Shown here piece by piece: positions 1 to 64,000 of a stretch of 64,000 nt of DNA (the stretch's first letter is position 1; every line of letters starts with the position of its first letter). Source of the DNA: Calothrix sp. PCC 7716 (GTDB lineage: Bacteria; Cyanobacteriota; Cyanobacteriia; Cyanobacteriales; Nostocaceae); contig NZ_AP025018.1 in NCBI RefSeq assembly GCF_019977735.1, positions 4,216,001-4,280,000 of the forward strand, read 5' to 3'. The notes below the pieces were generated by a model. The model did not search any database. It was not told where the DNA came from and saw nothing but the letters and a program-made list of their open reading frames with translations. Both the position numbers and the translations under genes were made by a program.

Positions 1-10
1 ATATTTTTTT

Positions 11-50
11 ACCACAGAGACGCAAAGTACACGGAGTGAAGAGAATTTAA
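11..50. repeat. dispersed ACCACAGAGACGCAGAG-type repeat
   Basis: A degenerate copy of a short interspersed element seen at least seven more times here: 9491-9530, 10301-10337, 21704-21735, 29784-29820, 51632-51687, 52473-52510 and twice near 56640-56717. The core reads ACCACAGAGACGCAGAG. All copies are intergenic or at the very edge of reading frames. No function can be read from the sequence. Confidence 0.75.
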
Positions 51-128
51 CCACATAATCCGGAGGATTTCCCGCTTTCTTAGGCACGCTCGTACACAAA
101 GAAAAAATTATTAGGTATTAGCTGGCGC

Positions 129-497
129 CTATAATGAAGCAATTAAAACATCAATTAAAAAAGAATAATAGCGTCGAAGTGCAATATATGTAATAGCAAC
201 GCTTGCGGTAATTATATCTACCCCTATTTGAAATTTAAGTGACAGTGAAGAATGGTAACTACTCAACATCATCAAAACATGGGCGCCATGTCCTAGACCG
301 CAACTAAAAAATACGCACATAGTAGCCAGCGCAAGCGGAGCCTTCTGTTGCCCTCGTATAAATGGCAACAAAATCATCAGAGCAATTATAAAATAGCAAA
401 GCGAAATAACGCTATTTGCACCAATTAGCAGTCCATTCAACATTCGCAGTACCATAACTTTATATCGAAACACAAAAATTGCCGATATTTGCAGCAA
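129..497 (-). CDS. small multi-pass membrane protein, hypothetical
   Basis: A 122-residue frame with three or four hydrophobic segments, at about residues 18-45, 50-80 and 90-118. The first in-frame Met codons after a leader are at residues 15 and 19, so the true protein may be about 104 residues, starting in the MLNGLLIGAN region. The pattern of a TM segment, then CGLGHGAH, then another TM segment loosely recalls the ethylene-receptor-like membrane domain of cyanobacterial sensor kinases, where a Cys and a His lie in the second helix. There is no kinase or other output domain after it. That resemblance is an inference from pattern only; I do not recognise the gene with certainty. The neighbouring intergenic DNA is repeat-bearing and gives no functional context. 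Confidence 0.45.
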   Translation of the reverse strand: MLQISAIFVFRYKVMVLRMLNGLLIGANSVISLCYFIIALMILLPFIRGQQKAPLALATMCVFFSCGLGHGAHVLMMLSSYHSSLSLKFQIGVDIITASVAITYIALRRYYSFLIDVLIASL

Positions 498-733
498 TCC
501 TTAACAAGCTTATGATACCCATGAGTATAGTGCTTGTAACATTTGTGCTTACACTTTTATGCTAAAATATGCCCATTTTTGCCCGTAATACTCTATATAA
601 AGCAGTTGAACACGTTCGATAGGCGCCAATGAACGAGTCAAGATATTTTTGTTACAAGCCGTACATTTACTTAGATAATAGTGGGATGTTATTGTTATAA
701 AGGATACGAAAACTACTCAGCCTACAAGAGTAA

Positions 734-1357
734 ATGAAAGTTCATCGACTTCTTTTGATATTTATCCTTTTTTGTTTAGCTTTGATATGCGTTATCGCTT
801 TTGCTAACTTTCAAACACCGAATAATAAACGCTCTACATTGTGCCACAGTACTAAACTTCTGACTCAAATTGAAGTTAAAAACTACGATGCTAGTGGGGT
901 TAAGTTACGTGATGGCACATTTATTAGAAAAGTTTCCCTCGATAACAATAGAAAACTAAAAGTCATTATTTTTCCTAGAGCTATTTCTCCCCAAACTTGG
1001 CTAAAGATACCTCAATCATCGATTCAATATATCGGTAAAGGTGGCGATGACAGTTGGGAAGAATGGCTGCGTCCCGACTATTTTTATTTACTCCAAGTTC
1101 CTCCAAAAGCAACAGGTTTAGCTTTTGGAAGACTATGTTATCGCAATGGAGATGTTGAGGTTGAGGCTATTAAAAAATTGAAAAAAATTTATAAAGGAAA
1201 GATAAATATCAATGACAAAATAAATCTTTCAATTGAAGAGCCTATACTAACTATTAATCCATATAGCGTTATCGTCAATACTGGAAGTAATCGTCGAGAT
1301 GCCCTAGGTAGTGAAACAGAAGTATATTTTACAACACAAGACCTGAAGCTTGATTGA
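734..1357 (+). CDS. exported or membrane-anchored hypothetical protein
   Basis: A 207-residue protein starting at an ATG and opening with a strong hydrophobic segment at residues 5-25. That segment fits a signal anchor or uncleaved signal peptide, so the rest probably lies outside the cytoplasmic membrane. The remainder is soluble and rich in Lys, Ile and Asn, with single Cys residues near 37 and 133 that could pair. No catalytic motif or known domain is visible and I do not recognise a family. It is monocistronic, followed after 24 bp by the 3' end of a convergent acetyltransferase gene. Codon use looks like that of its neighbours, and the frame has few competing reading frames, which supports it being a real gene. 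Confidence 0.6.
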   Translation: MKVHRLLLIFILFCLALICVIAFANFQTPNNKRSTLCHSTKLLTQIEVKNYDASGVKLRDGTFIRKVSLDNNRKLKVIIFPRAISPQTWLKIPQSSIQYIGKGGDDSWEEWLRPDYFYLLQVPPKATGLAFGRLCYRNGDVEVEAIKKLKKIYKGKININDKINLSIEEPILTINPYSVIVNTGSNRRDALGSETEVYFTTQDLKLD

Positions 1358-1381
1358 ATATGAGTTTATTTAGACAAAGTG

Positions 1382-1819
1382 TTAAGCATTTAAAGACTTT
1401 GATGAGGAAAGCGACATCATTATAATGTCCGAGCGCTGGCGCCAACCTTGCTTCGACCAAAACGAAGATGCTGCATCGTTTTCGCTAAGTATAAATAAAT
1501 GACATTTATCAATACCTTGCTTTTGTAGCTGTGATAAGCATGATTGAACAAGTTTGGTGGCGATACCTTGCCTACGGTAATCTGGTAAAACAGCCAAATG
1601 GTTGAGATAACCTCGGCGCCCGTCATGACCACATAATACGGCGCCGACAATTTTACCATTGTGGCAAGCAATATAACTTAAACCTGGGTTACGGTGTAGA
1701 TAACGTTCGATATTTTCTCTAGAGTCAGCATCACGTAAACGTACACCTTGACTATTTTCCCAAAGAGTTATTACTTCTTCATAATCCGTAATTTTTAACT
1801 CTATTATTTCTACTTCCAT
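1382..1819 (-). CDS. GNAT family N-acetyltransferase (YpeA-like)
   Basis: A 145-residue single-domain GNAT acetyltransferase that would move an acetyl group from acetyl-CoA to an amine of an unidentified small molecule or protein. The signature is in the centre: a beta strand reading YLNHLAVLPDYRRQGIATKLV, whose R-R-Q-G-I-A segment is the pyrophosphate-binding loop, followed by an amphipathic helix and a C-terminal FWSKQGW motif typical of motif B. Overall length and motif spacing match the YpeA type of GNAT proteins. Substrate cannot be predicted. The gene sits alone, convergent with the exported hypothetical at 734-1357. The ATG start agrees with the beginning of the first beta strand. Confidence 0.85.
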   Translation of the reverse strand: MEVEIIELKITDYEEVITLWENSQGVRLRDADSRENIERYLHRNPGLSYIACHNGKIVGAVLCGHDGRRGYLNHLAVLPDYRRQGIATKLVQSCLSQLQKQGIDKCHLFILSENDAASSFWSKQGWRQRSDIIMMSLSSSKSLNA

Positions 1820-1934
1820 ATTTTATAACTTTAGCCATCCGAATAGTTGCCCTACTGTTAATTTCTTTACTGCTGATGTAACCATAGATATTATTTATAC
1901 GTATGTAATTCAGTATATTGATTATTCGTATAGC

Positions 1935-1985
1935 TGTGGAGACGTGATATATTCCCTGCGGGACACTGCGTGAACACGTCTCTAC
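1935..1985. repeat. palindromic dispersed repeat (GAGACGTGATAT type)
   Basis: An imperfect inverted repeat with outer arms TGTGGAGACGTG and CACGTCTCTACA. A related shorter copy lies at 31174-31201, where GAGATGTGATATATCACGTCTC is nearly a perfect palindrome. Both are intergenic, downstream or upstream of minus-strand genes, and could fold into hairpins in RNA. Confidence 0.6.
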
Positions 1986-2029
1986 ATTTAATGATGATAA
2001 AACATTTTTGGTATGTTCAGGCTCTGTTG

Positions 2030-5000
2030 CTAGGAGCATGGAATTTCAATTATAAATTTTGTTCCTTTTCCTGGTTGGGACTCACAATATAATTTACCGT
2101 TGTGTTTTTCAACTACTATTTGGTAACTTATAGACAGTCCTAAACCTGTACCTTTGCCTTCTGCTTTTGTGGTAAAGAATGCATTAAATAGTTTTTGTCT
2201 TACTTCTTCTGTCATTCCCATGCCGTTATCTGCTATGCTTATTGTTACCCAGCCGTTTTCTGTTGTTGTACTGATGGTAATTTGGTTAATAATATTTTGA
2301 TAGCTCTTACCTTGATTGGACTCTTCTAATGCGTCAATTCCATTTGCTATCAGGTTCATAAATACTTGATTGAGTTGCCCAGGAAAGCAGTCAACTGGTG
2401 GTAAGTCACTATAATTTTTTATTATTTCAATTGCTGGACGTTCGGGTTTAGCTTTTAGTCTATGAGATAATATCATTAAAGTTGCTTCGATACCCTCGTG
2501 AATATCAACCGCGCGCTTATCATCTCCGTCATTACGTGAGAAGTTACGCAGTGATTGCATTATTTCTTTAATACGTGTTGTGCCTAATTTCATTGAAGAA
2601 ATCATCTTGGGCAAATCTTCGAGAAGGTACTCTAAATCTATTGTCTCTATTTCTTCTTCAATTTCGCTTGGTGGTGATGGTAAGTGCTTTTGATATAAAG
2701 TCAGTAGGTGTACTAAGTCATCAACATACTGATTAACGTGAGCTAAATTTCCATTAATAAATCCTACAGGGTTATTGACTTCATGCGCTACACCTGCAAC
2801 CATTTGTCCTAGAGATGAAATTTTTTCTGTATGTACAAGTTGACTTTGGGTTTGCTGGAGTTTAAGTAGTGCTTGTTCTAAATCATTCGATTTTTCTTGC
2901 GCGCGATGGTAAAGACGAGCATTTTTAATTGCTATTGCTGCTTGAGATGTTAGAACTTTTAATAATTGTAACCGCGCGGGTGTAAAGGCATTATAGACTA
3001 AATTATTTTCTAGATAAAGTACACCAATTAGTTCACGCTGTGAGAAAATGGGTGTACATAGTATTGATTTGGGTGTCTGACTAATAATGTAAGGGTCATT
3101 TTGGCAAATTTTTTCAAGACTTGCATTATCTATTACTACAGCGTCTTGAATTCTTGCCACATAGTTAATTAAAGATATTGGTACATCTTTAGAAGTTTCA
3201 ACAGGTGTGGATACACGCTGACTTTGATTATTTTGAATTGCCTCAATATATAAACGATTATCTTGGGTTAAAATTAAACACCCTTTTTGGGCGCCAGCGT
3301 TTTCCAAAATAATGTGCAACAGGGTGCAAGGCAAATTTTCTAAGTTAATTTCGCTTTGGATAGCTTCGGATGCTTTGATAACAGTAGCAAAATCTAACAA
3401 ATCACTATGACTAGATGTACTATTCGCTGTTTGAGTTTTTGCTGATATAGTATTGATTGTCGAATTAATATTTACTAGTTCTTGGCTGTAAGTAATTGTA
3501 ATTAAATCTGAATAACGTTTTTCCAAATCGTTGACTTTGGCGTTTGCTCCCCATTGCGTATAGTAGTAATGAGCCTCACTCATGTATACTTTAGCAATTT
3601 TCTTCTTACCTAAAGACATATAGAATTTAGCCGCAAGTTCGTTAGCAAGTGCAACTTCTTGAATATAACCATTTGAACCTGCTCCCTGAATTGCTAAATC
3701 ATACAAATCCATTGCTTGCTGAATTTGTCCTAATACCCGAAATTTTTCTGCTTCTACTAATTGAAACTTGTGTAAATAATTCATCGGCGCATAATGTGCC
3801 CATTCTTGCATTTTTGCTTGATTGGCGCCAACTATTTTTAAGTATTGATTTTGCTGTGCGGCATTGACGGAATTATAGACTGCTAAATATGAAAGCGAAG
3901 AGTAAAGATAAAATTGAGCAATATCTATTGCAGATGCAGCAGCTAAATAATTGACTGATTTATCTATATTTTCAGTAGCTCGATTGTACTCCTCAAAAAG
4001 ATAACTCAAAGTCAGCTTGTACAGATGCAAAGTTACAAGCGAAAATCCATCTTTAATGTTACGGTAATCAACTAATGATTTCTCTTCATTATACACGTCA
4101 CCGATTAAACAAGATGGGTTATTACTCTCTTGCATCAAATTAATTACCATCTGCTCTAGCATTTCAATGTGATTTAAAGAAAGCTGCTGTTTATTTTTTT
4201 TAATTTCCGCTTTTAAAATCGAAATTTTGTATATTACCTCATTAAGTGGCTTACCTATTAAAACTTCGGTACGACATTCATAAACATAATTCCAGGCGCC
4301 GTATTCAAAGTCTCCAACTAATAAAGCTTTTTGTCCTCCAAGGTTAAACAATGCTACACTCTCATTAAAATGAGATTTCCAATGTGTCGTAAAAGTCGCT
4401 GTAATAAATAGAGTTTTAGGAGCATAGGTCTTGTCAGCTAAACTATTCAATAAATTTAACGCTAAATTTCCAAGCTCATAAGTTGATTCAATATCATTTA
4501 GAACAGCATTAATAATACAACCATACTGACTATATATAACTGGCGATAAAGGTGTATTGCCATCTTGCATTGACAATTTCACCATCGCTAAAGTAGTAAG
4601 CATATATAATGGCTGATTCAGAAAATAAGCTGTTGAACTAATTGCGTCTAATATTTGTAAAATTGCTAATGATTTAGAATTAGTCATTAATGGTAAGTCA
4701 ATCAGTGAAGCAATTCCTGATTTTGAAACCAACAAAATTGTCTCTGTTAATGCTTGCTGAATGTCAGCTTCAGTTGGTGAGTTAGGAAAAAGCATTCCCA
4801 ACAATTCCAAAATTTCTAATCCGATAGCGATTGATTTGGGCAGTTGTTTCTGAGCAATACAGGCAAGGATGTAAAAATAATAAACTTTGACTTGATCAAG
4901 TGTTGTTTGAGCATTTTGTTTAAGAGTTTCACCAAATAGTTGCATTTGCTCAAATTCACGACAAAAATATGCAGCTTCGGTTGCTTTTTCATGCAATGTC

Positions 5001-7396
5001 AAAGTTAAATCGTAGTTAATTTGCCAACTATCAATTGGCAACAACGATAAACCAGTACGGCAATATTTTAATGCTGCATCATACGCTGCTGATGCTTTGG
5101 CTTTTTGCGCTGCGATTAAATTAAGTCTTGCTAGCTTTGTTTTTTCAGATGATTCTAGAATTAAATCAATACCCATGTTCAAATGATTAAGAATATTGAA
5201 AATGTTGGCTTCTAGTTCTTCTGTTGATGAAACTATGGAACACTTTTGCAACAGCAGTTTTCCAATTTTAGCGTGAGTCGCTTGTTTTTGTTCTTCTATA
5301 ATTAGCGCATAAGCTGCTTGCTGTACCCGGTCATGTAAGAAACTATATTCAATATTTTTACCTTGAATAACTTCTACTATTTCTTGGGCGCCAAATACCT
5401 GTGGCAAACGGTAATTATTTCCTACTGGTACAATTAAACCGACAGTGAGCGCTGACCATAAATCCTCAGCAACTGATGAGTATGACTGCTGTGCGATTGT
5501 AGTTAAGGTTTCTAAATCGAACTTGTTACCAATACACGCAGCTAATTGTAATATCTTTTGTGTTGGCGCCGCAAGTTTATGAATTTTATTAATCATCAAC
5601 TCAACAACGTTATCTGTTACACCTTGTTTATGAATTTTCTCTAAATCCCACTGCCATAGGGTCTCAAACCATAGCAACCCCAAATCATATAACGACTTGA
5701 GTAACTGCGTTAAGAAAAAAGGGTTTCCTTGGGTTTTCTCAAATAACAAACTAGCTAAAGACGTAACATTTTTTAATGGTGCCCGCAACGTATCTGCTAC
5801 TAGTTGTGTAACATCATCAACGAAGAGTGGTTTTAGCTGAATATCACTAATTTTTGCCCCAGTTTGACGAATTACTTCTACCGTTTGCATAAAAGGATGG
5901 GTAGAACTTACTTCGTTATCACGATAAGCAGCAATAACAAGGCAATAGCAATTTGTCGAATCACTCATAAATGTTTGTAATGCTTGCAGTGAAGCTATAT
6001 CAGCCCATTGCAAATCATCCATAAATAATACAACTGGATGATTATAACTTTGAAAAACTTGAGAAAACTGTTGGAATGTTCGATTTAGACGGTTAGCTGT
6101 TTCTATTGCCCCTAATTCTACTACAGGTGGTTGGGCGCCTATAATTAGCTCCAGTTCTGGAATAATATTAATGATAAGTTGAGCGTTGGCGCCTAATGCA
6201 GCAGTAAACTTTTGTCTCCAATACTGTAAATGCTCCTCACTTTCGGTCAAAAGTTGACGTATTAAATCTCGATGAGCTTGTATTGAAGCAGCAAGAGGAA
6301 TATTACGCTGAAATTGGTCGAACTTTCCACTGGCAAAATATCCTTTGCGACGAGTTAACCCTCGGAGAATTTCGTTAATTAATGCAGTTTTGCCAATTCC
6401 AGAATAACCACCCACCAGTACAAGCTCAAAACCACCATTACTTACCCGTTCAAAAGCTTCGAGCAAAATTTCTACCTGCTTTTCTCGTCCGTAGAGTTTT
6501 TGAGAAATAAGCAGTTGAGAAGCTTTATCGTATTCTCCTGGTGTAAAAGAAGCAATTTTACCTTGTTTCAACTCCAATAAACACTGCTGTAAATCAGCCA
6601 AAAGCCCTTCAGCGCTTTGATAGCGGTCTTCAGCATTTTTTTCCATCAGTTTATTCACAATTTCTACCAAAACTGTCGGAACTTCTAAATTTAATTCCTG
6701 AATTGGAGTTGGTTGTTTAGCAAGATGGCAATGTATTAATTCCAAGGGATCATTGCTAATAAAAGGCAAGTCACCTGTGATAATTTCATAAAAAGTTACA
6801 CCTAAAGAGTAAAAATCACTACGAAAATCTACTGAGCGATTCATTCTACCTGTTTGCTCAGGAGGCGCATATGCAAGCGTTCCCTCTAATTGGTTTGGGT
6901 TTGTCAAACATGCTGTTTCTTGACCCAGACGACTCGCAATACTAAAGTCTGTTAGTTTTACTTGCCCCGTTTGGGGATTAATAATGATATTGGCAGGTTT
7001 AATATCTTTGTGAATAATTTGGTTTTTGTGTAGCGATACTAGTCCTTGCACTAACTGCACAGCAATGTTGAGAAAGATAATCAAAGATATTTTTTCTGAC
7101 TTGTATGAAGTTAAAAATTCCTTAAGAGAAATACCACCAAAGTCTTCTGCGACTAGAATTAAACGGTTTTGGTACGTTTCTAATCCGTAAACTTTGACAA
7201 CTCCCTCTAATTCAAGATTTTCGGTAACTTTATATTCGTGCTTGAGGCGAGTAATTTGCTCTAAACTAGGATATTCTGCTTTCAAAACTTTAAGGATAAC
7301 TAGCTGTTGAGTAGATACACCTCGGTATATGACAGTGTTTAAACCTTCACGGACTACTTCGGTAATTTCATAACCAGGAATTGCTATGGGCAGCAT
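2030..7396 (-). CDS. Ser/Thr kinase - AAA/TPR-like ATPase - GAF - histidine kinase fusion
   Basis: A giant signalling protein of about 1788 residues of the trifunctional kind common in filamentous cyanobacteria. Numbered from the upstream TTG at 7417, the kinase domain spans 15-285: a VILK lysine near 43, catalytic HKDIKPAN at 136-143, and DFS at 157-159 instead of DFG. An AAA-type ATPase follows, with Walker A GGYSGIGKT near 340, then a long helical TPR-like region to about 1290. A GAF domain covers about 1330-1480, then a coiled linker, HisKA with GVAHEVNNP near 1542, and a HATPase domain with DNGMGM and GTGLGL motifs. I prefer the ATG at 7394-7396, which has AGGTGA upstream, over the TTG at 7417. 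No receiver domain is present, so partner regulators are elsewhere. It probably integrates ligand or redox signals through GAF. It is divergent from the P450 gene. Confidence 0.9.
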   Translation of the reverse strand: MLPIAIPGYEITEVVREGLNTVIYRGVSTQQLVILKVLKAEYPSLEQITRLKHEYKVTENLELEGVVKVYGLETYQNRLILVAEDFGGISLKEFLTSYKSEKISLIIFLNIAVQLVQGLVSLHKNQIIHKDIKPANIIINPQTGQVKLTDFSIASRLGQETACLTNPNQLEGTLAYAPPEQTGRMNRSVDFRSDFYSLGVTFYEIITGDLPFISNDPLELIHCHLAKQPTPIQELNLEVPTVLVEIVNKLMEKNAEDRYQSAEGLLADLQQCLLELKQGKIASFTPGEYDKASQLLISQKLYGREKQVEILLEAFERVSNGGFELVLVGGYSGIGKTALINEILRGLTRRKGYFASGKFDQFQRNIPLAASIQAHRDLIRQLLTESEEHLQYWRQKFTAALGANAQLIINIIPELELIIGAQPPVVELGAIETANRLNRTFQQFSQVFQSYNHPVVLFMDDLQWADIASLQALQTFMSDSTNCYCLVIAAYRDNEVSSTHPFMQTVEVIRQTGAKISDIQLKPLFVDDVTQLVADTLRAPLKNVTSLASLLFEKTQGNPFFLTQLLKSLYDLGLLWFETLWQWDLEKIHKQGVTDNVVELMINKIHKLAAPTQKILQLAACIGNKFDLETLTTIAQQSYSSVAEDLWSALTVGLIVPVGNNYRLPQVFGAQEIVEVIQGKNIEYSFLHDRVQQAAYALIIEEQKQATHAKIGKLLLQKCSIVSSTEELEANIFNILNHLNMGIDLILESSEKTKLARLNLIAAQKAKASAAYDAALKYCRTGLSLLPIDSWQINYDLTLTLHEKATEAAYFCREFEQMQLFGETLKQNAQTTLDQVKVYYFYILACIAQKQLPKSIAIGLEILELLGMLFPNSPTEADIQQALTETILLVSKSGIASLIDLPLMTNSKSLAILQILDAISSTAYFLNQPLYMLTTLAMVKLSMQDGNTPLSPVIYSQYGCIINAVLNDIESTYELGNLALNLLNSLADKTYAPKTLFITATFTTHWKSHFNESVALFNLGGQKALLVGDFEYGAWNYVYECRTEVLIGKPLNEVIYKISILKAEIKKNKQQLSLNHIEMLEQMVINLMQESNNPSCLIGDVYNEEKSLVDYRNIKDGFSLVTLHLYKLTLSYLFEEYNRATENIDKSVNYLAAASAIDIAQFYLYSSLSYLAVYNSVNAAQQNQYLKIVGANQAKMQEWAHYAPMNYLHKFQLVEAEKFRVLGQIQQAMDLYDLAIQGAGSNGYIQEVALANELAAKFYMSLGKKKIAKVYMSEAHYYYTQWGANAKVNDLEKRYSDLITITYSQELVNINSTINTISAKTQTANSTSSHSDLLDFATVIKASEAIQSEINLENLPCTLLHIILENAGAQKGCLILTQDNRLYIEAIQNNQSQRVSTPVETSKDVPISLINYVARIQDAVVIDNASLEKICQNDPYIISQTPKSILCTPIFSQRELIGVLYLENNLVYNAFTPARLQLLKVLTSQAAIAIKNARLYHRAQEKSNDLEQALLKLQQTQSQLVHTEKISSLGQMVAGVAHEVNNPVGFINGNLAHVNQYVDDLVHLLTLYQKHLPSPPSEIEEEIETIDLEYLLEDLPKMISSMKLGTTRIKEIMQSLRNFSRNDGDDKRAVDIHEGIEATLMILSHRLKAKPERPAIEIIKNYSDLPPVDCFPGQLNQVFMNLIANGIDALEESNQGKSYQNIINQITISTTTENGWVTISIADNGMGMTEEVRQKLFNAFFTTKAEGKGTGLGLSISYQIVVEKHNGKLYCESQPGKGTKFIIEIPCS

Positions 7397-7475
7397 AATT
7401 TCACCTGAGACTTGCAAAATAATTCTTTACACTATAGAATTCCCAAAAAGTGAGTGAAAGTTATCAGTATTTTCA

Positions 7476-7496
7476 ACATTTTTTATGTAAAAATGT
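7476..7496. promoter_or_regulatory. perfect 8-bp inverted repeat in divergent promoter region
   Basis: Arms ACATTTTT and AAAAATGT are separated by five bases (TATGT). The repeat lies in the 96-144 bp between the divergent kinase and P450 starts, 45 bp before the P450 ATG. Position and symmetry suit an operator for a dimeric regulator, but AT-rich DNA yields such repeats by chance. Confidence 0.35.
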
Positions 7497-7540
7497 AAAA
7501 CATTTAGATTCTCTTGTTATTTAAACCACAACCTCAAAAC

Positions 7541-8764
7541 ATGCAGGCGCCTAATATCCTCTCAGCAGAGTTTGAAAAATCTCCCTACCAATTGTATGAA
7601 AATATACGTGAAAATTATCCGTTATTTTTTCATGAAGCTACCAACAGCTATGTAGTTAGTCGTTACGAAGATGTAGAACGCGCGTTTAAAGACCCTGCAT
7701 TTTCAAGTCGTCATGCAGAAGCGCAGTTTGAACCAGTGTATGGTCGAACGATGGTACAAATGGATGGCAGAGAACATGCAACAAATCGTAATTTAGTGAT
7801 ACAAGCACTTGGCAGTTACAAGTTAAACGAAAAGTTTTTGCCACTCATTAAAGAAAATGCTAGAGAACTGCTGAGTAAATTTAGCAGCAGAGGAGAAGTG
7901 GAATTAGTTGAAGAGTTCACTAGTATTTATCCTCTCAACGTTATCAGAACTATACTTGGCTTACCGAAGCAAGATATGCCATTCCTAAAGAAATGGTGTA
8001 TAGATATCAGCAATTTTCTTTCCAATTTATCACAAAATCCAGAAGTAACTGCGGCTGGTTTACAATCTAGTAAAGAGTTTCAAGCTTACTTGGCGCCAAT
8101 TATTAAGCGAAAACAGCAAAATTCAGAAGATGATTTACTATCTAGCTTATGTATAGCTGAAATAGACGGTATCAAGTTAACTGATGACGAAATTACATCG
8201 CTGGCAATGCTATTGTTTGGAGCTGGTGGAGAAACGACAGATAAAGCACTAGCTTTAATGTTTAGAAATTTGATTGTACACCGAGAACAGTTACAGCAAG
8301 TTCTTGCAGACCGCAGTCTAGTTGAGAGAGCTTTTACAGAAACGTTACGCTATTCACCTCCTATACAGTGGTTAATGCGTTTGACGCTTGAAGATGTAAA
8401 AATGACAGGTGGCACTATTCCTGCAAATTCAATGGTTATCGGATTAATCGCTGCTGCTAATCGCGACCCTCGCAAATATTCTGAGCCTGATAATTTTAAC
8501 ATTTTTAGGCAAGATTTAGATGTGAATCGCGCATTTTCGGGCGCCGCAAATCATCTCGCTTTTGGTGGAGGGAAACATTTTTGTATTGGTACAAAATTAG
8601 CAAGAGAAGAAGTCATTATTGCGACAAATTTTTTATTAGATAGTATGCAAAATATGCAGTTTGTCAATGGTGAGTTACCTGAAGAATATGGATTTTTTGC
8701 TCGTGGACTAAAAAAGTTATCCATTAAATTTTCCTCCGTGCGTGGCGATAGTTTTATTGATTAA
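7541..8764 (+). CDS. cytochrome P450
   Basis: A soluble bacterial P450 of 407 residues from the ATG at 7541; a TTG nine codons upstream (7514) is the alternative start. The family inserts one oxygen atom from O2 into an organic substrate using electrons from ferredoxin. Visible marks are the oxygen-activating I-helix GAGGETTD, the K-helix ExxR as ETLRYSPP, the NRDPRKYSEPDNFN region, and the haem loop FGGGKHFCIG with its axial Cys at residue 348. There is no membrane anchor and no fused reductase, so the redox partner must be encoded elsewhere. The substrate is unknown; class CYP107/110-like bacterial enzymes have this layout. It overlaps the 3' end of the convergent livF-type gene by 4 bp and no biosynthetic genes flank it. 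Confidence 0.9.
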   Translation: MQAPNILSAEFEKSPYQLYENIRENYPLFFHEATNSYVVSRYEDVERAFKDPAFSSRHAEAQFEPVYGRTMVQMDGREHATNRNLVIQALGSYKLNEKFLPLIKENARELLSKFSSRGEVELVEEFTSIYPLNVIRTILGLPKQDMPFLKKWCIDISNFLSNLSQNPEVTAAGLQSSKEFQAYLAPIIKRKQQNSEDDLLSSLCIAEIDGIKLTDDEITSLAMLLFGAGGETTDKALALMFRNLIVHREQLQQVLADRSLVERAFTETLRYSPPIQWLMRLTLEDVKMTGGTIPANSMVIGLIAAANRDPRKYSEPDNFNIFRQDLDVNRAFSGAANHLAFGGGKHFCIGTKLAREEVIIATNFLLDSMQNMQFVNGELPEEYGFFARGLKKLSIKFSSVRGDSFID

Positions 8765-9477
8765 CCTAAATAAGCTTTCATTACACGCTCGTCTGTAATT
8801 AATTCGGATGCGGCGCCTGTTAATGTTATACTTCCTGCTTCTAATACATATCCTCTATCGGCTATTTGTAATGCTAAGTTAGCGTTTTGTTCTACTAGTA
8901 ATATAGTTACACCTGTGTTACGTAAATTTTGAATTATTGTAAATATTTCTTTGACTATTGCAGGCGCCAGTCCTAAGCTCGGTTCGTCGAGTAGTAATAG
9001 TTTGGGTCTACTCATTAATGCGCGCGCGATGGCTAACATTTGCTGTTCTCCTCCGCTGAGGGTTCCTGCTAGTTGGTTACGACGTTCTGCTAGTCGAGGA
9101 AATAGTTCAAATTGGTGTTTTATATCGGCTTGGATGGTGGTTTTGTCGTTGTGGATGAAGGCGCCTAGCATTAGGTTATCGTATACGGTTTGTTTGGCGA
9201 GGACTCGTCTTCCTTCGGGTGAGTGGGCTATTCCTAATTTTACAATTTCGTGGGGTGGACGTTTTATTATGTTTCGTCCTGAGTATAGTATTTCACCGCT
9301 TTTTATGTTGATGATTTTGGATATGGCTCGCAGAGTGGTTGTTTTTCCTGCTCCGTTGGCGCCTATTAGAGTGACTACTTCTCCGGTGTTTATGTGTAAG
9401 TTGATGTTTTTTAGGGCTTGGATGCCGGAGTAGTTTACGCTGAGGTCTTTTGTTTCTAAGATTGTTATGGTGTTCAT
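8761..9477 (-). CDS. branched-chain/neutral amino-acid ABC transporter ATPase (LivF-type)
   Basis: A 238-residue ATPase that powers amino-acid import from the cytoplasmic face of the membrane. Walker A is GANGAGKTTTLR near residues 38-49, the ABC signature is LSGGEQQMLAIARAL, and Walker B is LLLLDEPSLGLAP, followed by the switch His region in LLVEQNANLAL. The short C-terminal end without extra helices fits LivF rather than LivG. It is the last gene of a five-gene minus-strand operon with order binding protein, LivH, LivM, LivG, LivF. A dispersed repeat separates it from LivG by about 50 bp. In Nostoc the homologous systems are the Nat-I/Nat-II importers; which one this is cannot be settled from sequence alone. 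Confidence 0.92.
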   Translation of the reverse strand: MNTITILETKDLSVNYSGIQALKNINLHINTGEVVTLIGANGAGKTTTLRAISKIINIKSGEILYSGRNIIKRPPHEIVKLGIAHSPEGRRVLAKQTVYDNLMLGAFIHNDKTTIQADIKHQFELFPRLAERRNQLAGTLSGGEQQMLAIARALMSRPKLLLLDEPSLGLAPAIVKEIFTIIQNLRNTGVTILLVEQNANLALQIADRGYVLEAGSITLTGAASELITDERVMKAYLG

Positions 9478-9490
9478 ATGTTTTTTCTTT

Positions 9491-9530
9491 TTACCACAGA
9501 GGCACAGAGGGCGCAGAGGAAGAGAGGGTT
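9491..9530. repeat. dispersed ACCACAGAG-type repeat between livG and livF
   Basis: A copy of the interspersed element, with core TTACCACAGAGGCACAGAGG, fills the gap between two genes of the transporter operon. The inverted copy at 10301-10337 sits before livG. The two are in opposite orientation and could pair in the operon mRNA. Confidence 0.7.
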
Positions 9531-10299
9531 ATTCGTTTCCTAGGTAAGCTTCTATTACTGCTGGGTTGTTTCTTACTATGTTGGGTTTGTCTAGTGCTAT
9601 TAGTTGTCCGAAGTTTAGTACTGCTATGCGTGAACATAGTCCCATAACTAGGGGGACGTGGTGTTCGATTAAGATTATCGTTAGGTTGAATGTGTTACGT
9701 ATTTGCTTGATGAAGTCACTTAGTTGTTGTTTTTCGTTGGGGTTCATTCCTGCTGCTGGTTCGTCAAGTAGGAGAATTTCGGGTTCTAGTGCTAGTGCGC
9801 GCGCTATTTCTAAACGTCGTTGGTCTCCATATGGAAAGTTTTTTGCACTTTCATACGCGCGCTCTTGTAAACCAACTAGTTCGAGTAATTCTAATGCTTT
9901 TTGCTTACTTTCAATTTCTTCTTGTGGTGCTGGTGGTATTCCAAACACACCTGTAAATATTCCACTCTTAGTATGTAAATGTCTACCAATAATCACATTC
10001 TCTAAAGCCGAAAGCTCACCAAACAAACGGATGTTCTGAAAAGTTCGTGCAATACCCAACTCGGCAATTTCATGAGGCTTCTTTTGAGATATTTCTGCCC
10101 CCTTATAAACCAACTTACCATCACTAGGCGAAATCAAGCCCGTAATCAAATTAAATAAAGTAGTCTTACCGGCGCCGTTCGGACCAATTAAACCAAATAT
10201 TTCATGCTCATGCACAGCAAACGAAACATCATTAACTGCCACCAACCCACCAAAACGCCGCGTCAAAGACCGCGACTCCAAAATAATATTACTCATCAT
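9529..10299 (-). CDS. branched-chain/neutral amino-acid ABC transporter ATPase (LivG-type)
   Basis: A second ATPase of the same importer, about 256 residues. Walker A is GPNGAGKTTLF, the Q-loop precedes the long helical insertion containing the G-I-F-T-G-V-F stretch, the signature is GDQRRLEIARALA (a degenerate ABC signature usual in LivG), and Walker B is ILLLDEPAAGMNP. The open frame continues upstream to 10368, but that extension encodes FLPQRHRERR, a translation of the dispersed ACCACAGAG repeat, so it is probably not protein-coding. I place the start at the tandem ATGs at 10294-10299, with AAGAGGG just upstream. The gene follows livM and its extended frame overlaps livM's end. Confidence 0.9.
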   Translation of the reverse strand: MMSNIILESRSLTRRFGGLVAVNDVSFAVHEHEIFGLIGPNGAGKTTLFNLITGLISPSDGKLVYKGAEISQKKPHEIAELGIARTFQNIRLFGELSALENVIIGRHLHTKSGIFTGVFGIPPAPQEEIESKQKALELLELVGLQERAYESAKNFPYGDQRRLEIARALALEPEILLLDEPAAGMNPNEKQQLSDFIKQIRNTFNLTIILIEHHVPLVMGLCSRIAVLNFGQLIALDKPNIVRNNPAVIEAYLGNE

Positions 10300-10300
10300 C

Positions 10301-10337
10301 CCTCTTACTCTGCGCTCTCTGTGTCTCTGTGGTAAAA
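10301..10337. repeat. dispersed repeat, inverted copy between livM and livG
   Basis: Reads TGCGCTCTCTGTGTCTCTGTGG on the plus strand, the reverse orientation of the element at 9491-9530. It supplies part of the ribosome-binding region of livG and creates a spurious N-terminal extension of that reading frame. Confidence 0.7.
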
Positions 10338-10348
10338 AAATCCTTGCC

Positions 10349-11263
10349 TTACCCCTTCTTCCTCCCAAAAATCCTCGGAGTCACCAAACCCTGTGGAAAA
10401 AATATAGTCCCCACAACAATTAACACCCCAAAAATAATCAACCGACCATCGCGTAAAAACTGAGCCAACCAAACAGGCAACCCACCCGTATCAGCCAGCC
10501 CCCTCAACACCTCCGGTAAAGCAGTAAACACCATAGCACCAACCACCGACCCCAGAAAAGTTCTCGAACCACCAATCAACACAAAAGTCAAATAAATAAT
10601 ACTCGCATCAAAAGTACCCTGACGAGCGTTCCAAGTATTAAGAAAATGAGCGCTAATAGCACCAACAACACCAGCCAATATTGACCCCAAAGTAAAAGCC
10701 AATACCTTATAGTAAGTTGGATTAATCCCCATTGACCCCGCCGCCAACTCATCCTCGCGAATTGCAATCAAAGCCTTACCGACACGTACACGTTCTAAAC
10801 GATAAATTAATACCATCGTCACAACCAACAACGGCAAACCCACCCATAAATATTCAATTTGACTAGAAAAAGGTTGAGGAATATTAAAAATACCAACGGC
10901 GCCACCTGTAATATCTAAATTAAGCGCTAATACCCGCAGTACTTCTACAAACGCAATAGTCGCAATAGCTAAATAAATACCTCGCAACCGCAAAGCAGGA
11001 ATACCCACCACTACCCCCAACAACCCCGACACCACACCAGCAATTACCATCTCAAGTAAAAGCAAATATACAGGAAATCCACCATCCCTTTTAAACACAG
11101 TCGTAGATAAAATTGCCGCAATATATCCACCCAGCGCATAAAAACCAGGACTTGCCAGCGATAACTGCCCTGCCATCAAAGGTAAATATAATGATAATCC
11201 AAGCAAGGCGCCTAATACCATTGAGACTATCAACGAACCATAAGTATTGAAAAAATCAGCCAT
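10349..11263 (-). CDS. branched-chain/neutral amino-acid ABC transporter permease (LivM-type)
   Basis: A 304-residue integral membrane protein with about eight hydrophobic segments, forming half of the substrate channel. The family hallmark is the EAA-like cytoplasmic loop, seen here as GKALIAIREDELAAGSMGI, which couples to the ATPases. An early region around YLPLMAGQLSLASPGFYALGGY matches the conserved start of LivM permeases. It lies between livH and livG in the operon, with a 92-bp gap to livH that carries a tract of heptamer repeats. Substrate is presumably a hydrophobic or neutral amino acid, by analogy with the family. The ATG start falls immediately before the first helix. Confidence 0.92.
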   Translation of the reverse strand: MADFFNTYGSLIVSMVLGALLGLSLYLPLMAGQLSLASPGFYALGGYIAAILSTTVFKRDGGFPVYLLLLEMVIAGVVSGLLGVVVGIPALRLRGIYLAIATIAFVEVLRVLALNLDITGGAVGIFNIPQPFSSQIEYLWVGLPLLVVTMVLIYRLERVRVGKALIAIREDELAAGSMGINPTYYKVLAFTLGSILAGVVGAISAHFLNTWNARQGTFDASIIYLTFVLIGGSRTFLGSVVGAMVFTALPEVLRGLADTGGLPVWLAQFLRDGRLIIFGVLIVVGTIFFPQGLVTPRIFGRKKG

Positions 11264-11272
11264 AAATTTTTA

Positions 11273-11346
11273 AGTTAGGAGTTAGGAATTAGGAGTTATT
11301 TTCAACTCAGCACTCAGCACTCAGCACTCAGCACTCAGCACTCATA
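11273..11346. repeat. tandem heptamer repeats (STRR-like)
   Basis: Copies of TAGGAGT-type and then five consecutive CTCAGCA heptamers between livM and livH. The same motifs recur at 53341-53380 and 62521-62671. Short tandemly repeated heptamers are known from heterocystous cyanobacteria. Within this operon they probably form part of the untranslated spacer. Confidence 0.9.
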
Positions 11347-11355
11347 ACTATGAAG

Positions 11356-12303
11356 TTAAACTTTTTGAATAAACTTGCGTCCGAGTAAACCTTGTGGTCG
11401 CACCAATAGCATGATGAATAAAATACCAAAGGCAACAGCATCTTTATAGCCAGAAAACTGACCTGGTACAAATGCTTCAATAATACCAATCAAAAACCCT
11501 CCGACAACAGCACCAGGAATACTCCCCAAACCTCCTAAAACAATTACCGCTAAACCTCGTAAACCAAAAGCAATACCAAAATATGGCCCTGCAATACTCA
11601 CACTCGAAGCTAGTAAACTCCCCGCAACACCAGCTAAAAAACTACTAATAAAGAACGTTAGTATTATAAACTGGTCGGCGTTGATTCCTAGTAAACTTGC
11701 TGTAGTTGGGTCTTCGGCAATTGCCTGCATCGCTTTTCCATACTTAGTGCGATTAATAAAGTAAGTTAAAAGCGCTACAATCATTACTGAAACAATAAAG
11801 ATAACTATTTGGACGGTGCGAATAGGTATAGGGTTATCATCTGTACCAAAGTTGATAGCAGAGGGTAAGTCACCATAAGTATTAGCAGGAAAATTATAAT
11901 TTTCGGCGCCAACTAAATATTGAATTAAGTTAACGATGACTACACCAACACCCAAGCTAGAAACCACCGTTAACAAAGGGTCAGAACCTCTACGTCGTAA
12001 AGGTAAAAATGCTATTCGTTCAATAGCTACTCCAACAAGTCCAGCCAAAATACTACTTAGTATTACAGCTAACACAAACGGTAAACCAAAAGGTAACGTT
12101 GTATTTGCCAGTACTCCACTAAACCCAAACGCACCCCCCATTAATGCATAAGTAAAATATGCACCTAACGTAAAAACGGCGCCGTGGGATAAATTAATTA
12201 TTCCTAAAATAGAATAGACAAGCGTATACCCTAATGCAAAAATTGCATAGGTACTACCAATCGATAACCCGTTAAGAAGCTGTTGAAAAAAGATTGTCAG
12301 CAT
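11356..12303 (-). CDS. branched-chain/neutral amino-acid ABC transporter permease (LivH-type)
   Basis: A 315-residue permease with around eight transmembrane segments, partner of the LivM-type protein. The N-terminal stretch FFQQLLNGLSIGSTYAIFAL and the coupling loop GKAMQAIAEDPTTASLLGI are characteristic of LivH. The C-terminus ends in a short basic tail (LGRKFIQKV), as is usual. It is the second gene of the operon, 57 bp after the binding-protein gene; a small GTGGGCATTGCCCAC hairpin lies in that gap and could reduce read-through or protect the upstream mRNA. The start ATG directly precedes the first helix. Confidence 0.93.
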   Translation of the reverse strand: MLTIFFQQLLNGLSIGSTYAIFALGYTLVYSILGIINLSHGAVFTLGAYFTYALMGGAFGFSGVLANTTLPFGLPFVLAVILSSILAGLVGVAIERIAFLPLRRRGSDPLLTVVSSLGVGVVIVNLIQYLVGAENYNFPANTYGDLPSAINFGTDDNPIPIRTVQIVIFIVSVMIVALLTYFINRTKYGKAMQAIAEDPTTASLLGINADQFIILTFFISSFLAGVAGSLLASSVSIAGPYFGIAFGLRGLAVIVLGGLGSIPGAVVGGFLIGIIEAFVPGQFSGYKDAVAFGILFIMLLVRPQGLLGRKFIQKV

Positions 12304-12310
12304 TTAAAGT

Positions 12311-12330
12311 ATGGTGGGCATTGCCCACAG
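12311..12330. repeat. small palindrome between binding protein and permease genes
   Basis: GTGGGCATTGCCCAC can form a tight hairpin in the transcript. Its position just after the first gene of the importer operon fits the frequent stem-loop that raises binding-protein mRNA over permease mRNA, but no U-tract follows. It also belongs to the broader GGGCAT/GCCC dispersed palindrome family. Confidence 0.4.
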
Positions 12331-12360
12331 ATGCGAACTACTAAGTTGAACTACGTTAAG

Positions 12361-13560
12361 CTATTTAAGAAACGCAAATTTACCTGTACTGCCGTCCTTT
12401 TCCATTTTTATTTGCGCCACATAAAAGTCTTTTTGTACTACTTCACCTACAGGTGTAAATGATATTTCACCGAGTGGAGTGTTATATTTACCTGCTAATA
12501 ACTGCTTGTTTAACTCAGTTCGCAGTTGTGGAAGTTGTAATGTGCTAAGTTTTGTCCTTTTATCCAAAGCTTGCAAAGCTTCGACATAAACTTGGACTGC
12601 TGTAAAAGCTTGGGCGCTAAATTGAGGTGGTTCGGTTTTAAACTGGTTAAGGTATGCTTGACGAAAAGTCTTGTTAATTTCTCCAGGGTGTTCAGGACTG
12701 TAGGCTTGAGCTATCATTACACCATCACACAAAGCTTTACAAACTTTAAATATATTAGATGTATTAAACCCGTTTCCACCTACAATTAAACCTTTGTAGC
12801 CAAGTTCGCGTAACTGTCGAACTATATTACCTCCATCAGCAGCCAGTCCCGATATAATTACTAAATCAGGTTTGGCGTTAATTGCACTTGTCGCTTGTGC
12901 CTGAAAGTCAGTATCGGTAGTTTGAAACTTTTGGACTGTAACTACTTCTAAACCAGCATCCTTAACAGCTTTTTGAAAAATTTCTGTCTCTGTCTTGTTA
13001 AAAGCGTCGTTTTGTGCAAAGAAGACAGCGACTTTTTTAATATTGGGATTTTGCTTTAATGCGGTTTTAATCGCGTTTGGCGCCACTATAGATACAGGTG
13101 CTGAAACACGCGCGACATAATCACCTATTTCTGGAATACCCTTAGCTGTATTCGATGCTCCAATAACTGGTACTTTTGCACGGTCAGCTATGGGACTAGC
13201 GCTAAATGCTTGCTGCGATAACGTTGGCCCAACAATACCTACGACTCTATCTTTATTAATTAAAGCTTGAAAGGCATTGATGGCGCCTTGCTCATCTCCA
13301 CCAGTATCTTGGTACACTAATTTTATCGGCGTACCGTTCACACCACCCTTATCATTAAAATACTTCTCGGCTATCTTGACTCCATTTATCCCATCTTGAC
13401 CAAGTAATGCCACATTACTAGTTTGAGCGAAACCAATGCCAATGGGAATGGCGCCACTTGTACCAGCATTATTTGTATTACCAGCGTTTCCACCAGCACA
13501 AGCTGTAACTAGTAAAGCGCTAGCAGTAAGTAATATTGTATTAGTTATAACTTTTTTCAT
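12361..13560 (-). CDS. ABC transporter amino-acid-binding lipoprotein (LivK/NatB-like)
   Basis: The substrate-binding protein of the importer, about 399 residues from the second Met (13558-13560); a GTG/ATG two codons upstream is also open. It has a lipoprotein signal peptide ending in LLVTAC, so it should be tethered to the outer face of the cytoplasmic membrane by a diacyl-Cys. The mature part follows the type I periplasmic-binding-protein fold: IPIGIGFAQTSNVALLGQ, then KLVYQDTGGDEQGA and IVGPTLSQQA, which make up the amino-acid-binding cleft in this family. It heads the operon and probably carries the promoter in the 178 bp upstream. Specificity among hydrophobic amino acids is not readable from the sequence, and a urea-type (UrtA) identity looks unlikely from the N-terminal strand sequence. 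Confidence 0.92.
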   Translation of the reverse strand: MKKVITNTILLTASALLVTACAGGNAGNTNNAGTSGAIPIGIGFAQTSNVALLGQDGINGVKIAEKYFNDKGGVNGTPIKLVYQDTGGDEQGAINAFQALINKDRVVGIVGPTLSQQAFSASPIADRAKVPVIGASNTAKGIPEIGDYVARVSAPVSIVAPNAIKTALKQNPNIKKVAVFFAQNDAFNKTETEIFQKAVKDAGLEVVTVQKFQTTDTDFQAQATSAINAKPDLVIISGLAADGGNIVRQLRELGYKGLIVGGNGFNTSNIFKVCKALCDGVMIAQAYSPEHPGEINKTFRQAYLNQFKTEPPQFSAQAFTAVQVYVEALQALDKRTKLSTLQLPQLRTELNKQLLAGKYNTPLGEISFTPVGEVVQKDFYVAQIKMEKDGSTGKFAFLK

Positions 13561-13710
13561 GACCAAATTATAAAAATGTTTCTACTCTTTATTAGATGCA
13601 TTTCACATCGGTTATGCAGAACGTCTCTAATGACTGCAAAACCATAGTAAACTGCGCTCGTGAGTGAGCGTCATTTTTATTTGACCATGCTCTTGCCAAT
13701 ATCTCCAAGT

Positions 13711-13734
13711 CTTTTACATATCAATTTATGTAAA
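13711..13734. other. 8-bp inverted repeat TTTTACAT/ATGTAAAA
   Basis: Perfect 8-bp arms around an 8-base AT spacer between the end of the glutathione transferase gene and the binding-protein promoter. It could be an operator for the importer operon or part of the upstream gene's 3' end; there is no GC-rich stem, so a terminator is unlikely. Confidence 0.3.
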
Positions 13735-13744
13735 ACGGCGCCTG

Positions 13745-14350
13745 TTAAGATAATATACTCATCCCCTTTTGCACTGCTGGACGTTGTTGAAGGGTTTCCA
13801 CCCAACGTTTAAGGTGAGGATGATTATCTAATGTTAATCCTTGCATCTCGTAAATTGCCACCCAAGGATATGTAGCAATGTCGGCAATTGAATATTCTCC
13901 ACATATGTACTCGTTATTGCTGAGTTGCTTATCTAAAACTCCGTACAAACGTATTGTTTCTTTTTCGTAACGTTCAATTGCGTAGGGGATTTTTTCTGGA
14001 GCGTATTTTTTAAAGTGGTTAAGTTGCCCAAACATTGGCCCGACGCTTCCCATTTGCAACATTAACCATTCGATAACTTGATATTTGCCTTTTTGGTCGT
14101 TTGGTAGCAGTTGTTGTGTTTTTTCTGCTAAGTACATTAGGATGGCGCCGGATTCAAATACTGTAATACCAGTTTCTTGGTCGATGATTGCGGGTATTTT
14201 ACTGTTGGGATTTATGGCTATGTATTCGGGTTTGAATTGGTCGTTTTTGGTTATGTCTATTTTATGTATGTTGTAGGGAAGTTGTGTTTCCTCTAACATG
14301 ATTGAGGGTTTGTAGCCGTTGGGGGTAGTAAATGTGTATAAGTCAATCAT
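13745..14350 (-). CDS. glutathione S-transferase family protein (YfcG/Ure2-like)
   Basis: A 201-residue cytosolic GST with an N-terminal thioredoxin-like half (1-85) and a helical C-terminal half. The conserved cis-Pro is in NSKIPAI and the glutathione gamma-glutamyl contact is the ES pair in VFESGAILMYLAEK. The TPNGYKPSIMLEE start, with an Asn-Gly instead of a catalytic Tyr or Ser-Cys, fits the Ure2/YfcG (Nu) type, which often shows disulfide-bond reductase rather than conjugating activity. It is transcribed alone, toward the amino-acid importer operon. An inverted repeat at 14358-14383 stands just before the start codon. Physiological substrate unknown. Confidence 0.88.
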   Translation of the reverse strand: MIDLYTFTTPNGYKPSIMLEETQLPYNIHKIDITKNDQFKPEYIAINPNSKIPAIIDQETGITVFESGAILMYLAEKTQQLLPNDQKGKYQVIEWLMLQMGSVGPMFGQLNHFKKYAPEKIPYAIERYEKETIRLYGVLDKQLSNNEYICGEYSIADIATYPWVAIYEMQGLTLDNHPHLKRWVETLQQRPAVQKGMSILS

Positions 14351-14357
14351 CAGAAAT

Positions 14358-14383
14358 TACCCTCGATTTTTTAATCGAAGGTA
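14358..14383. promoter_or_regulatory. inverted repeat immediately upstream of the GST gene
   Basis: Arms TACCCTCGATT and AATCGAAGGTA with a few A/T between them, directly before the start codon on the minus strand. It could fold over the 5' leader of the transcript or serve as an operator. Short intergenic palindromes are frequent in this genome, so this remains a suggestion. Confidence 0.35.
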
Positions 14384-14436
14384 TTTTAGCAAGGGGAAAG
14401 AATTTATGTATCTGCCTTGTGGAATGGTTATCTTGT

Positions 14437-14564
14437 GGGATGGGCATCCTTGCCCGTCCCTTTGATAGGTTAGTTATTCTAAATTGTTATGTTGAGTGAG
14501 AAACCTGGTTTCTTTTGGTAAAGATTTAGATTGTTATGTTTAGTGGGGAAGAAACCAGGTTTCT
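14437..14564. repeat. cluster of dispersed palindromes (GGGCAT/TGCCC and AGAAACCTGGTTTCT)
   Basis: Contains GGGATGGGCATCCTTGCCCGTCCC at 14437-14460, then GAAACCTGGTTTCTT and GAAACCAGGTTTCT at 14500-14564, separated by an AT spacer. The AAACCTGGTTT pair returns at 17799-17814 and 24302-24369 in the same paired layout. The cluster lies at the 3' end of a pentapeptide gene and could form stacked hairpins in RNA. Confidence 0.75.
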
Positions 14565-15913
14565 GGGTGTGTTAGGTGTTGGGGTAGGGTGGTGTTGGTG
14601 TTGCCTTGTGCTTGTTCGAGTTGTTGTTGTTCTAAGTTTATGACTCGACTAAGGTCGGCGCCGCTGAGGTCGGCATCTTGTAGAATTGTGTTTGTGAGAT
14701 TGGCGCCTATTAGGTTGGCGTGGGTTAGGGTTGTGTTACTTAGGTTTGATGACGATAATGCTGCTTCAAATAGTATTGCTTCGGTTAAACAAGCTGTGCT
14801 GAGAGAAGCATTTTCTAAGTTGGCGCCAATAAGGTTGGCACCTGTTAAGTTTGCTCCTATTAGGTTTGCTTGCGAGATGTTACATGCTTCTAGGTTGGCG
14901 AGTTTTAAGTCAGCGTCACTTAAGTTGGCGCCTTCTAAGTTTGCTTGATAAAAAACTGCTTCTGTTAGGTTAGCGTCGTATAATGTTGCAAGATGCAGGT
15001 TGGCTTGATAAAACACGGCTTTGGTAAGGTTGGCTTTTGGTAAGACTGCTGACTGTAGGTTAGCTTCGTAAAATAGTGCTTCGATTAAGTTTGCTTCGTA
15101 CAGTACAGCATATTGCATATCAACCTCTGAAAAATCTACTGCTTGTAGGTTCGCTTGTGTAAGTAAACAACCTTGTAAACAAGAACCTGTGAAATCAGTA
15201 TTCTGAAAGTTGGCGCCAGTTAAGTCAGCACCTGTTATATCAACATTGCGTAAATCTAACTTTTTATTTGCTGGTTCTTTAGTAATATCGCGTCGTCCAA
15301 TAACTGTCAAAGCTGCTTGTATATCGGTTGGCAATAAAATTAATTCTTCTTGTCCTAATTCATCATCATCTAAATCTTCTTCATCCCTCATAAAAGGTGT
15401 ATTCTCTCGAATAAATGCTGCTAAAGTTTCAATAATTGTCCACTGTTTACTAGGAGAATCTTTAGCTATTTGTTCAAGCGTATATATTGCTCCTAACCGC
15501 GCTTCTGGTGTTTCGTTTCCAAGTTGCCCTAATGCTTGATAAAAGTCTTCTGGTATTTCATTACTTGGGTTTGTATAACTGAATTCGATTTGAATGTCTT
15601 GATTTTCAAGCAGTTTTTCTAATAGCAGTAGTTTCGCTGATGATATTGTACTACCATTATTTTGTTTTTCTTGTATTTCTTTAACGAGTAATCTTGTACA
15701 ATGAACGTTATAAGTGATTATTACTAAACCGGAAATTGCTGCTACTGCTGTTACAATATGTGTTATGTATTCTATTTTTTGTTCTATTACAAAATTTTGA
15801 TTGTCAAGTATTAACAACACAATCAAAGTTAATATAAACATAAATAAGCCTGTTATTAGTTGCCATGACAAATTCACTTTTGCAGCACTGCTAGGAATAT
15901 TCACAAAAAACAT
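14540..15913 (-). CDS. membrane-anchored pentapeptide-repeat protein
   Basis: A 457-residue protein. Two hydrophobic segments at about 18-38 and 48-70 anchor it in the membrane. A conserved helical domain follows (about 120-215) with EARLGAIYTLEQIA, AAFIRENTP and DIQAALTVIGRRD. From about 220 to 430 it is a run of A(N/D)LxX pentapeptides that should fold into a right-handed quadrilateral beta helix. The gene at 16192-17532 has the same order of domains, so the two look like diverged tandem duplicates separated by 278 bp of AT-rich DNA. The helical module is also the region most alike between them. No enzymatic residues are seen; function unknown, likely a membrane-associated scaffold. The ATG start directly precedes the first TM segment. 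Confidence 0.88.
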   Translation of the reverse strand: MFFVNIPSSAAKVNLSWQLITGLFMFILTLIVLLILDNQNFVIEQKIEYITHIVTAVAAISGLVIITYNVHCTRLLVKEIQEKQNNGSTISSAKLLLLEKLLENQDIQIEFSYTNPSNEIPEDFYQALGQLGNETPEARLGAIYTLEQIAKDSPSKQWTIIETLAAFIRENTPFMRDEEDLDDDELGQEELILLPTDIQAALTVIGRRDITKEPANKKLDLRNVDITGADLTGANFQNTDFTGSCLQGCLLTQANLQAVDFSEVDMQYAVLYEANLIEALFYEANLQSAVLPKANLTKAVFYQANLHLATLYDANLTEAVFYQANLEGANLSDADLKLANLEACNISQANLIGANLTGANLIGANLENASLSTACLTEAILFEAALSSSNLSNTTLTHANLIGANLTNTILQDADLSGADLSRVINLEQQQLEQAQGNTNTTLPQHLTHPETWFLPH

Positions 15914-16191
15914 AGGGTAATTTACCTATATATAAATCGGTTAAAAAGTATTACTATAAATATTTTAAGAAGTTTCTATATTAAGTGTGTACGTGCAATT
16001 ACGTAGTTTAATATTTTATATTTAAAAGTATTCTATGTATCTTTTATTTAATATATTTTATTTTTATGATTGATTTAAGTACTATTTATATGAATAAGTT
16101 TGCCAAATTTTATTTAAATGTAATTATAAATTCAATTTAAAATTGCACTTTGATAAGGGTTGGTAGATACCCTGTGCTTTAAAGCTTAATT

Positions 16192-17532
16192 TTACTCGGC
16201 TACAGCAACATAAGCCTTGTGTGGTTCAAATTCCAAATTTTTGGCGCCGCTTAAATTTGCTCCATCCCATCTGACATTACTAATGTTTGTGCCAGATAAA
16301 TCTACTCCCATCAGGTTTGCACCGCAAAGGTTAGTTTCATGGAGAATCGCTCTTTGAAAGTTGCTACCCATTAAATTTGCTCCGCACAAGTTGGTTTCTT
16401 GCAAGCTAGCATTCGTGAAGTTTGCAAAATAAGCTTCGCAAGATTGCAATTTCGCTGCATTTAGATTCGCTTCCTTCAAATTGGCAGCATTTAAATTTGC
16501 CCCGTACAAATTGGCGCCAATCAATCCAGTATTATGTAAATTAGCTTTGCCAAGCTTTGCACCCTGTAAATTCGCTAAAAATAATTTTGCTCTCGACAAG
16601 TTCGCGACCTTCAAGTTGGCAAACTGCAAATTCGCTTTATATAAGTTCGCACCCGATAAATTCGCTCCCCGTAAAGATGCCCGCTCCAAGTTCGCACCTT
16701 GCAAATTGGCGCCGCAAATCCAAGCCCGATTTAAATTTGCCGTTTGCAAGTTAGCTGCACGTAAATTGGCTTTGTGCAGGTTCGCTTCAAACAAAACGGA
16801 ACCAACAAAGTTACAATTGTCAAGGTCTGCCAAAGCTAAATCGGCACCTCGCAAATCGGCATGACACAAATAGGAACCACGCAAGTCAAGGTGCTGTAAA
16901 TTCGCTTTACGCAAGTCCGCACGTCGAATATCCGTATTGCGAAGGTCGAGTTTACAGTTTTCGCGGTCTTTCTGTGCGTCACGTCTAGCTATTACATTCA
17001 AAGCAGCTTGAATATCAGTACGTACACGAAGTGATTCATGACTTTCATCTTCAAGTTGGTAATTGATAGGCGCATTTTCGCGTACAAATGCCGTCAAAAT
17101 CTCCATAATCGTCCAATACGACTTAGAACATTCGTTGGCAACCCCCTCTAAAGCATAAATGGCGCCTGTACGTGTAGCAACGCTATCGTGTCCTAGCTGC
17201 GTAATAGCTGTCATAAAACGGTCTGCAACTAAACGTTCTTGTGCTAATTGAGCATTACTAACGTTAAGTTGGTTACTTTTCTCAGCAGCAATTACATTTC
17301 TTTGCTCTGCTTCCGCACGCTTAGATACATAATAAGCATTGACAAACACTGCTAACCCTAAAAAATAGGTTGCAGAAGCTGTAAATGCTTGGTTCATTGA
17401 TTCGATTTTTTGGCGTTCTGACAGGTGTCGATTTGCCGAAAAAACCAGGAAAAACAACATCGGCGCAGCAGTGAAGACTACCGCAAGCGCTGTTAACTTA
17501 TTTTTTAAAACGTCTGTCTTACTTGCAGACAT
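16192..17532 (-). CDS. membrane-anchored pentapeptide-repeat protein (paralogue of neighbour)
   Basis: A 446-residue protein with an N-terminal hydrophobic pair (about 12-28 and 47-65), a polar coiled stretch rich in Ala, Glu and Gln, then the helical module with RTGAIYALEGVA, AFVRENAP and DIQAALNVIARRD. About 45 pentapeptides of the form A(N/D)LxX fill residues 190-435. The repeats are highly regular, with ANLQ/ANLR units, more so than in its downstream paralogue at 14540-15913. Such repeats form a beta-helix; in DNA-gyrase-protecting homologues this mimics DNA, but the membrane anchor here argues against that job. Probably an independent transcription unit, since an intergenic gap of 278 bp separates it from the paralogue. 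Confidence 0.88.
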   Translation of the reverse strand: MSASKTDVLKNKLTALAVVFTAAPMLFFLVFSANRHLSERQKIESMNQAFTASATYFLGLAVFVNAYYVSKRAEAEQRNVIAAEKSNQLNVSNAQLAQERLVADRFMTAITQLGHDSVATRTGAIYALEGVANECSKSYWTIMEILTAFVRENAPINYQLEDESHESLRVRTDIQAALNVIARRDAQKDRENCKLDLRNTDIRRADLRKANLQHLDLRGSYLCHADLRGADLALADLDNCNFVGSVLFEANLHKANLRAANLQTANLNRAWICGANLQGANLERASLRGANLSGANLYKANLQFANLKVANLSRAKLFLANLQGAKLGKANLHNTGLIGANLYGANLNAANLKEANLNAAKLQSCEAYFANFTNASLQETNLCGANLMGSNFQRAILHETNLCGANLMGVDLSGTNISNVRWDGANLSGAKNLEFEPHKAYVAVAE

Positions 17533-17869
17533 AGGCGTCCGTATTCCTCAAAACACAGAATTTTTACGTAGGCAATTCGGAACAAGAGTATAGCATTTAT
17601 CTTCAAATTTCAATATATTTTAGGTTTTTATACTAATGTCGCAACTGAAATCTAACTGCTTCAACACTCCCGCTTGTCCAAAATAACCCCTTAGACAAAT
17701 TCCGTAGCGACACCTGATGAGAATTACTTTCATACTAATTTAAGTATGTAGTTTTGGTATTATAGTTCTTCAAAACTGATTTTTCAAGCTAAATCCTAAG
17801 AAACCTGGTTTCTAAGTGCTAGCACATTTGCACTACATAAGTATAAATTTATAGTAAAGATAATTTACC
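17533..17869. other. gene-free AT-rich intergenic stretch
   Basis: 337 bp upstream of one pentapeptide gene and downstream of a GNAT gene. I see no credible reading frame. One copy of AGAAACCTGGTTTCT lies at 17799-17814. The stretch must contain the promoter for the pentapeptide gene, but no clear box stands out. Confidence 0.6.
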
Positions 17870-18418
17870 TCATTTTATTAAATCTCTTTTTAAAAGCGAG
17901 AATAGCTTCAAATCATGAAATTCAAACTTCCAGTAACCAAAGTCTCTTAAAATACCCTCTTCTGTAAAACCCAGTTTTGAGAGCAAATTTATCGAAGCTG
18001 TATTTTCGAGCATTACAGTAGCTTCAATACGGTTTAACTCCATGCGTTCAAACGCAAATCGAATTATACTTAAAAGTGCTTCCGTCATTATACCTTGGCG
18101 CCATTCAGGTTTTGAAAGCTCGTATCCTAACTCAGCGCAAAACATCGGTTTACCCCAGAGACGATAACCACAGGTACCAATAATAATGTTTTCGTTTTTC
18201 TTCGCTATACCCCAGCGAATACCTTGTCTAGTTAAAAAACGGTCTTCCCAAGTGTTTATTAAGCGGGTCGCACGCTCAATATTTTTAAACGGCTCTGCAT
18301 CATGGTACCGCAAAACTTCTGGGTCTGAAAAAAAGCCAAATATTGCTCCGGCATCAGATGACTTAATTTGTCTTAATATTAAGTTTTGTGTTTCGATTTG
18401 AGGAAAGGTGTCAAACAT
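17870..18418 (-). CDS. GNAT N-acetyltransferase, RimJ/RimL type
   Basis: A 182-residue acetyltransferase of the RimJ/RimL group, which acetylates N-terminal residues of proteins or small amines. The N-terminal IETQNLILRQIKSSDAGAIF with RxxxxSDA is characteristic. The acetyl-CoA loop is seen as ELSKPEWRQGIMTEALLSII (Q/R-x-x-G-x form), and the C-terminal NTASINLLSKLGFTEEGILR carries the conserved Asn, Ser and GF of motif B. It lies alone, 20 bp downstream of the DUF4174-like gene on the same strand, so co-transcription is possible. Substrate unknown; there is no ribosomal protein gene nearby to suggest one. Confidence 0.87.
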   Translation of the reverse strand: MFDTFPQIETQNLILRQIKSSDAGAIFGFFSDPEVLRYHDAEPFKNIERATRLINTWEDRFLTRQGIRWGIAKKNENIIIGTCGYRLWGKPMFCAELGYELSKPEWRQGIMTEALLSIIRFAFERMELNRIEATVMLENTASINLLSKLGFTEEGILRDFGYWKFEFHDLKLFSLLKRDLIK

Positions 18419-18439
18419 GTAGCCACCAAATAAATATTA

Positions 18440-18952
18440 TCATTCACGTTTTTGTCGCATCTCTTGCTGTCGCATTGGCATAGCATCTATTTCACTAAAA
18501 ATAGCTTCTACTGTAACGACATTAGAATCTTGACGTTTGGCGCCACCATCCTTGCCAACCAGAATAACACGAAAATCATTATCATTTATATTGAACTTTT
18601 GACGTAGTTTTGCCGCAGATGCTATATCTATGGGTTGTTGATTACTATAGCTTGTACCTTTCTCTAAAACTGTAACTAAAAGTAAATCCCTCTCATTTAA
18701 ACCTTGTTGCTGCTGTTGGAATAACTGCACTTGTCGCTGGTAGTTTACATTTTGAGCAGATGGTGCGAATACTAGCAAGATACGGTTCTTCCATTGATGT
18801 GATATTAAATTAAATTCGGACATTTGGACGGATGCCTGGGATAGATTTGCTCTTGATAGTGGCACCAAGCTTAACAATATAATGATTGAACATTTGTAGC
18901 ATAGGCGTCTCGCCTGTGCTAACGATGTATAAAAATTCTGCAAACTATACAT
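18440..18952 (-). CDS. exported DUF4174-like protein with repeat-derived leader
   Basis: About 170 residues from the Met at 18950-18952; the frame is open up to 19051 but that part runs through a dispersed repeat. A hydrophobic segment SIIILLSLVPLS acts as signal sequence, followed by a domain with WKNRILLVFAPSAQN, LLLVTVLEKG and VILVGKDGGAK. That pattern matches DUF4174, a thioredoxin-like family without the CxxC motif, known mostly from exported proteins. A palindromic repeat at 18898-18922 lies inside the N-terminal coding part, giving the unusual LAQARRLCYKC stretch before the signal segment, so the leader may have been rebuilt by repeat insertion. It is 15-115 bp downstream of the formaldehyde dehydrogenase gene on the same strand. 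Confidence 0.7.
   Translation of the reverse strand: MYSLQNFYTSLAQARRLCYKCSIIILLSLVPLSRANLSQASVQMSEFNLISHQWKNRILLVFAPSAQNVNYQRQVQLFQQQQQGLNERDLLLVTVLEKGTSYSNQQPIDIASAAKLRQKFNINDNDFRVILVGKDGGAKRQDSNVVTVEAIFSEIDAMPMRQQEMRQKRE
18898..18922. repeat. dispersed palindrome inside a coding N-terminus
   Basis: AGCATAGGCGTCTCGCCTGTGCT, a member of the AGGCA/TGCCT palindrome family, sits within the reading frame of the DUF4174-like protein. A second member, GCACAGGCAAGATGCCTGTGC, lies at 19026-19046, between that gene and the dehydrogenase. Confidence 0.75.
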
Positions 18953-19025
18953 TTTCATCCGGTAAAAAAGCGCCTTTTTTGCGAACATTACATAAATAAT
19001 TAAAATTTTAGTATTAAAATACACT

Positions 19026-19046
19026 GCACAGGCAAGATGCCTGTGC
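19026..19046. repeat. dispersed palindrome GCACAGGCA/TGCCTGTGC
   Basis: A perfect 9-bp inverted repeat around AGA, directly after the stop of the formaldehyde dehydrogenase gene. The same family is found at 28300-28322, 28335-28359, 29698-29716, 49217-49238, 51697-51720 and 60097-60120. Placement at gene ends suggests it may stop or stabilise transcripts. Confidence 0.75.
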
Positions 19047-19066
19047 CACATTTATATTAAAATATA

Positions 19067-20242
<1,176 letters not shown>

Positions 20243-20316
20243 CTAATCACGTCAATCTATCGTTACATTTATATAGAATTATTCAATCTATCAATTATTC
20301 TAACCGTTCGCAGCTT

Positions 20317-21618
20317 ATGACTCCTGCACTTACCAAAATCGGCGCCCAAATGTCCAATCTGACAGGCGTTCGAGCTATTATGAAGGACATTATCGAAACA
20401 TTGCGCGCAGGTGCAGGACAGCAATTTATTAACTTAAGTGCTGGAAATCCGTTAATATTGCCAGAAGTTGAGAAATTATGGCGTGATTGTACAGCAGATT
20501 TACTTGCTAGCTCCGAATATGGCGAAGTTGTTTGTCGCTATGGTTCTAGTCAAGGTTACGCTCCATTTATCGAAGCTGTTGTCAACGACTTTAATAAACG
20601 CTACAACTTAAACCTCACCGACCGTAATATTTTAATAACTCCCGGTAGTCAATCTTTATATTTCTACGCAGCAAACGCATTTGGTGGTTACACCCCCCCT
20701 TATCAAGGGGGGGAAGGGGGGGATTTAAAATACATCGTCCTTCCTCTGAGTCCAGACTACACAGGTTACGGTGGAGTCGCACTAACTCCAGAATCATTAA
20801 TAGCCTACAAACCAACCCTAGATATAGACGCTTTCTCACATAGATTTAAATACCGTCCCGACTTTAGCCAACTAAACATCGACGAAAATACAGGTTGTGT
20901 TATTTTCTCACGTCCTTGTAACCCCACAGGTAATGTGCTTACCGACGAAGAAGTTAGTAAAATTGCAGCATTAGCGGCGCCGTATAATGTACCAGTTATG
21001 GTAGATTCTGCATATGCTCCCCCATTCCCAGCGTTAAATTTTACCGAAATGACACCGTTGTTTGGGGGCAATGTTATTCACTGTATGAGTTTATCGAAAG
21101 CTGGACTACCAGGAGAACGTCTTGGTATTGCTATTGGTGACCCAGAAGTGATAAACGTATTAGAGTGTTTTCAAACGAATGCTTGTATTCACGCTTCACG
21201 CTATGGACAAGCTATTGCTGCACGTGCTATTAATTCTGGCGCCTTAGTTGAAATTTCTGAAACTGTAATTCGTTCTTTCTATCAAAACAAGTTTACAGTG
21301 CTAGAAACTGCTTTGGATGCTGCAATGCCAGACGCATTACCCTGGTTTTTGCACCGTGGTGAAGGCGCCATTTTTGCTTGGTTATGGTTGAAAGATTTAC
21401 CTATCACTGATTGGGAATTTTACCAGCAATTGAAGCAAGTTGGTGTAATTGCCGTTCCTGGTAGTAGCTTTTTCCCTGGTTTACGCTCAGAGTGGAAGCA
21501 CAAGCAAGAGTGTTTACGCATTAGTTTAACTGGTAGCGATGAAGAAATAGCAACTGCTATGGAACGTTTGGCTGATGTTGCTACAAAAGTTTATCGTGGC
21601 GCCACTGTAGGTGTGTAA
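20317..21618 (+). CDS. avtA: valine-pyruvate transaminase
   Basis: A 433-residue PLP-dependent class I/II aminotransferase matching AvtA, which exchanges the amino group between valine or alanine and the corresponding 2-oxo acid. Visible marks are ILITPGSQSLYFYAAN (PLP phosphate region), FSRPCNPTGNVLTDEE, VDSAYAPPF (the Asp and Tyr that hold the pyridine ring), and SLSKAGLPGERLG with the Schiff-base Lys. An oddity sits at about residues 126-138: TPPYQGGEGGD is encoded by a C/G-rich palindromic repeat (20692-20730) of the sort dispersed in cyanobacterial genomes, inserted in frame in a surface loop. The start is an ATG 140 bp from the divergent dehydrogenase gene; rimM follows after 121 bp. 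Confidence 0.9.
   Translation: MTPALTKIGAQMSNLTGVRAIMKDIIETLRAGAGQQFINLSAGNPLILPEVEKLWRDCTADLLASSEYGEVVCRYGSSQGYAPFIEAVVNDFNKRYNLNLTDRNILITPGSQSLYFYAANAFGGYTPPYQGGEGGDLKYIVLPLSPDYTGYGGVALTPESLIAYKPTLDIDAFSHRFKYRPDFSQLNIDENTGCVIFSRPCNPTGNVLTDEEVSKIAALAAPYNVPVMVDSAYAPPFPALNFTEMTPLFGGNVIHCMSLSKAGLPGERLGIAIGDPEVINVLECFQTNACIHASRYGQAIAARAINSGALVEISETVIRSFYQNKFTVLETALDAAMPDALPWFLHRGEGAIFAWLWLKDLPITDWEFYQQLKQVGVIAVPGSSFFPGLRSEWKHKQECLRISLTGSDEEIATAMERLADVATKVYRGATVGV
20692..20730. repeat. in-frame G/C-tract repeat within avtA
   Basis: CCCCCCCTTATCAAGGGGGGG followed by a second G run. The element keeps the avtA frame and adds about 10 residues. Such C5-7/G5-7 palindromes are known as mobile-looking intergenic repeats in cyanobacteria; presence inside a metabolic gene is unusual. 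Confidence 0.75.
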
Positions 21619-21620
21619 CT

Positions 21621-21735
21621 GGCAACGGATGTAACGGATGTAACGGATGAAAATGTAGGTTGGGTGGAGCGTACAGCGCGTAACCCAACATCTTAAATAA
21701 ATAAACCACAAAGACACAAAGGACACAAAGAAAAG
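21621..21735. repeat. mixed short repeats between avtA and rimM
   Basis: Three tandem copies of GGATGTAAC at 21627-21649, then a palindrome with arms GGTTGGGT and ACCCAACA, then an ACCACAAAGACACAAAG copy at 21704-21735. GATGTAACG also recurs at 27076-27101. Nothing here looks coding. Confidence 0.65.
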
Positions 21736-21739
21736 AAAT

Positions 21740-22360
21740 ATGGAGAAGCCGAAAAAGAAACAAGTCAAACAAGAAAATCAAAATAAATCATCTCCTCTTC
21801 CTTCACTGGAAACTTATATTCCTGATGGTTGGCTAGAAATAGGCACTATTGTCGCTGCTCAAGGACTAGACGGAGAAATGCGCGTATATCCTGATACCGA
21901 TTTTCCTGAACGCTTTGAAATACCAGGCGCCCGTTGGTTATTACGTCCTGGTACTATAGTGCCAGAACCAATTGAATTACTATCAGGACGATATTTAGAA
22001 GGTAAAAATTTATATGTCATTGAATTAAAAGGTGTAGAAAATCGGAATCAAGCCGAAGAAATGCGCGGTTGCAAGTTATTAGTCACAGAAGACGACCGTC
22101 CCGAATTAGGTGAAGATGAATATCATATTTTGGATTTGGTGGGATTAAAAATTTTTATGTCAGGGGAATTTATTGGTACTGTCACTAATCTTATTGCCGC
22201 TGGTAACGATTTGTTAGAAGTTCAACTCCATAATAAAGGAGAAGATACAAAAAAAACTGTTTTAATCCCTTTTGTTAAAGAGATAGTTCCTCTTGTAGAT
22301 ATAGAAAATAAACGCGCGGAAATTACACCCCCAGAAGGATTGTTAGAACTTAATGACTAA
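21740..22360 (+). CDS. rimM: 16S rRNA processing factor RimM
   Basis: A 206-residue ribosome maturation factor that binds r-protein S19 and helps assemble the head of the 30S subunit. After a basic, Lys/Gln-rich N-terminal tail of about 30 residues it shows the RimM fold: LEIGTIVAAQGLDGEMRVYPDTDFPERF, then the linker ELKGVENRNQAEEMRGCKLLV, and a C-terminal PRC-barrel beginning at YHILDLVGLKIF and ending in LIPFVKEIVPLVDIENKR. Length is slightly above the family norm because of the polar N-terminal tail. It follows avtA after a repeat-filled gap and is probably its own unit. A pentapeptide-repeat gene begins 65 bp downstream on the same strand. Confidence 0.93.
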   Translation: MEKPKKKQVKQENQNKSSPLPSLETYIPDGWLEIGTIVAAQGLDGEMRVYPDTDFPERFEIPGARWLLRPGTIVPEPIELLSGRYLEGKNLYVIELKGVENRNQAEEMRGCKLLVTEDDRPELGEDEYHILDLVGLKIFMSGEFIGTVTNLIAAGNDLLEVQLHNKGEDTKKTVLIPFVKEIVPLVDIENKRAEITPPEGLLELND

Positions 22361-22425
22361 TCATAAAATATTTTTATCAAGTATTGATAAGATACAAATC
22401 AATAGAATTTAATGGCAGTTTCTAG

Positions 22426-23304
22426 ATGGCAAATCAAAAGCACATATCCTTATTACTGCAAGGTACAAATATCTGGAATCTGTACAAGGAAGAGGGATTC
22501 TCAACTCAAATAGACCTGAGTAGGGCGCAATTAGAAGCTGCCAATCTTAGTGGAGCGTACCTTAGTGGCACTAATCTCAGTGGCGCTAATCTCAGTCGAG
22601 CTAATCTCAGCCGTGTCAACCTTAATCGTGCAAACCTCCGCGAAGCAAATCTTGAACAAGCTTCTTTGAGTAGAGCTTATTTATTACAAGCTAATTTGGA
22701 AAAAGCTATTTTATTTCAAGCGAACCTTAATCAAGCTAATTTGCTCGGTGCTTGTCTTCAAAATGCAGACCTTCAAGCTGCAAGATTAGTTCGTGCGAAT
22801 TTAACGGCAGCAATACTCTCAGAAACAATTTTCTGGAAATCTATTCTAACTGGGGCAGTTTTCAAAAGAGCAGACTTAGCAAAAGCAATATTTCAAGAAA
22901 CAAACCTTTGGTGTGCAGACCTAAATGAAGCTGATTTAACTAGTACGTATTTCCTGCAAGTCAACCTTAACCGCGCAAATTTGCGCTCGGCAAATTTGAG
23001 AGGGTCACTAATAAAGAAAACAAGCTTTTGGCAAACTAACTTTGAAAATGCTTGGCTAGAAGGAGTTTGCTTCCAAAGGGCAGTATTTAACCAAACCAAT
23101 TTTAAAGGCGCCCGTTTACAAGGAGCAAATTTAGAACATGCGATTTTCAAAAGAGTTAATCTTTCAGAAGCTAATTTAGCAGGAGCTTGTCTAGATAAAG
23201 CTGTATTTATCGATGTTAACTTGGCAGGAGCTAATTTAACAGGTGCCTCTTTCCACAGAACTATTTTTAAAGAAGTTAATTTAGATAATACTATATGCTC
23301 ATAG
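22426..23304 (+). CDS. pentapeptide-repeat protein
   Basis: A 292-residue cytosolic protein with no membrane segment, made nearly entirely of A(N/D)LxX pentapeptides from about residue 28 to the end. It therefore should form one long right-handed beta-helix of roughly thirteen coils. A short non-repetitive head (NIWNLYKEEGFSTQIDLS) precedes it. The sequence contains several bulky interruptions such as ETIFWKSILTGAVF, a variation common among cyanobacterial members. It differs from the two proteins at 14.5-17.5 kb in lacking the anchor and the helical module. Its last codons overlap by 14 bp the 3' end of a decayed minus-strand gene. Function unknown. Confidence 0.87.
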   Translation: MANQKHISLLLQGTNIWNLYKEEGFSTQIDLSRAQLEAANLSGAYLSGTNLSGANLSRANLSRVNLNRANLREANLEQASLSRAYLLQANLEKAILFQANLNQANLLGACLQNADLQAARLVRANLTAAILSETIFWKSILTGAVFKRADLAKAIFQETNLWCADLNEADLTSTYFLQVNLNRANLRSANLRGSLIKKTSFWQTNFENAWLEGVCFQRAVFNQTNFKGARLQGANLEHAIFKRVNLSEANLAGACLDKAVFIDVNLAGANLTGASFHRTIFKEVNLDNTICS

Positions 23305-23804
23305 AATCACGTAATTTTTTCATTAACCCTAAAACCTGATATAATTCGTTATTGGGACGGGCAAATATAGAAAAATCTGTAGAAAAGTCATACAAGTTTG
23401 ATTCGCCTTTTTGCAGCTTTATAAACAGGAAGTTATCACCGTTAGTTACTAAACCAAATGTTGGTTTATCTTGATTTGGGTTAGCTACCATGTAAGCTAA
23501 AGCTTGAGGAATAGCGATTGAAAATGAAAATTTTGCTTGTTTTGATTCGATTAAAAGTAGCCATAATTGATTTTGTAGAATTAAAGCATCAATACGACCT
23601 TTGTAAACTTTATCACCTTCTGTTGCTGAAATATCAACGGATTTTTATGCTCTGAGTTGAAACAAAGGGTCGCAAAAACCTGCTAAATACAATAATGGGG
23701 AAATTAATAATAAATTAACTATCTACACTACGGCATAGGTTGAATGTAGACTCAGCGTCATTTAATGAAGTTATTGCTTCTGTTACTGCTAGAGTGGTTG
23801 GCAT
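23291..23804 (-). pseudogene. remnant of a type I restriction HsdR-N-like protein
   Basis: The minus strand reads a degraded member of the cyanobacterial family whose single domain resembles the N-terminus of type I restriction endonuclease subunit R. From an ATG at 23802-23804 it starts MPTTLAVTEAITSLNDAEST, then meets a stop and shows an apparent internal loss. It resumes in the same frame as a second piece with LLYLAGFCDPLFQLRA, an in-frame TAA, then KSVDISATEGD, RIDALILQNQLWLLLIESKQ and YMVANPNQDKPTFGLVTNG. The pattern of a conserved Asp (RIDA), then ESK, is the nuclease-like core. The stop after QLRA and the missing middle make it a pseudogene. Identification is by pattern memory; a protein search would confirm it. 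Confidence 0.7.
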
Positions 23805-23892
23805 TGATAATTAATTTTGTTGATTTATTTTGCTATTTTAACTTAAAATAAATAATTAAGTACTATTATTAATTGATTAAACTTCATAATCT

Positions 23893-24117
23893 ATGAATAA
23901 TTTATTATCCCGTATTACACAAACTCCTGGTCTATGTGGTGGGCGCCCTTGCATTAGAGGAATGAGAATTAGAGTCAGCGATATTTTAGAAATGTTATCT
24001 GAGAACGTGAGTACTATAGAAATCTTAGAGGATTTTCCCGACCTTGAACCAGAGGATATCCAAGCTTGTCTTCTATTTGCAGCTAAACGTACTGAGTTTC
24101 CGAGATTAGTTGCATGA
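23893..24117 (+). CDS. DUF433 family antitoxin-like protein
   Basis: A 74-residue protein of the DUF433 family, small helical DNA-binding proteins thought to be antitoxins for PIN-like DUF5615 toxins. Marks are LLSRITQTPGLCGGRPCIRGMRI, RVSDILEMLSENVS and LEDFPDLEPEDIQACLLFAAK, the last being the conserved winged-helix-like end. Its stop codon overlaps the ATG of the next reading frame (ATGA at 24114-24117), the usual arrangement for this toxin-antitoxin pair. The downstream partner is broken (see next entry), so this antitoxin is now probably an orphan. A second DUF433 gene lies at 36641-36847. Confidence 0.88.
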   Translation: MNNLLSRITQTPGLCGGRPCIRGMRIRVSDILEMLSENVSTIEILEDFPDLEPEDIQACLLFAAKRTEFPRLVA

Positions 24118-24298
24118 ATATTTGGATTGATGCTCAATTGCCACCAACAGTCGTTTAGGTACACCGCCTCAAATTCTCTGGTTAACATGTGGGAATGTAA
24201 CTAACCGTAATTTACAGCAACTGTTGACAGCTACTTTTCCTGCTGCATTAGAACAATTAAGACAGGGTGAGGCAATTGTAGAAATAAGTAGATTGTAA
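24114..24298 (+). pseudogene. DUF5615 PIN-like toxin gene with internal deletion
   Basis: The ATG overlapping the antitoxin stop begins MNIWIDAQLPPT, the invariant first strand of DUF5615 toxins with its acidic Asp. The frame then stops after two more codons. Shifted by one base, the DNA continues as RLGTPPQILWLTCGNVTNRN and LTATFPAALEQLRQGEAIVE, the family's C-terminal end, and stops at 24296-24298. The middle of the protein, about 50 residues including the second acidic cluster, is gone. This is a toxin disabled by a deletion with frameshift. The junction lies near 24155-24160. Confidence 0.85.
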
Positions 24299-24607
24299 AA
24301 TAGAAACCTGGTTTCCTTTGGTAAATGTTGAAGATTATTGTGTTGAGTGCTAGGGAAACCAGGTTTCTGTAACGTCTGTCTAAAGATATATTTAGTCAGT
24401 AAGATAGATAAATCCTTATAGGTGGATTAGTTTATTATTTATAAACTTATAATTCGTTAAAATAATAATTAAATATGGGTCTTGTTTGCAAAATGCTTTG
24501 TTAACCTTGGGGAAGGGCTGGCAAATATGATTATTCTTGGTTTTAGGATAATTGTACTTGTAAGTCAGAACATATTAGTCCCAATCGGTTTGCTACCAGG
24601 TGTAATC
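24299..24607. other. intergenic region upstream of phosphoketolase
   Basis: Contains a paired AGAAACCTGGTTTC / GAAACCAGGTTTCT palindrome at 24302-24369. It then runs AT-rich into the leader of the phosphoketolase gene. An upstream extension of the phosphoketolase frame to 24482 is open but lacks family similarity. Confidence 0.55.
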
Positions 24608-27025
24608 ATGACTTTAGCAATTTCGACCGAACAAAAGCCTTTAACTGACGAAGAACTACATTTAATTAATGCATATTGGCGCGCGGCTAATTATCTTTCT
24701 GTAGGACAAATATATCTTTTAGATAACCCGCTTCTTAAAGAACCTTTGACAATTGAACACGTTAAACCAAGACTTTTAGGGCATTGGGGCACCACTCCTG
24801 GTTTGAATTTCATTTATGTTCATCTAAATAGAATCATCAAAAAATACGACCAAAGCGTTATTTATATAGCTGGGCCAGGACATGGTGGACCTGGGTTAGT
24901 GGCGAATACTTATTTGGAAGGTACTTATAGTGAGTATTATCCAAATATTTCGCAAGACACCGAAGGAATGAAGCGCTTATTTAAGCAGTTTTCGTTTCCT
25001 GGTGGTATTCCTAGTCATGTGGCACCAGAAACTCCTGGTTCAATACACGAAGGTGGGGAACTTGGTTATGCATTATCTCATGCTTACGGCGCCGCATTTG
25101 ATAATCCTGATTTATTAGTTGCCTGTGTTGTTGGTGATGGTGAAGCTGAAACTGGACCACTTGCAACTAGTTGGCACTCGAATAAGTTTCTTAACCCTGT
25201 AAACGATGGCGCCGTATTACCTATACTGCATCTCAACGGGTACAAAATTGCTAACCCAACAGTATTAGCGCGTCTTGAACATAACGAATTAGAAAGTTTG
25301 TTCATTGGTTATGGGTACAAACCTTACTTTGTCGAAGGTTCTGACCCAGTACTAATGCACCAACAAATGGCTGCGACTTTAGAAACCGTGGTAGAAGAAA
25401 TTAAAGGTATTCAAAGAGAAGCGCGCGTACACGGGTTTACCAAGCGTCCTCAGTACCCAATGATTATTTTGCGAAGTCCAAAAGGATGGACTGGACCCAA
25501 GGAAGTTGACGGTAAGAAAACAGAAGATTTTTGGCGTTCGCACCAAGTACCATTTGGTCAACTTCAAACCAACCCCGAACATCTTAAACTTCTCGAACAG
25601 TGGATGAAGAGTTATAAACCAGAAGAACTCTTCGACGATAATGGTAAATTTATTCCTCAACTGGCACAACTGGCGCCAAGTGGACAGCGACGCATGGGCG
25701 ATAACCCACATGCTAATGGTGGTGTTTTAATGCGTGCGTTGCAAATGCCTGAATTTGACGACTACGCGGTTGATGTTCCAAAACCTGGTTCAGTTGTTGC
25801 TGAGGCTACCAAAGTAACTGGTAAATTCCTCAGAGATATCATGAAATTGAATCAAGAAAGCCGTAATTTTAGAGTATTTGGTCCTGACGAAACGCAATCG
25901 AATCGTTTAGACGCAGTATTTGAGGTTACGAATAGAACTTGGAGTGCTCCCCGTATCCCTGAAGACGAACATCTTTCTTCAGATGGTCGTGTTATGGAAA
26001 TCTTGAGTGAGCATACTTGTCAGGGATGGTTAGAAGGATATTTGCTTACAGGTCGTCACGGGTTTTTCTCTTGTTACGAAGCGTTTATCCATATTATTGA
26101 CTCCATGTTTAACCAACATGCTAAGTGGTTAAAAACAACTTTGGATATTCCCTGGCGCCGACCAGTACCTTCACTCAATTATCTTCTTACCTCACACGTA
26201 TGGCGCCAAGACCATAACGGGTTTTCGCACCAAGACCCAGGTTTTATCGACCATGTGGTTAACAAAAAACCCGAAGTAATTCGCGTATATCTACCACCAG
26301 ATGCCAACACTTTATTATCAGTCACAGACCACTGCTTACGTTCGCGTCATTATATAAATGTGATTGTGGCAGGTAAACAACCCGCGTTGCAATACCTAGA
26401 TATGGAGGCAGCAATTAAACATTGCACCAAAGGAATTGGAATTTGGGAATGGGCAAGTAACGATAAAGGTAGCGAACCTGATGTTGTCATGGCATGTGCG
26501 GGAGATGTGCCAACATTAGAAACATTGGCAGCAGTAGACATATTGCGTCGGGAAATACCAGAATTAAAAGTGCGGGTAGTAAACATAGTTGACTTAATGA
26601 AACTTCAACCAGCTAGCGAACACCCACATGGACTATCTGACAAAGACTTTGACTCAATATTTACCACCAACAAACCAATAATCTTCGCATATCACGGCTA
26701 CCCCTGGTTAATACACCGTCTAACCTACCGTCGCACCAACCACAATAACTTACACGTTCGTGGTTACAAAGAAGAAGGAACCACAACAACACCATTTGAC
26801 ATGGTAGTGTTAAACGACCTAGACCGCTTCCATTTAGCAATAGACGTTATCAACCGCGTACCCCACCTAGGTAGTAACGCAGCATATATCAAGCAAATGC
26901 TGCAAGACAAACTCATCGAACACAAACTTTACATAACCGAACACGGAGAGGACATGCCCGAAGTTAGAGACTGGAACTGGGAAGACATAGGCGCCAAAAC
27001 AGACATTGGACACGAAGGAAGCTAG
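24608..27025 (+). CDS. xfp: phosphoketolase (Xfp family)
   Basis: A thiamine-diphosphate enzyme of 805 residues that cleaves xylulose 5-phosphate (and probably fructose 6-phosphate) with phosphate to acetyl phosphate plus glyceraldehyde 3-phosphate (or erythrose 4-phosphate). I choose the ATG at 24608, preceded by AGGTG, because the protein there starts with the family sequence [20 protein letters not shown]; the open frame goes back to 24482. Visible marks include [28 protein letters not shown], the diphosphate-binding [20 protein letters not shown], and the C-terminal region with [13 protein letters not shown]. Genes for GAPDH and transaldolase follow on the same strand, all touching pentose-phosphate/glycolysis intermediates. 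No acetate kinase or phosphotransacetylase gene is adjacent. Confidence 0.95.
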
Positions 27026-27029
27026 TAAT

Positions 27030-27045
27030 AAGCACTTTAGTGCTT
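27030..27045. terminator. hairpin AAGCACTTTAGTGCTT after phosphoketolase
   Basis: A near-perfect palindrome followed by TCTT, starting four bases after the stop codon. A twin with sequence AAGCACTTCAGTGCTT stands just after the Wzt-like gene at 58816-58831. The position after stop codons twice supports a role in 3' end formation, though it may be a dispersed repeat. Confidence 0.45.
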
Positions 27046-27272
27046 TCTTACCAGATGTAGTGCTTTCTTACCGGATGTAACGAATTATCCGTTACATCCA
27101 TCGCCCATTCCCCAACAAATCTTAAAACAAATCCATCAAAATCTGTTTAACCCAGCGTTACTGTCACCATTAATTAAAGTTCAGTCTGACTTAACCGTCA
27201 CTGAACTAAAAATAAATTAGCTGCATTCTTAATCTTATAACCTGAAAGCGAAATGCAGCAAAAGGAGGATAA

Positions 27273-28299
<1,027 letters not shown>

Positions 28300-28301
<2 letters not shown>

Positions 28302-28359
28302 CACAGGCATCCCTGCCTGTGCATTCTGTATAAATGCTCAGGCAGGGATGCCTGAGCCA
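28300..28359. repeat. two dispersed palindromes after gap1
   Basis: GCACAGGCATCCCTGCCTGTGC at 28301-28322 and GGCTCAGGC-type arms at 28335-28359 form two adjacent hairpins right after the gap1 stop codon. They are members of the AGGCA/TGCCT family and are good candidates for transcript 3' ends. Confidence 0.7.
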
Positions 28360-28678
28360 CAAGAAAAAATGCTCTGGAGAAACTTATTAATTTGTTATTA
28401 AGGATTTATAAATGTAGGCATGTTTGGAAACGAGAGACACTTCGGTTAAAACCCTTACAGAATATAAAGAAAATAGTGGTAGTTAGGATAAATACAGTTG
28501 CGAAAAAAGCAAGTTGAATTAACAAAACTGCATAAAAACACACTGTCAAATCTACGATTACCTGCCTAGAATAGGGCAGAAGGGGGATAAAAGGGCGCAC
28601 TTTTACACCACAGTACTCCTGCCGACGCAAAACGCAATTGATATAAGTCCTGATTAAACAAACTTCAAGAGGAATTTT
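28360..28678. other. long leader region of the transaldolase gene
   Basis: About 320 bp without a credible gene (a 74-codon minus-strand frame here looks spurious). It ends in AAGAGGAATTTT, a good ribosome-binding site for the transaldolase ATG. Promoter and any regulatory sites for tal should be here, but none is clear. Confidence 0.55.
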
Positions 28679-29683
28679 ATGTCTAGTAATTTACTCGACC
28701 AACTCAAGAAAATGACTGTAGTGGTAGCTGACACAGGAGATATCGGCGCCATTGCTAAGTTCACACCAAGAGATGCAACCACCAACCCCTCTCTTATCAC
28801 CGCTGCGGCACAAATGCCTGAGTATCAAGAAATTGTCAACGAAACTCTCTTAAAAGCAAAACAAGATTTAGGAGCAGGCGCCAAAGAAGCGGATATTTTA
28901 TCTTTAGCTTTCGACCGTTTAGCAGTTGCTTTCGGTTTAAAGATTCTAGAAATTATTCCTGGTCGCGTTTCTACTGAAGTTGACGCGCGTTTGTCTTACG
29001 ATACCGAAGCAACCCTCAACAAAGCACGTAACTTAATTGCTCAGTACGAAGCAGCAGGTGTTGGCAAAGAACGAGTTTTAATTAAAATTGCGAGTACTTG
29101 GGAAGGTATTCGCGCAGCAGAAATTCTCGAAAAAGAAGGAATTCACTGTAACCTCACTCTACTATTTGGTATCCACCAAGCAATTGCTTGTGCAGAAGCT
29201 GGTGTTACTCTAATTTCTCCCTTTGTTGGACGCATCCTCGACTGGTACAAAAAAGAAACCGGACGCGATAGCTATGCACCCGCAGAAGACCCAGGTGTAG
29301 TTTCTGTCACCAATATCTACAACTACTACAAGAAATTCGGCTACAAAACCGAAGTTATGGGCGCCAGCTTCCGCAACCTTGGAGAAATCACTGAACTTGC
29401 AGGTAGCGATTTGTTAACCATTTCACCACAACTGTTAGCAGAACTACAATCAACAATAGGCGAACTACCCCGCAAACTCGACGCAGAAAAAGCAGCAGCA
29501 ATGTCAATTGAAAAAATCACCATTGACAAAGCAACCTACGACAAAATGCACGCAGAAGACCGCATGGCATCCGAAAAACTCGATGAAGGTATCAAAGGTT
29601 TCACCAAAGCCCTAGAAACCCTAGAAAAACTCCTTGCAGACCAACTAGCAAAACTAGGAGCAGCCACCAAAAAAGCTGCATAA
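28679..29683 (+). CDS. tal: transaldolase (TalB type)
   Basis: A 334-residue class I aldolase-fold enzyme moving a dihydroxyacetone unit between sedoheptulose 7-phosphate and glyceraldehyde 3-phosphate in the non-oxidative pentose phosphate pathway. The family start is [18 protein letters not shown] with [13 protein letters not shown]. The Schiff-base lysine is Lys136 in [15 protein letters not shown], and the loop with [20 protein letters not shown] and [13 protein letters not shown] matches the long (E. coli TalB) class, close to 317 residues plus a C-terminal helical tail of about 20 residues rich in Lys and Ala. In heterocystous cyanobacteria tal is often linked to zwf/opcA; here those genes are absent and the neighbours are gap1 and phosphoketolase. 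Confidence 0.95.
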
Positions 29684-29697
29684 ACTCCTCTTGTGGA

Positions 29698-29716
29698 GCG
29701 GGCATCCCTGCCCGCC
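29698..29716. repeat. palindrome GCGGGCATCCCTGCCCGC after tal
   Basis: A perfect GC-rich inverted repeat fifteen bases after the transaldolase stop, followed by TCTTATTATTTTT. Stem plus T-rich tail fits an intrinsic terminator better than most repeats here. Confidence 0.55.
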
Positions 29717-29909
29717 TCTTATTATTTTTGGAAAGTTAAAAGAATAAACTACAAAGCCACAAAAAAAATTATAAAGATTATATTTACCACTCTTACACAG
29801 AGTTCACAGAGATAAGAGAGTTAAATGAGGCGGCTCACTAACTTGTGTAAACTATTTTATAACCGCATGTAATATATTTTGTTTGATTGGGAACTCTAGA
29901 TTATGAAAT

Positions 29910-31145
29910 TTAATTAAACCAAGCTGCAAATTGAAAAAATTGACCTCGGAACACCTGCATTAATCTTTGCCAAACACTAGCATCCGTTTTTGTTCCAGTT
30001 TCCAAATAAGGCGCCGCAGCAGTTCCCTGCACCCACAATACCAAATCAAATGAATTTGGCTGTGTAAATACCTTATTTAGATTAATACCTCTAGCTTCAC
30101 GCTGGCGCCAAAACGGAACCAACTTTTTACCTGTAAGCAATACATCAGTTTCATTCATAAAACTCAACCAGCTATCAATCATTGGTTGTGTCACTCTTGC
30201 ATTTGGAATAACACCTTTTTGTCGAGGATTAGGTAGCCATTCACGGTCATTATCAGTTTCTGCTAAAATAAGCTTCCACGATTGACGACTTAATGCAGTA
30301 ACAGCTTGTAAATTTTGTAACGCAGCAGTTAGACGTTGTGGTTCAACGACAGGAAAATTAATCAAGTGAATAAATGCCACAATATCACTAATATCGATAT
30401 TGCCCCAATTGAAGGCGCCTGTCCCAGCTAAAAATGGATAGGGAGTTTGAGGTTTGGCAAACACTAAGTGAGCAGCAGAGTCAAACAGCTTACTTTCATC
30501 ATGTGCTAAAACAACCTGAGTCATAGCTGAAAGTAAATTGCTATATCCTCTCAACCAAACTACATCCCCAGCATCGAACGCAATTGCAAAATTTTGTGCT
30601 GCTTTCTCAGTTGCTTGTATACCTGTCAATAAGCTTAAAGTTTTCCAGAAAGATTCATTGGGTTCTAATTTTCCATTAGCGTTAAAGTCCATCCGCGTCA
30701 ACCCAATCCGCAATGGTAACTTGACTTTATTATCTTTGATAGGTTCAAGAGTATTTTTGACTGTGGTGAGGTCATTTAATAAGTTTTGCAGAATATTTCG
30801 AGCATCTGCGTAGGTAACAGGTTGTGGTTGCGGGTTACTTGGCACAGGAAGACGCAAAATAGGGAAGAATTGAGTAATGCCATTTTGCTGCAAACCATAA
30901 CGGTACAGCGACTGCATCAACCTTTCAGCGCCACCCATTAACTCCAAAACTCCTAACCCAAAACGCGCGTTATCATCATTAGGGTTTTTTTGAAGCCTTG
31001 CATTCATCGCAGCTTGCCCCTCTTTAAACTTACCCTGAATTAAATACTGCTCAATTGGTGAAGTCGGAGGCGCCGAATTTACTTCAGGCGCCAAAGGAAA
31101 AGCAAGCGTAACAATCAATAAAAATACACACACCAAAACACGCAT
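29910..31145 (-). CDS. exported TPR-like conserved hypothetical protein
   Basis: A 411-residue protein with a clear signal peptide (residues 1-25, VLVCVFLLIVTLAFPLAPEV, likely cut near NSA). The mature part begins with a tetratricopeptide-like stretch, IEQYLIQGKFKEGQAAMNAR and QKNPNDDNARFGLGVLELMGG. Further on, DFNANGKLEPNE looks like an EF-hand-type calcium loop (D-x-N-x-N-G-x-L-x-x-x-E). The rest is unfamiliar and has no catalytic motif. The protein is therefore probably periplasmic, possibly calcium-binding, and of unknown role. The gene stands alone between the transaldolase gene and the accessory island, and it still carries normal GGCGCC sites, so it belongs to the core chromosome. Confidence 0.75.
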   Translation of the reverse strand: MRVLVCVFLLIVTLAFPLAPEVNSAPPTSPIEQYLIQGKFKEGQAAMNARLQKNPNDDNARFGLGVLELMGGAERLMQSLYRYGLQQNGITQFFPILRLPVPSNPQPQPVTYADARNILQNLLNDLTTVKNTLEPIKDNKVKLPLRIGLTRMDFNANGKLEPNESFWKTLSLLTGIQATEKAAQNFAIAFDAGDVVWLRGYSNLLSAMTQVVLAHDESKLFDSAAHLVFAKPQTPYPFLAGTGAFNWGNIDISDIVAFIHLINFPVVEPQRLTAALQNLQAVTALSRQSWKLILAETDNDREWLPNPRQKGVIPNARVTQPMIDSWLSFMNETDVLLTGKKLVPFWRQREARGINLNKVFTQPNSFDLVLWVQGTAAAPYLETGTKTDASVWQRLMQVFRGQFFQFAAWFN

Positions 31146-31173
31146 AGCCTAGAATCCAGATAAAATTACAGAA

Positions 31174-31201
31174 TGTAGAGATGTGATATATCACGTCTCC
31201 A
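31174..31201. repeat. dispersed palindrome GAGATGTGATATATCACGTCTC
   Basis: A nearly perfect palindrome upstream of the exported TPR-like gene, related to 1935-1985. It marks the edge of the island that follows. Confidence 0.55.
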
Positions 31202-31268
31202 CCATAAAGCATATTTTGCATAAGTAGGTGCGGCATAGCCCACCATACAAATATGCACTTCGGACTAA

Positions 31269-31798
31269 CCAATATGGAATCAAAGGAATCAAACAATAGT
31301 ACATACATGGCAGCCAGATTTAATAGCACTAACTATCCCTGAAAACAACTTTGCTAATACTACAAAAATAGAGCTTAACATAACCAACAACACACGAATA
31401 CCCTTTCACTTCAACCCAGGCGAAAGATTAATTCCAGTACTTATAACATCAAATGATCAAGTATTCCCACAACAGGTAAAAGCCAACCAAACTTTGCACT
31501 TACCAACCTTTAAACATAAATTAACTCACTTAATCTCAAACATAACTCAATTTCTCCAAGGAGGCGAATATTCATTAGTTAAAGCAGGAGACACTTATTA
31601 TTCCTCTATAAACGCAAGACTTTTCTGGCACAATAACCTACTTGCACTAAAATCCCGCGCCACTAACTATAGATTTACTCAATCTCAAAATTATTGGCTT
31701 TTTGATACACTTCACCCAGGAAACTATCAGATTCAGTTTATTTATTCAAGCTTTAACCGCGCGCACGAAGCTAGGATAACAACACCTTATAAAAATCT
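31269..31798 (+). pseudogene. fragment of an exported hypothetical protein, cut by ISL3
   Basis: An open frame of about 175 codons without an ATG start, which runs straight into the left end of the insertion sequence. It reads IALTIPENNFANTTKIELNI, FHFNPGERLIPVLITSND, INARLFWHNNLLALKS and YWLFDTLHPGNYQIQF. The pattern of Asn/Thr-rich beta strands resembles an immunoglobulin-like extracytoplasmic domain. The N-terminus is missing: an ATG at 31274 is in another frame that closes soon. The last codons read into IS sequence and are not native. I do not know the family. The frame was evidently part of a longer gene before the island was rearranged. Confidence 0.5.
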
Positions 31799-33094
31799 GG
31801 CTCTCCCGTGCTTTACGTGCTAAAATATTAAAATAATCATCTTTTGTTTCAGTAAAATCAGTTATGAAAAGGGTTTTGACCGAACTGTTAAATTTACCTG
31901 ACATAGTAGTAGAATCCAGTCTACAAGAGGGTAACACCTTAATTTTATCAGTAACTAAAAAGACTAAAAGTGCAGTATGTCCACAGTGCGGAAAAAAGTC
32001 AGACCATCTGCACCAAAATCAAAATTACTTAATTAAAGATTTACCGATGGGAGATAAGGAAGTAATACTGAATATAAATAGACGAAGATTTAAATGTAAA
32101 AAATGTTGTAAAACATTTAATGAAGACCTTGATTTTGTCGGAGCAAGAAGAAAGCATACGCATCGATATGCGGAAAATATTATTAAACAGCTTATTCATA
32201 GTGATGTAAGTAATGTAGCCAAAAATAATGGATTAAGCGAGGAAGAAGTTTATTCGATGCTTGAAGATATAGTTAAAAATATTTTACCAATAAATGTTAG
32301 TAATTTAGTAAGGTTAGGAATAGATGAAATAAGTTTAGTTAAAGGTCAAGGAAAATTTATTGTCGTGCTTGTAGATATAGATACAGGAAAATTAATAGGG
32401 TTGGTTAAAGAAAGAAAACAAATTGATATAGAGAATGTGATGATAAAGTGGGGGAAAGTAGTTTTAGAACAAATAGAAGAAGTAAGTATGGATATGACCG
32501 GAAATTATAAAAATTTAATCGAGAAGATTTGCCCAAACGCCGTTGTTACAGTGGATAGGTTCCATGTTACAAAAATAATACACGAAGAGTTGAACCAAGC
32601 TAGAATAGCAGAAAAAAAAGCAGCGTTGGAATTAAATGTTGAATCGAGAGAAAAAATATTTGATAGTTTAAAAGGTAACAAATATACAATTTTAAAAGCA
32701 GAAGAGAACCTAACAGATAAGCAAAAAATAAAGTTAGATACAATTAGAGAAGCATCTCCTTTATTAGCAATAATGCATTCATTGAAAGAAGAATTTCGTA
32801 ATTTATTTGATACGACTGAAGACCCAGGAACAGGAATATTAGGGTTACTCGATTGGTTAAAAAAAGCTGAGCCTTATTATCAAAAAAGTGTTAATACAAT
32901 TAAACGCTGGTTTGGAGAAGTAGCAGGATACTTTGATAGGAAAACTACCAATGCAGTTGTAGAAGGAATTAATAATAAATTGAAGCTAATAAAAAGAAGT
33001 GGATTTGGCTTTAAGAATTTCCGCAATTTTGAGATTAGAGCTTTACTTTCTTGGCATTATAATATTAATTTAGCAAGTTAAGTACGGAAGAGCC
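31799..33094 (+). mobile_element. ISL3-family insertion sequence
   Basis: A 1296-bp element. The left terminal repeat starts GGCTCTCCCGTGCTTTA and the right end, read inward, is GGCTCTTCCGTACTTAA; fourteen of the first fifteen to seventeen positions match. ISL3 elements characteristically begin GGCTCTT. It carries one transposase gene. ISL3 elements usually duplicate 8 bp of target, but the flanks here are AAAAATCT on the left and ATTATTGA on the right, which do not match. The flanking genes are also unrelated and both truncated at the IS ends, so the sequence between was lost or the junction arose by recombination between two copies. Confidence 0.9.
31864..33081 (+). CDS. ISL3-family transposase
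   Basis: A 405-residue DDE transposase. The N-terminal zinc-finger part has CPQCGKKSDHLHQ and CKKCCKTFNED (four Cys pairs), followed by a helix-turn-helix. The RNase-H-like core shows the three acidic residues as GIDEISLVKG, VSMDMTGNYKN with the following VTVDRFHV, and TTNAVVEGINNKLK with the last Glu. The C-terminal GFGFKNFRNFEIRALL is the usual ISL3 ending. It is intact from ATG to TAA and fills most of the element, so the IS may still be active. No GGCGCC site occurs in it, in contrast with chromosomal genes here, which points to recent arrival. Confidence 0.93.
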   Translation: MKRVLTELLNLPDIVVESSLQEGNTLILSVTKKTKSAVCPQCGKKSDHLHQNQNYLIKDLPMGDKEVILNINRRRFKCKKCCKTFNEDLDFVGARRKHTHRYAENIIKQLIHSDVSNVAKNNGLSEEEVYSMLEDIVKNILPINVSNLVRLGIDEISLVKGQGKFIVVLVDIDTGKLIGLVKERKQIDIENVMIKWGKVVLEQIEEVSMDMTGNYKNLIEKICPNAVVTVDRFHVTKIIHEELNQARIAEKKAALELNVESREKIFDSLKGNKYTILKAEENLTDKQKIKLDTIREASPLLAIMHSLKEEFRNLFDTTEDPGTGILGLLDWLKKAEPYYQKSVNTIKRWFGEVAGYFDRKTTNAVVEGINNKLKLIKRSGFGFKNFRNFEIRALLSWHYNINLAS

Positions 33095-34378
33095 ATTATT
33101 GAAAATCTTTATTTTATTGATAAAGATACAACACAGCTTCTAATTGAAAAAGGAATTCAAACAGCTTTAATTAGCTATGATGCTGCGGATAAACCAGCAG
33201 AACAAATAGTTCCATTTTTAATTGCTCACCAAGATGCGTTAGAAACATTATTTCATTTTGTGCAAGATGGACGCGAACTTTCGCTTTTCTTTATTAGAGA
33301 ATTGCATCAAATTTTAACACAGCACCAAAAAACTGTTGATGCTGTTGATGCTTTTGGACGTAAAGTTCAAGTTCCTCTTCTACAAGGACAGTGGAAGCAA
33401 TGTCCAAATAATCCAACTCGTAAAGATGGAATTTATGAGTATTGCCCACCAATGCAGGTTCAACCAGAAATGGAACGTTTAATTAGTATGCATTTGGAGC
33501 ATATGAAACAAGGAGTGCCACCAGAAGTTGAAGCTGCTTGGTTACACCATAGATTTTCCCAAATTCATCCATTTCAAGATGGTAATGGACGGGTTGCGCG
33601 CGCGTTAGCTTCGCTTATTTTTATTAAAGCAAATTGGTTTCCTCTTGTTGTCACACGTTATTACCGGGATGAATACCTTGACGCATTAGAACAAGCAGAC
33701 AGAGGAAACTTGTTAAGTTTGATTAGTTTATTTGTAAAACTTCAAAAAAAAGCATTTGTCAAAGCATTAAGTCTCCCAGAAAATGTTGTCAAAGACTATG
33801 AGCCAATAAAGAAAGTTATTTTAGCAGGTATAGAACGTTTGAAAGCTAGAAAAAAAAAATCTATACAGCAAACGCAAAGTTATGCATTTAAACTTTCTCA
33901 AAAGCTCGAAAATCTTGCAGAAGAAAAGTTTAGAGCAGTTACTTCTGCTTTAAATAACGAATTAAAACAAATAGAATTAAGTTATTTTGCTATGGTCGAA
34001 CGAAGTGTTGAAACTAATGCTGAATGGTTTAGACAACAAGTAGTTCACACTGCTAAAATATTAGAATATTACGCTGATACCAGAACTTATCATTCTTGGA
34101 TTCGACTAAAAATTAAAGAAGATAGACAAACTGAAATTACTCTTTCGTTTCATGCATTAGGCACCGAGTTTTTTGGTATTATGGCTGCATCTGCCTTTAT
34201 TGAGTATCGAGATAAAATAGAACAGCAAGAAGTAATTTTCGATAAACCTGATATTTTATGTAGCGAAATCTTCCAATTCTCGTATACAGAGCAAGAAAAC
34301 TTTGTTACTCAAAGATTTCAATCTTGGCTAGAAAATATTCTTCTTGCAGGGTTAGACCAATGGAAAAACCAGCTTTAA
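33095..34378 (+). pseudogene. Fic-domain protein, N-terminally truncated by ISL3
   Basis: The frame starts abruptly at the right end of the IS as IIENLYFIDKDTTQLLIEKG, a segment that in full-length relatives follows about 60-80 N-terminal residues. The Fic core is complete: IHPFQDGNGRVARALA carries the HxFx(D/E)GNGR motif that transfers AMP or a similar nucleotide to a hydroxyl group. The upstream FHFVQDGRELSLFFIRELHQ and the WLHHRFSQ helix match the family. A helical C-terminal part of about 200 residues follows. A GTG at 33260 could allow a 372-residue product. The missing N-terminus is not found on the other side of the IS. Because the GTG product would keep the motif, activity cannot be excluded. 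Confidence 0.8.
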
Positions 34379-34455
34379 TAACTAAGTACTATGTAGTTTA
34401 TAAATACAGGCGTATTTAACTGATGCCTTAAAAGCGGCTACTCATAGCGTTCAAG
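34349..34455 (+). repeat. direct repeat, left copy (Fic 3' end)
   Basis: 107 bp from GGGTTAGACCAATGG through CATAGCGTTCAAG, repeated with about 88% identity at 35121-35228. The left copy contains the last ten codons of the Fic gene plus its downstream DNA. The copies bracket the HicA-like gene. Confidence 0.85.
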
Positions 34456-34654
34456 TGGGCTTGTGTCCATTGGAACCAATAATTTCCTTTCCCAGTGTGC
34501 AAATTTGATAACCAATGGTTAAGGACAACGAAAAATTAGGGGTTTCATCCCCTGAAATTGTTTAATACAAAGAATATTATAAATCAAGAGGCTATCAAAA
34601 AATTTGCTACATTTAAAAATGATGTACTCGAACAGCTAAGAGGGGTAATCCGTC

Positions 34655-34909
34655 ATGATGATTAGAGATATTAAGTTTGTAGAACTAGAACAATTGTTAT
34701 TGAGTATCGGTTTTGTGGAAGTACCGACAACCGGCTCACATAAAGTGTACGAGTATTCACCACTGGGTACATTAGTTGTTTTGCCTGGTTATGAGCAACA
34801 AGCAAATGTAAGAACTATGCATCTAGTTGCTGTACGTAAGATATTAGACGAAAATGGTTTGATGGATAGGGATGTGTTCACTAGTTTTTTAGAAAAAGTT
34901 GCTTCTTAG
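34655..34909 (+). CDS. HicA-like toxin (orphan)
   Basis: An 84-residue protein with the double-stranded RNA-binding-like HicA fold, an mRNA interferase in toxin-antitoxin systems. The key signature is LLLSIGFVEVPTTGSHKVYEY, in which GSHxxY carries the catalytic His, followed by the basic helix NVRTMHLVAVRKILDENGLM. A good ribosome-binding site (AAGAGGGG) stands before the tandem ATGs at 34655/34658. Usually hicB follows or precedes; no HicB-like frame is found on either side. A GGGG/CCCC hairpin (34535-34550) lies upstream of the gene. The gene sits between two copies of a ~107-bp direct repeat, so it looks inserted as a unit. Confidence 0.75.
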   Translation: MMIRDIKFVELEQLLLSIGFVEVPTTGSHKVYEYSPLGTLVVLPGYEQQANVRTMHLVAVRKILDENGLMDRDVFTSFLEKVAS

Positions 34910-35120
34910 AATTAATATTTCTATCTAGGAGTTTTTTTTACTTGAATATAAGCGCAAATATTTATGGCGCAAACTACAGATAATTGCTTGCAAATTCTAA
35001 GCTAAATTATCGTTTTCCATTGTTAATTACTCTGCCTCATCCTCAAAATTTACTGTGATTAAGCGTAAATCTTCTGTGTAGTATAAAGTTGCAAAAAAAT
35101 ACTTTATTAACTATTTCCTT
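34910..35120. other. intergenic remnant region after the HicA-like gene
   Basis: No complete gene. On the minus strand, about 35027-35110 reads FATLYYTEDLRLITVNFEDEAE followed by a stop, in style the C-terminal tail of a small cyanobacterial protein, so it is probably a gene remnant. The rest is AT-rich with no motif. Confidence 0.4.
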
Positions 35121-35228
35121 GGGTTAGACCAATGGAAAAACCAGCTTTAATAATTATGTGCTATGTAGTTCATTAATACAGGGCGTGTTTAACTGATGCC
35201 TTAAAAGCGTCTACTCATAGCGTTCAAG
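35121..35228 (+). repeat. direct repeat, right copy
   Basis: The second copy of the 107-bp repeat. It includes a duplicated fragment of the Fic 3' end, starting GGGTTAGACCAATGG, now detached from any Fic gene. Its right end overlaps the stop codon of the convergent methyltransferase gene. Confidence 0.85.
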
Positions 35229-35916
35229 CGGCGCCTGCTGATGGCTTCTCCCAAACTACTGAGTAACGCCAAAACAGATGCTTTCTGACTTTTGCTCTCT
35301 TTAATAAGCTTGTATAGATTCGTCGTGCTTGTGAAAAGGTGAGATATTTGTCTGTGCGAAGATGCTCTCTTAAAGCTGCTGCTGCAAGTGGTGATTTTTG
35401 AATATGTCTATTTTTTAGTGTGTGAAATAGCCAATTTAACGGAACAGCAATAAAATCGCTTAATTTATCCAGGATGTTCTCATATTCTAGCAAATCCAAG
35501 ATAATGATTCTTCCGCCGGGTTTTAAAGCAGCTTTCAGATTAGGTAATAAATTCTCAACTGGCAAATGATGAAGTGTAGCAATAGAAACAATTACATCAA
35601 ATTGCTCAACTGGTGCCGACCACTGCAAAACATCAACAACTTGAAAATCTATGTTTGAAAACTGTTGTGAACGCTGCTTGGCAACTTCAATCATATTTGG
35701 AGATAAGTCGATTGCAACAACCGTTTCAAAGCGTTTAGCCATCATACGTGAAAATTCACCTGTTCCACACCCAATGTCAAGCACCGTTTTACATTTGCTT
35801 GGCAACTGCTTGAGTAAAAAAGGGTGATAGTGATTATTGTGATCCCATCCTTCTTGGTCATGTAAAGCAATGAGATCAAAATCCAAGCGGATTTTTTGCG
35901 TCAATTTCTCATTCAT
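35224..35916 (-). CDS. class I SAM-dependent methyltransferase
   Basis: A 230-residue methyltransferase from the ATG at 35914-35916; the frame is open to a TTG at 35955. The Rossmann-like core shows motif I VLDIGCGTGEFSRMMA, the acidic end of strand 2 in VVAIDLSPNMIEVA, motif II/III at FDVIVSIATLHHLP, and LKPGGRIIILDLLE. These are the marks of the Methyltransf_11/25 group that methylates small molecules such as quinones or lipids. The C-terminal half (helices with AVPLNWLFHTLKN) likely binds the substrate. No companion biosynthetic genes are adjacent; it lies in the accessory island and its only GGCGCC is in its last codons. Substrate unknown. Confidence 0.87.
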   Translation of the reverse strand: MNEKLTQKIRLDFDLIALHDQEGWDHNNHYHPFLLKQLPSKCKTVLDIGCGTGEFSRMMAKRFETVVAIDLSPNMIEVAKQRSQQFSNIDFQVVDVLQWSAPVEQFDVIVSIATLHHLPVENLLPNLKAALKPGGRIIILDLLEYENILDKLSDFIAVPLNWLFHTLKNRHIQKSPLAAAALREHLRTDKYLTFSQARRIYTSLLKRAKVRKHLFWRYSVVWEKPSAGAA

Positions 35917-36253
35917 GCTAGGATATCTATATATTTTTTCAAACAAATGAACCAATTTGAGAACAAATTGTTCCCAAATCGTGAGAGAGAAGTCAGCAAA
36001 ATCAATAATATTGTACTATTTCAACCCAAAAAAACACGTTTACGTAGGAACCGTAAATAGTAAAATTGTTTATACTACGAACGGCTAAAATCTAGACTTT
36101 TGTCATGAGTCGGGCACGTTAACGCAGTTTTCCCGGAGGGTAGCATCTTAAAGATTTTCGATTTTCGCTTGCTTTAAAAGCAATATTAAACTGAGGTAAA
36201 TTTTGTTGAAATGACAAGTTATGGTCTACCGTGATAAAAACATCAAACTCTTG

Positions 36254-36600
36254 TTATGCAAGGGTAAGAAGTTGACCATTCTTAATTCCTGCCCATCCCA
36301 TACTAGGAACTATTAATTGTAATATTTCTTCATTAAGCTGAGTTTTTACCTGATTCCATACTTGTTGAATTAAATAATATTCTACTCCAGAATCTAGCCT
36401 ACATGAACCTTGGTCTAAGATAGTTCTCAACGCGGCATATAAACTATCACAGATAATTATAGTAGGTTGTGCATGTCCTACAATTGTATAGGCTTGGTTT
36501 ATAGCTTCTACTGCTGCCTTTCTATTTATAGCACTAGTAGATAGTATTATTTCCTGCCATTTGTGTTCGTATTTTCAATAATCTTTTGGTCTACTATCAT
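36254..36600 (-). pseudogene. decayed N-terminal fragment of a cyanobacterial conserved protein
   Basis: On the minus strand the DNA reads PKDY, a TGA, then KYEHKWQEIILSTSAINRKA, VEAINQAYTIVGHAQPTIII and CDSLYAALRTILDQGS, and continues to LIVPSMGWAGIKNGQLL before a stop at 36254-36256. The opening resembles the N-terminal part of a large cyanobacterial protein family with a K/R-W-x-x-I-x-x-S-T...-D-R-x-x-A-x-x-A-V pattern and CDSPYAAL, where the position of the TGA normally codes Trp. Only this part is left; the large C-terminal region is absent. Reading it as a pseudogene rests on the in-frame TGA and the truncation. Confidence 0.6.
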
Positions 36601-36640
36601 ATATAGTATAATGTTGTTTATTTGCATTTAACTTAAATAT

Positions 36641-36847
36641 ATGGACTGGCAATCCCGGATTATTATCGATTCCAATATCCTTGTTGGCAAACCTATCATT
36701 AAAGGTACTCGTCTTGCTGTCGAATTTATTATTGATCTTCTTGCTCAAGGCTGGACAACTAATGAAATTATCCGTAACTACCCTGGTATTGTCATTGAAG
36801 ACATTTATGCTTGTTTAAACTATGCCAGTGCTACACTCCAATATTAA
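36641..36847 (+). CDS. DUF433 family antitoxin-like protein
   Basis: A 68-residue DUF433 protein, second in the window. The family pattern is RIIIDSNILVGKPIIKGTRL, then FIIDLLAQGWTTNEIIRNYP and IEDIYACLNYASATL. DUF433 proteins are usually paired with DUF5615 toxins starting a few bases downstream; here the 77 bp to the next gene hold no such start, so it is an orphan antitoxin. It lies in the GGCGCC-poor island together with the HicA-like and SUKH genes. An ATG start is preceded by an AT-rich stretch without a clear ribosome-binding site. Confidence 0.87.
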   Translation: MDWQSRIIIDSNILVGKPIIKGTRLAVEFIIDLLAQGWTTNEIIRNYPGIVIEDIYACLNYASATLQY

Positions 36848-36924
36848 AAACATAGTCATTAACTTTATATCTAAGCTATCAAATAATAAAATTATATATT
36901 ATAAAACTAACTTAAAGGCGCAAA

Positions 36925-37611
36925 ATGTCAGAAATAACAAATATTATTGATAGAATTGCTATTCTTGCAGAACAAAGCGGTTACGTTGGTTGTTTAGAAT
37001 ATTGGAGCGTTTGCGGTGGTTATAATCCTGATTATCCTCCAAGACTAAACCGAACGCAAATGCAGGAACTTACTCAAAATTATCCTTTTCATTTACCATC
37101 AGAGCTTTATGAATTATATCAAAGAGGTAATGGTTGCTTGCCAATCGGTTTAGACTTGAACAAAAATTGGGATTCTTTCAATAGCTATTTTCAGTTTGAA
37201 CTTCTATTCAGTGATAACGTTTTCCTTCCATTCGCACAAGCTATAAACTATGACTCACCTTCATCCTTTTGGTGGAAGAAAAATAAAGGTATTTTAGAAT
37301 ATACGCCAAGTGCAAGGAAAACCCTGGAGGAAAAACTCACTTGTTCTCTGGACTGGGAAGATATTGGTTCGCGTGTGTTTCCTGTAAGCATTGCAGAAAA
37401 AGGCTTATATTTTGTGCTTGGTAGTGAGAGGCAACAAGAAACATCACCAGTACTATTTTTATACGCTGATTTCGTCGTTTCTATAAAATGGTCGAGCTTA
37501 ACTCGTATGTTATTCGCAGTGGCAGAAGTGATGGAAAGAGAAATACAGGCACCAAGACCTTCTGAAGATGAACTACTTGCTATTTGGCGTAGTTATATGG
37601 AAGAAGTATAG
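36925..37611 (+). CDS. SMI1/KNR4 (SUKH) family protein
   Basis: A 228-residue protein matching the SUKH superfamily, which in bacteria mostly comprises immunity proteins against nuclease or deaminase toxins of polymorphic toxin systems. The hallmark is the LPSELYELYQRGNG segment near residues 55-68 (L-P-x-x-[LY]-x-x-[LF]-Y-x-x-x-N-G), followed by a beta-rich domain. The middle part FLPFAQAINYDSPSSFWWKK and the Ser/Trp-rich C-terminus are family-like. No toxin gene neighbours it. An isolated immunity gene fits a defence or scavenging role, but its function cannot be shown from the sequence. It sits at the right edge of the island, convergent with the glycan operon. Confidence 0.78.
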   Translation: MSEITNIIDRIAILAEQSGYVGCLEYWSVCGGYNPDYPPRLNRTQMQELTQNYPFHLPSELYELYQRGNGCLPIGLDLNKNWDSFNSYFQFELLFSDNVFLPFAQAINYDSPSSFWWKKNKGILEYTPSARKTLEEKLTCSLDWEDIGSRVFPVSIAEKGLYFVLGSERQQETSPVLFLYADFVVSIKWSSLTRMLFAVAEVMEREIQAPRPSEDELLAIWRSYMEEV

Positions 37612-37690
37612 TGCAACTGGCGCCTGTACAAGTGAAAAACAGTAATTTTCAAGGTAATGTACCATTTTGACAACGACTCCTTTACATTTA

Positions 37691-39166
37691 TTAAGGTAGT
37701 TCAGTAATAGGTGTTCCAGGTGATAAAGATTGTTTAGGTGAAGGAATAATAATTTTATCACCTGCTTTTAAGCCTGATTTTACTTCTACTTTTTTGGCGC
37801 TTTCGAGTCCCAGAGAAACTTTTTGTTTCTGTGCTTTACCATTTTGGTCACGTATCCAAACAAATGTTTCGTCGTCATTGCGCTGAATAGCTTCTAAGTT
37901 GACTCCGATTACATTTCTACGTTCTTCTACAAGAACCTTAACACTAACTTGACTACCCGGAATTAAAGTTCCTGTGGGTTCGTCTAGTTTCACTGTTGCA
38001 GGAATTGTTGTTTGATTGGATGAATTTCCATTGGATGAGTCTTGCTGTCCTTGTTTTTCAGAAGTTGCTAGTGGATGTAAACTTAGGACTCGACCTGTAT
38101 GCTCTTTTGAGTTGGCGCCAATACTTTTCACATGAGCTAATTGATTAATTTTGACTTTAGCTGCATCAAGTGTTCCTAACTGGAGTCTTACTAGTTCTTG
38201 TGCAGGGTTGCCAAGAGTCAGCAAAATATCTCCCGGTTTAATACCATCGCCATCTTGGACTTTGACATCAAGTATTTTACCTGTTATTGGAGCAGTCACA
38301 AAGTTTTTCTGCACCTGTGTGGCGATATTTTGCCGTTCTATTTGCATTCGCTGGAGTTCACGCTGTGCTGTTTTAACTTCTGATTCTGCGTTATTTAATT
38401 CTGTTTTTGCAATTAATAGTTTGTCTTTCTGTTCTACTTGGCGTTGTTTTTCGACTGTTAAAGCATTGATTTCCATTGCCTTAGTTTTAACTTCTGATTT
38501 TACATCATTTAATGCAGTGGTGGCTTCACGAATTTTGGCTTGCTGGTCTTCTATTTCTCTGCCGGGAATAATACCTTTCGCTAAAAAAGATTGCAAATTT
38601 CGTAACTTTTTTTGCTCTGCTGATAATTCTGCTTTAGCTTCGGTAACTTTTGCGCGGTTACGTGCTAATTCTAGTTCTAACTTTTTGATATCGAGCTGTT
38701 GTTTAAGAGGTGATTGTACTTCTCTTTGCTGCATTATTAACCGATTTTGCGCTTCTGTTACTTTTTCACGAGCGCGCGCTAGCATTAATTCTTGTTTGCG
38801 AATTTCTAAATTTTGATTGGCAAGTTTAGTTTGTTCTTCTATATTGCGAAGAACTAATAGCTGCTGACCATCTCTTACCCTATTACCTACTTTGACTAAA
38901 ACCCTATCTACTGTTACTTCTCCCGGAGATTTTAGGCTTTTTTGGTCTCCCAATTCCACCGTTCCACTTTCATTAATAGTAATTTCTATATCTGACCGTT
39001 CTACAGTAACTAATGATACTGGTACTGCTTGGGAAGATTGATTGAAATTTTGAAGGTAAAATAGCCCTCCCCCAGCACCCAGCAAAGCTATAGTTCCCGA
39101 CCCAATTAGCCATTTGATTCCGGGTAGATATTTTTGAAATTTTTGGGAAATATCAGGAAAATGCAT
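37691..39166 (-). CDS. HlyD/MacA-type periplasmic adaptor protein
   Basis: A 491-residue membrane-fusion protein with a single N-terminal TM segment (about residues 17-37, WLIGSGTIALLGAGGGLFYL), then a barrel-sandwich half VTVERSDIEITINESGTVEL, a very long coiled-coil hairpin (about 110-280, rich in K, E, Q), and the second lipoyl half NFVTAPITGKILDVKVQDGD. The end shows a beta-barrel and membrane-proximal domain (VSVKVLVEERRNVIGVNLEA). Such adaptors link an inner-membrane ABC transporter to an outer-membrane channel, as DevB does for heterocyst glycolipids. It is the last gene of the operon, 40 bp after the FtsX-type permease. It probably acts in glycan or glycolipid export, inferred from context. 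Confidence 0.9.
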   Translation of the reverse strand: MHFPDISQKFQKYLPGIKWLIGSGTIALLGAGGGLFYLQNFNQSSQAVPVSLVTVERSDIEITINESGTVELGDQKSLKSPGEVTVDRVLVKVGNRVRDGQQLLVLRNIEEQTKLANQNLEIRKQELMLARAREKVTEAQNRLIMQQREVQSPLKQQLDIKKLELELARNRAKVTEAKAELSAEQKKLRNLQSFLAKGIIPGREIEDQQAKIREATTALNDVKSEVKTKAMEINALTVEKQRQVEQKDKLLIAKTELNNAESEVKTAQRELQRMQIERQNIATQVQKNFVTAPITGKILDVKVQDGDGIKPGDILLTLGNPAQELVRLQLGTLDAAKVKINQLAHVKSIGANSKEHTGRVLSLHPLATSEKQGQQDSSNGNSSNQTTIPATVKLDEPTGTLIPGSQVSVKVLVEERRNVIGVNLEAIQRNDDETFVWIRDQNGKAQKQKVSLGLESAKKVEVKSGLKAGDKIIIPSPKQSLSPGTPITELP

Positions 39167-39206
39167 ATAAATTGGATTTGTATTGTTATCAAAAATTATT
39201 ATTTAT

Positions 39207-40388
39207 TCATTGCGCGCGCAGTGCTTGTACAGGGTCGAGACGACTTGCTTGCAAAGCTGGGTAAAAACCTGCTCCCACTCCAACTAGTAATGCAGAGCCA
39301 AAAGCTATTGCTGCTGTTTGAACCTCAAATTCATAGGGTAATTCAAAGGTATCAGCAATAACCGTAGTTAATCCATGTACTACTACCAAAGCGATAGTTC
39401 CGCCTAGTAAACTTAAAAGTGTAGCTTCGAGGATGAACTGTAACATAATTTCTCTTTGAGTGGCGCCTATAGAACGTCTCAAACCAATTTCTGAAGTACG
39501 TTCCGCGACCGAAGCAATCGTAATATTGGCAATACCAATACCTCCAACAAGTAAGGAAATTACAGCTACCACAGTTAGTCCCCGTGAAGCCATTGTTAAA
39601 ATATTCTTCTGCTGAATAATTTTTTCAACATTGTTCCAAACCATAAAAGTTTGGTCTGGGAAGCGCTCTTCAAGTAATTCTTTAGCTTCTTCGCTTAAAT
39701 TTTCTAAGTCTTCAATATTATAGGGACGCATTTGGATGCTACCAATACCATCATCACCTCTAATAACATTATAAGTAGAAACTGGTACTAATACCTGACC
39801 TTTAGGAGGACTATTTTCTTCCGTTATCGTTTCTACTACCCCAATAATAAGATAAGGTTTTTGCCGCGCATAAATATACTCTCCTATTGGTTGTTGATTC
39901 TCGAAAAGTTTATCTGCTAAAAATTTATCTATAACTGCTACCCGTCGGTAATTGCTAAAATCGCTAGCTGTGAAAAAGCGTCCCTGCACTAAATTTTTTC
40001 CTGAAGTGAGTAAAAATTCTTGGGAAACAGGGGACATAGATGGCATTAATTCCCGTTCTTGAAACATTGTTGGCGTTGGGCCAGACCAATTGAAAGTACT
40101 GATAGCTTGCACTTTATCTAATCTTTGCCGTAAAAATTCCAAGTCTTCCATTTTCAAATCAATATTTGGGCTATCCGGTTGCCATTGAGGATAAACTGTT
40201 ACTTTCGGCGCCCCTTGTTCTGCTAATTGTTGGGCAATTACTCTTTGGCTGATACTACGTACTTGTAGTGTTGCACTAACAGCAGCTACACCCATAAAAA
40301 CCCCTACCGTCGTCAAAACAGAACGTAACGGTTTAGCACTCAGGGAAAGACAAGTCAAATTCAGCAAATCAAATGGTGAGATACCCAT
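39207..40388 (-). CDS. MacB/DevC-type ABC transporter permease (FtsX family)
   Basis: A 393-residue permease with four TM segments: one near residues 22-42 and three at the end (about 270-292, 320-345, 360-380), with a large periplasmic domain between. The fold starts SAKPLRSVLTTVGVFMGVAA and the C-terminal core reads SVAERTSEIGLRRSIGATQR followed by LLSLLGG, both diagnostic of the FtsX/MacB family. It has no ATP-binding domain (MacB proper is fused to one), and no MacB/DevA-like ATPase gene lies nearby, so the ATPase must be elsewhere or supplied by another system. It is followed by the adaptor gene, and both probably build a tripartite exporter. Start ATG at 40388. Confidence 0.9.
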   Translation of the reverse strand: MGISPFDLLNLTCLSLSAKPLRSVLTTVGVFMGVAAVSATLQVRSISQRVIAQQLAEQGAPKVTVYPQWQPDSPNIDLKMEDLEFLRQRLDKVQAISTFNWSGPTPTMFQERELMPSMSPVSQEFLLTSGKNLVQGRFFTASDFSNYRRVAVIDKFLADKLFENQQPIGEYIYARQKPYLIIGVVETITEENSPPKGQVLVPVSTYNVIRGDDGIGSIQMRPYNIEDLENLSEEAKELLEERFPDQTFMVWNNVEKIIQQKNILTMASRGLTVVAVISLLVGGIGIANITIASVAERTSEIGLRRSIGATQREIMLQFILEATLLSLLGGTIALVVVHGLTTVIADTFELPYEFEVQTAAIAFGSALLVGVGAGFYPALQASRLDPVQALRAQ

Positions 40389-40393
40389 AGTAT

Positions 40394-40939
40394 TTATGCA
40401 GTTACTTTTTGTTTGTGCAAACTGATGATACGCGCGGGGTTGCCAACTACAATTGAATATGGTGGAACTTCAAAATCGACGACTGCACAGGCGCCGACAA
40501 TTACACCATCTCCAAGACGGGCGCCTTGTAAAATAATTGCTTTCGTACCAATCCATACATCATTACCAATTACAATACTGGTTGTTGTTTCGACTGATTG
40601 AGCATAAGAAATATCAGATAATTGAGCAGGAGCGGCAACAAAAGAATCTGCAATTACCACTTCGCGAGAAATCAACACATAGTTACCGATTATAACACGA
40701 TTATTGGTGGCGATAATCGGTCCTGCGATAGTACAGTAATTGCCAATTTCCACCTCGCCACAAGTTCCCAAATCAAAGGAGGAATCAATATATATACCCG
40801 TATCATGTCCTACTCGTAGTCCACAGGGGCGCTGACTTCGATAGTGTAAAAATACGTAGCTACTGTGTAGCCAACTGCGTTCACCTATGACCACATTAGA
40901 GGGTATGTCTTCAGGAAACCAATCGTGAGATAGTCTCAT
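40394..40939 (-). CDS. hexapeptide acyltransferase (WcaF-like)
   Basis: A 181-residue left-handed beta-helix acyltransferase, likely transferring an acetyl group from acetyl-CoA to a sugar hydroxyl during glycan assembly. Hexapeptide repeats appear as VEIGNYCTIAGPIIATNNRV and IGNDVWIGTKAIILQGARLG, ending with the usual AVVDFEVPPYSIVVGNPARI. The conserved DVWIG and GDGVIVGACAVV coils mark the xenobiotic/WcaF group. The catalytic His seen in many relatives (GHDV-type) is not in its usual place; GNDVW replaces it. Its ATG overlaps the stop of the second acyltransferase by 4 bp, and the permease gene follows after 5 bp, so it is firmly within the operon. Confidence 0.85.
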   Translation of the reverse strand: MRLSHDWFPEDIPSNVVIGERSWLHSSYVFLHYRSQRPCGLRVGHDTGIYIDSSFDLGTCGEVEIGNYCTIAGPIIATNNRVIIGNYVLISREVVIADSFVAAPAQLSDISYAQSVETTTSIVIGNDVWIGTKAIILQGARLGDGVIVGACAVVDFEVPPYSIVVGNPARIISLHKQKVTA

Positions 40940-41529
40940 AAATATTCCTCCTGCAAATTAGCAACTCTAGCAGGATTTCCTGTAACAAATACACCAGGGG
41001 GCACGTTTCTAGTAACGACAGACCCGGCGCCAATACGGGCGCCTGCACCGATATGTACTCCTTTAAGAATTATTGCTCCAATCCCTATTTGTACATAATT
41101 TTCAATCACTACTGGTTTGGTTTCAAGGGGAGGACGTTGGGTAATATCGCCCTCTGGAGAAATCGCAATTGCATCCCAGCGCCGTAATTCTGGGTCACGA
41201 GGATGAAAATCACTATCGGCAATCATCACATTGTAAGATATCAAAACTCGTTCTCCAATAGTGATGCTTTCGGCACACCAAAAAATAGCACCAACTAGGA
41301 TGGAATCATTACCAACTATCAATCTACCTTCTGGCTCTACGGAGAACACCGTCCAAGTGTAAACTTGTACACCTCGACCAATAATTAATCCTGGATTGAT
41401 TTGGCTACGAAATCGCTCAAAACTTTCTTTACGTTCCAGATAACAACCTTCACTCAGCCAAATATTTTCTGGAAGTATGTTGTAGTCCCAGTCACCAGTA
41501 AATTCATTAATGTTAATATTATTACTCAT
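40936..41529 (-). CDS. second hexapeptide acyltransferase
   Basis: A 197-residue left-handed beta-helix protein. Repeats include LIIGRGVQVYTWTVFSVEPE, LIVGNDSILVGAIFWCAESI and ITIGERVLISYNVMIADSDF followed by HPRD, and the C-terminal cap GAGSVVTRNVPPGVFVTGNP. The SDFH segment matches the catalytic His position (ADSDFH) of maltose/galactoside O-acetyltransferase-type enzymes. It differs from the neighbouring acyltransferase enough to suggest another acceptor position. The gene shares its first base with the last base of the glycosyltransferase upstream (TAATG-type junction at 41529), evidence for translational coupling. Confidence 0.85.
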   Translation of the reverse strand: MSNNININEFTGDWDYNILPENIWLSEGCYLERKESFERFRSQINPGLIIGRGVQVYTWTVFSVEPEGRLIVGNDSILVGAIFWCAESITIGERVLISYNVMIADSDFHPRDPELRRWDAIAISPEGDITQRPPLETKPVVIENYVQIGIGAIILKGVHIGAGARIGAGSVVTRNVPPGVFVTGNPARVANLQEEYL

Positions 41530-42692
41530 TATGTAATCTTCTCCAAAATTTCACTGAGTACTAAGCGTGAGTCAAAATGATTACGCGCCAGTTCGCGGGC
41601 TGCTTGTTGGTGGTGGTTATAATCTTGCTCAATAGTGGTTATCGCTTGGATAGCTTCTGAAAGATTGCGAAATGAAAATAAACCTTGTCCACTTGGTATA
41701 TACTCAGAAAAACCTGTATCTTGAACTACAACAGGTCGTCCGGCTGCCAGATAACAAACCGAGCGGCAACTAAACCAGCCACTACGGGTAGCGACATAAA
41801 TATTTTTGGCTACGGCAAATTCTCCCCGCGAGCGTTCGATGTAGCTGCGGTAAGTGGCGCCACTTGCTGAAGTCGGTTCGGCATCTACAACTGACCAACC
41901 TAGCTTTTGCCAATGTGTAAGCGGTACTTCTCCATTCACGTTAATTAACACCTCGAATGAGTATGGTAACTGTGTGGGAAGTGATTCTATATGCCCAAAC
42001 TCCATTTCTTTAGAACCATACTTTACCTCGTTGTAAATAATTGGTTGTGGGTAATGGTTCCATGTCATTACCGTCGTCCATTGGTTGCATGGTGGTTGAG
42101 GATTCCAATAATCCAAAACTACAGGAGGACGTGTCGAATGCCAATTCATGCCAAAAGTTGGTAATGGACAGTCCGGTTTTTCTAAACGGTGAGCATAAGT
42201 AAAGAAGTGGTCGTGAGCGCGCCACCCCCAACGCTGTTCAGAAGGAGATTTTTTATCCCATTGAGGAAAAATAACAAAATGATTCCAACCTGGGTCAGTA
42301 TCAATTAAAACTTTGTTTCGACAGTGCTGGTATTCATCTCGTAGCAAACTGCCGCCAGAAACGTTTAAAAATAGCGTTGCTTCGGCTGCAATATCCGCAA
42401 TTACAGAAGTTTCCAATCCATAAGTCTGACCATCAACAGCCCGATAATGCCAGCGTTGCGCCAAAGTGGGAGAAAGCAATTTTAAAGATGCTTTCAAAAA
42501 TTCAATGCCGTAGCTGGGGTCTTCCTCATACATCCTGGTTTCAGGGTTGTAACTGTAAGAGGGTATGCCAGGGTCTTCTAAATAATATACTTCAAAACCA
42601 AGCTGCTCCAACGAGAGTGCGTATTGTCCGTAATCCCAAGCAACACCACCCACCGGACTAGTAACAATCATGCCAGTAACAATTGCTTTCAT
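41529..42692 (-). CDS. glycosyltransferase-like protein (GT-B fold)
   Basis: A 387-residue protein that looks like a GT-B glycosyltransferase of unclear family. Its N-terminal half opens VTGMIVTSPVGGVAWDYGQY, the usual glycine-rich loop, with LEQLGFEVYYLEDPGIP after it. The C-terminal half carries the donor-binding motif AGRPVVVQDTGFSEYIPSGQ and GLFSFRNLSEAIQAI, typical of sugar-nucleotide GTs. The distance between them and the acidic and Trp-rich middle (TWNHYPQPIIYNEVKYG) are unusual. It should add one sugar to the growing glycan or glycolipid. Overlaps the GT4 gene by 4 bp. Confidence 0.75.
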   Translation of the reverse strand: MKAIVTGMIVTSPVGGVAWDYGQYALSLEQLGFEVYYLEDPGIPSYSYNPETRMYEEDPSYGIEFLKASLKLLSPTLAQRWHYRAVDGQTYGLETSVIADIAAEATLFLNVSGGSLLRDEYQHCRNKVLIDTDPGWNHFVIFPQWDKKSPSEQRWGWRAHDHFFTYAHRLEKPDCPLPTFGMNWHSTRPPVVLDYWNPQPPCNQWTTVMTWNHYPQPIIYNEVKYGSKEMEFGHIESLPTQLPYSFEVLINVNGEVPLTHWQKLGWSVVDAEPTSASGATYRSYIERSRGEFAVAKNIYVATRSGWFSCRSVCYLAAGRPVVVQDTGFSEYIPSGQGLFSFRNLSEAIQAITTIEQDYNHHQQAARELARNHFDSRLVLSEILEKIT

Positions 42693-43720
42693 CGGCGCCT
42701 CTCCAATGTCTGACGGTACAAATTCTCATAATCATCAACCATGCGGTGGTGATTGAACTTGGCTGCGACAGTTTGCCGTACTTGAGCGCGGTTTAATGCC
42801 AACGTCTCAGGAATAAGAGTAGCAAGTGAATCAACATCATCTGCGTAATAACCCGTAATACCAAACTCGATAATTTCTGGTATAGCACAACGCTTGATGG
42901 CGGCAACTGGCGTACCACATACCATTGCTTCAATCATCGCTAAACCAAAAGCTTCAGAAGAGTTGATAGGAAACAGCAGTGCTGCTGCGCCTGCTAGCAG
43001 TTTATTCCGTTCTGGTACATTGACGTATCCAATGTATTCTATTTGTTTTCCATCAACTAAAGGTTTTACCTCTGCTTCAAAATAAGCACTGCTTTGTCCT
43101 GCTAAAATCAACCGCATTCCTACCTTTTTAGCTATGTTAATCGCTTCTACTGGTCCTTTTTGATGATTCAAATGTCCTAGAAATACAAGATAATCACCAC
43201 CAGTTGAATTAAAAGGAAAAGCATTAACGTCAATACCGTTGTAAACAACAGCAACATCAGGGAGAATTGAAAACTTACTACGGTGATATTGGGAAACTGC
43301 TACTAGCTGAACCTCTTGATAGCGGGCATAACAGTTAATAATATCTTTAGCAGGATTAATGTGGTAAGTGTGTACAACTGGGGTTTGCACCAAGCATGTG
43401 AAAGGTAAAGCGTGATGGTAAGCATGGCAGTGAATAATGTCAAACTGTTTTGCCATTTCAAAAGCAGCAGACACATGGGTAATTTCATGAAACTCATAGT
43501 AGTTCCATAACATTGGGTCTTCCTTATAGCCGTGTTTATAAGCAGCGTGTAATGTCGCACTTGTTTGGGAATCTCCCGTTGCAAATAGTGTTACCTGATG
43601 ACCTCGATGTGTAAATTCCTCCGCTAACAAAGATACAATTTGCTCAATTGAACTACCTATATCTGGTCTAGTTGGATAAGCAATTGGTGCTACTAAAGCA
43701 ATTCGTAAAGATTCAGTCAT
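42689..43720 (-). CDS. glycosyltransferase family 4
   Basis: A 343-residue retaining GT-B glycosyltransferase. The N-terminus shows IALVAPIAYPTRPDIGSSIE with LLAEEFTHRGHQVTLFATGD, the acceptor side; VYNGIDVNAFPF is the linker present in nearly every GT4, and the E-x7-E motif is in SSEAFGLAMIEAMVCGTPVA. YLVFLGHLNHQKGPVEAINIA starts the nucleotide-sugar half. The sugar and linkage it makes are unknown. Its ATG and the upstream kinase's stop share one base (43720), and it overlaps the downstream GT gene by 4 bp, so coupling in the operon is tight. Confidence 0.9.
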   Translation of the reverse strand: MTESLRIALVAPIAYPTRPDIGSSIEQIVSLLAEEFTHRGHQVTLFATGDSQTSATLHAAYKHGYKEDPMLWNYYEFHEITHVSAAFEMAKQFDIIHCHAYHHALPFTCLVQTPVVHTYHINPAKDIINCYARYQEVQLVAVSQYHRSKFSILPDVAVVYNGIDVNAFPFNSTGGDYLVFLGHLNHQKGPVEAINIAKKVGMRLILAGQSSAYFEAEVKPLVDGKQIEYIGYVNVPERNKLLAGAAALLFPINSSEAFGLAMIEAMVCGTPVAAIKRCAIPEIIEFGITGYYADDVDSLATLIPETLALNRAQVRQTVAAKFNHHRMVDDYENLYRQTLERRR

Positions 43721-44673
43721 TAGTTATGCTCCCGTTTTAGCCACTGCCAACGGTCTGCTATTTTATTGAGCAACTTTTCGGTAAAGCTGCTATTCTGGCA
43801 AGGTTTAATCCACCAACGTAGATACCATAGGGTTTTCAAAATATCACAACAAGCCAGAGTTTGCTGAAAGGCGCCTTTATCAAAAGGCATATCAGTGTGT
43901 AGTACAAACTCATCAAAATAAGTATCTAACAAGCGTGACTTGTTTTTTCCCCAGCCAGATAGAAGTTTTGCTATATCCCAAGCTGGTACACCAATTGCCG
44001 CCCATTCCCAATCAATTGGTCTAATACCAACCCCAGCCTGAACCATGAGATTATGGCAGGACATATCGCCATGCACTAAAGTTTGGGGCTGATTATCTAA
44101 ATGAGCAATCAAATTATCTAGCGGCGCCATTAACTGATTGAAATAAGCGAGCGCTTGCGGCTGATTTTTTTGAATACTTTGACCAGCCATTTGGGCAAGA
44201 TGCTGATAGAATTTTGCCCCATGTTCGCTCAGACAATTAAGTGTCCGTAACTCCCTATCCTTACCATAGTAAGTAGCGTGCATCCGTGCCAGCCAGCGAA
44301 ATGCATTCAACCATTCATCTACATCACAATATTCCAGTTTCCATTCACCTACATCTTCGAGGAAAAGCCAGTAACGCCCGTTAATTTCATCGTGATGCTC
44401 GGCATACAACGCTGGCGCCCCCAAGTGTTTCCCGCATAGTAATCGTTTGTATAAATACACCTCCTGTCCACAGCTACGGATTTGTAAATCAGTTCTAGGT
44501 TGCAATTGCTTGAAGATAACTGACAATTGCTGACTGTCATCTAATGTTACTTTTATTCTCTCAATCGGATGTGTACTAAAACTATACAGGGGTGTAGATT
44601 GGCTCTCTATAATCTGTACAGTTCGTCCCAAATGCTGACTTAACCCTTCTTCTAGTACCTCGATTGCCGTCAT
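43720..44673 (-). CDS. APH/choline-kinase-fold phosphotransferase
   Basis: A 317-residue protein of the aminoglycoside-phosphotransferase fold, which uses ATP to phosphorylate a hydroxyl of a small molecule. Key residues lie in the catalytic loop LVHGDMSCHNLMVQ (Brenner motif with catalytic Asp and metal Asn) and the metal-binding PIDWEWAAIGVPAWDIAKLL. In a sugar operon it may phosphorylate a monosaccharide or a lipid-linked glycan to make an activated intermediate, in the manner of sugar kinases of salvage pathways; an antibiotic-resistance role seems less likely. Overlaps the ABC transporter gene by 4 bp at its start. This family inside a glycan operon is uncommon and is part of the interest here. 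Confidence 0.88.
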   Translation of the reverse strand: MTAIEVLEEGLSQHLGRTVQIIESQSTPLYSFSTHPIERIKVTLDDSQQLSVIFKQLQPRTDLQIRSCGQEVYLYKRLLCGKHLGAPALYAEHHDEINGRYWLFLEDVGEWKLEYCDVDEWLNAFRWLARMHATYYGKDRELRTLNCLSEHGAKFYQHLAQMAGQSIQKNQPQALAYFNQLMAPLDNLIAHLDNQPQTLVHGDMSCHNLMVQAGVGIRPIDWEWAAIGVPAWDIAKLLSGWGKNKSRLLDTYFDEFVLHTDMPFDKGAFQQTLACCDILKTLWYLRWWIKPCQNSSFTEKLLNKIADRWQWLKREHN

Positions 44674-46433
44674 ACTATCTGCTCCTCTATCAAATCAGAT
44701 TTTCTTGTAAAACTAACCAACCGTCCCTGCTCAATCACTAGTTGTACATCGCAGTTTTCCAAAGTACTGAGTCTATGGGCAATCATAAAAGTCGTGCGTC
44801 CGCGCATCAATCGCTCCATTGCACTCATAATTACCGCTTCGGTATTAACATCAACAGAACTGGTGGGTTCATCCAGAATCAAAATCGGTGCATTTTTGAG
44901 AAACGCGCGCGCGAGAGAAATGCGTTGACGCTCTCCCCCAGAAAGTCGCATTCCTCGCTCTCCAACTTTTGTGTCATAACCTTCAGGTAAATCTAGAATG
45001 AAGGAATGGGCGTTTGCTGCCTTAGCTGCGGCAATAATTTCACTTTGGCTAGCTTCTGGACGAGCATAGGCAATATTTTCAGCAATACTGGTAGAAAACA
45101 GCACTGGCTCTTGCAGCATAATCGCGAATTGATTGCGTAAATCTTGAAGTTTATACTTACGCAAATCAATCTTATTGAGTAAAATTTGACCTTCAGTTGG
45201 GTCGTAAAATCGGGTCAGCAGACTTACAAGAGTTGTTTTACCTGCACCAGTTGTCCCAGCGATACCAACTCGTGTTCCGGGTGGGACACTTAAGGATATT
45301 TCCTCAAGTACGGGTGTCTTATCGTCATAGCTGAATGATACATTGTTAAAAATTATCCCTCCTTTTGAATGTTTTAACGGTATAGCATCGGGTTTTTCTG
45401 GGACATCAGGTGGTTCATCCAAAAGCGTAAAAGCACGTTCTGCACCAGTCAGTGAACCTTGCATACCTGCTATGTTTTTGCTCATTGATTCTAGGGGCTT
45501 ATACAACTGCGACAAATACCCTAGTACCAATAGCAAACTTCCTAATGATAATTTTTCATCTTGTACTAAAGAGGCGCCAACATACAGTACTGAAGCACTA
45601 CCAATAGCTGTAGTTAAGGGAATTAACACTCCTAAACTACCCTCGACCAATTTGAGGCGAATTTGCGCGCGTAAGGCTTCGTGGGCATGGTGGTTAAAGC
45701 GGTCTTGCTCTCTGTCTTCTTGGGCAAATGCCTTGACAACACGCATCGCTGCCAATACTTCTTGAACAACTGAGAAGGCAGCACTTTCCAGCTTTTTAGC
45801 TCCGCGCCACTGTTGACGTAATCGCCGACTGTACAACCGAGATAGACAATATAATAGAGGCGAGATAGCAAGGGCAATAATGGCAAGCTGTAAGTTAATG
45901 CGAGCAGTAACGTACAACATGCTGCCAAATGTGAAAGTTGAAGTGATAAATGGAATTATGCCATCTACAGCAATCCATTGAAGGGCAGGAGCATCATGCT
46001 GAAGACGATAATGAGTATCATAGGCGCCTTTAGAGTCGTGATAAGAGAGTGATAAGCGTTGGGCATGGCGAAACAACCGCGCTCGAAAATTTAAAACCAA
46101 CTTGGCGCCAGTGTAACTTTGTAGCATTGAACTAGCAAGCCCCAACAATTTGCCAAACACTACAATTCCCATAGATAAGGCAACTGCAAAAATGAGAATT
46201 GCTTCGCGAGAACCTGTAATTGTTGTAGGTAGAACAGCTTGTAAAAAACCAGGCAATGGTCGCGTACCCAAAACGCTATCAACAACAATTGTTACAGGTA
46301 AAGGATTCAGTAACAGAATGGGGGTTGATAGTAGACTTAGCAGCAACATCGCTACCAAATGCCAACGGAACGGTTGCGCCTCACGAAGAACTCGTTGGTA
46401 AAGTTTGCGGTTGGTGTAAGGATTTGACGTCAC
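44670..46433 (-). CDS. MsbA-like ABC exporter (fused TM and ATPase)
   Basis: A 587-residue half-transporter with six TM helices (about residues 20-310) and an ATPase domain (about 340-580). Walker A is GIAGTTGAGKTTLVSLL, signature MRLSGGERQRISLARAFLKN, Walker B ILILDEPTSSVDVNTEA, followed by the switch His in MIAHRLSTLENC. The family exports lipids, lipid-linked glycans or peptides across the inner membrane as a homodimer. In this operon it probably flips the glycan product or its lipid carrier. The fusion layout matches MsbA and HetC-like cyanobacterial exporters. It starts 15 bp after the GH/GT fusion gene. Confidence 0.93.
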   Translation of the reverse strand: MTSNPYTNRKLYQRVLREAQPFRWHLVAMLLLSLLSTPILLLNPLPVTIVVDSVLGTRPLPGFLQAVLPTTITGSREAILIFAVALSMGIVVFGKLLGLASSMLQSYTGAKLVLNFRARLFRHAQRLSLSYHDSKGAYDTHYRLQHDAPALQWIAVDGIIPFITSTFTFGSMLYVTARINLQLAIIALAISPLLYCLSRLYSRRLRQQWRGAKKLESAAFSVVQEVLAAMRVVKAFAQEDREQDRFNHHAHEALRAQIRLKLVEGSLGVLIPLTTAIGSASVLYVGASLVQDEKLSLGSLLLVLGYLSQLYKPLESMSKNIAGMQGSLTGAERAFTLLDEPPDVPEKPDAIPLKHSKGGIIFNNVSFSYDDKTPVLEEISLSVPPGTRVGIAGTTGAGKTTLVSLLTRFYDPTEGQILLNKIDLRKYKLQDLRNQFAIMLQEPVLFSTSIAENIAYARPEASQSEIIAAAKAANAHSFILDLPEGYDTKVGERGMRLSGGERQRISLARAFLKNAPILILDEPTSSVDVNTEAVIMSAMERLMRGRTTFMIAHRLSTLENCDVQLVIEQGRLVSFTRKSDLIEEQIV

Positions 46434-46448
46434 CAGTGTAGCCTCCTA

Positions 46449-48962
46449 TTACCTTTGCTGTTGTTGACGGATTGCTTGTAAAAGAACAGTATGGGCAATT
46501 GCACTTTCATATACAGAGCGGAAAATTAGCAGCAGTGCAACTACACCCAGTTTGATTGCAGCTTCCCATGCTTCATCAACCAATGCCACCAGGGTGAGGG
46601 TAATAAACAATACAACCAACATGCATCCGAACTTAGACCATCTCGACCAAGTTCGTAACCGCACCATTTGCGTACCACCCCCATGCTCTTCCAGCACCAT
46701 TAGCAAACGTCCTCCTCCTAATAGACCACCTAACACTTCTAAATCCCAACGGTCATAATTACCTCCCCGCTCTACCCGATGTCCGTTATTTTGTATAGCT
46801 GTTTCAATTGCACCTAACCATCCTTCCGGTGCCCGCCAAGAAGTACTCCAAATCTTTAAGGTTTTCGACAGAGATAATGTCAAATTCTTTACACTATACC
46901 AACGCCAAGGTACAAGCCCGTGCCGCAGTCTTCCCCGTAGGCGAGAATAGGGTTGCAGCAGAAACAGCACAGTAGTTAAAATGTAGCGCTGGCATCGTTC
47001 ATAGCGGGATATGGGATAGCTGGCAGAAGCACGAGCAGCACTGCGACATGCCTGCACCACCGTCGCTGCAATTGCTAAAATCGCAAGTGGCGATATCAAC
47101 CACAACGGCATCCATAAAACACCCAGCAGTGATAGTACTAGTAAAGCCAAAAGCACAAAATACCATTCCGGCATTAACAATAATGACCCTAAAGTTCCCG
47201 GTGTCGGTTGATATATAGATTGAAACGGCGCCAAACCCCAAGTACCGTAAAACACCCTATCTTTTTGATGCAAAGCTGGCACGACTCTTGGCCCATAGAT
47301 GCGCCCTAACCAGGACATGTGACCTAATGTGTTATATTTTTCAGGCCATTTTTTTTCTAATAATGCCTCGGCTTTCCCGTAGCCATGCTGTTGCTTATAA
47401 AATCTAGAAACAGAATTGCGGCGATGATGCCAAACTAATGCTCCGGGGTGAAATCCTATCGTCCAACCTTGTTGTTGCAGGCGCCAACAAATATCAACAT
47501 CATCACCTGCAGTGCGAAATTGGGTATCAAACCCACCAATTACTTCCAGATATGCTTTGCGAAATGCCATATTGCAACCGGGAATATGTTCTGCTTCTTG
47601 GTCAGAAAGAAGCACATGAGAAGGATTACCAGGCGAACTTGCAACACACTCAGCTACCATTCCATCTCCTGGTGGTGCTAGGTTTGGACCACCAACTCCT
47701 ACATGCTTAGTGTGCCTAAAAGTATGAGCTAGATAGTGTAACCAGTGTGGGTCAGGATAGGCGTCATCATCAATATACGCAACTATTTCACCCCGTGCTG
47801 CTTGTATCCCCACATTACGAGCATGACTCAACCCACTTTGGGGAATACTAATAAGCTTTGCATCATATTCACTGGCAATTTCTGCCGTTGAATCCGTGGA
47901 ACCATCATCAACAACAATCACCTCGTGCTGTGGATACTTCAGCTTTGACAAACCTTCTAGACATTCACGAATCGTGCGGGCGCCGTTATAACTGCAAACC
48001 ACCACTGAAATGAATGGTAAATCTGGATGCAAAGGAAATGGCACATCCGCAAAAGCCTGACGGACAGCAGCGAGGGCAGGTTTGGCTTGGCGCCGACGGT
48101 CAGTTAATCCAAAATCCCAATCTTCAATATCATGCCCTCCTCGATACCATTCATCAGTCCAAGCGAATACAAACGCCCCTGCACAACCAGCAGTAAATGT
48201 CGTGCGAATCTGCCAATTCAGTACTTGAGCTTGTTTTTCTTTGCCATTACGAAGACTATCTAACCCCAATTCAGCAATTACCAAAGGACGAGAACCAGCC
48301 AAATTTTGCAACCGGGCAAGATAAGCTTCTAAGCGATGCTGTTGTTCTAGATAGACGTTAAAACAAACAAAATCTATAAATCGCAGTTGTAAATATTCAG
48401 TAGTTGGATAATTCACATAGGTAATTAAACCATCAGCATCTTCCTGCTTTACAACTTGATACAAACGTTGCAAAAATCGTTCGATTCGATCATGACCGTA
48501 CCAGCGTACAATTGGGGCGGGAATCTCATTACCAATGGCATAGCATAACAAAGCTGGATGTCCTACACAATTACGCACCAGAGCGCGGATGCATTCCTCA
48601 ATCGATTTAACCCGCTTACGATCATCGAGAAACGTAATATGCTGTTCCCAAGGCAACCCAACCATCACCCAAAGACCATACTCTGCTGCGACATCAAATA
48701 ACCAGCATGGTGGTACTGTGTAGGTACGCACTGTATTAATTCCATTTGCTAACATAGCAGCAAAATCACGCTCAACGATTTGACGGCTCGGATATAAGCA
48801 ATCATTTTCGTCTGGACGAAACGTGCCATAAGTAACACCACGGATATACAGTTTTTGGTCACCGACAAAAATAAACTTCCCCTGGACTTGCGGTCGTATA
48901 TTTTTTCCGGTAGAGATTGGCATAGGCAACTTTGGATTGTGAAAGATTGATTTGATAAGCAT
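46449..48962 (-). CDS. glycoside-hydrolase-fold / GT2 fusion membrane protein
   Basis: A protein of about 837 residues, first gene of the glycan operon. Numbered from the TTG at 48995, residues 40-320 form a GH2/GH5-type TIM barrel (clan GH-A): GKFIFVGDQKLYIRGVTYG, the acid/base Glu157 in YAIGNEIP and a nucleophile-like Glu242 in LVIAELGLDS. Residues 328-560 make a GT2 glycosyltransferase with SVVVCSYNG, VVDDGSTDS (363-366), the DDD metal site 409-411, and ED-like GDDVDICWRLQQQGW. Hydrophobic segments follow from about 610 to 690 and near 800, anchoring it in the membrane. I favour the ATG at 48960-48962 (residue 12). Both active sites appear intact, so it may make and trim, or transglycosylate, the same glycan. 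Confidence 0.88.
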   Translation of the reverse strand: MLIKSIFHNPKLPMPISTGKNIRPQVQGKFIFVGDQKLYIRGVTYGTFRPDENDCLYPSRQIVERDFAAMLANGINTVRTYTVPPCWLFDVAAEYGLWVMVGLPWEQHITFLDDRKRVKSIEECIRALVRNCVGHPALLCYAIGNEIPAPIVRWYGHDRIERFLQRLYQVVKQEDADGLITYVNYPTTEYLQLRFIDFVCFNVYLEQQHRLEAYLARLQNLAGSRPLVIAELGLDSLRNGKEKQAQVLNWQIRTTFTAGCAGAFVFAWTDEWYRGGHDIEDWDFGLTDRRRQAKPALAAVRQAFADVPFPLHPDLPFISVVVCSYNGARTIRECLEGLSKLKYPQHEVIVVDDGSTDSTAEIASEYDAKLISIPQSGLSHARNVGIQAARGEIVAYIDDDAYPDPHWLHYLAHTFRHTKHVGVGGPNLAPPGDGMVAECVASSPGNPSHVLLSDQEAEHIPGCNMAFRKAYLEVIGGFDTQFRTAGDDVDICWRLQQQGWTIGFHPGALVWHHRRNSVSRFYKQQHGYGKAEALLEKKWPEKYNTLGHMSWLGRIYGPRVVPALHQKDRVFYGTWGLAPFQSIYQPTPGTLGSLLLMPEWYFVLLALLVLSLLGVLWMPLWLISPLAILAIAATVVQACRSAARASASYPISRYERCQRYILTTVLFLLQPYSRLRGRLRHGLVPWRWYSVKNLTLSLSKTLKIWSTSWRAPEGWLGAIETAIQNNGHRVERGGNYDRWDLEVLGGLLGGGRLLMVLEEHGGGTQMVRLRTWSRWSKFGCMLVVLFITLTLVALVDEAWEAAIKLGVVALLLIFRSVYESAIAHTVLLQAIRQQQQR

Positions 48963-49083
48963 TTCACAGTTATATTTATTACAGTATTGTTTCAAATTTG
49001 TATTAGCCTGCCTTTCTCTTCTCGCAATACATAGAGCAAGCTTGTAAAAAAAATAATCGCTACATCTGTAAAGATATTACTTG

Positions 49084-49127
49084 AACCTTTAAAGAACCTT
49101 AACAAAACCTTTAGAAAACCTTAAAAA
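49084..49127 (-). promoter_or_regulatory. four direct repeats at 11-bp period, putative OmpR/PhoB-type operator
   Basis: AACCTT occurs at 49084, 49095, 49106 and 49117: four copies at exactly 11-bp steps, with A-rich spacers (units like CCTTAACAAAA, CCTTTAGAAAA). This spacing places all copies on one face of DNA and equals the head-to-tail half-site spacing of OmpR/PhoB-family operators, including the cyanobacterial Pho box. It lies about 120 bp before the start of the glycan operon and just after the histidine kinase gene. Because a regulator of that family is encoded 1.6 kb upstream, autologous control of the operon is the simplest inference. Confidence 0.6.
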
Positions 49128-49216
49128 AATATTTATAGTATGTATAAAAGTCTGTGATATAATATAGCGCATCAAAATATTAAATATGTCGCCTATCTGT
49201 CTGGTGATGTGCATAC

Positions 49217-49238
49217 GGTCAGGCAAGATGCCTAACCT
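49217..49238. repeat. dispersed palindrome after histidine kinase gene
   Basis: GGTCAGGCAAGATGCCTAACC, an imperfect member of the AGGCA/TGCCT family, 24 bp after the stop codon of the histidine kinase. It separates the two-component genes from the operator region. Confidence 0.6.
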
Positions 49239-49261
49239 ACGAAAATTAATGACATGGAGTA

Positions 49262-50680
49262 CTACGTTGCTAATTGTATTTCCACGCGAAAACATGCACC
49301 ACTTCCAACCTGATTAAAAGCAGCAATTGTGCCACCATGAGCTTCTACAATTGCTTTGGCTATTGCCAGTCCTAACCCTAACCCTCGATCTGCTTTACTT
49401 TGAGGTTGCCCATAACGAAAACGCTCAAAAATATGGTCGAGCATATCAGCAGGAATTCCTCGACCATTATCGGAAATTGTGATACGTGCCTTACCTGCAA
49501 TTGATTCTAGACGCATATCAATTTGAGTTTTTTCTGGGGTATGGCGAATCGCATTATCAAGGATGTTTAATAATACCTGCTCAATTCGGTCTGGGTCTGC
49601 TTGCACAAAAACTTTTTCAGACAAAGTTGTTTGCAGTGTAAAGCGTCCTGTTCTCAGACGAATCAATTCTGCAACTTCTGCACATAAGCTTGATAAATCT
49701 ACCCGTTGCAGTTCAAGCATTGCAGCTTTATCAGTGCGTGCCAATAATAATAAATCTTTGACTAATCGATTCGTGCGATTTATTTCGCGGCGCATTCTAG
49801 TTAGCAGGGGACGACTTTCTTCAGATACCCCAGTAACTCCTGTCAGTAACAAGTCGGTATAACCACCTATTGTAGTTAGGGGTGTACGGAGTTCATGGGA
49901 AATATCCGCTAGAAACTGTCGCAGTCGGTTTTCAGATTGTGCTTGAGCATCAAACGCAGCTTGAAGATGGTCAACCATTTCATCAAACGAACTAGCCAAC
50001 TGACCAATTTCGTCAGAACCCCGATGTAGGTGGACTCGCCGTGACCAATCACCCCGCGCGATTTGTTTAGTAACAATTATCATGCACGCTAGGGGACGCA
50101 GGTTTTTACGCACCATGATAAAAACTAAAGTCGATGCAATGAGTAATAATATTACACTGTAAATAATAGTTGAAAGAACATGATGCCGTACCAATCGGTA
50201 ACTTTCCTCTAACGATGTACTCAGCACCACTACACCAAGTGGTTTTTGACGGGGGGGAATTGGAACGAGTGCCACCAAGAAGTGATTACGATTTTTATCT
50301 GTAACTATATAGTTTTGTTCACGTTCTCCTGCAAGAGCTGGTGCATACCACTTTTGCGGTAACTCCGGCGGAGCTGGCTCACCAATTTGGCTGTAGTAAC
50401 GACCAATTACTTGGCTGTGACGGTCAACAATTACTGCTCCGGTGTCAGCGGAGGTGAGGTCGGTTGCCAATTGATTCGCGAGCGCGCGTAACTTAGTATC
50501 ATCAAGTGGCTGATGCAATAAATCTTTATCAATTATTGGCTTTGCTTGGGCACGGAGGCGTATACCTTCACGTTCCAGAACAAAAGAGTGTAAATTGTGA
50601 AAGTCTTGTGCAATCATCAACAGCAGCAACGGAGCAATTAGCCCTACAACCCCAAGTGTTAAACGCCAGTACAAAGTCAT
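49262..50680 (-). CDS. HAMP-containing sensor histidine kinase
   Basis: A 472-residue membrane sensor. A TM segment at about 8-26 and another at about 170-192 enclose a periplasmic domain of roughly 145 residues of the extracytoplasmic sensory kind. HAMP follows at about 193-245 (NLRPLACMIIVTKQIARGDW). The HisKA box is FLADISHELRTPLTTIGGYT, with the phospho-His near residue 260. The ATPase part has NILDNAIRHTPEKT, DNGRGIP and the glycine-rich GLGLGLAIAKAIVEAHGG. It phosphorylates the OmpR-type regulator whose gene ends 61 bp upstream. The kinase is probably responding to an envelope cue, unknown here. Confidence 0.93.
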   Translation of the reverse strand: MTLYWRLTLGVVGLIAPLLLLMIAQDFHNLHSFVLEREGIRLRAQAKPIIDKDLLHQPLDDTKLRALANQLATDLTSADTGAVIVDRHSQVIGRYYSQIGEPAPPELPQKWYAPALAGEREQNYIVTDKNRNHFLVALVPIPPRQKPLGVVVLSTSLEESYRLVRHHVLSTIIYSVILLLIASTLVFIMVRKNLRPLACMIIVTKQIARGDWSRRVHLHRGSDEIGQLASSFDEMVDHLQAAFDAQAQSENRLRQFLADISHELRTPLTTIGGYTDLLLTGVTGVSEESRPLLTRMRREINRTNRLVKDLLLLARTDKAAMLELQRVDLSSLCAEVAELIRLRTGRFTLQTTLSEKVFVQADPDRIEQVLLNILDNAIRHTPEKTQIDMRLESIAGKARITISDNGRGIPADMLDHIFERFRYGQPQSKADRGLGLGLAIAKAIVEAHGGTIAAFNQVGSGACFRVEIQLAT

Positions 50681-50741
50681 AAGAGAACGGCTTGAGGAAA
50701 AGTTTCAGCGAAACATGTTTGAAATTTATCACACACCTAAA

Positions 50742-51446
50742 TCAAAGCATGGCAGGGCGCATTAACATATAACCGATACCACGTAAAGTCCGAATTACAA
50801 ACGATGGTTCACAATTCAACTTGCTTCGTAAATTGCTAATATACACTTCAATGATAGTAGTATCACCATAGTAGTCATAACCCCATACACGATCTAAAAT
50901 TGTTTGGCGTTCCAAGACTTGATTCGGATACTGCATTAATAAATGTAATAAATTAAACTCTTTACGAGTTAGATCAATAGGTACATCACCTCTCCAAACT
51001 TCACGTGTTTTAACATTTAGCGTAATGTTTCCAGATGTCAATACATCACTTTGAGGTGGTAGATGGCGCCGTAATACAGCACGGATACGCGCTAATAACT
51101 CAGGAAAATGGAAAGGTTTGGTGAGGTAATCGTCTGCTCCTAACTCAAAACCACGCACTTTATCCGCCAGGTCATCACGCACTGTTAGCAGAATAATTAG
51201 GACATCACTATCACGACGGATATTGCGACAAACCTCAAAGCCGTCCAAATCAGGTAAATTGCCATCTAAAATCACAAGCTGTGGTTTCCAGTTACTAAGC
51301 ATTTCCAACGCAGCATAACCATTCCGAACCGAGCGAACATCAAAACCCTCATACCTTAAGCCTAGTTCAACGAAGTCAACAATTGATTGCTCGTCGTCTA
51401 CAACCATTACCTGAATTGTTTGACCAATTGCATCTCTTTCAGACAT
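50742..51446 (-). CDS. OmpR/PhoB-family response regulator
   Basis: A 234-residue two-domain regulator. The receiver has the acidic pair Asp17/Asp18 (VMVVDDEQ), the phosphoacceptor Asp61 in LVILDGNLPD, Thr/Lys switch residues in ILLTVRDD and YLTKPF. The C-terminal winged helix (about 135-230) shows RKEFNLLHLLMQYPNQVLER and the DNA-recognition end IEVYISNLRSKLN. OmpR-family regulators bind tandem half-sites about 11 bp apart; exactly such an array sits before the glycan operon at 49084-49127. Cotranscription with the kinase gene (gap 61 bp) is likely. Start ATG at 51444-51446. Confidence 0.94.
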   Translation of the reverse strand: MSERDAIGQTIQVMVVDDEQSIVDFVELGLRYEGFDVRSVRNGYAALEMLSNWKPQLVILDGNLPDLDGFEVCRNIRRDSDVLIILLTVRDDLADKVRGFELGADDYLTKPFHFPELLARIRAVLRRHLPPQSDVLTSGNITLNVKTREVWRGDVPIDLTRKEFNLLHLLMQYPNQVLERQTILDRVWGYDYYGDTTIIEVYISNLRSKLNCEPSFVIRTLRGIGYMLMRPAML

Positions 51447-51755
51447 CTGAAAAATGCCTCAATTGTAAGCTGTTGGATGAAACCAAAATTATACTATCAT
51501 TTGGTTATGTTGCTTTGTTCGAGATTCAAAATAAAAATAGCTTTCGTCAACACTCATCATAGAAAAATCATAATAACTGCATGTGCGGTAAGTATTCACG
51601 CTTATATTTAGTTGGCGCCTTTCGTAAAGTCTCCTCTTTACTTTTCCTTTGTGCCCTCTGTGTCTCTGTGTCTCTGTGGTAAAAAAATAGATTATTGCAC
51701 AGGCAGGGATGCCTGTGCCACAAGATATTGTCACAATATTCCAAATTCTTATTTG
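51447..51755. other. repeat-bearing intergenic region before the two-component genes
   Basis: 309 bp without a credible gene. It holds an ACCACAGAG-family repeat in reverse orientation at 51632-51687, followed by the perfect palindrome GCACAGGCAGGGATGCCTGTGC at 51697-51720, which closely follows the next gene's stop codon. The promoter of the regulator gene must be in the part next to 51447. Confidence 0.6.
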
Positions 51756-52466
51756 TTAGCGGTAGCCTAGAATTTCGGATACTGCTGATACTATATCTAG
51801 GTAGAAGTTACCTTGTACTGCTCTAAACATTTCAAATTTGGTATCTGGTGAACCAAAGAATGGTCGTAGGAACCAACCTAGCTGCATTCCGATGAAGCCG
51901 TATAGCAGTAGCCATGACCTTAATATGGTGGTGCGGGTTTTTTTGCCGACTTCATCTAGCTCTGATAGTAACTGCATTCCTTCGTATAGAAATTTTACGC
52001 CGAAGAAACCTGTGATGCCGAATATAGCGACGTTTAGTAGTTTAAAAAATTGGTATGCTTTGGGAGCGGTGATTAAGAAGAATAGTGTTACTGGTGCAAA
52101 GCTAAATAGTAAGACGCTGATTACTGAGATTGCTGTCATTAATACTACAAAGTGCTGTTGGACGCTGCTGCGGGAACCAAATAGTACGTTGAAGAAGAAT
52201 AAGGTAGGGAAGCAGATTATTAATGTGAGCAGGTAGAATGCTGGTAGTTTGATGGCGCCTGATAATGCTTGGGCAAAGCTGTGGGATGAACCTATTATGG
52301 CGCCGTATATTGCAAAGAATAGGGAACTGGATACGAATAATGATGTAGCTTTGCTTTGTAAGCGTATGCTTTGTTTGATTTCTTCTAGGAAGTTTTGACG
52401 GTCTCTTAGTAGGCTAAGGAGTACTGTGAAGTGTTGGATGTTGTTTGTCTTTTTTTGTTGAAGCAT
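51756..52466 (-). CDS. multi-pass membrane protein, cyanobacterial conserved (paralogue 1)
   Basis: A 236-residue protein with about five hydrophobic helices (around residues 42-62, 75-95, 108-130, 135-155 and 183-205). A conserved cytosolic head, HFTVLLSLLRDRQNFLEEIK, precedes them. The body includes FGSRSSVQQHFVVLMTAISVISVLLFSFAP and the end has WLLLYGFIGMQLGWFLRPFFG. This pattern occurs widely in cyanobacteria; automatic annotation often calls such proteins actin-binding WH2 proteins, for which I see no support. It is a tandem duplicate of the gene just downstream in coordinates (52522-53226), with many identical segments. Function unknown; the two probably form a membrane complex. Confidence 0.8.
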   Translation of the reverse strand: MLQQKKTNNIQHFTVLLSLLRDRQNFLEEIKQSIRLQSKATSLFVSSSLFFAIYGAIIGSSHSFAQALSGAIKLPAFYLLTLIICFPTLFFFNVLFGSRSSVQQHFVVLMTAISVISVLLFSFAPVTLFFLITAPKAYQFFKLLNVAIFGITGFFGVKFLYEGMQLLSELDEVGKKTRTTILRSWLLLYGFIGMQLGWFLRPFFGSPDTKFEMFRAVQGNFYLDIVSAVSEILGYR

Positions 52467-52472
52467 GAGTTT

Positions 52473-52510
52473 TTACCACAGAGACGCAGAGTACACAGAG
52501 AAAGAGAGGG
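52473..52510. repeat. dispersed ACCACAGAGACGCAGAG repeat between paralogues
   Basis: A full-length copy, TTACCACAGAGACGCAGAG, placed between the stop of one membrane paralogue and the start of the other. Confidence 0.75.
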
Positions 52511-52521
52511 AAGGGAGTTAA

Positions 52522-53226
52522 TTAGCGCATACCTAGGAGGTACATTATTGATTGCAGTACGCTTAGGTAAAAGTTTCCTTCTCGTTCTCTAAATAGTTGG
52601 AATGGTGAGTCGGGTGTGCCAAAGAATGGTCGTAGTGTCCATCCTAGTTGGCTTCCTACGAATGCGTATAGTAGTAGCCAAGAGCGAATGATTTTACGAC
52701 GCACGTCGCTTCCTTCTCCGTCTTGTTCTAATACTATTTTTGCTGCTTGGTGTAGTGAGGATATACCAATAAATCCTGTCAGAGAAAAAATGATAACGTT
52801 TAAGAGGATTAGAAATTGGTAATTGTTTGTGGTTATTAAGAAGAAGAGCGTTATTGGTGCAAAGCTAAATAATAATACGCTGATTACTGATACTGCTGTT
52901 AGGACTAGGGCGAAGTGTTGGGGAAATGAGCGTTTGGAACCAAATATGATGTTGGAAAAGTATAGGGTTGGTAAGCATATTAACAGTGTGATTAGGTATA
53001 ATGCTGGTAGTTTGACTGCTGATGATATTGCTTGCATCCAACTGTGATAGGCACCTATTATTCCTCCATATATGGCTAGGAATATGGAACTACATACTAG
53101 TAAGGAGATGATTTTACTTGGTAGTTTTGTTCCTTGTCGAATTTCTTCTAGGAATGATTGCCGTTCTCGTAGTAAGGTGATTAGGGTAGTAAAATTTTTG
53201 TTTCCTGTGGTTCGTTTTTCAATCAT
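52522..53226 (-). CDS. multi-pass membrane protein (paralogue 2)
   Basis: A 234-residue membrane protein with the same helical layout and sequence marks as its neighbour: FTTLITLLRERQSFLEEIRQ at the head, ISVLLFSFAPITLFFLITTNN in the middle and LGWTLRPFFGTPD near the end. The conserved repeat of R-P-F-F-G-(S/T)-P-D before a short C-terminal tail suggests a functional site. It may be the ancestral copy or the duplicate; no clue tells. The two genes lie on the same strand with a 55-bp gap filled by a dispersed repeat, so they are probably cotranscribed. Function unknown. Confidence 0.8.
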   Translation of the reverse strand: MIEKRTTGNKNFTTLITLLRERQSFLEEIRQGTKLPSKIISLLVCSSIFLAIYGGIIGAYHSWMQAISSAVKLPALYLITLLICLPTLYFSNIIFGSKRSFPQHFALVLTAVSVISVLLFSFAPITLFFLITTNNYQFLILLNVIIFSLTGFIGISSLHQAAKIVLEQDGEGSDVRRKIIRSWLLLYAFVGSQLGWTLRPFFGTPDSPFQLFREREGNFYLSVLQSIMYLLGMR

Positions 53227-53248
53227 TGTTTTTTATAAAATGTTAGTT

Positions 53249-53322
53249 TGTCATTCTGAGCGTAGCGAAGAATCTTAATAATTTTGATTGTTATGAGATG
53301 CTTCACTGCGTTCAGCATGACA
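53249..53322. repeat. REP-like element with inverted ends
   Basis: The outer arms TGTCATTCTGAGCGTAGCGAAG and the reverse complement of its right end (TGTCATGCTGAACGCAGTGAAG) match at most positions. This is the widespread bacterial GTCATTCTGAGCGNAGCGAAG hairpin element, about 74 bp here, placed upstream of the membrane paralogues. Confidence 0.8.
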
Positions 53323-53340
53323 TTGTTGGTTCTTTAAGCT

Positions 53341-53380
53341 TACTCAGCACTCAGCACTCAGTACTCAGCACTCAGCACTT
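53341..53380. repeat. tandem CTCAGCA heptamers
   Basis: Five copies of ACTCAGC/CTCAGTA heptamers right after the CruP-like gene's stop side. Same unit as in 11273-11346 and 62521-62671. Confidence 0.85.
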
Positions 53381-53381
53381 T

Positions 53382-54923
53382 CTACTCAAAATAGTCTCCT
53401 CCTGAACCATATTTCCATGCGTCGATGCGACGGCGCCAATAATATTGTTGTTGTAATGATAATCTTTTTATCCACGGTTGTATGTGTTGATTTAATGAAT
53501 ATAAGATTGAATAAATGCCAAGGTTAATGTAATGTATTGTCCAGTCGAGCAATGCTATAATTCCAACTTGGGGTATTATTCTCATTACTAGTAGCGGATG
53601 CATTAAACCTGTTTTAAATAGAGTTTGTGTCAACCCGGAAAATTGAATAACATCTTGCAAAAATGGTTTGAGTATTGGTTCTCCTAGTTTTTGCATTTCG
53701 ATAAATACTGCTGATAACAAATTATTTATTTGATTGGCGCCTACTTTTTGCTCAATACCTACACTCATTGCTTTCTGAAATAACCAGGTAACTGTTAAGT
53801 TCGGTTGATACGGTTGAAGTAATGATAAAGCTTGGTTTGATAACTCATTACTCGCAAGTGCTTCTTCTACACCTTGCGTTAACCTGCGTAGATGTCGCAC
53901 CATTGCTCCAAAACCACCAAAACTTAATGGTGACTGGCTGCCGCTACTGTCTCCAACTGGTAAGATACGATGGAAAGGTGTTTGCAACGGACTTTCTCGA
54001 TAAGAGGGAAAATATCCAAATAATGCACGCTTAATATCAAGCTGTTTTAATTCCACACCTTGGTATTGAGGCATTAATTGGAGATAGTCCTCAAAGAGTG
54101 CTGCTAAATTAGGGCGCCGCAAATTTGCATCCATGTAAGTAAACATGTATGTTGTTCTTCCGTCTTTAGCTGGGAATGCTTCCCAAAAGTACTGACACTG
54201 GTTGTGCAAGGGTGTGTTAGATAACAACAAGTCGCCGGTTCGGTTTTCCGGAAAACCTTGGGCACATGTTCCAACTACTAAACAAAGTGCATCGGGTTTT
54301 TTTCCTTGGCGCGCTTGTTGGACAATAGGTGAAAAGTGTCCCATCGCATCTATCAAAAGTCTAGTTTTATATTGCTTATTGATAATTACACCGTCTGGAT
54401 GCACGACGGCTTCTTGGAATGGAGTATTTTCATATAACTTACCGCCTTTCTCTAGAAATTTGTGTTTGAGTGTCTCTAGTAGGTATACTGGGTCTACTCC
54501 TATATTGAGTACGTCTTTTACCCAAACTTCTACACCCTCGTGAAACGCTACTCGTGCGGGATTATATTCTGTAACTATTGCTTTTTGTAATTCTTGTTCT
54601 GTAAGCAGTCCTAACTCTACAAATACTTGTAGCTCATGGCGTGAGATATTCCACTCTTGTTCTCTTCCTTTTAAAATACCTCTTTCTAATAGTACGACTG
54701 AGGCGCCTCGAAGTACTAAAGCGGCGCCTATCAATATTCCTAGTGTACCGCCACAAATTACCACATCCGATTCAATGTCACCAATACACTCAGAATTTTC
54801 TGTAACTACTGTTGGTACAGGAATATTACCTTCACGCAATTGTTCGAGTAAGGTATCAGCACGTTGCAACCCACCCCATACGTTACCTGGTAGACGCGCA
54901 AAAACTTCTTCTGTTAGAGACAT
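53382..54923 (-). CDS. cruP: CruP-like lycopene cyclase family flavoprotein
   Basis: A 513-residue FAD-dependent protein of the CruA/CruP family, lycopene cyclases or their paralogues. After a head with FARLPGNVWGGLQRADTLLE, the FAD Rossmann motif is DVVICGGTLGILIGAALVLRG with the acidic LLERG end, and QEWNISRHELQVF is a family signature. The second dinucleotide region is VGDSSGSQSPLSFGGFGAMV, followed by hydrophobic C-terminal helices, consistent with membrane association. I choose the Met at 54921-54923; the frame continues upstream to 55091, but that part has low-complexity character and spans a 36-bp palindrome. CruP in cyanobacteria was reported to affect carotenoid oxidation rather than cyclise efficiently. 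Isoform call is from memory. Confidence 0.8.
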   Translation of the reverse strand: MSLTEEVFARLPGNVWGGLQRADTLLEQLREGNIPVPTVVTENSECIGDIESDVVICGGTLGILIGAALVLRGASVVLLERGILKGREQEWNISRHELQVFVELGLLTEQELQKAIVTEYNPARVAFHEGVEVWVKDVLNIGVDPVYLLETLKHKFLEKGGKLYENTPFQEAVVHPDGVIINKQYKTRLLIDAMGHFSPIVQQARQGKKPDALCLVVGTCAQGFPENRTGDLLLSNTPLHNQCQYFWEAFPAKDGRTTYMFTYMDANLRRPNLAALFEDYLQLMPQYQGVELKQLDIKRALFGYFPSYRESPLQTPFHRILPVGDSSGSQSPLSFGGFGAMVRHLRRLTQGVEEALASNELSNQALSLLQPYQPNLTVTWLFQKAMSVGIEQKVGANQINNLLSAVFIEMQKLGEPILKPFLQDVIQFSGLTQTLFKTGLMHPLLVMRIIPQVGIIALLDWTIHYINLGIYSILYSLNQHIQPWIKRLSLQQQYYWRRRIDAWKYGSGGDYFE

Positions 54924-54941
54924 GGTAAAAGCATTATTACA

Positions 54942-54977
54942 ACTAGTAGAGACCGAATTAATTCGGTCTTTACTAGT
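54942..54977. promoter_or_regulatory. 36-bp near-perfect palindrome upstream of cruP-like gene
   Basis: 18-bp arms ACTAGTAGAGACCGAATT and AATTCGGTCTTTACTAGT, one mismatch and no spacer, centred 37 bp before the chosen start codon. It would form a very stable hairpin in the leader mRNA or serve as an operator. GAGACCGAATT/AATTCGGTCTC palindromes are also dispersed repeats in some cyanobacteria, so mobility is an alternative. Confidence 0.5.
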
Positions 54978-55210
54978 AATGGTAACGATATTTGCCTCTA
55001 TAGTTTTAAAAGTTAGTATTTTTACCTCTATGTGAGTAAAATCACTGAGTTTTGATAAATTTGCTGATAAGTTGGTATAAATAAAGCACAAAGATATAAT
55101 ATATGTAAATATTCTCTCGGAAATTATATTTACGAACCTACCCGATTAATGACTGCTACATTTGCTTTAATAAACAGCATATAAACAGCAAGTAAGCTGT
55201 TAGTTAAGGT

Positions 55211-56482
55211 ATGAAAATTGCTTTTATAGTTGAAAAATTTCCTGTATTAACCGAAACGTTTGTTTTAAATCAAGCTGTTGGTTTAATTATGCATGGACAT
55301 CAAGTTGATATTTACGCGCGTGAAACGGATGACACACCCAAAGTTCATCCTGATGTTCTAAGTTACAACTTATTAGAACATACATATTATGCTCCGTTTG
55401 TTCCTAAGAATTATGTATGGCGCCTGCTCAAGGCGATAAAATTGGCTGTTAAGTTCCGCTCCTCATATAAAATCATATTACGGTCGCTGAATTTATTAAA
55501 ATATGGTAGGCGTGCAGCTTCGTTAAGGTTATTTTATTTAGTTATACCCCTACTACCATCACGAGCATACGATATTATTCACTGTCAATTTGGAATGTTT
55601 GGTATTGAAGGTGTCATATTACGTGAGATAGGCGCCATTCAAGGTAAGTTAATTACGTCGCTCCGTGGGTATGATATTAGCTGGTATGTTAAAGAATATG
55701 GAGACGATGTTTATAAAAAATTGTTCCGTGAAGGTGACTTTTTTCTAAGTAACTGCCAATTCTTTCGCAACCGTGCGATAAAACTAGGCTGTGATGCAAA
55801 TAAAATAGTTGTGCATGGTTCTGGAATTGATTGTAACCGATTTGCTTTTGAACCACGTTATATAAATGACAACGGTCAAATTAAAATTGTTACTACAGGT
55901 CGTTTAATCGAGAAAAAAGGTATTGAGTACGGAATACGGGGTGTTGCCAAAGTTATAGAGCAATACCCAAATGTAAATATTGAATATAACATTATAGGCG
56001 CCGGGTGTTTACAAGATTATCTACAAGAATTGATACACTCGCTCAATATGAGTGATAAAATTAAATTGCTTGGAAGAAAAAACCAGCAAGAAATTATTGA
56101 AATTTTAAATAACTCTCACATATTTATAGCACCTAGCGTTACTGCAAAAGACGGCAACCAAGACGCACCTGTAAACACCTTGAAAGAGGCAATGTCAATG
56201 GGACTACCAGTTATCGCAACCCTCCACGGAGGTATTCCCGAATTAGTTCAAGATGGTATTTCGGGTTGTCTTGTACCTGAACGAGATGCAGATGCTATTG
56301 CGGAAAAAATAATGTATCTTATAAAACATCAGGATGCTTGGTTAGAAATCGGAAAAGCAGCAAGAAGCTTTGTAGAAGAACATTATGAAATTAACAAGCT
56401 CAACAATGAACTTGTTGAAATATATCACAAATTGATCCTCCAAAAAGAATGCGAATTTGAGTGGATTAAATTAACTTGTTAG
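55211..56482 (+). CDS. glycosyltransferase family 4 (colanic-acid type)
   Basis: A 423-residue GT4 of the WcaL/colanic-acid-like group. The N-terminus IAFIVEKFPVLTETFVLNQA is the usual start (E-x-F-P-x-x-S/T-E-T-F). YDIIHCQFGMFG and LRGYDISWY follow, then VVHGSGIDCNRF as linker and VTTGRLIEKKGIEYGIRGVA. The end has PSVTAKDGNQDAPVNTLKEA and SMGLPVIATLHGGIPELVQD, with the E-x7-E-like donor site. It should add a sugar on the cytoplasmic face. It leads a plus-strand module with Wzm/Wzt-type exporter genes and a GT2, transcribed away from the cruP-like gene. A short hairpin-rich gap of about 245 bp separates it from the permease gene. Confidence 0.9.
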   Translation: MKIAFIVEKFPVLTETFVLNQAVGLIMHGHQVDIYARETDDTPKVHPDVLSYNLLEHTYYAPFVPKNYVWRLLKAIKLAVKFRSSYKIILRSLNLLKYGRRAASLRLFYLVIPLLPSRAYDIIHCQFGMFGIEGVILREIGAIQGKLITSLRGYDISWYVKEYGDDVYKKLFREGDFFLSNCQFFRNRAIKLGCDANKIVVHGSGIDCNRFAFEPRYINDNGQIKIVTTGRLIEKKGIEYGIRGVAKVIEQYPNVNIEYNIIGAGCLQDYLQELIHSLNMSDKIKLLGRKNQQEIIEILNNSHIFIAPSVTAKDGNQDAPVNTLKEAMSMGLPVIATLHGGIPELVQDGISGCLVPERDADAIAEKIMYLIKHQDAWLEIGKAARSFVEEHYEINKLNNELVEIYHKLILQKECEFEWIKLTC

Positions 56483-56651
56483 CTATTGATGGCGCCGTCA
56501 CATGACCATTATCAACCCAATCACCAGTAAAATTCCATCACGTATCGGTGCCAAAATCATCAACAAACTCTTGCGTCTCTTCGACAAACCAATAAACAAA
56601 CTCCTAACCAACCTACTACACCAAAAAATATCAACCCTCTTCCTCTGCGCT

Positions 56652-56704
56652 CTCTGTGTCTCTGTGGTAAGAAAAAAAGATTTATTTACCACAGAGACGC
56701 AGAG
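56652..56704. repeat. inverted pair of dispersed ACCACAGAG repeats
   Basis: Arms CTCTGTGTCTCTGTGGTAA (56652-56670) and TTACCACAGAGACGCAGAG (56686-56704) are complementary at 18 of 19 positions around a 15-base A/T loop. This gives a strong stem in the 5' leader of the polysaccharide permease mRNA, ending 24 bp before its start. Confidence 0.75.
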
Positions 56705-56727
56705 TACACAGAGAGAATACAAACACT

Positions 56728-57570
56728 ATGAAACAAGAAATCATCTACACACCTCTAAGCAGTCTCCGACATCCCAAAAAACTACTTCGCGAAATGTGGC
56801 AAGACCTTCTTGCATCGCGCGAACTAGCATGGAGACTAATGGTACGTGACATCAACTCACAATACCGTCAATCTTTACTTGGCATAACTTGGGCATTTCT
56901 ACCACCCATAGTTATGGCAACAGGATTTACCTTAGCAAACCAAGCCAACGTTATTCAAGTAGGAAAAACAGATATACCATACCCAGCATACGTCACCTTC
57001 AGCACCGCACTTTGGCAAACATTTGTCGAAGCGTTAAATAGTCCATTACAAGCAGTAATACAAGCAAGACCAATACTCGCAAAAGTTAACTTTCCGCGCG
57101 AAGCATTAATTATAGCCAAACTCGGAGAAACCCTATTTAACTTCGCTATTAAAATTTTTCTAATTATTGCCTTATTTGTTTGGTTTCAAATACCAGTCAC
57201 CTGGACAATTATATTAGCCCCAGTCGCAATTATTCATTTAATCTTACTTGGTACATTAATTGGTGTATTACTGGCGCCACTCGGTCTACTATACCAAGAT
57301 ATTTCCAGAGGTTTAACATTAATAACAGGGTTTTGGTTATTTCTCACACCTGTAATATATCCAGTACCCAAAACAGGTATTTTTGGAACCTTAGTAAATT
57401 TTAACCCCGTCACACCTTTATTAGTTACAGCGCGCGAGTTAGCTACTACTGGGAACTTATCGCAATCTACAGCATTTTGGATTGTTAGCATTATTACATT
57501 TATTGGATTAATCTTAACATGGATTGCCTTTCGTCTTGCGATGCCATTTGTTGTTGAGCGGGTAGGTTAG
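56728..57570 (+). CDS. polysaccharide ABC-2 transporter permease (Wzm-type)
   Basis: A 280-residue inner-membrane permease with six TM segments. The head SSLRHPKKLLREMWQDLLAS and LMVRDINSQYRQSLLGITWA are typical of Wzm/KpsM-like ABC-2 proteins that move lipid-linked polysaccharide out of the cytoplasm. NFPREALIIAKLGETLFNFA and FLTPVIYPVPKTG are further family marks. It is followed, 5 bp after its stop, by the ATPase gene, so the two form the exporter. An inverted repeat lies in its leader. The substrate is presumably the glycan made by the neighbouring GT4 and GT2. Confidence 0.92.
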   Translation: MKQEIIYTPLSSLRHPKKLLREMWQDLLASRELAWRLMVRDINSQYRQSLLGITWAFLPPIVMATGFTLANQANVIQVGKTDIPYPAYVTFSTALWQTFVEALNSPLQAVIQARPILAKVNFPREALIIAKLGETLFNFAIKIFLIIALFVWFQIPVTWTIILAPVAIIHLILLGTLIGVLLAPLGLLYQDISRGLTLITGFWLFLTPVIYPVPKTGIFGTLVNFNPVTPLLVTARELATTGNLSQSTAFWIVSIITFIGLILTWIAFRLAMPFVVERVG

Positions 57571-57575
57571 AAAAT

Positions 57576-58814
57576 ATGACTTATTTAATTGTTGAGAATG
57601 TATCCAAAAAATTCTGTCGTAATCTCAAACAGTCTTTAAAATATGGTGTTCAAGATATTATTACAGAAATTACAGGTAAAAATAGAAACAGCGATAAACT
57701 ACGTAATGGAGAATTTTGGGCATTACAAAATATTAGTTTACAACTAAAACCAGGTGAAGCACTAGGTTTAATAGGCGCCAATGGAGCAGGTAAAACTACT
57801 TTGTTACGTTTAATTAGCGGTTTAATGAAACCTGACACCGGATGTATTAAAGTGCGTGGTAGAGTGGCGCCACTCATTGCATTAGGCGCCGGCTTTAACC
57901 CCATCCTTACAGGGCGTGAAAATATTTACGCTAATATGTCGATATTAGGGTTATCGACACAACAAATTACTAAACGCTTAAAAGATGTAATTGATTTTGC
58001 CGAAATTGATACTGCCATCGACGCACCTGTACAAACTTATAGTTCAGGAATGGCAGCACGTTTAGGATTTGCTTGCGCTGTTCATATCGAACCAGATGTA
58101 CTATTAATCGACGAAGTATTAGCTGTTGGCGATATAAAATTTCGGATGAAGTGCTATCAAAAGTTAGCACAGCTACGGGAACAGGGAACAGCTTTTATTT
58201 TAGTAGCTCACAATCCACACGTTGTACTAAACGTATGTGAATCTTCGATTTATTTAGCAAAGGGTAATATTATCACATCTGGTAACACTGCTGATGTAAT
58301 TCGCGCATATGAAGACGATTTAAACATGGTAACTTACTCTGAATCAGAGAGCATTATGTATTTACCAGCTAAACCTGAATCCGAAAGTATGGGTGTTGAT
58401 ATTACTTCATTATGCTTTAAAGATAATCAAAGTGAAATAATTCCAACATTAATATCTGGTCAACCTGCAAACTTAGCTATTAATTGCCAAGCTAATCAAA
58501 ATATTGATAATTTAAATATTGGTGTAATAATTTCGGCTTTATCTGGACAAAACGAACGTATTTTATATATTACATCAGCAAGTGATAATGAATTAATTCA
58601 AATACAAAGTGGCGCCGTTGAAATTCAAATGCAAATGCCATATTGTTGCTTGCTGCCAGGTTTATACAACGCCAAACTATATATTAAACAGGGGGTGCAA
58701 TCATTAGATATCGTCCAATCATTCCGATTTGCAGTAAAAGCAAATCAAGTTATTAGCCAATCTCTATTCTACCAACCCCACACCTGGAAAGTGACAAACA
58801 CCCCCTCGTCGTAA
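57576..58814 (+). CDS. polysaccharide ABC transporter ATPase (Wzt-type)
   Basis: A 412-residue protein: ATPase domain at residues 1-245 and a C-terminal carbohydrate-recognition domain (about 270-400) rich in beta strands, as in Wzt proteins that recognise the end of the polysaccharide. Walker A is GLIGANGAGKTTLLRLISGL, signature TYSSGMAARLGFACAV, Walker B VLLIDEVLAVGD. The insertion NSDKLRNGEFWALQNISLQL is the family-specific strand before the nucleotide site. The C-domain indicates that a particular chain end signals export. A near-palindromic AAGCACTTCAGTGCTT hairpin follows the stop at 58816-58831. Confidence 0.93.
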   Translation: MTYLIVENVSKKFCRNLKQSLKYGVQDIITEITGKNRNSDKLRNGEFWALQNISLQLKPGEALGLIGANGAGKTTLLRLISGLMKPDTGCIKVRGRVAPLIALGAGFNPILTGRENIYANMSILGLSTQQITKRLKDVIDFAEIDTAIDAPVQTYSSGMAARLGFACAVHIEPDVLLIDEVLAVGDIKFRMKCYQKLAQLREQGTAFILVAHNPHVVLNVCESSIYLAKGNIITSGNTADVIRAYEDDLNMVTYSESESIMYLPAKPESESMGVDITSLCFKDNQSEIIPTLISGQPANLAINCQANQNIDNLNIGVIISALSGQNERILYITSASDNELIQIQSGAVEIQMQMPYCCLLPGLYNAKLYIKQGVQSLDIVQSFRFAVKANQVISQSLFYQPHTWKVTNTPSS

Positions 58815-58815
58815 T

Positions 58816-58831
58816 AAGCACTTCAGTGCTT
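58816..58831. terminator. hairpin AAGCACTTCAGTGCTT after the Wzt-type gene
   Basis: Same motif as 27030-27045, also just after a stop codon, with one changed base pair in the loop. It stands 12 bp before the GT2 gene start, so it may attenuate rather than end transcription. Confidence 0.4.
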
Positions 58832-58842
58832 CCCATATTATT

Positions 58843-59850
58843 ATGCCTAAACTTGTTTCAATTATCATACCTTGCTATAACGCCAGTCAGTGGATAGCCG
58901 AAGCTATCGTAAGCTGTTTATGGCAAACTTATCCAAATATTGAGATTATCATAATCGATGATGGTTCGAGAGACAATTCTCTAGAAATAATCAAAAGTTA
59001 CGCTCAACAATATAAAAATATCATTTGGCGCCTTATTCCCCACACAGGAGGAAACCACGCGCGTAACGTTGGTCTCTCTTTATCAAAAGGCGAATACATA
59101 CAATTTCTAGACGCAGATGATTATATTCTACCAGAAAAAATAAAACATCAAGTTGATTTCTTAGAATCTACAGGCGCCGATGTTGTGTACGGAGATTGGC
59201 GCCATCAATACCATCATAATAACGGTAGTTACACACTTGGAGATATTAAGGTAACTGGACAGCAACCTGATATCCTCGAATCTTTACTTGGTACATGGTG
59301 GGTTGCTGTCGCTGCATTACTGTATAAACATCAAGCAATTAAATGTAAATGGGATGAAACTCTAAATGCTGCACAAGATAGGGACTTTTTTATCTCTGTA
59401 GTCATGGGTGGTGCAATAGCTATGTATCAACCTGGTTGCTATTCAATATATAGACGTTACGGCAACGTCACAGTCTCAACAGCTTCACGACCACACTGGA
59501 TAATGGGCCACTGTCTAGTTTTAGAAAAAGTAGAACATAAACTAGTACATAATAACCGACTTACGAATAATTATCGACGTGCGTTAGCTGCTGGGTACTT
59601 CGAGATGGCAAGATATGCACTATCTGAAGACTACTCATTGTACTTAAAATTATTAGAAGCAGCACTCAAACGTTGCCCAGATTTTCAAGGTAACAGCAAA
59701 AATGGTATTTACCACCGTCTTCGAGATATTATCGGTTTCCGACGCACTGAACAATTAGTTTGCTGTCTGCTAATTACCAAAAAACATCTAAATTCAATTA
59801 TAGATACACTTGCAGGACTTAAAAGCACAAACTTAGGGGATGCAACGTAA
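58843..59850 (+). CDS. glycosyltransferase family 2
   Basis: A 335-residue inverting GT-A enzyme. VSIIIPCYNASQWIAEAI, then IEIIIIDDGSRDNSLEII, the DxD-type site FLDADDYILPEK (Asp-Ala-Asp), and the catalytic-base region AAQDRDFFISVV follow the GT2 pattern. The C-terminal part (helical, about 230-320) lacks membrane segments, so the enzyme acts in the cytosol or at the membrane surface. It completes the GT4-Wzm-Wzt-GT2 module, most likely adding another sugar of the same glycan before export. Acceptor and donor unknown. Confidence 0.92.
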   Translation: MPKLVSIIIPCYNASQWIAEAIVSCLWQTYPNIEIIIIDDGSRDNSLEIIKSYAQQYKNIIWRLIPHTGGNHARNVGLSLSKGEYIQFLDADDYILPEKIKHQVDFLESTGADVVYGDWRHQYHHNNGSYTLGDIKVTGQQPDILESLLGTWWVAVAALLYKHQAIKCKWDETLNAAQDRDFFISVVMGGAIAMYQPGCYSIYRRYGNVTVSTASRPHWIMGHCLVLEKVEHKLVHNNRLTNNYRRALAAGYFEMARYALSEDYSLYLKLLEAALKRCPDFQGNSKNGIYHRLRDIIGFRRTEQLVCCLLITKKHLNSIIDTLAGLKSTNLGDAT

Positions 59851-59883
59851 AATTAATATCATTGCTCAAATTGGACATCGAAA

Positions 59884-60081
59884 ATGAACCGCTCAAAAAT
59901 AGTTGCTGTACTTACTGGCGCCATCTCCATTATTTTAGCTGTGGCTTATTTAATTATCGTCCAGTTTCTTGATTTTAGAGGAGAAATGAAACCGGCGCCT
60001 GTCGGTATGCTCAATCAGCCACTAGTAACATATACTCATACCGCTGATTTCAAGCTTACACCCTCATTCATCAAACTATAA
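59884..60081 (+). CDS. small single-TM conserved protein
   Basis: A 65-residue protein with one transmembrane helix at about 7-29 (IVAVLTGAISIILAVAYLII) followed by QFLDFRGEMKPAPVG and a short polar tail. Small proteins of this layout (TM helix, then L-D-x-R-G-E-M-x-P-A-P) are widespread in cyanobacteria, which supports it being real; the function is not known to me. It starts 34 bp after the GT2 gene on the same strand and contains two GGCGCC sites as other core genes do. Confidence 0.7.
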   Translation: MNRSKIVAVLTGAISIILAVAYLIIVQFLDFRGEMKPAPVGMLNQPLVTYTHTADFKLTPSFIKL

Positions 60082-60647
60082 ATTTTTATATTTTGTAGGA
60101 TAGGCATCTTGCCTGTCCTAACGTCTTTATATTAGAGCGGGCAAGTTCTCTCCACTCCACAAGATTAAGAATGATAATGATAATTAAATTTGATTTTTAT
60201 TTATCTGATTCGAGAAAAAGTTAAGTTATATTAAAAAAAGTATATTTGCTTATTTACAAAAATCTTCGATTAAGCATTTAGAACAGATAAATACTTTTTC
60301 TAGAGAAAATGCATTTCTATATGACAAGCAAAACCTAATAGTCAGGGTGGGAATAATGAATGCTTTAGATTGACGGCGAATCATAATGGATAGAGTTAAA
60401 TCAATCCATAGACGATATACGATAGTAAATATTAGATATAATGATGATGCTTGATATAAGAAAAAATTAGAGCATCTATCGCTGATTTTTTTCAAATAAT
60501 AATTCCATTTTGAGCGATATAAAGTTAACCTATAACTAATAAGATTAATTAAATATAAATTTGCATAAGTTGCAATTTTTGGGGTGCCTGAATTTAGGTT
60601 GATGGGATGCGCCCCTGAGTTAATGCTGCAAATCTAGAGGTAAGTTA
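60082..60647. other. gene-free region upstream of ndhF
   Basis: 566 bp. A GATAGGCA/TGCC dispersed palindrome lies at 60097-60120. An 81-codon minus-strand frame at 60250-60495 has no recognisable sequence and is probably chance. The last 120 bp is AT-rich and should hold the ndhF promoter; AGAGGT precedes the start ATG. If this is the inducible ndhF3 operon, a LysR-type NdhR site would be expected; I see no clear one. Confidence 0.55.
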
Positions 60648-62519
60648 ATGATACAGTACTTGCTTGACACCATTTGGTTGGTGCCATGCTATGCCCTTCT
60701 GGGCGGGCTTATAGCGTTACTTTGGTCGCCTGGGGTGAATCGTCTCACAGGCCCAAGACCAGCTGGTTATGCCAACCTAGTTATGACGTTTACGTCGTTT
60801 ATTCATAGCGCTTTAGCACTAACTGGGACTTGGAACCATCCACCGCAAGAGATATTTATTCCTTGGCTTTCAACGGCTGGGTTAAATATATCAATAGATA
60901 TAGAGGTAACATCCGTCAACGTTGCTGCGATGACTGTAGTGTGTGGCTTAAATTTCTTAGCACAGATTTACGCCATCGGGTATATGGAAATGGACTGGGG
61001 TTGGGGACGTTTCTTCTCTTTGTTGGGTTTGTTTGAAGGGGGGTTATGTTGTTTAGCTCTTTCTAATAGTTTGTTCTGTAGTTATGTAGTGTTAGAAATA
61101 TTAACGCTGGGAACTTATTTATTAGTTGGACTATGGTTTAGCCAACCTCTAGTGGTGACAGGAGCGCGCGATGCATTCCTGACAAAACGGATAGGTGATT
61201 TAATTTTGTTAATGGGTGTATTAGGTATATATCCTTTAGCACAAACTTGGAACTATACAGATTTAACGCAGTGGGCACAAACTGCTAATGTTAACCCTAC
61301 AGTAATTTCTTTAGTTTGTTTAGCGTTAATCGCAGGTCCAATGGGTAAGTGCGCGCAATTTCCATTGCACTTGTGGTTAGATGAAGCGATGGAAGGACCT
61401 GTACCCAGTACAATTTTGCGGAACTCTGTAGTTGTTGCTTCCGGCGCCTGGGTTTTAGTAGAATTACAACCAGTATTTAGCTTATCGCCATTTGTATCAA
61501 GTGCAATGGTAGCTGTTGGTTCTGTAACAGCAATAGGAGCTTCACTTATTGCCATAGCACAAATCGATGTTAAGCGCTGTCAGTCATATTCAGTAAGTGC
61601 TTACATGGGTCTAATATTTATTGCTGTGGGAACTCAGCAAGATGAAGCTGCATTGTTACTGGTACTTAGCCATGCTTTATCAGCAGCATTGTTAGTAATG
61701 TCTACTGGTGGAATTGTTTGGAATAGCATTACTCAAGATGTGACTCAACTTGGTGGTTTGTGGTCGCGTCGTCCAATTTCTGGTCTAGCTTTTATTGTAG
61801 GCGCCCTTGGATTGATTGGTTTCCCACCATTGGGTTCTTTTTGGGCACTACTCAAACTCGCAGATGCACTTTGGATAACACACCCTGTTTTAGTTGGAGT
61901 CGTTATTGCAGTCAATGCTTTAACAGCATTTAGCTTAACCCGTGAATTTGGTTTAATTTGGGGTGGTAAAGCTAAACAAATGAGTGAACGCTCTCCTGAA
62001 GTTTTCTGGCCAATGGTATTACCAATGGTTATTTTGGCTGGATTTGTATTGCACTTACCATTAATACTAGAAAGCTTATCTTTACTACCTTCCTGGGCAG
62101 TACTCAATAAAGATGTAGCTTTGTTGCTGATATGGTCGAGTATATTTGGTGTAAGCATTGCTGGGGTGATTTACTTGGGTGACTTCATTCCCAAACCAGT
62201 TAAACTTCCGCTGCAACCTCTACAAAACTTGCTAGCTTACGATTTTTACACTCCCAAGCTGTACCGTGCGAGCATAGTATTGGGTGTCGATTTAATATCA
62301 AAACTTACCGATATCGTTGACCGCTTCGTTGTTGATGGTATCGTTAACCTATTTGGTTTAATTTCCCTTGGTGGTGGTGAAGGACTCAAATACAGTAACT
62401 CTGGACAAACACAGTTCTACGCATTAACCATTTTGCTTGGAGTTAGTCTATTAGGCGCCTTCGTTACCTGGCAATTCTGGGGAGACGAATTTATGCATTT
62501 AATGTCCGCAGTTCAGTAA
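60648..62519 (+). CDS. ndhF: NAD(P)H-quinone oxidoreductase subunit F (NdhF3/F4-type)
   Basis: A 623-residue antiporter-like membrane subunit of the NDH-1 complex with about fifteen TM helices. The start IWLVPCYALLGGLIALLWSP and LTGPRPAGYANLVMTF are typical of the short cyanobacterial NdhF of NDH-1MS complexes, which couple plastoquinone reduction to CO2 hydration together with NdhD and CupA/CupB. Essential charged residues occur in the conserved helices (for example DAFLTKRIGDLILLMG and KCAQFPLHLWLDEAMEGPVP). Length (about 620) is shorter than respiratory NdhF1 (about 680). Whether it is NdhF3 (inducible) or NdhF4 (constitutive) depends on which cup gene follows outside the window. ndhD follows after a heptamer-repeat spacer. 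Confidence 0.93.
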   Translation: MIQYLLDTIWLVPCYALLGGLIALLWSPGVNRLTGPRPAGYANLVMTFTSFIHSALALTGTWNHPPQEIFIPWLSTAGLNISIDIEVTSVNVAAMTVVCGLNFLAQIYAIGYMEMDWGWGRFFSLLGLFEGGLCCLALSNSLFCSYVVLEILTLGTYLLVGLWFSQPLVVTGARDAFLTKRIGDLILLMGVLGIYPLAQTWNYTDLTQWAQTANVNPTVISLVCLALIAGPMGKCAQFPLHLWLDEAMEGPVPSTILRNSVVVASGAWVLVELQPVFSLSPFVSSAMVAVGSVTAIGASLIAIAQIDVKRCQSYSVSAYMGLIFIAVGTQQDEAALLLVLSHALSAALLVMSTGGIVWNSITQDVTQLGGLWSRRPISGLAFIVGALGLIGFPPLGSFWALLKLADALWITHPVLVGVVIAVNALTAFSLTREFGLIWGGKAKQMSERSPEVFWPMVLPMVILAGFVLHLPLILESLSLLPSWAVLNKDVALLLIWSSIFGVSIAGVIYLGDFIPKPVKLPLQPLQNLLAYDFYTPKLYRASIVLGVDLISKLTDIVDRFVVDGIVNLFGLISLGGGEGLKYSNSGQTQFYALTILLGVSLLGAFVTWQFWGDEFMHLMSAVQ

Positions 62520-62520
62520 A

Positions 62521-62671
62521 AAGTGCTGAGTGCTGAGTGCTGAGTAGAGTTAGTAGTTAGGAGTTAGGAGTTAGGAGTTAGGAATTAACTAACACTCAAA
62601 ACTTAAAACTCAAAACTCAAAACTCAGCACTCAGCACTCAGCACTCAGCACTCAGCACTCAGCACTTTCAA
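62521..62671. repeat. heptamer tracts between ndhF and ndhD
   Basis: A sequence of GTGCTGA and TTAGGAG heptamers, then AACTCAA copies and about seven CTCAGCA copies, in two orientations (AGTGCTGAG on one side, CTCAGCACT on the other). The opposite-strand pairing would form a long hairpin in the ndhF-ndhD transcript. It is the longest such tract in the window. Confidence 0.9.
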
Positions 62672-62689
62672 CTTATTTAGAATGAATTT

Positions 62690-64000
62690 ATGTTAAGTGT
62701 TTTAATTTGGGCGCCTATTTTAGGTGCGTTAGTAGTTGCCGTACTTCCGAAAAAGCTACCTGCGGGAAATGTTCGGTTTGTAAGCTTGTTTATTGCAGGA
62801 CTGGTTTTTCTTTGGAATCTGTTTATTTTACTCAAATTTGATGTTATCAATCCAGGGATGCAGTTAACTGAGTATCTACCTTGGAATGAAACTCTCGGTT
62901 TGAACTATCAACTGGGAGCAGATGGTTTATCTATTCTGATGTTGGTATTAAATAGCTTTCTGACTTGGATTGCCATTTACAGCAGTAGTAAACAAACAGA
63001 GCGTCCCAGACTTTTTTACTCACTAATTCTACTTATTAGTGGTGGTGTTGCAGGAGCGTTTGCTGCACAAAATCTACTGTTATTCTTCTTGTTCTACGAA
63101 TTTGAATTAATTCCTTTCTACCTGCTAATTTCAATTTGGGGTGGTGAAAGACGTGCTTATGCAGGAATTAAATTCTTAATTTATACTGCGGTTTCAGGCG
63201 CCTTGATTTTGGCAAGCTTCTTAGGAATAGTATGGTTGACAGGCGCTAAAAGCTTTGCAATGGACACTATTTCGGTTCAAGGTTTGTCAAGTGGACTACA
63301 ATTGCTCCTTTTAGTTGGAGTTGTAATTGGCTTTGGCATAAAAATACCTTTGGTTCCATTTCATACTTGGTTGCCTGATGCTTATGTTGAAGCATCTGCA
63401 CCAATAGCAATTCTTCTTGGTGGTGTCTTAGCAAAACTTGGAACTTACGGTTTACTCAGATTTGGTTTAGGTCTGTTCCCAGATGCATGGAGCGTTATTG
63501 CACCAACTTTAGCAATTTGGGGCGCCGCTAGTGCCGTCTACGGAACAGTCACCGCTGTTGCTCAAAAGGACATTAAGCGCATGGTCGCTTACAGTTCGGT
63601 TGGACACATGGGTTACATTTTACTCGCTGCTGCTGCTAGTACACCTCTCGCACTCGTTGGCGCCGTTGCCCAAATGGTAAGTCACGGTTTAATTTTAGCA
63701 ATGCTATTCCACCTTGTTGGAGTCGTTGAAGCTAAAGCTGGTACACGGGAACTAGACCAACTCAACGGTTTAATGAGTCCCATTCGTGGTTTACCCTTAA
63801 CAAGTGCTTTATTAGTACTTGGTGGGATGGCAAGCGCGGGTATTCCCGGAATGACAGGGTTTGTAGCAGAGTTTATAGTTTTCCAAGGTAGTTTTGCTGT
63901 GTTCCCTATCCCTACACTAATGTGTGTAGTAGCCACAGGTTTAACAGCAGTATATTTTGTAATTCTGCTCAACCGCACTTGTTTCGGTAAATTAGACAAC
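62690..64000 (+). CDS. ndhD: NAD(P)H-quinone oxidoreductase subunit D (NdhD3/D4-type), partial
   Basis: The first 437 codons of NdhD; the gene runs off the right end. It starts with the ATG at 62690, reading MLSVLIWAPILGALVVAVLP, after the repeat tract. Family marks: LGADGLSILMLVLNSF, the Glu in LLFFLFYEFELIPFYLLI, KIPLVPFHTWLPDAYVEASA with its conserved Lys and acidic residues, and AQKDIKRMVAYSSVGHMG. NdhD is one of three antiporter-like subunits of the NDH-1 membrane arm. In combination with the NdhF type upstream, it belongs to a CO2-uptake complex rather than to the respiratory NDH-1L. Confidence 0.93.
   Translation, partial: MLSVLIWAPILGALVVAVLPKKLPAGNVRFVSLFIAGLVFLWNLFILLKFDVINPGMQLTEYLPWNETLGLNYQLGADGLSILMLVLNSFLTWIAIYSSSKQTERPRLFYSLILLISGGVAGAFAAQNLLLFFLFYEFELIPFYLLISIWGGERRAYAGIKFLIYTAVSGALILASFLGIVWLTGAKSFAMDTISVQGLSSGLQLLLLVGVVIGFGIKIPLVPFHTWLPDAYVEASAPIAILLGGVLAKLGTYGLLRFGLGLFPDAWSVIAPTLAIWGAASAVYGTVTAVAQKDIKRMVAYSSVGHMGYILLAAAASTPLALVGAVAQMVSHGLILAMLFHLVGVVEAKAGTRELDQLNGLMSPIRGLPLTSALLVLGGMASAGIPGMTGFVAEFIVFQGSFAVFPIPTLMCVVATGLTAVYFVILLNRTCFGKLDN

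Follow-up and report, generated by a model that had tools for sequence, protein, structure and literature searches.

A two-component-linked gene cassette of Calothrix sp. PCC 7716, centred on a GH-A/GT2 fusion enzyme and probably devoted to a surface glycan

Introduction

What do nine closely packed minus-strand genes of Calothrix sp. PCC 7716 make, and do they belong together? They lie in the window, the whole 64,000-nucleotide stretch of DNA that was analysed, and an earlier note had read them as a glycan synthesis and export operon linked to a two-component system. In our judgement they probably form a cassette under two-component control whose product, a decorated oligosaccharide or glycolipid with beta linkages, is made and exported for use at the cell surface.

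Results

The coordinates agree with the operon as proposed: the nine genes fill 37691-48995 with overlaps of 1-4 bp or gaps of 5-40 bp, and the regulator and kinase genes are present directly upstream (Table 1). Calculated from the coordinates in the order of transcription, a gap of 15 bp separates the fusion and ABC genes, followed by overlaps of 4 bp (ABC/APH), 1 bp (APH/GT4), 4 bp (GT4/GTx), 1 bp (GTx/Hex1) and 4 bp (Hex1/Hex2) and by gaps of 5 bp (Hex2-FtsX) and 40 bp (FtsX-HlyD). The kinase gene lies 266 bp before the fusion gene and the regulator gene 61 bp before the kinase gene. Scans for promoter-like sites (43 versus 34.3 expected) and terminator-like sites (8 versus 12.8 expected) were uninformative. 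A Pfam scan of the nine operon proteins and the kinase (for the regulator, NCBIfam gave the class) agreed with the fusion (GH2_C plus GT2), ABC exporter, APH-type kinase, two hexapeptide transferases, FtsX permease and HlyD adaptor named previously. The two glycosyltransferases also stand, one as GT4 by Pfam and the other, GTx, by the GT-B fold of its AlphaFold model, as it has no Pfam or NCBIfam match.

Table 1. Features of the cassette and its upstream region (window coordinates).
Feature	Position	Strand	Basis
OmpR/PhoB-type response regulator	50742..51446	-	NCBIfam; orthologues in relatives
Membrane sensor histidine kinase	49262..50680	-	Pfam HAMP, HisKA, HATPase; two TM segments by hydropathy
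Probable operator, four 8-bp direct repeats TWAAGGTT, exact 11-bp period	49084..49124	-	Shuffle test
Core synthase: GH-A clan hydrolase domain, GT2, membrane helices, C-terminal domain	46449..48995	-	Pfam, AlphaFold, Foldseek
MsbA-type ABC exporter, a single chain with membrane and ATPase domains	44670..46433	-	PF00664 and PF00005
APH/choline-kinase-like small-molecule kinase	43720..44673	-	PF01636 (1.1e-12); motif HGDxxxxN...IDWE
GT4 glycosyltransferase	42689..43720	-	PF00534, PF13439
GTx, GT-B glycosyltransferase without Pfam/NCBIfam family	41529..42692	-	AlphaFold model; co-occurrence with fusion
Hex1, hexapeptide O-acetyltransferase	40936..41529	-	PF00132; nearest NCBIfam WbbJ, below cut-off
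Hex2, hexapeptide O-acetyltransferase	40394..40939	-	PF00132; nearest NCBIfam WbbJ, below cut-off
MacB/DevC-type FtsX permease, no adjacent ATPase gene	39207..40388	-	Pfam MacB_PCD and FtsX
HlyD/MacA-type periplasmic adaptor	37691..39166	-	Pfam HlyD_3; NCBIfam RND_mfp above cut-off, DevB below

The genes are not scattered in relatives. The regulator, the kinase and the first seven operon genes, through Hex2, occur in identical order in genomes G148, G102 and G119 (Hex2 of G148 was missed by the longest-ORF caller and recovered by tblastn). Hex2 is followed in G148 by HlyD and FtsX, whose order is swapped; in G102 and G119 this pair is divergent from the regulator. A fourth genome, G161, carries a copy with an internal deletion in which fusion, exporter and kinase are gone; the operon therefore appears to be dispensable or decaying. 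In all four genomes the regulator orthologue (69-79% identical) lies directly upstream of a sensor-kinase orthologue (57-63% identical). Of 195 genomes from the window's order, five were found to carry GTx and six the fusion, the five being a subset of the six (2-4 first-look candidates were scored per genome); G147 has the fusion and lacks GTx. As these genomes are related, the five do not represent five independent events. The grouping of the genes is beyond chance, because their order is shared with G148, G102 and G119 and because no genome of the order sample was found with GTx but without the fusion. This supports a single synthesis and export unit, with a kinase and acetyltransferases, tied to a two-component system.

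The regulator scored strongly against many OmpR/PhoB-family models, none of the 25 best above its cut-off (best MtrA, 222 bits, cut-off 300). In the gap between the kinase and fusion genes the lag-11 score of the repeat array was reached in 0 of 1000 shuffles, compared with 494 of 1000 for the control region upstream of the regulator, and no lag-11 repeat was found upstream of the regulator in the three gaps tested. A three-unit pattern (up to 2 mismatches) was found in the 12.37 Mb host genome at this site only. The geometry of four repeats at 11 bp is also seen in G102 and G119, and is degenerate in G148, while the gap of G161 holds two units. For G119 the highest-scoring lag is 22, not 11, and 21 of 300 shuffles reached the lag-11 score at one lag or another. 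The array is a probable operator, and its occurrence only here in the host genome suggests a regulator dedicated to this operon.

The fusion enzyme is the centre of the cassette and recurs in many phyla, usually beside the same type of exporter. From 143 pattern matches 139 relatives were confirmed, of which the best 80 (51-63% identical, 16 phyla by record title) were kept as named loci. Foldseek matched the AlphaFold model (pLDDT 89.3) to GH157, GH5_18 and GH2 (uronidases) in the hydrolase domain and to GT2 in the second domain. Among 80 rows longer than 760 aa, the window included, N145-E146, E231, D398, D400, D487 and D488 are invariant and D399 is kept in 73; the glutamates are candidate GH catalytic residues and the aspartates candidate GT2 residues. 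Clan GH-A, of which GH17 is a member, is marked by the placement of its catalytic glutamates relative to the barrel strands, and in the model E146 immediately follows one strand and E231 lies within another, matching this clan. The top NCBIfam match of the GT2 region is MftF (TIGR03965; 163.5 bits); beta-1,4-glucose is a lead only, because this score is under the cut-off of 280. By eye, QxxRW was not seen in the fusion consensus, which has a conserved KQQxGYGKAE in the region after D487/D488. Neither fusion nor GTx had a PADLOC match, and a protein search of a plasmid collection (E up to 1e-60) gave no hit. The fusion tree was built by a quick method from rows of 760-1000 aa (n=79; the 1021-aa L081 was left out), and alignments A1 and A2 hold the window with 55 of 75 and 55 of 74 listed proteins, respectively.

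Of 66 testable loci, 58 have an MsbA-type exporter gene within 6 kb downstream of the fusion, and in 49 of the 66 this gene begins no more than 600 bp from the fusion match. Across 46 loci fusion and exporter distances are correlated (Mantel r 0.62; 0 of 2000 permutations). The window's exporter shares the one-chain architecture of MsbA, PRK13657 and HepA and scores below the cut-off of all three models (TIGR02203, 407.5 bits, cut-off 602; glucan exporter PRK13657, NF010178, 360 bits, cut-off 733; NF045513, 346 bits, cut-off 725); the top score was for a cyanophycin-associated exporter (NF052233, 425 of 880). Six of the eight loci with no exporter within 6 kb form one clade (L007, L019, L024, L025, L030, L034). 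An oxoglutarate-dehydrogenase-like protein encoded 3' of the fusion in this clade (c17: L007, L019, L024, L025) was rejected as a member; the one scanned looks like ordinary metabolism.

GTx lies within 10 kb of the fusion in 45 of 55 loci, with up to four copies per locus in relatives; locus L070 (Leptolyngbya sp. FACHB-60), for instance, reads fusion-ABC-ABC-Hex-Hex-GTx-GTx. Its model (pLDDT 95.1) has the GT-B fold of the GT4-type retaining enzymes, for which E-x7-E is a motif; this motif was not seen by eye in a consensus of 56 rows, GT4 Pfam domains are absent, and sequence comparison with solved structures gave a single chance-level match (E 1.1). Other members are optional in the wider family (APH 15/55, Hex1 10/55, FtsX 4/55 and GT4 2/55 loci; 0/55 with the window's HlyD as query), although the fixed E-value and length limits used lead to an undercount where HlyD, Hex or GT4 genes have diverged. 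The acylated and possibly phosphorylated product of the earlier note would thus hold for this subtype and not for the core, since APH and Hex genes are optional. No regulator or kinase gene was found within 4 kb upstream of the fusion in 50 loci; a pair in L059 lies just beyond this limit. A Pfam survey covered 103 of 145 eligible neighbours and the 25 commonest of 86 families. Around the fusions in relatives, nucleotide-sugar dehydrogenase (6 loci), SDR/GalE genes (15 loci), pyruvyl transferases (9 of the 103 neighbours), methyltransferases and YdjC-deacetylase-like genes were seen. The longest-ORF caller yields some spurious or fused ORFs in high-GC loci, and 8 of 80 loci had no ORF clustered to the fusion (L015, L033, L047, L050, L058, L059, L062, L076).

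Two export routes had been claimed for the operon. However, the neighbourhood of the FtsX and HlyD genes showed neither a MacB-type ATPase gene nor one for outer-membrane efflux in the window, G148 (L096), G102 (L097), G119 (L098), G161 (L156), L093 or L094. The pair alone is therefore an incomplete exporter, and the second route is incomplete. Nor did the retrieved flanks of 29 FtsX-subfamily loci from the order, two of them the G119 and G102 relatives themselves, contain a MacB-type ATPase gene (L110-L138, those returning a locus, a part of all matches). The HlyD adaptor reached 52 bits against the DevB cut-off of 129. It is unlikely that the pair is an unrelated neighbour that merely adjoins the glycan cassette. 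Its FtsX subfamily is indeed common in the order (43 of 148 genomes, versus 6 of 195 for the fusion), adjoins an outer-membrane efflux gene in 24 of 29 loci and a HlyD gene in 25 of 29, and the pair's divergent orientation in G102 and G119 would fit such an arrangement. Yet the pair adjoins the cassette in the window and in all four relatives, in L093 and L094 it closes a fusion cassette of another kind, and HlyD-ATPase-FtsX sets are contained in the Rokubacteria cassettes L032 (by Pfam) and L010 (by clustering with the L032 HlyD).

Discussion

Evident in the sequences are the gene order and its conservation, the intact catalytic motifs and the 11-bp-repeat array between kinase and synthase; the product is most likely a beta-linked oligosaccharide or glycolipid that is O-acetylated and possibly phosphorylated, a chemistry that we infer. 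The fusion enzyme would be anchored in the inner membrane, its two catalytic domains facing the cytoplasm. With a nucleotide sugar as donor, the MftF-like GT2 domain would extend a chain through beta linkages, and the GH-A domain may cut this chain, transfer it or close it, which would be an editing or transglycosylase step of the kind known from GH17-GT2 glucan enzymes. Further sugars would come from GT4 and GTx, the APH-type kinase may phosphorylate a sugar or polar substituent, and Hex1 and Hex2 would O-acetylate. The inner membrane would be crossed via the MsbA-type exporter, and HlyD-FtsX, like HgdB-HgdC, might aid envelope crossing with an ATPase and a TolC-type channel from elsewhere. 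Binding of the regulator to the four 11-bp repeats would switch on this single operon. Neither an initiating enzyme nor an acceptor was identified.

Several known systems offer partial parallels. In the excerpts of PMC11005184 used here, Glt1, Glt3 and Glt7 are GH17-GT2 fusions, among them a cyclic beta-1,3-glucan synthase and glucanosyltransglucosidases. Like these, the present fusion joins an N-terminal hydrolase-type domain to a C-terminal GT2 in one protein, and the candidate acid/base and nucleophile (E146, E231) are kept in 80 of 80 rows. Unlike the Glt GH17, the GH domain here is GH2_C by sequence and GH157/GH5_18/GH2 by fold, and it is adjoined by the MsbA-type exporter and GTx genes, the Glt enzymes being compared as proteins. 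MftF, the mycofactocin oligo-glucosyltransferase and nearest NCBIfam relative of the GT2 region, builds up to nine beta-1,4-glucoses according to the excerpted text of PMC7491314. It belongs to a cofactor pathway, of which no other NCBIfam model matched any of the ten proteins scanned, from the operon and the regulator. HgdB and HgdC are described, in the excerpts of PMC6161253 and PMC8277102, as a DevBC-like pair with no ATPase gene in its own cluster that uses a remote ATPase and TolC (HgdD) in glycolipid-layer formation, while DevBCA-HgdD exports heterocyst glycolipids. The resemblance of the present pair to All5347/All5346 is one of gene content, an adaptor and a MacB/DevC-type permease with no adjacent ATPase. 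Unlike the heterocyst glycolipid system, the operon has no PKS match in Pfam and its adaptor is below the DevB cut-off; unlike DevBCA, adaptor, permease and ATPase are not encoded together.

Two other products were weighed. The cassette could make a true exopolysaccharide or capsule. In that case the chain would be assembled on a lipid carrier and turned across the membrane by the MsbA-type exporter, much as PglK does with lipid-linked glycans, before enzymes from other loci polymerise it or attach it on the outside. Several glycosyltransferases per locus, including the multiple GTx copies, the pyruvyl transferases and methyltransferases in relatives and a Wzm/Wzt-type exporter with a GT2 at 56728-59850 speak for this, but Wzx, Wzy and an initiating phosphoglycosyltransferase are missing from the Pfam matches of the operon (relatives being judged on the 25 commonest families), and we hold it to be improbable. 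Still less probable is that the cassette glycosylates and exports a lipid or a small natural product, its APH-type kinase serving in tailoring or self-protection. APH enzymes, acetyltransferases and MacAB-like pairs are also known from antibiotic clusters, and MftF glycosylates a small redox cofactor (PMC7491314, excerpts). Against this, no PKS, NRPS, RiPP or terpene scaffold gene appeared in the operon's Pfam matches, and relatives instead have sugar-nucleotide, pyruvyl-transferase and YdjC-deacetylase-like genes.

The decorated oligosaccharide or glycolipid remains our preferred product. More tentatively, and with some doubt, the GH-A/GT2 fusion, MsbA-type exporter and GTx may constitute an undescribed surface-glycan route of about 16 phyla, in which a membrane enzyme elongates and cuts or transfers the chain in the cytoplasm, so that the length of the product, or its closure to a ring, is fixed ahead of export and Wzx/Wzy, KpsMT or BcsA-type machinery is not involved; one cyanobacterial lineage would have given it a private two-component system and a single operator in the host genome. 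As the earlier note supposed, no description of the fusion or the cassette was found in the open-licence PMC literature among the matches listed, and 'MsbA' and 'glycoside hydrolase' are absent from the main text of two cyanobacterial EPS papers (PMC4594306, PMC4390846). Once its product is identified, a single enzyme family would account for a surface glycan, with no assigned pathway that we could find, in many bacteria of soils and sediments and in photosynthetic ones. The fusion would provide a testable model of a synthase that limits chain length through its own transglycosylase, and the host operon a compact regulatory system of one sensor, one regulator and one operator array in the genome.

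The operon also differs from the established polysaccharide pathways. In the ten proteins scanned by Pfam, Wzx, Wzy and Wzc/Wza had no match. The BcsA-like pathway has a processive GT2 with QxxRW and PilZ; neither was found here, PilZ by Pfam in the same ten proteins. The KpsMT/Wzm-Wzt pathway uses an ABC-2 membrane protein and a separate ATPase, whereas the operon's exporter is one chain. A separate Wzm/Wzt pair lies at 56728-58814, outside the operon.

Layout and gene content of the operon

The operon is real and conserved. Context marks the window as cyanobacterial: G342 (L099), a genome assigned to the same family, encodes a protein that resembles a phycobilisome linker. The earlier note had described nine tightly joined minus-strand genes with a response regulator and a kinase upstream, and the coordinates matched this description exactly, adjoining genes either overlapping by 1-4 bp or standing 5-40 bp apart. 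With domains assigned by Pfam, the genes encode in order of transcription a GH2_C and GT2 fusion protein (the fusion), an MsbA-type exporter, an APH-type kinase (APH), GT4, GTx, two hexapeptide transferases (Hex1 and Hex2), a MacB-type FtsX permease and a HlyD adaptor. GTx itself gave no match in Pfam or NCBIfam. The top fold match of its structure model (pLDDT 95.1, pTM 0.94) was the alpha-1,2-glucosyltransferase tll1591 (E 6e-10); as modelled, GTx is a GT-B glycosyltransferase. No description of the cassette, that is the fusion, exporter and GTx with variable neighbours, was found in searches of the open-licence PMC literature. Its individual parts are of known kinds; what is new lies in how they are combined, in the GTx family and in how widely the fusion is spread.

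Features in the window, in the fusion and in related loci. Residues are numbered on the protein of window:46449-48962:-
Feature	Position	Basis
Nine-gene operon (-)	48995 down to 37691	
Repeat array in kinase-fusion gap	49084-49124	
Fusion barrel	residues ~25-305	structure model
Fusion GT domain	residues 317-540	structure model
Fusion membrane helices	residues 600-680	structure model
Fusion small alpha/beta domain	residues 700-775	structure model
Fusion C-terminal helices	after alpha/beta domain	structure model
Hex2 of G148	L096:9116-9634	tblastn
Site of missing genes in G161	L156 (G161:C3:461000-480000), ~11124-12123	
HlyD-FtsX-OEP unit elsewhere in host	L107:6185-10685	
Hydrophobic protein pair	51756-53226	
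Wzm/Wzt-type exporter and GT2 gene (+)	56728-59850	
Fic-domain protein	33260-34378	
ISL3-family transposase	31864-33081	

The fusion enzyme

The fusion was modelled with a pLDDT of 89.3 and a pTM of 0.86. The folds nearest to its barrel were GH157, GH5_18 and GH2 beta-glucuronidases/galacturonidases. N145-E146, the candidate acid/base, and E231, the candidate nucleophile, were invariant in 80/80 rows, as were D398, D400, D487 and D488 of the GT2 domain, with D399 kept in 73/80. A hydropathy scan found no membrane segment ahead of residue 590, which probably places both catalytic domains in the cytoplasm. The nearest NCBIfam neighbour of the GT2 region was MftF, at 163.5 bits and thus below the cut-off of 280. 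MftF is described as decorating mycofactocin with up to nine beta-1,4-linked glucoses (PMC7491314), and the GH17-GT2 glucan enzymes, as presented in PMC11005184, provide a precedent in that they too carry a hydrolase-type domain and a GT2 on one protein. Because of this nearness and this precedent, our reading is that the GT2 domain lengthens a beta-linked chain which the adjoining GH domain transfers, closes or trims.

Distribution of the fusion and its neighbours

Scanning of the species-genome collection yielded 143 pattern matches, among which 139 fusion relatives were confirmed; the best 80 of these were retained (51-63% identity over the best segment). By record title the 80 loci span 16 phyla, with 3/80 lacking a phylum, and as most are metagenome bins some labels may be wrong. 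Counting the host, the fusion was present in 6/195 genomes of the window's order and in 2/386 of a phylum-wide draw. In a tree of 79 rows built by a quick method, the 15 phylum labels require 23 changes, the minimum being 14. Cyanobacteria form three separate lineages. One joins the window to three relatives, G148, G102 and G119 (support 100), another unites Xenococcus, REEB459 and Leptolyngbya FACHB-60 (support 99, their position beside Bacteroidota only 88), and the long-branched loci L092-L095 make up the third (support 100). The tree is compatible with transfer and falls short of proof of it.

Neighbours were counted over the 80 named loci, using the testable subset for each gene. A same-strand exporter lay within 6 kb downstream of the fusion in 58/66 loci, less than 600 bp away in 49/66. 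Across loci, fusion and exporter distances were correlated (Mantel r 0.62, 46 loci, 0/2000 permutations). Six of the eight loci without an exporter in this range (L007, L019, L024, L025, L030, L034) fall in one clade, whose records are titled Syntrophobacteraceae and Deltaproteobacteria. In the first four of these an oxoglutarate-dehydrogenase E1-like protein (cluster c17; one member Pfam-scanned) is encoded downstream of the fusion. GTx was found within 10 kb of the fusion in 45/55 loci, APH in 15/55, Hex1 in 10/55, FtsX in 4/55 and GT4 in 2/55; the window's HlyD as query matched 0/55. Within 4 kb upstream of the fusion, regulator or kinase genes were present in 0/50 loci, and L059 has such a pair slightly beyond this limit. 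In the window's order GTx (E up to 1e-20) occurred in 5/195 genomes, all among the six fusion carriers, of which G147 has the fusion and no GTx; these genomes are related, four of the five belonging to one family, and hence are not independent events. A nucleotide-sugar dehydrogenase was present in 6 of the relatives' loci and SDR/GalE genes in 15, and 103 scanned neighbours gave 11 APH, 9 pyruvyl-transferase and 7 methyltransferase matches. These genes point to a glycan product, which from gene content might perhaps contain uronic acid in some relatives.

Operon conservation and the repeat array

G148 contains all eleven genes on a single strand, in the window's order from regulator to Hex2, followed by HlyD and FtsX, which are swapped relative to the window. 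G102 and G119 likewise keep the order from regulator to Hex2, with HlyD-FtsX divergent and upstream of the regulator. In G161, another relative, regulator and kinase are followed by GT4, truncated at its start, and then by GTx, Hex1, Hex2, HlyD and FtsX. This otherwise conserved copy has no fusion, exporter or APH gene, which reflects either a natural deletion or a misassembly.

The gap between kinase and fusion in the window holds four TWAAGGTT direct repeats whose period is exactly 11 bp. Four TWAAG units recur at this period in G102 and G119, the gap in G161 has two units, and the G148 version is degenerate. The lag-11 signal was equalled in 0, 0, 0 and 4 of 1000 dinucleotide shuffles (window, G148, G102 and G119, respectively), and in 494, 215 and 855 of 1000 for three control stretches upstream of regulators. 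When any lag of 5-30 was allowed, 1, 0, 3 and 21 of 300 shuffles scored as high; in G119 lag 22, two units, outscored lag 11. The three-unit window pattern with at most 2 mismatches had no second site in the 12.37-Mb host genome. A looser pattern was confined to the kinase-fusion gap in G000 and G119, had one extra 2-mismatch site in G102 and gave zero sites in the G148 genome. OmpR/PhoB-family regulators bind tandem repeats spaced 11 bp. As the repeats suit this family, against which the regulator scores high in NCBIfam, a dedicated regulator with a predicted operator is likely.

The HlyD-FtsX exporter

The FtsX subfamily, a group of MacB/DevC-like permeases of cyanobacteria, is frequent in the window's order (43/148 genomes, E up to 1e-90). 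Among 29 fetched FtsX loci (L110-L138), two of which are the G119 and G102 relatives, HlyD was present in 25/29 and an outer-membrane efflux gene in 24/29; a MacB-type ATPase was found in 0/29 within flanks of about 1.5 kb, shorter in some. Four of the 29 have tandem permease genes, two each. Neither a MacB-type ATPase nor an efflux gene lies beside HlyD-FtsX in the window, G148, G102, G119, G161 or the fusion loci L093 and L094. Elsewhere the host has an HlyD-FtsX-OEP unit and two ATPase-bearing units with a more distant FtsX (L108, L109). The DevBC-like pair HgdB/HgdC of Anabaena affects the heterocyst glycolipid layer, and its authors remark that the cluster is without an ATPase gene (PMC6161253), in which it resembles the window's HlyD-FtsX. 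Two Rokubacteria cassettes (L032, L010) carry HlyD, ATPase and FtsX together, and this supports a functional link that such an exporter would have with the cassette.

Surroundings of the operon

Immediately upstream of the regulator lie genes for two neighbouring hydrophobic proteins of 236 and 234 aa, mutually related by eye, with no Pfam match and no counterpart in the searched stretches of G148, G102, G119 and G161. A Wzm/Wzt-type ABC-2 exporter with a Wzt_C domain, together with a GT2 gene, makes up a further glycan export locus that lies close to the operon and is distinct from it. The Fic-domain protein, whose top PADLOC match was SoFic, is preceded by the transposase gene.
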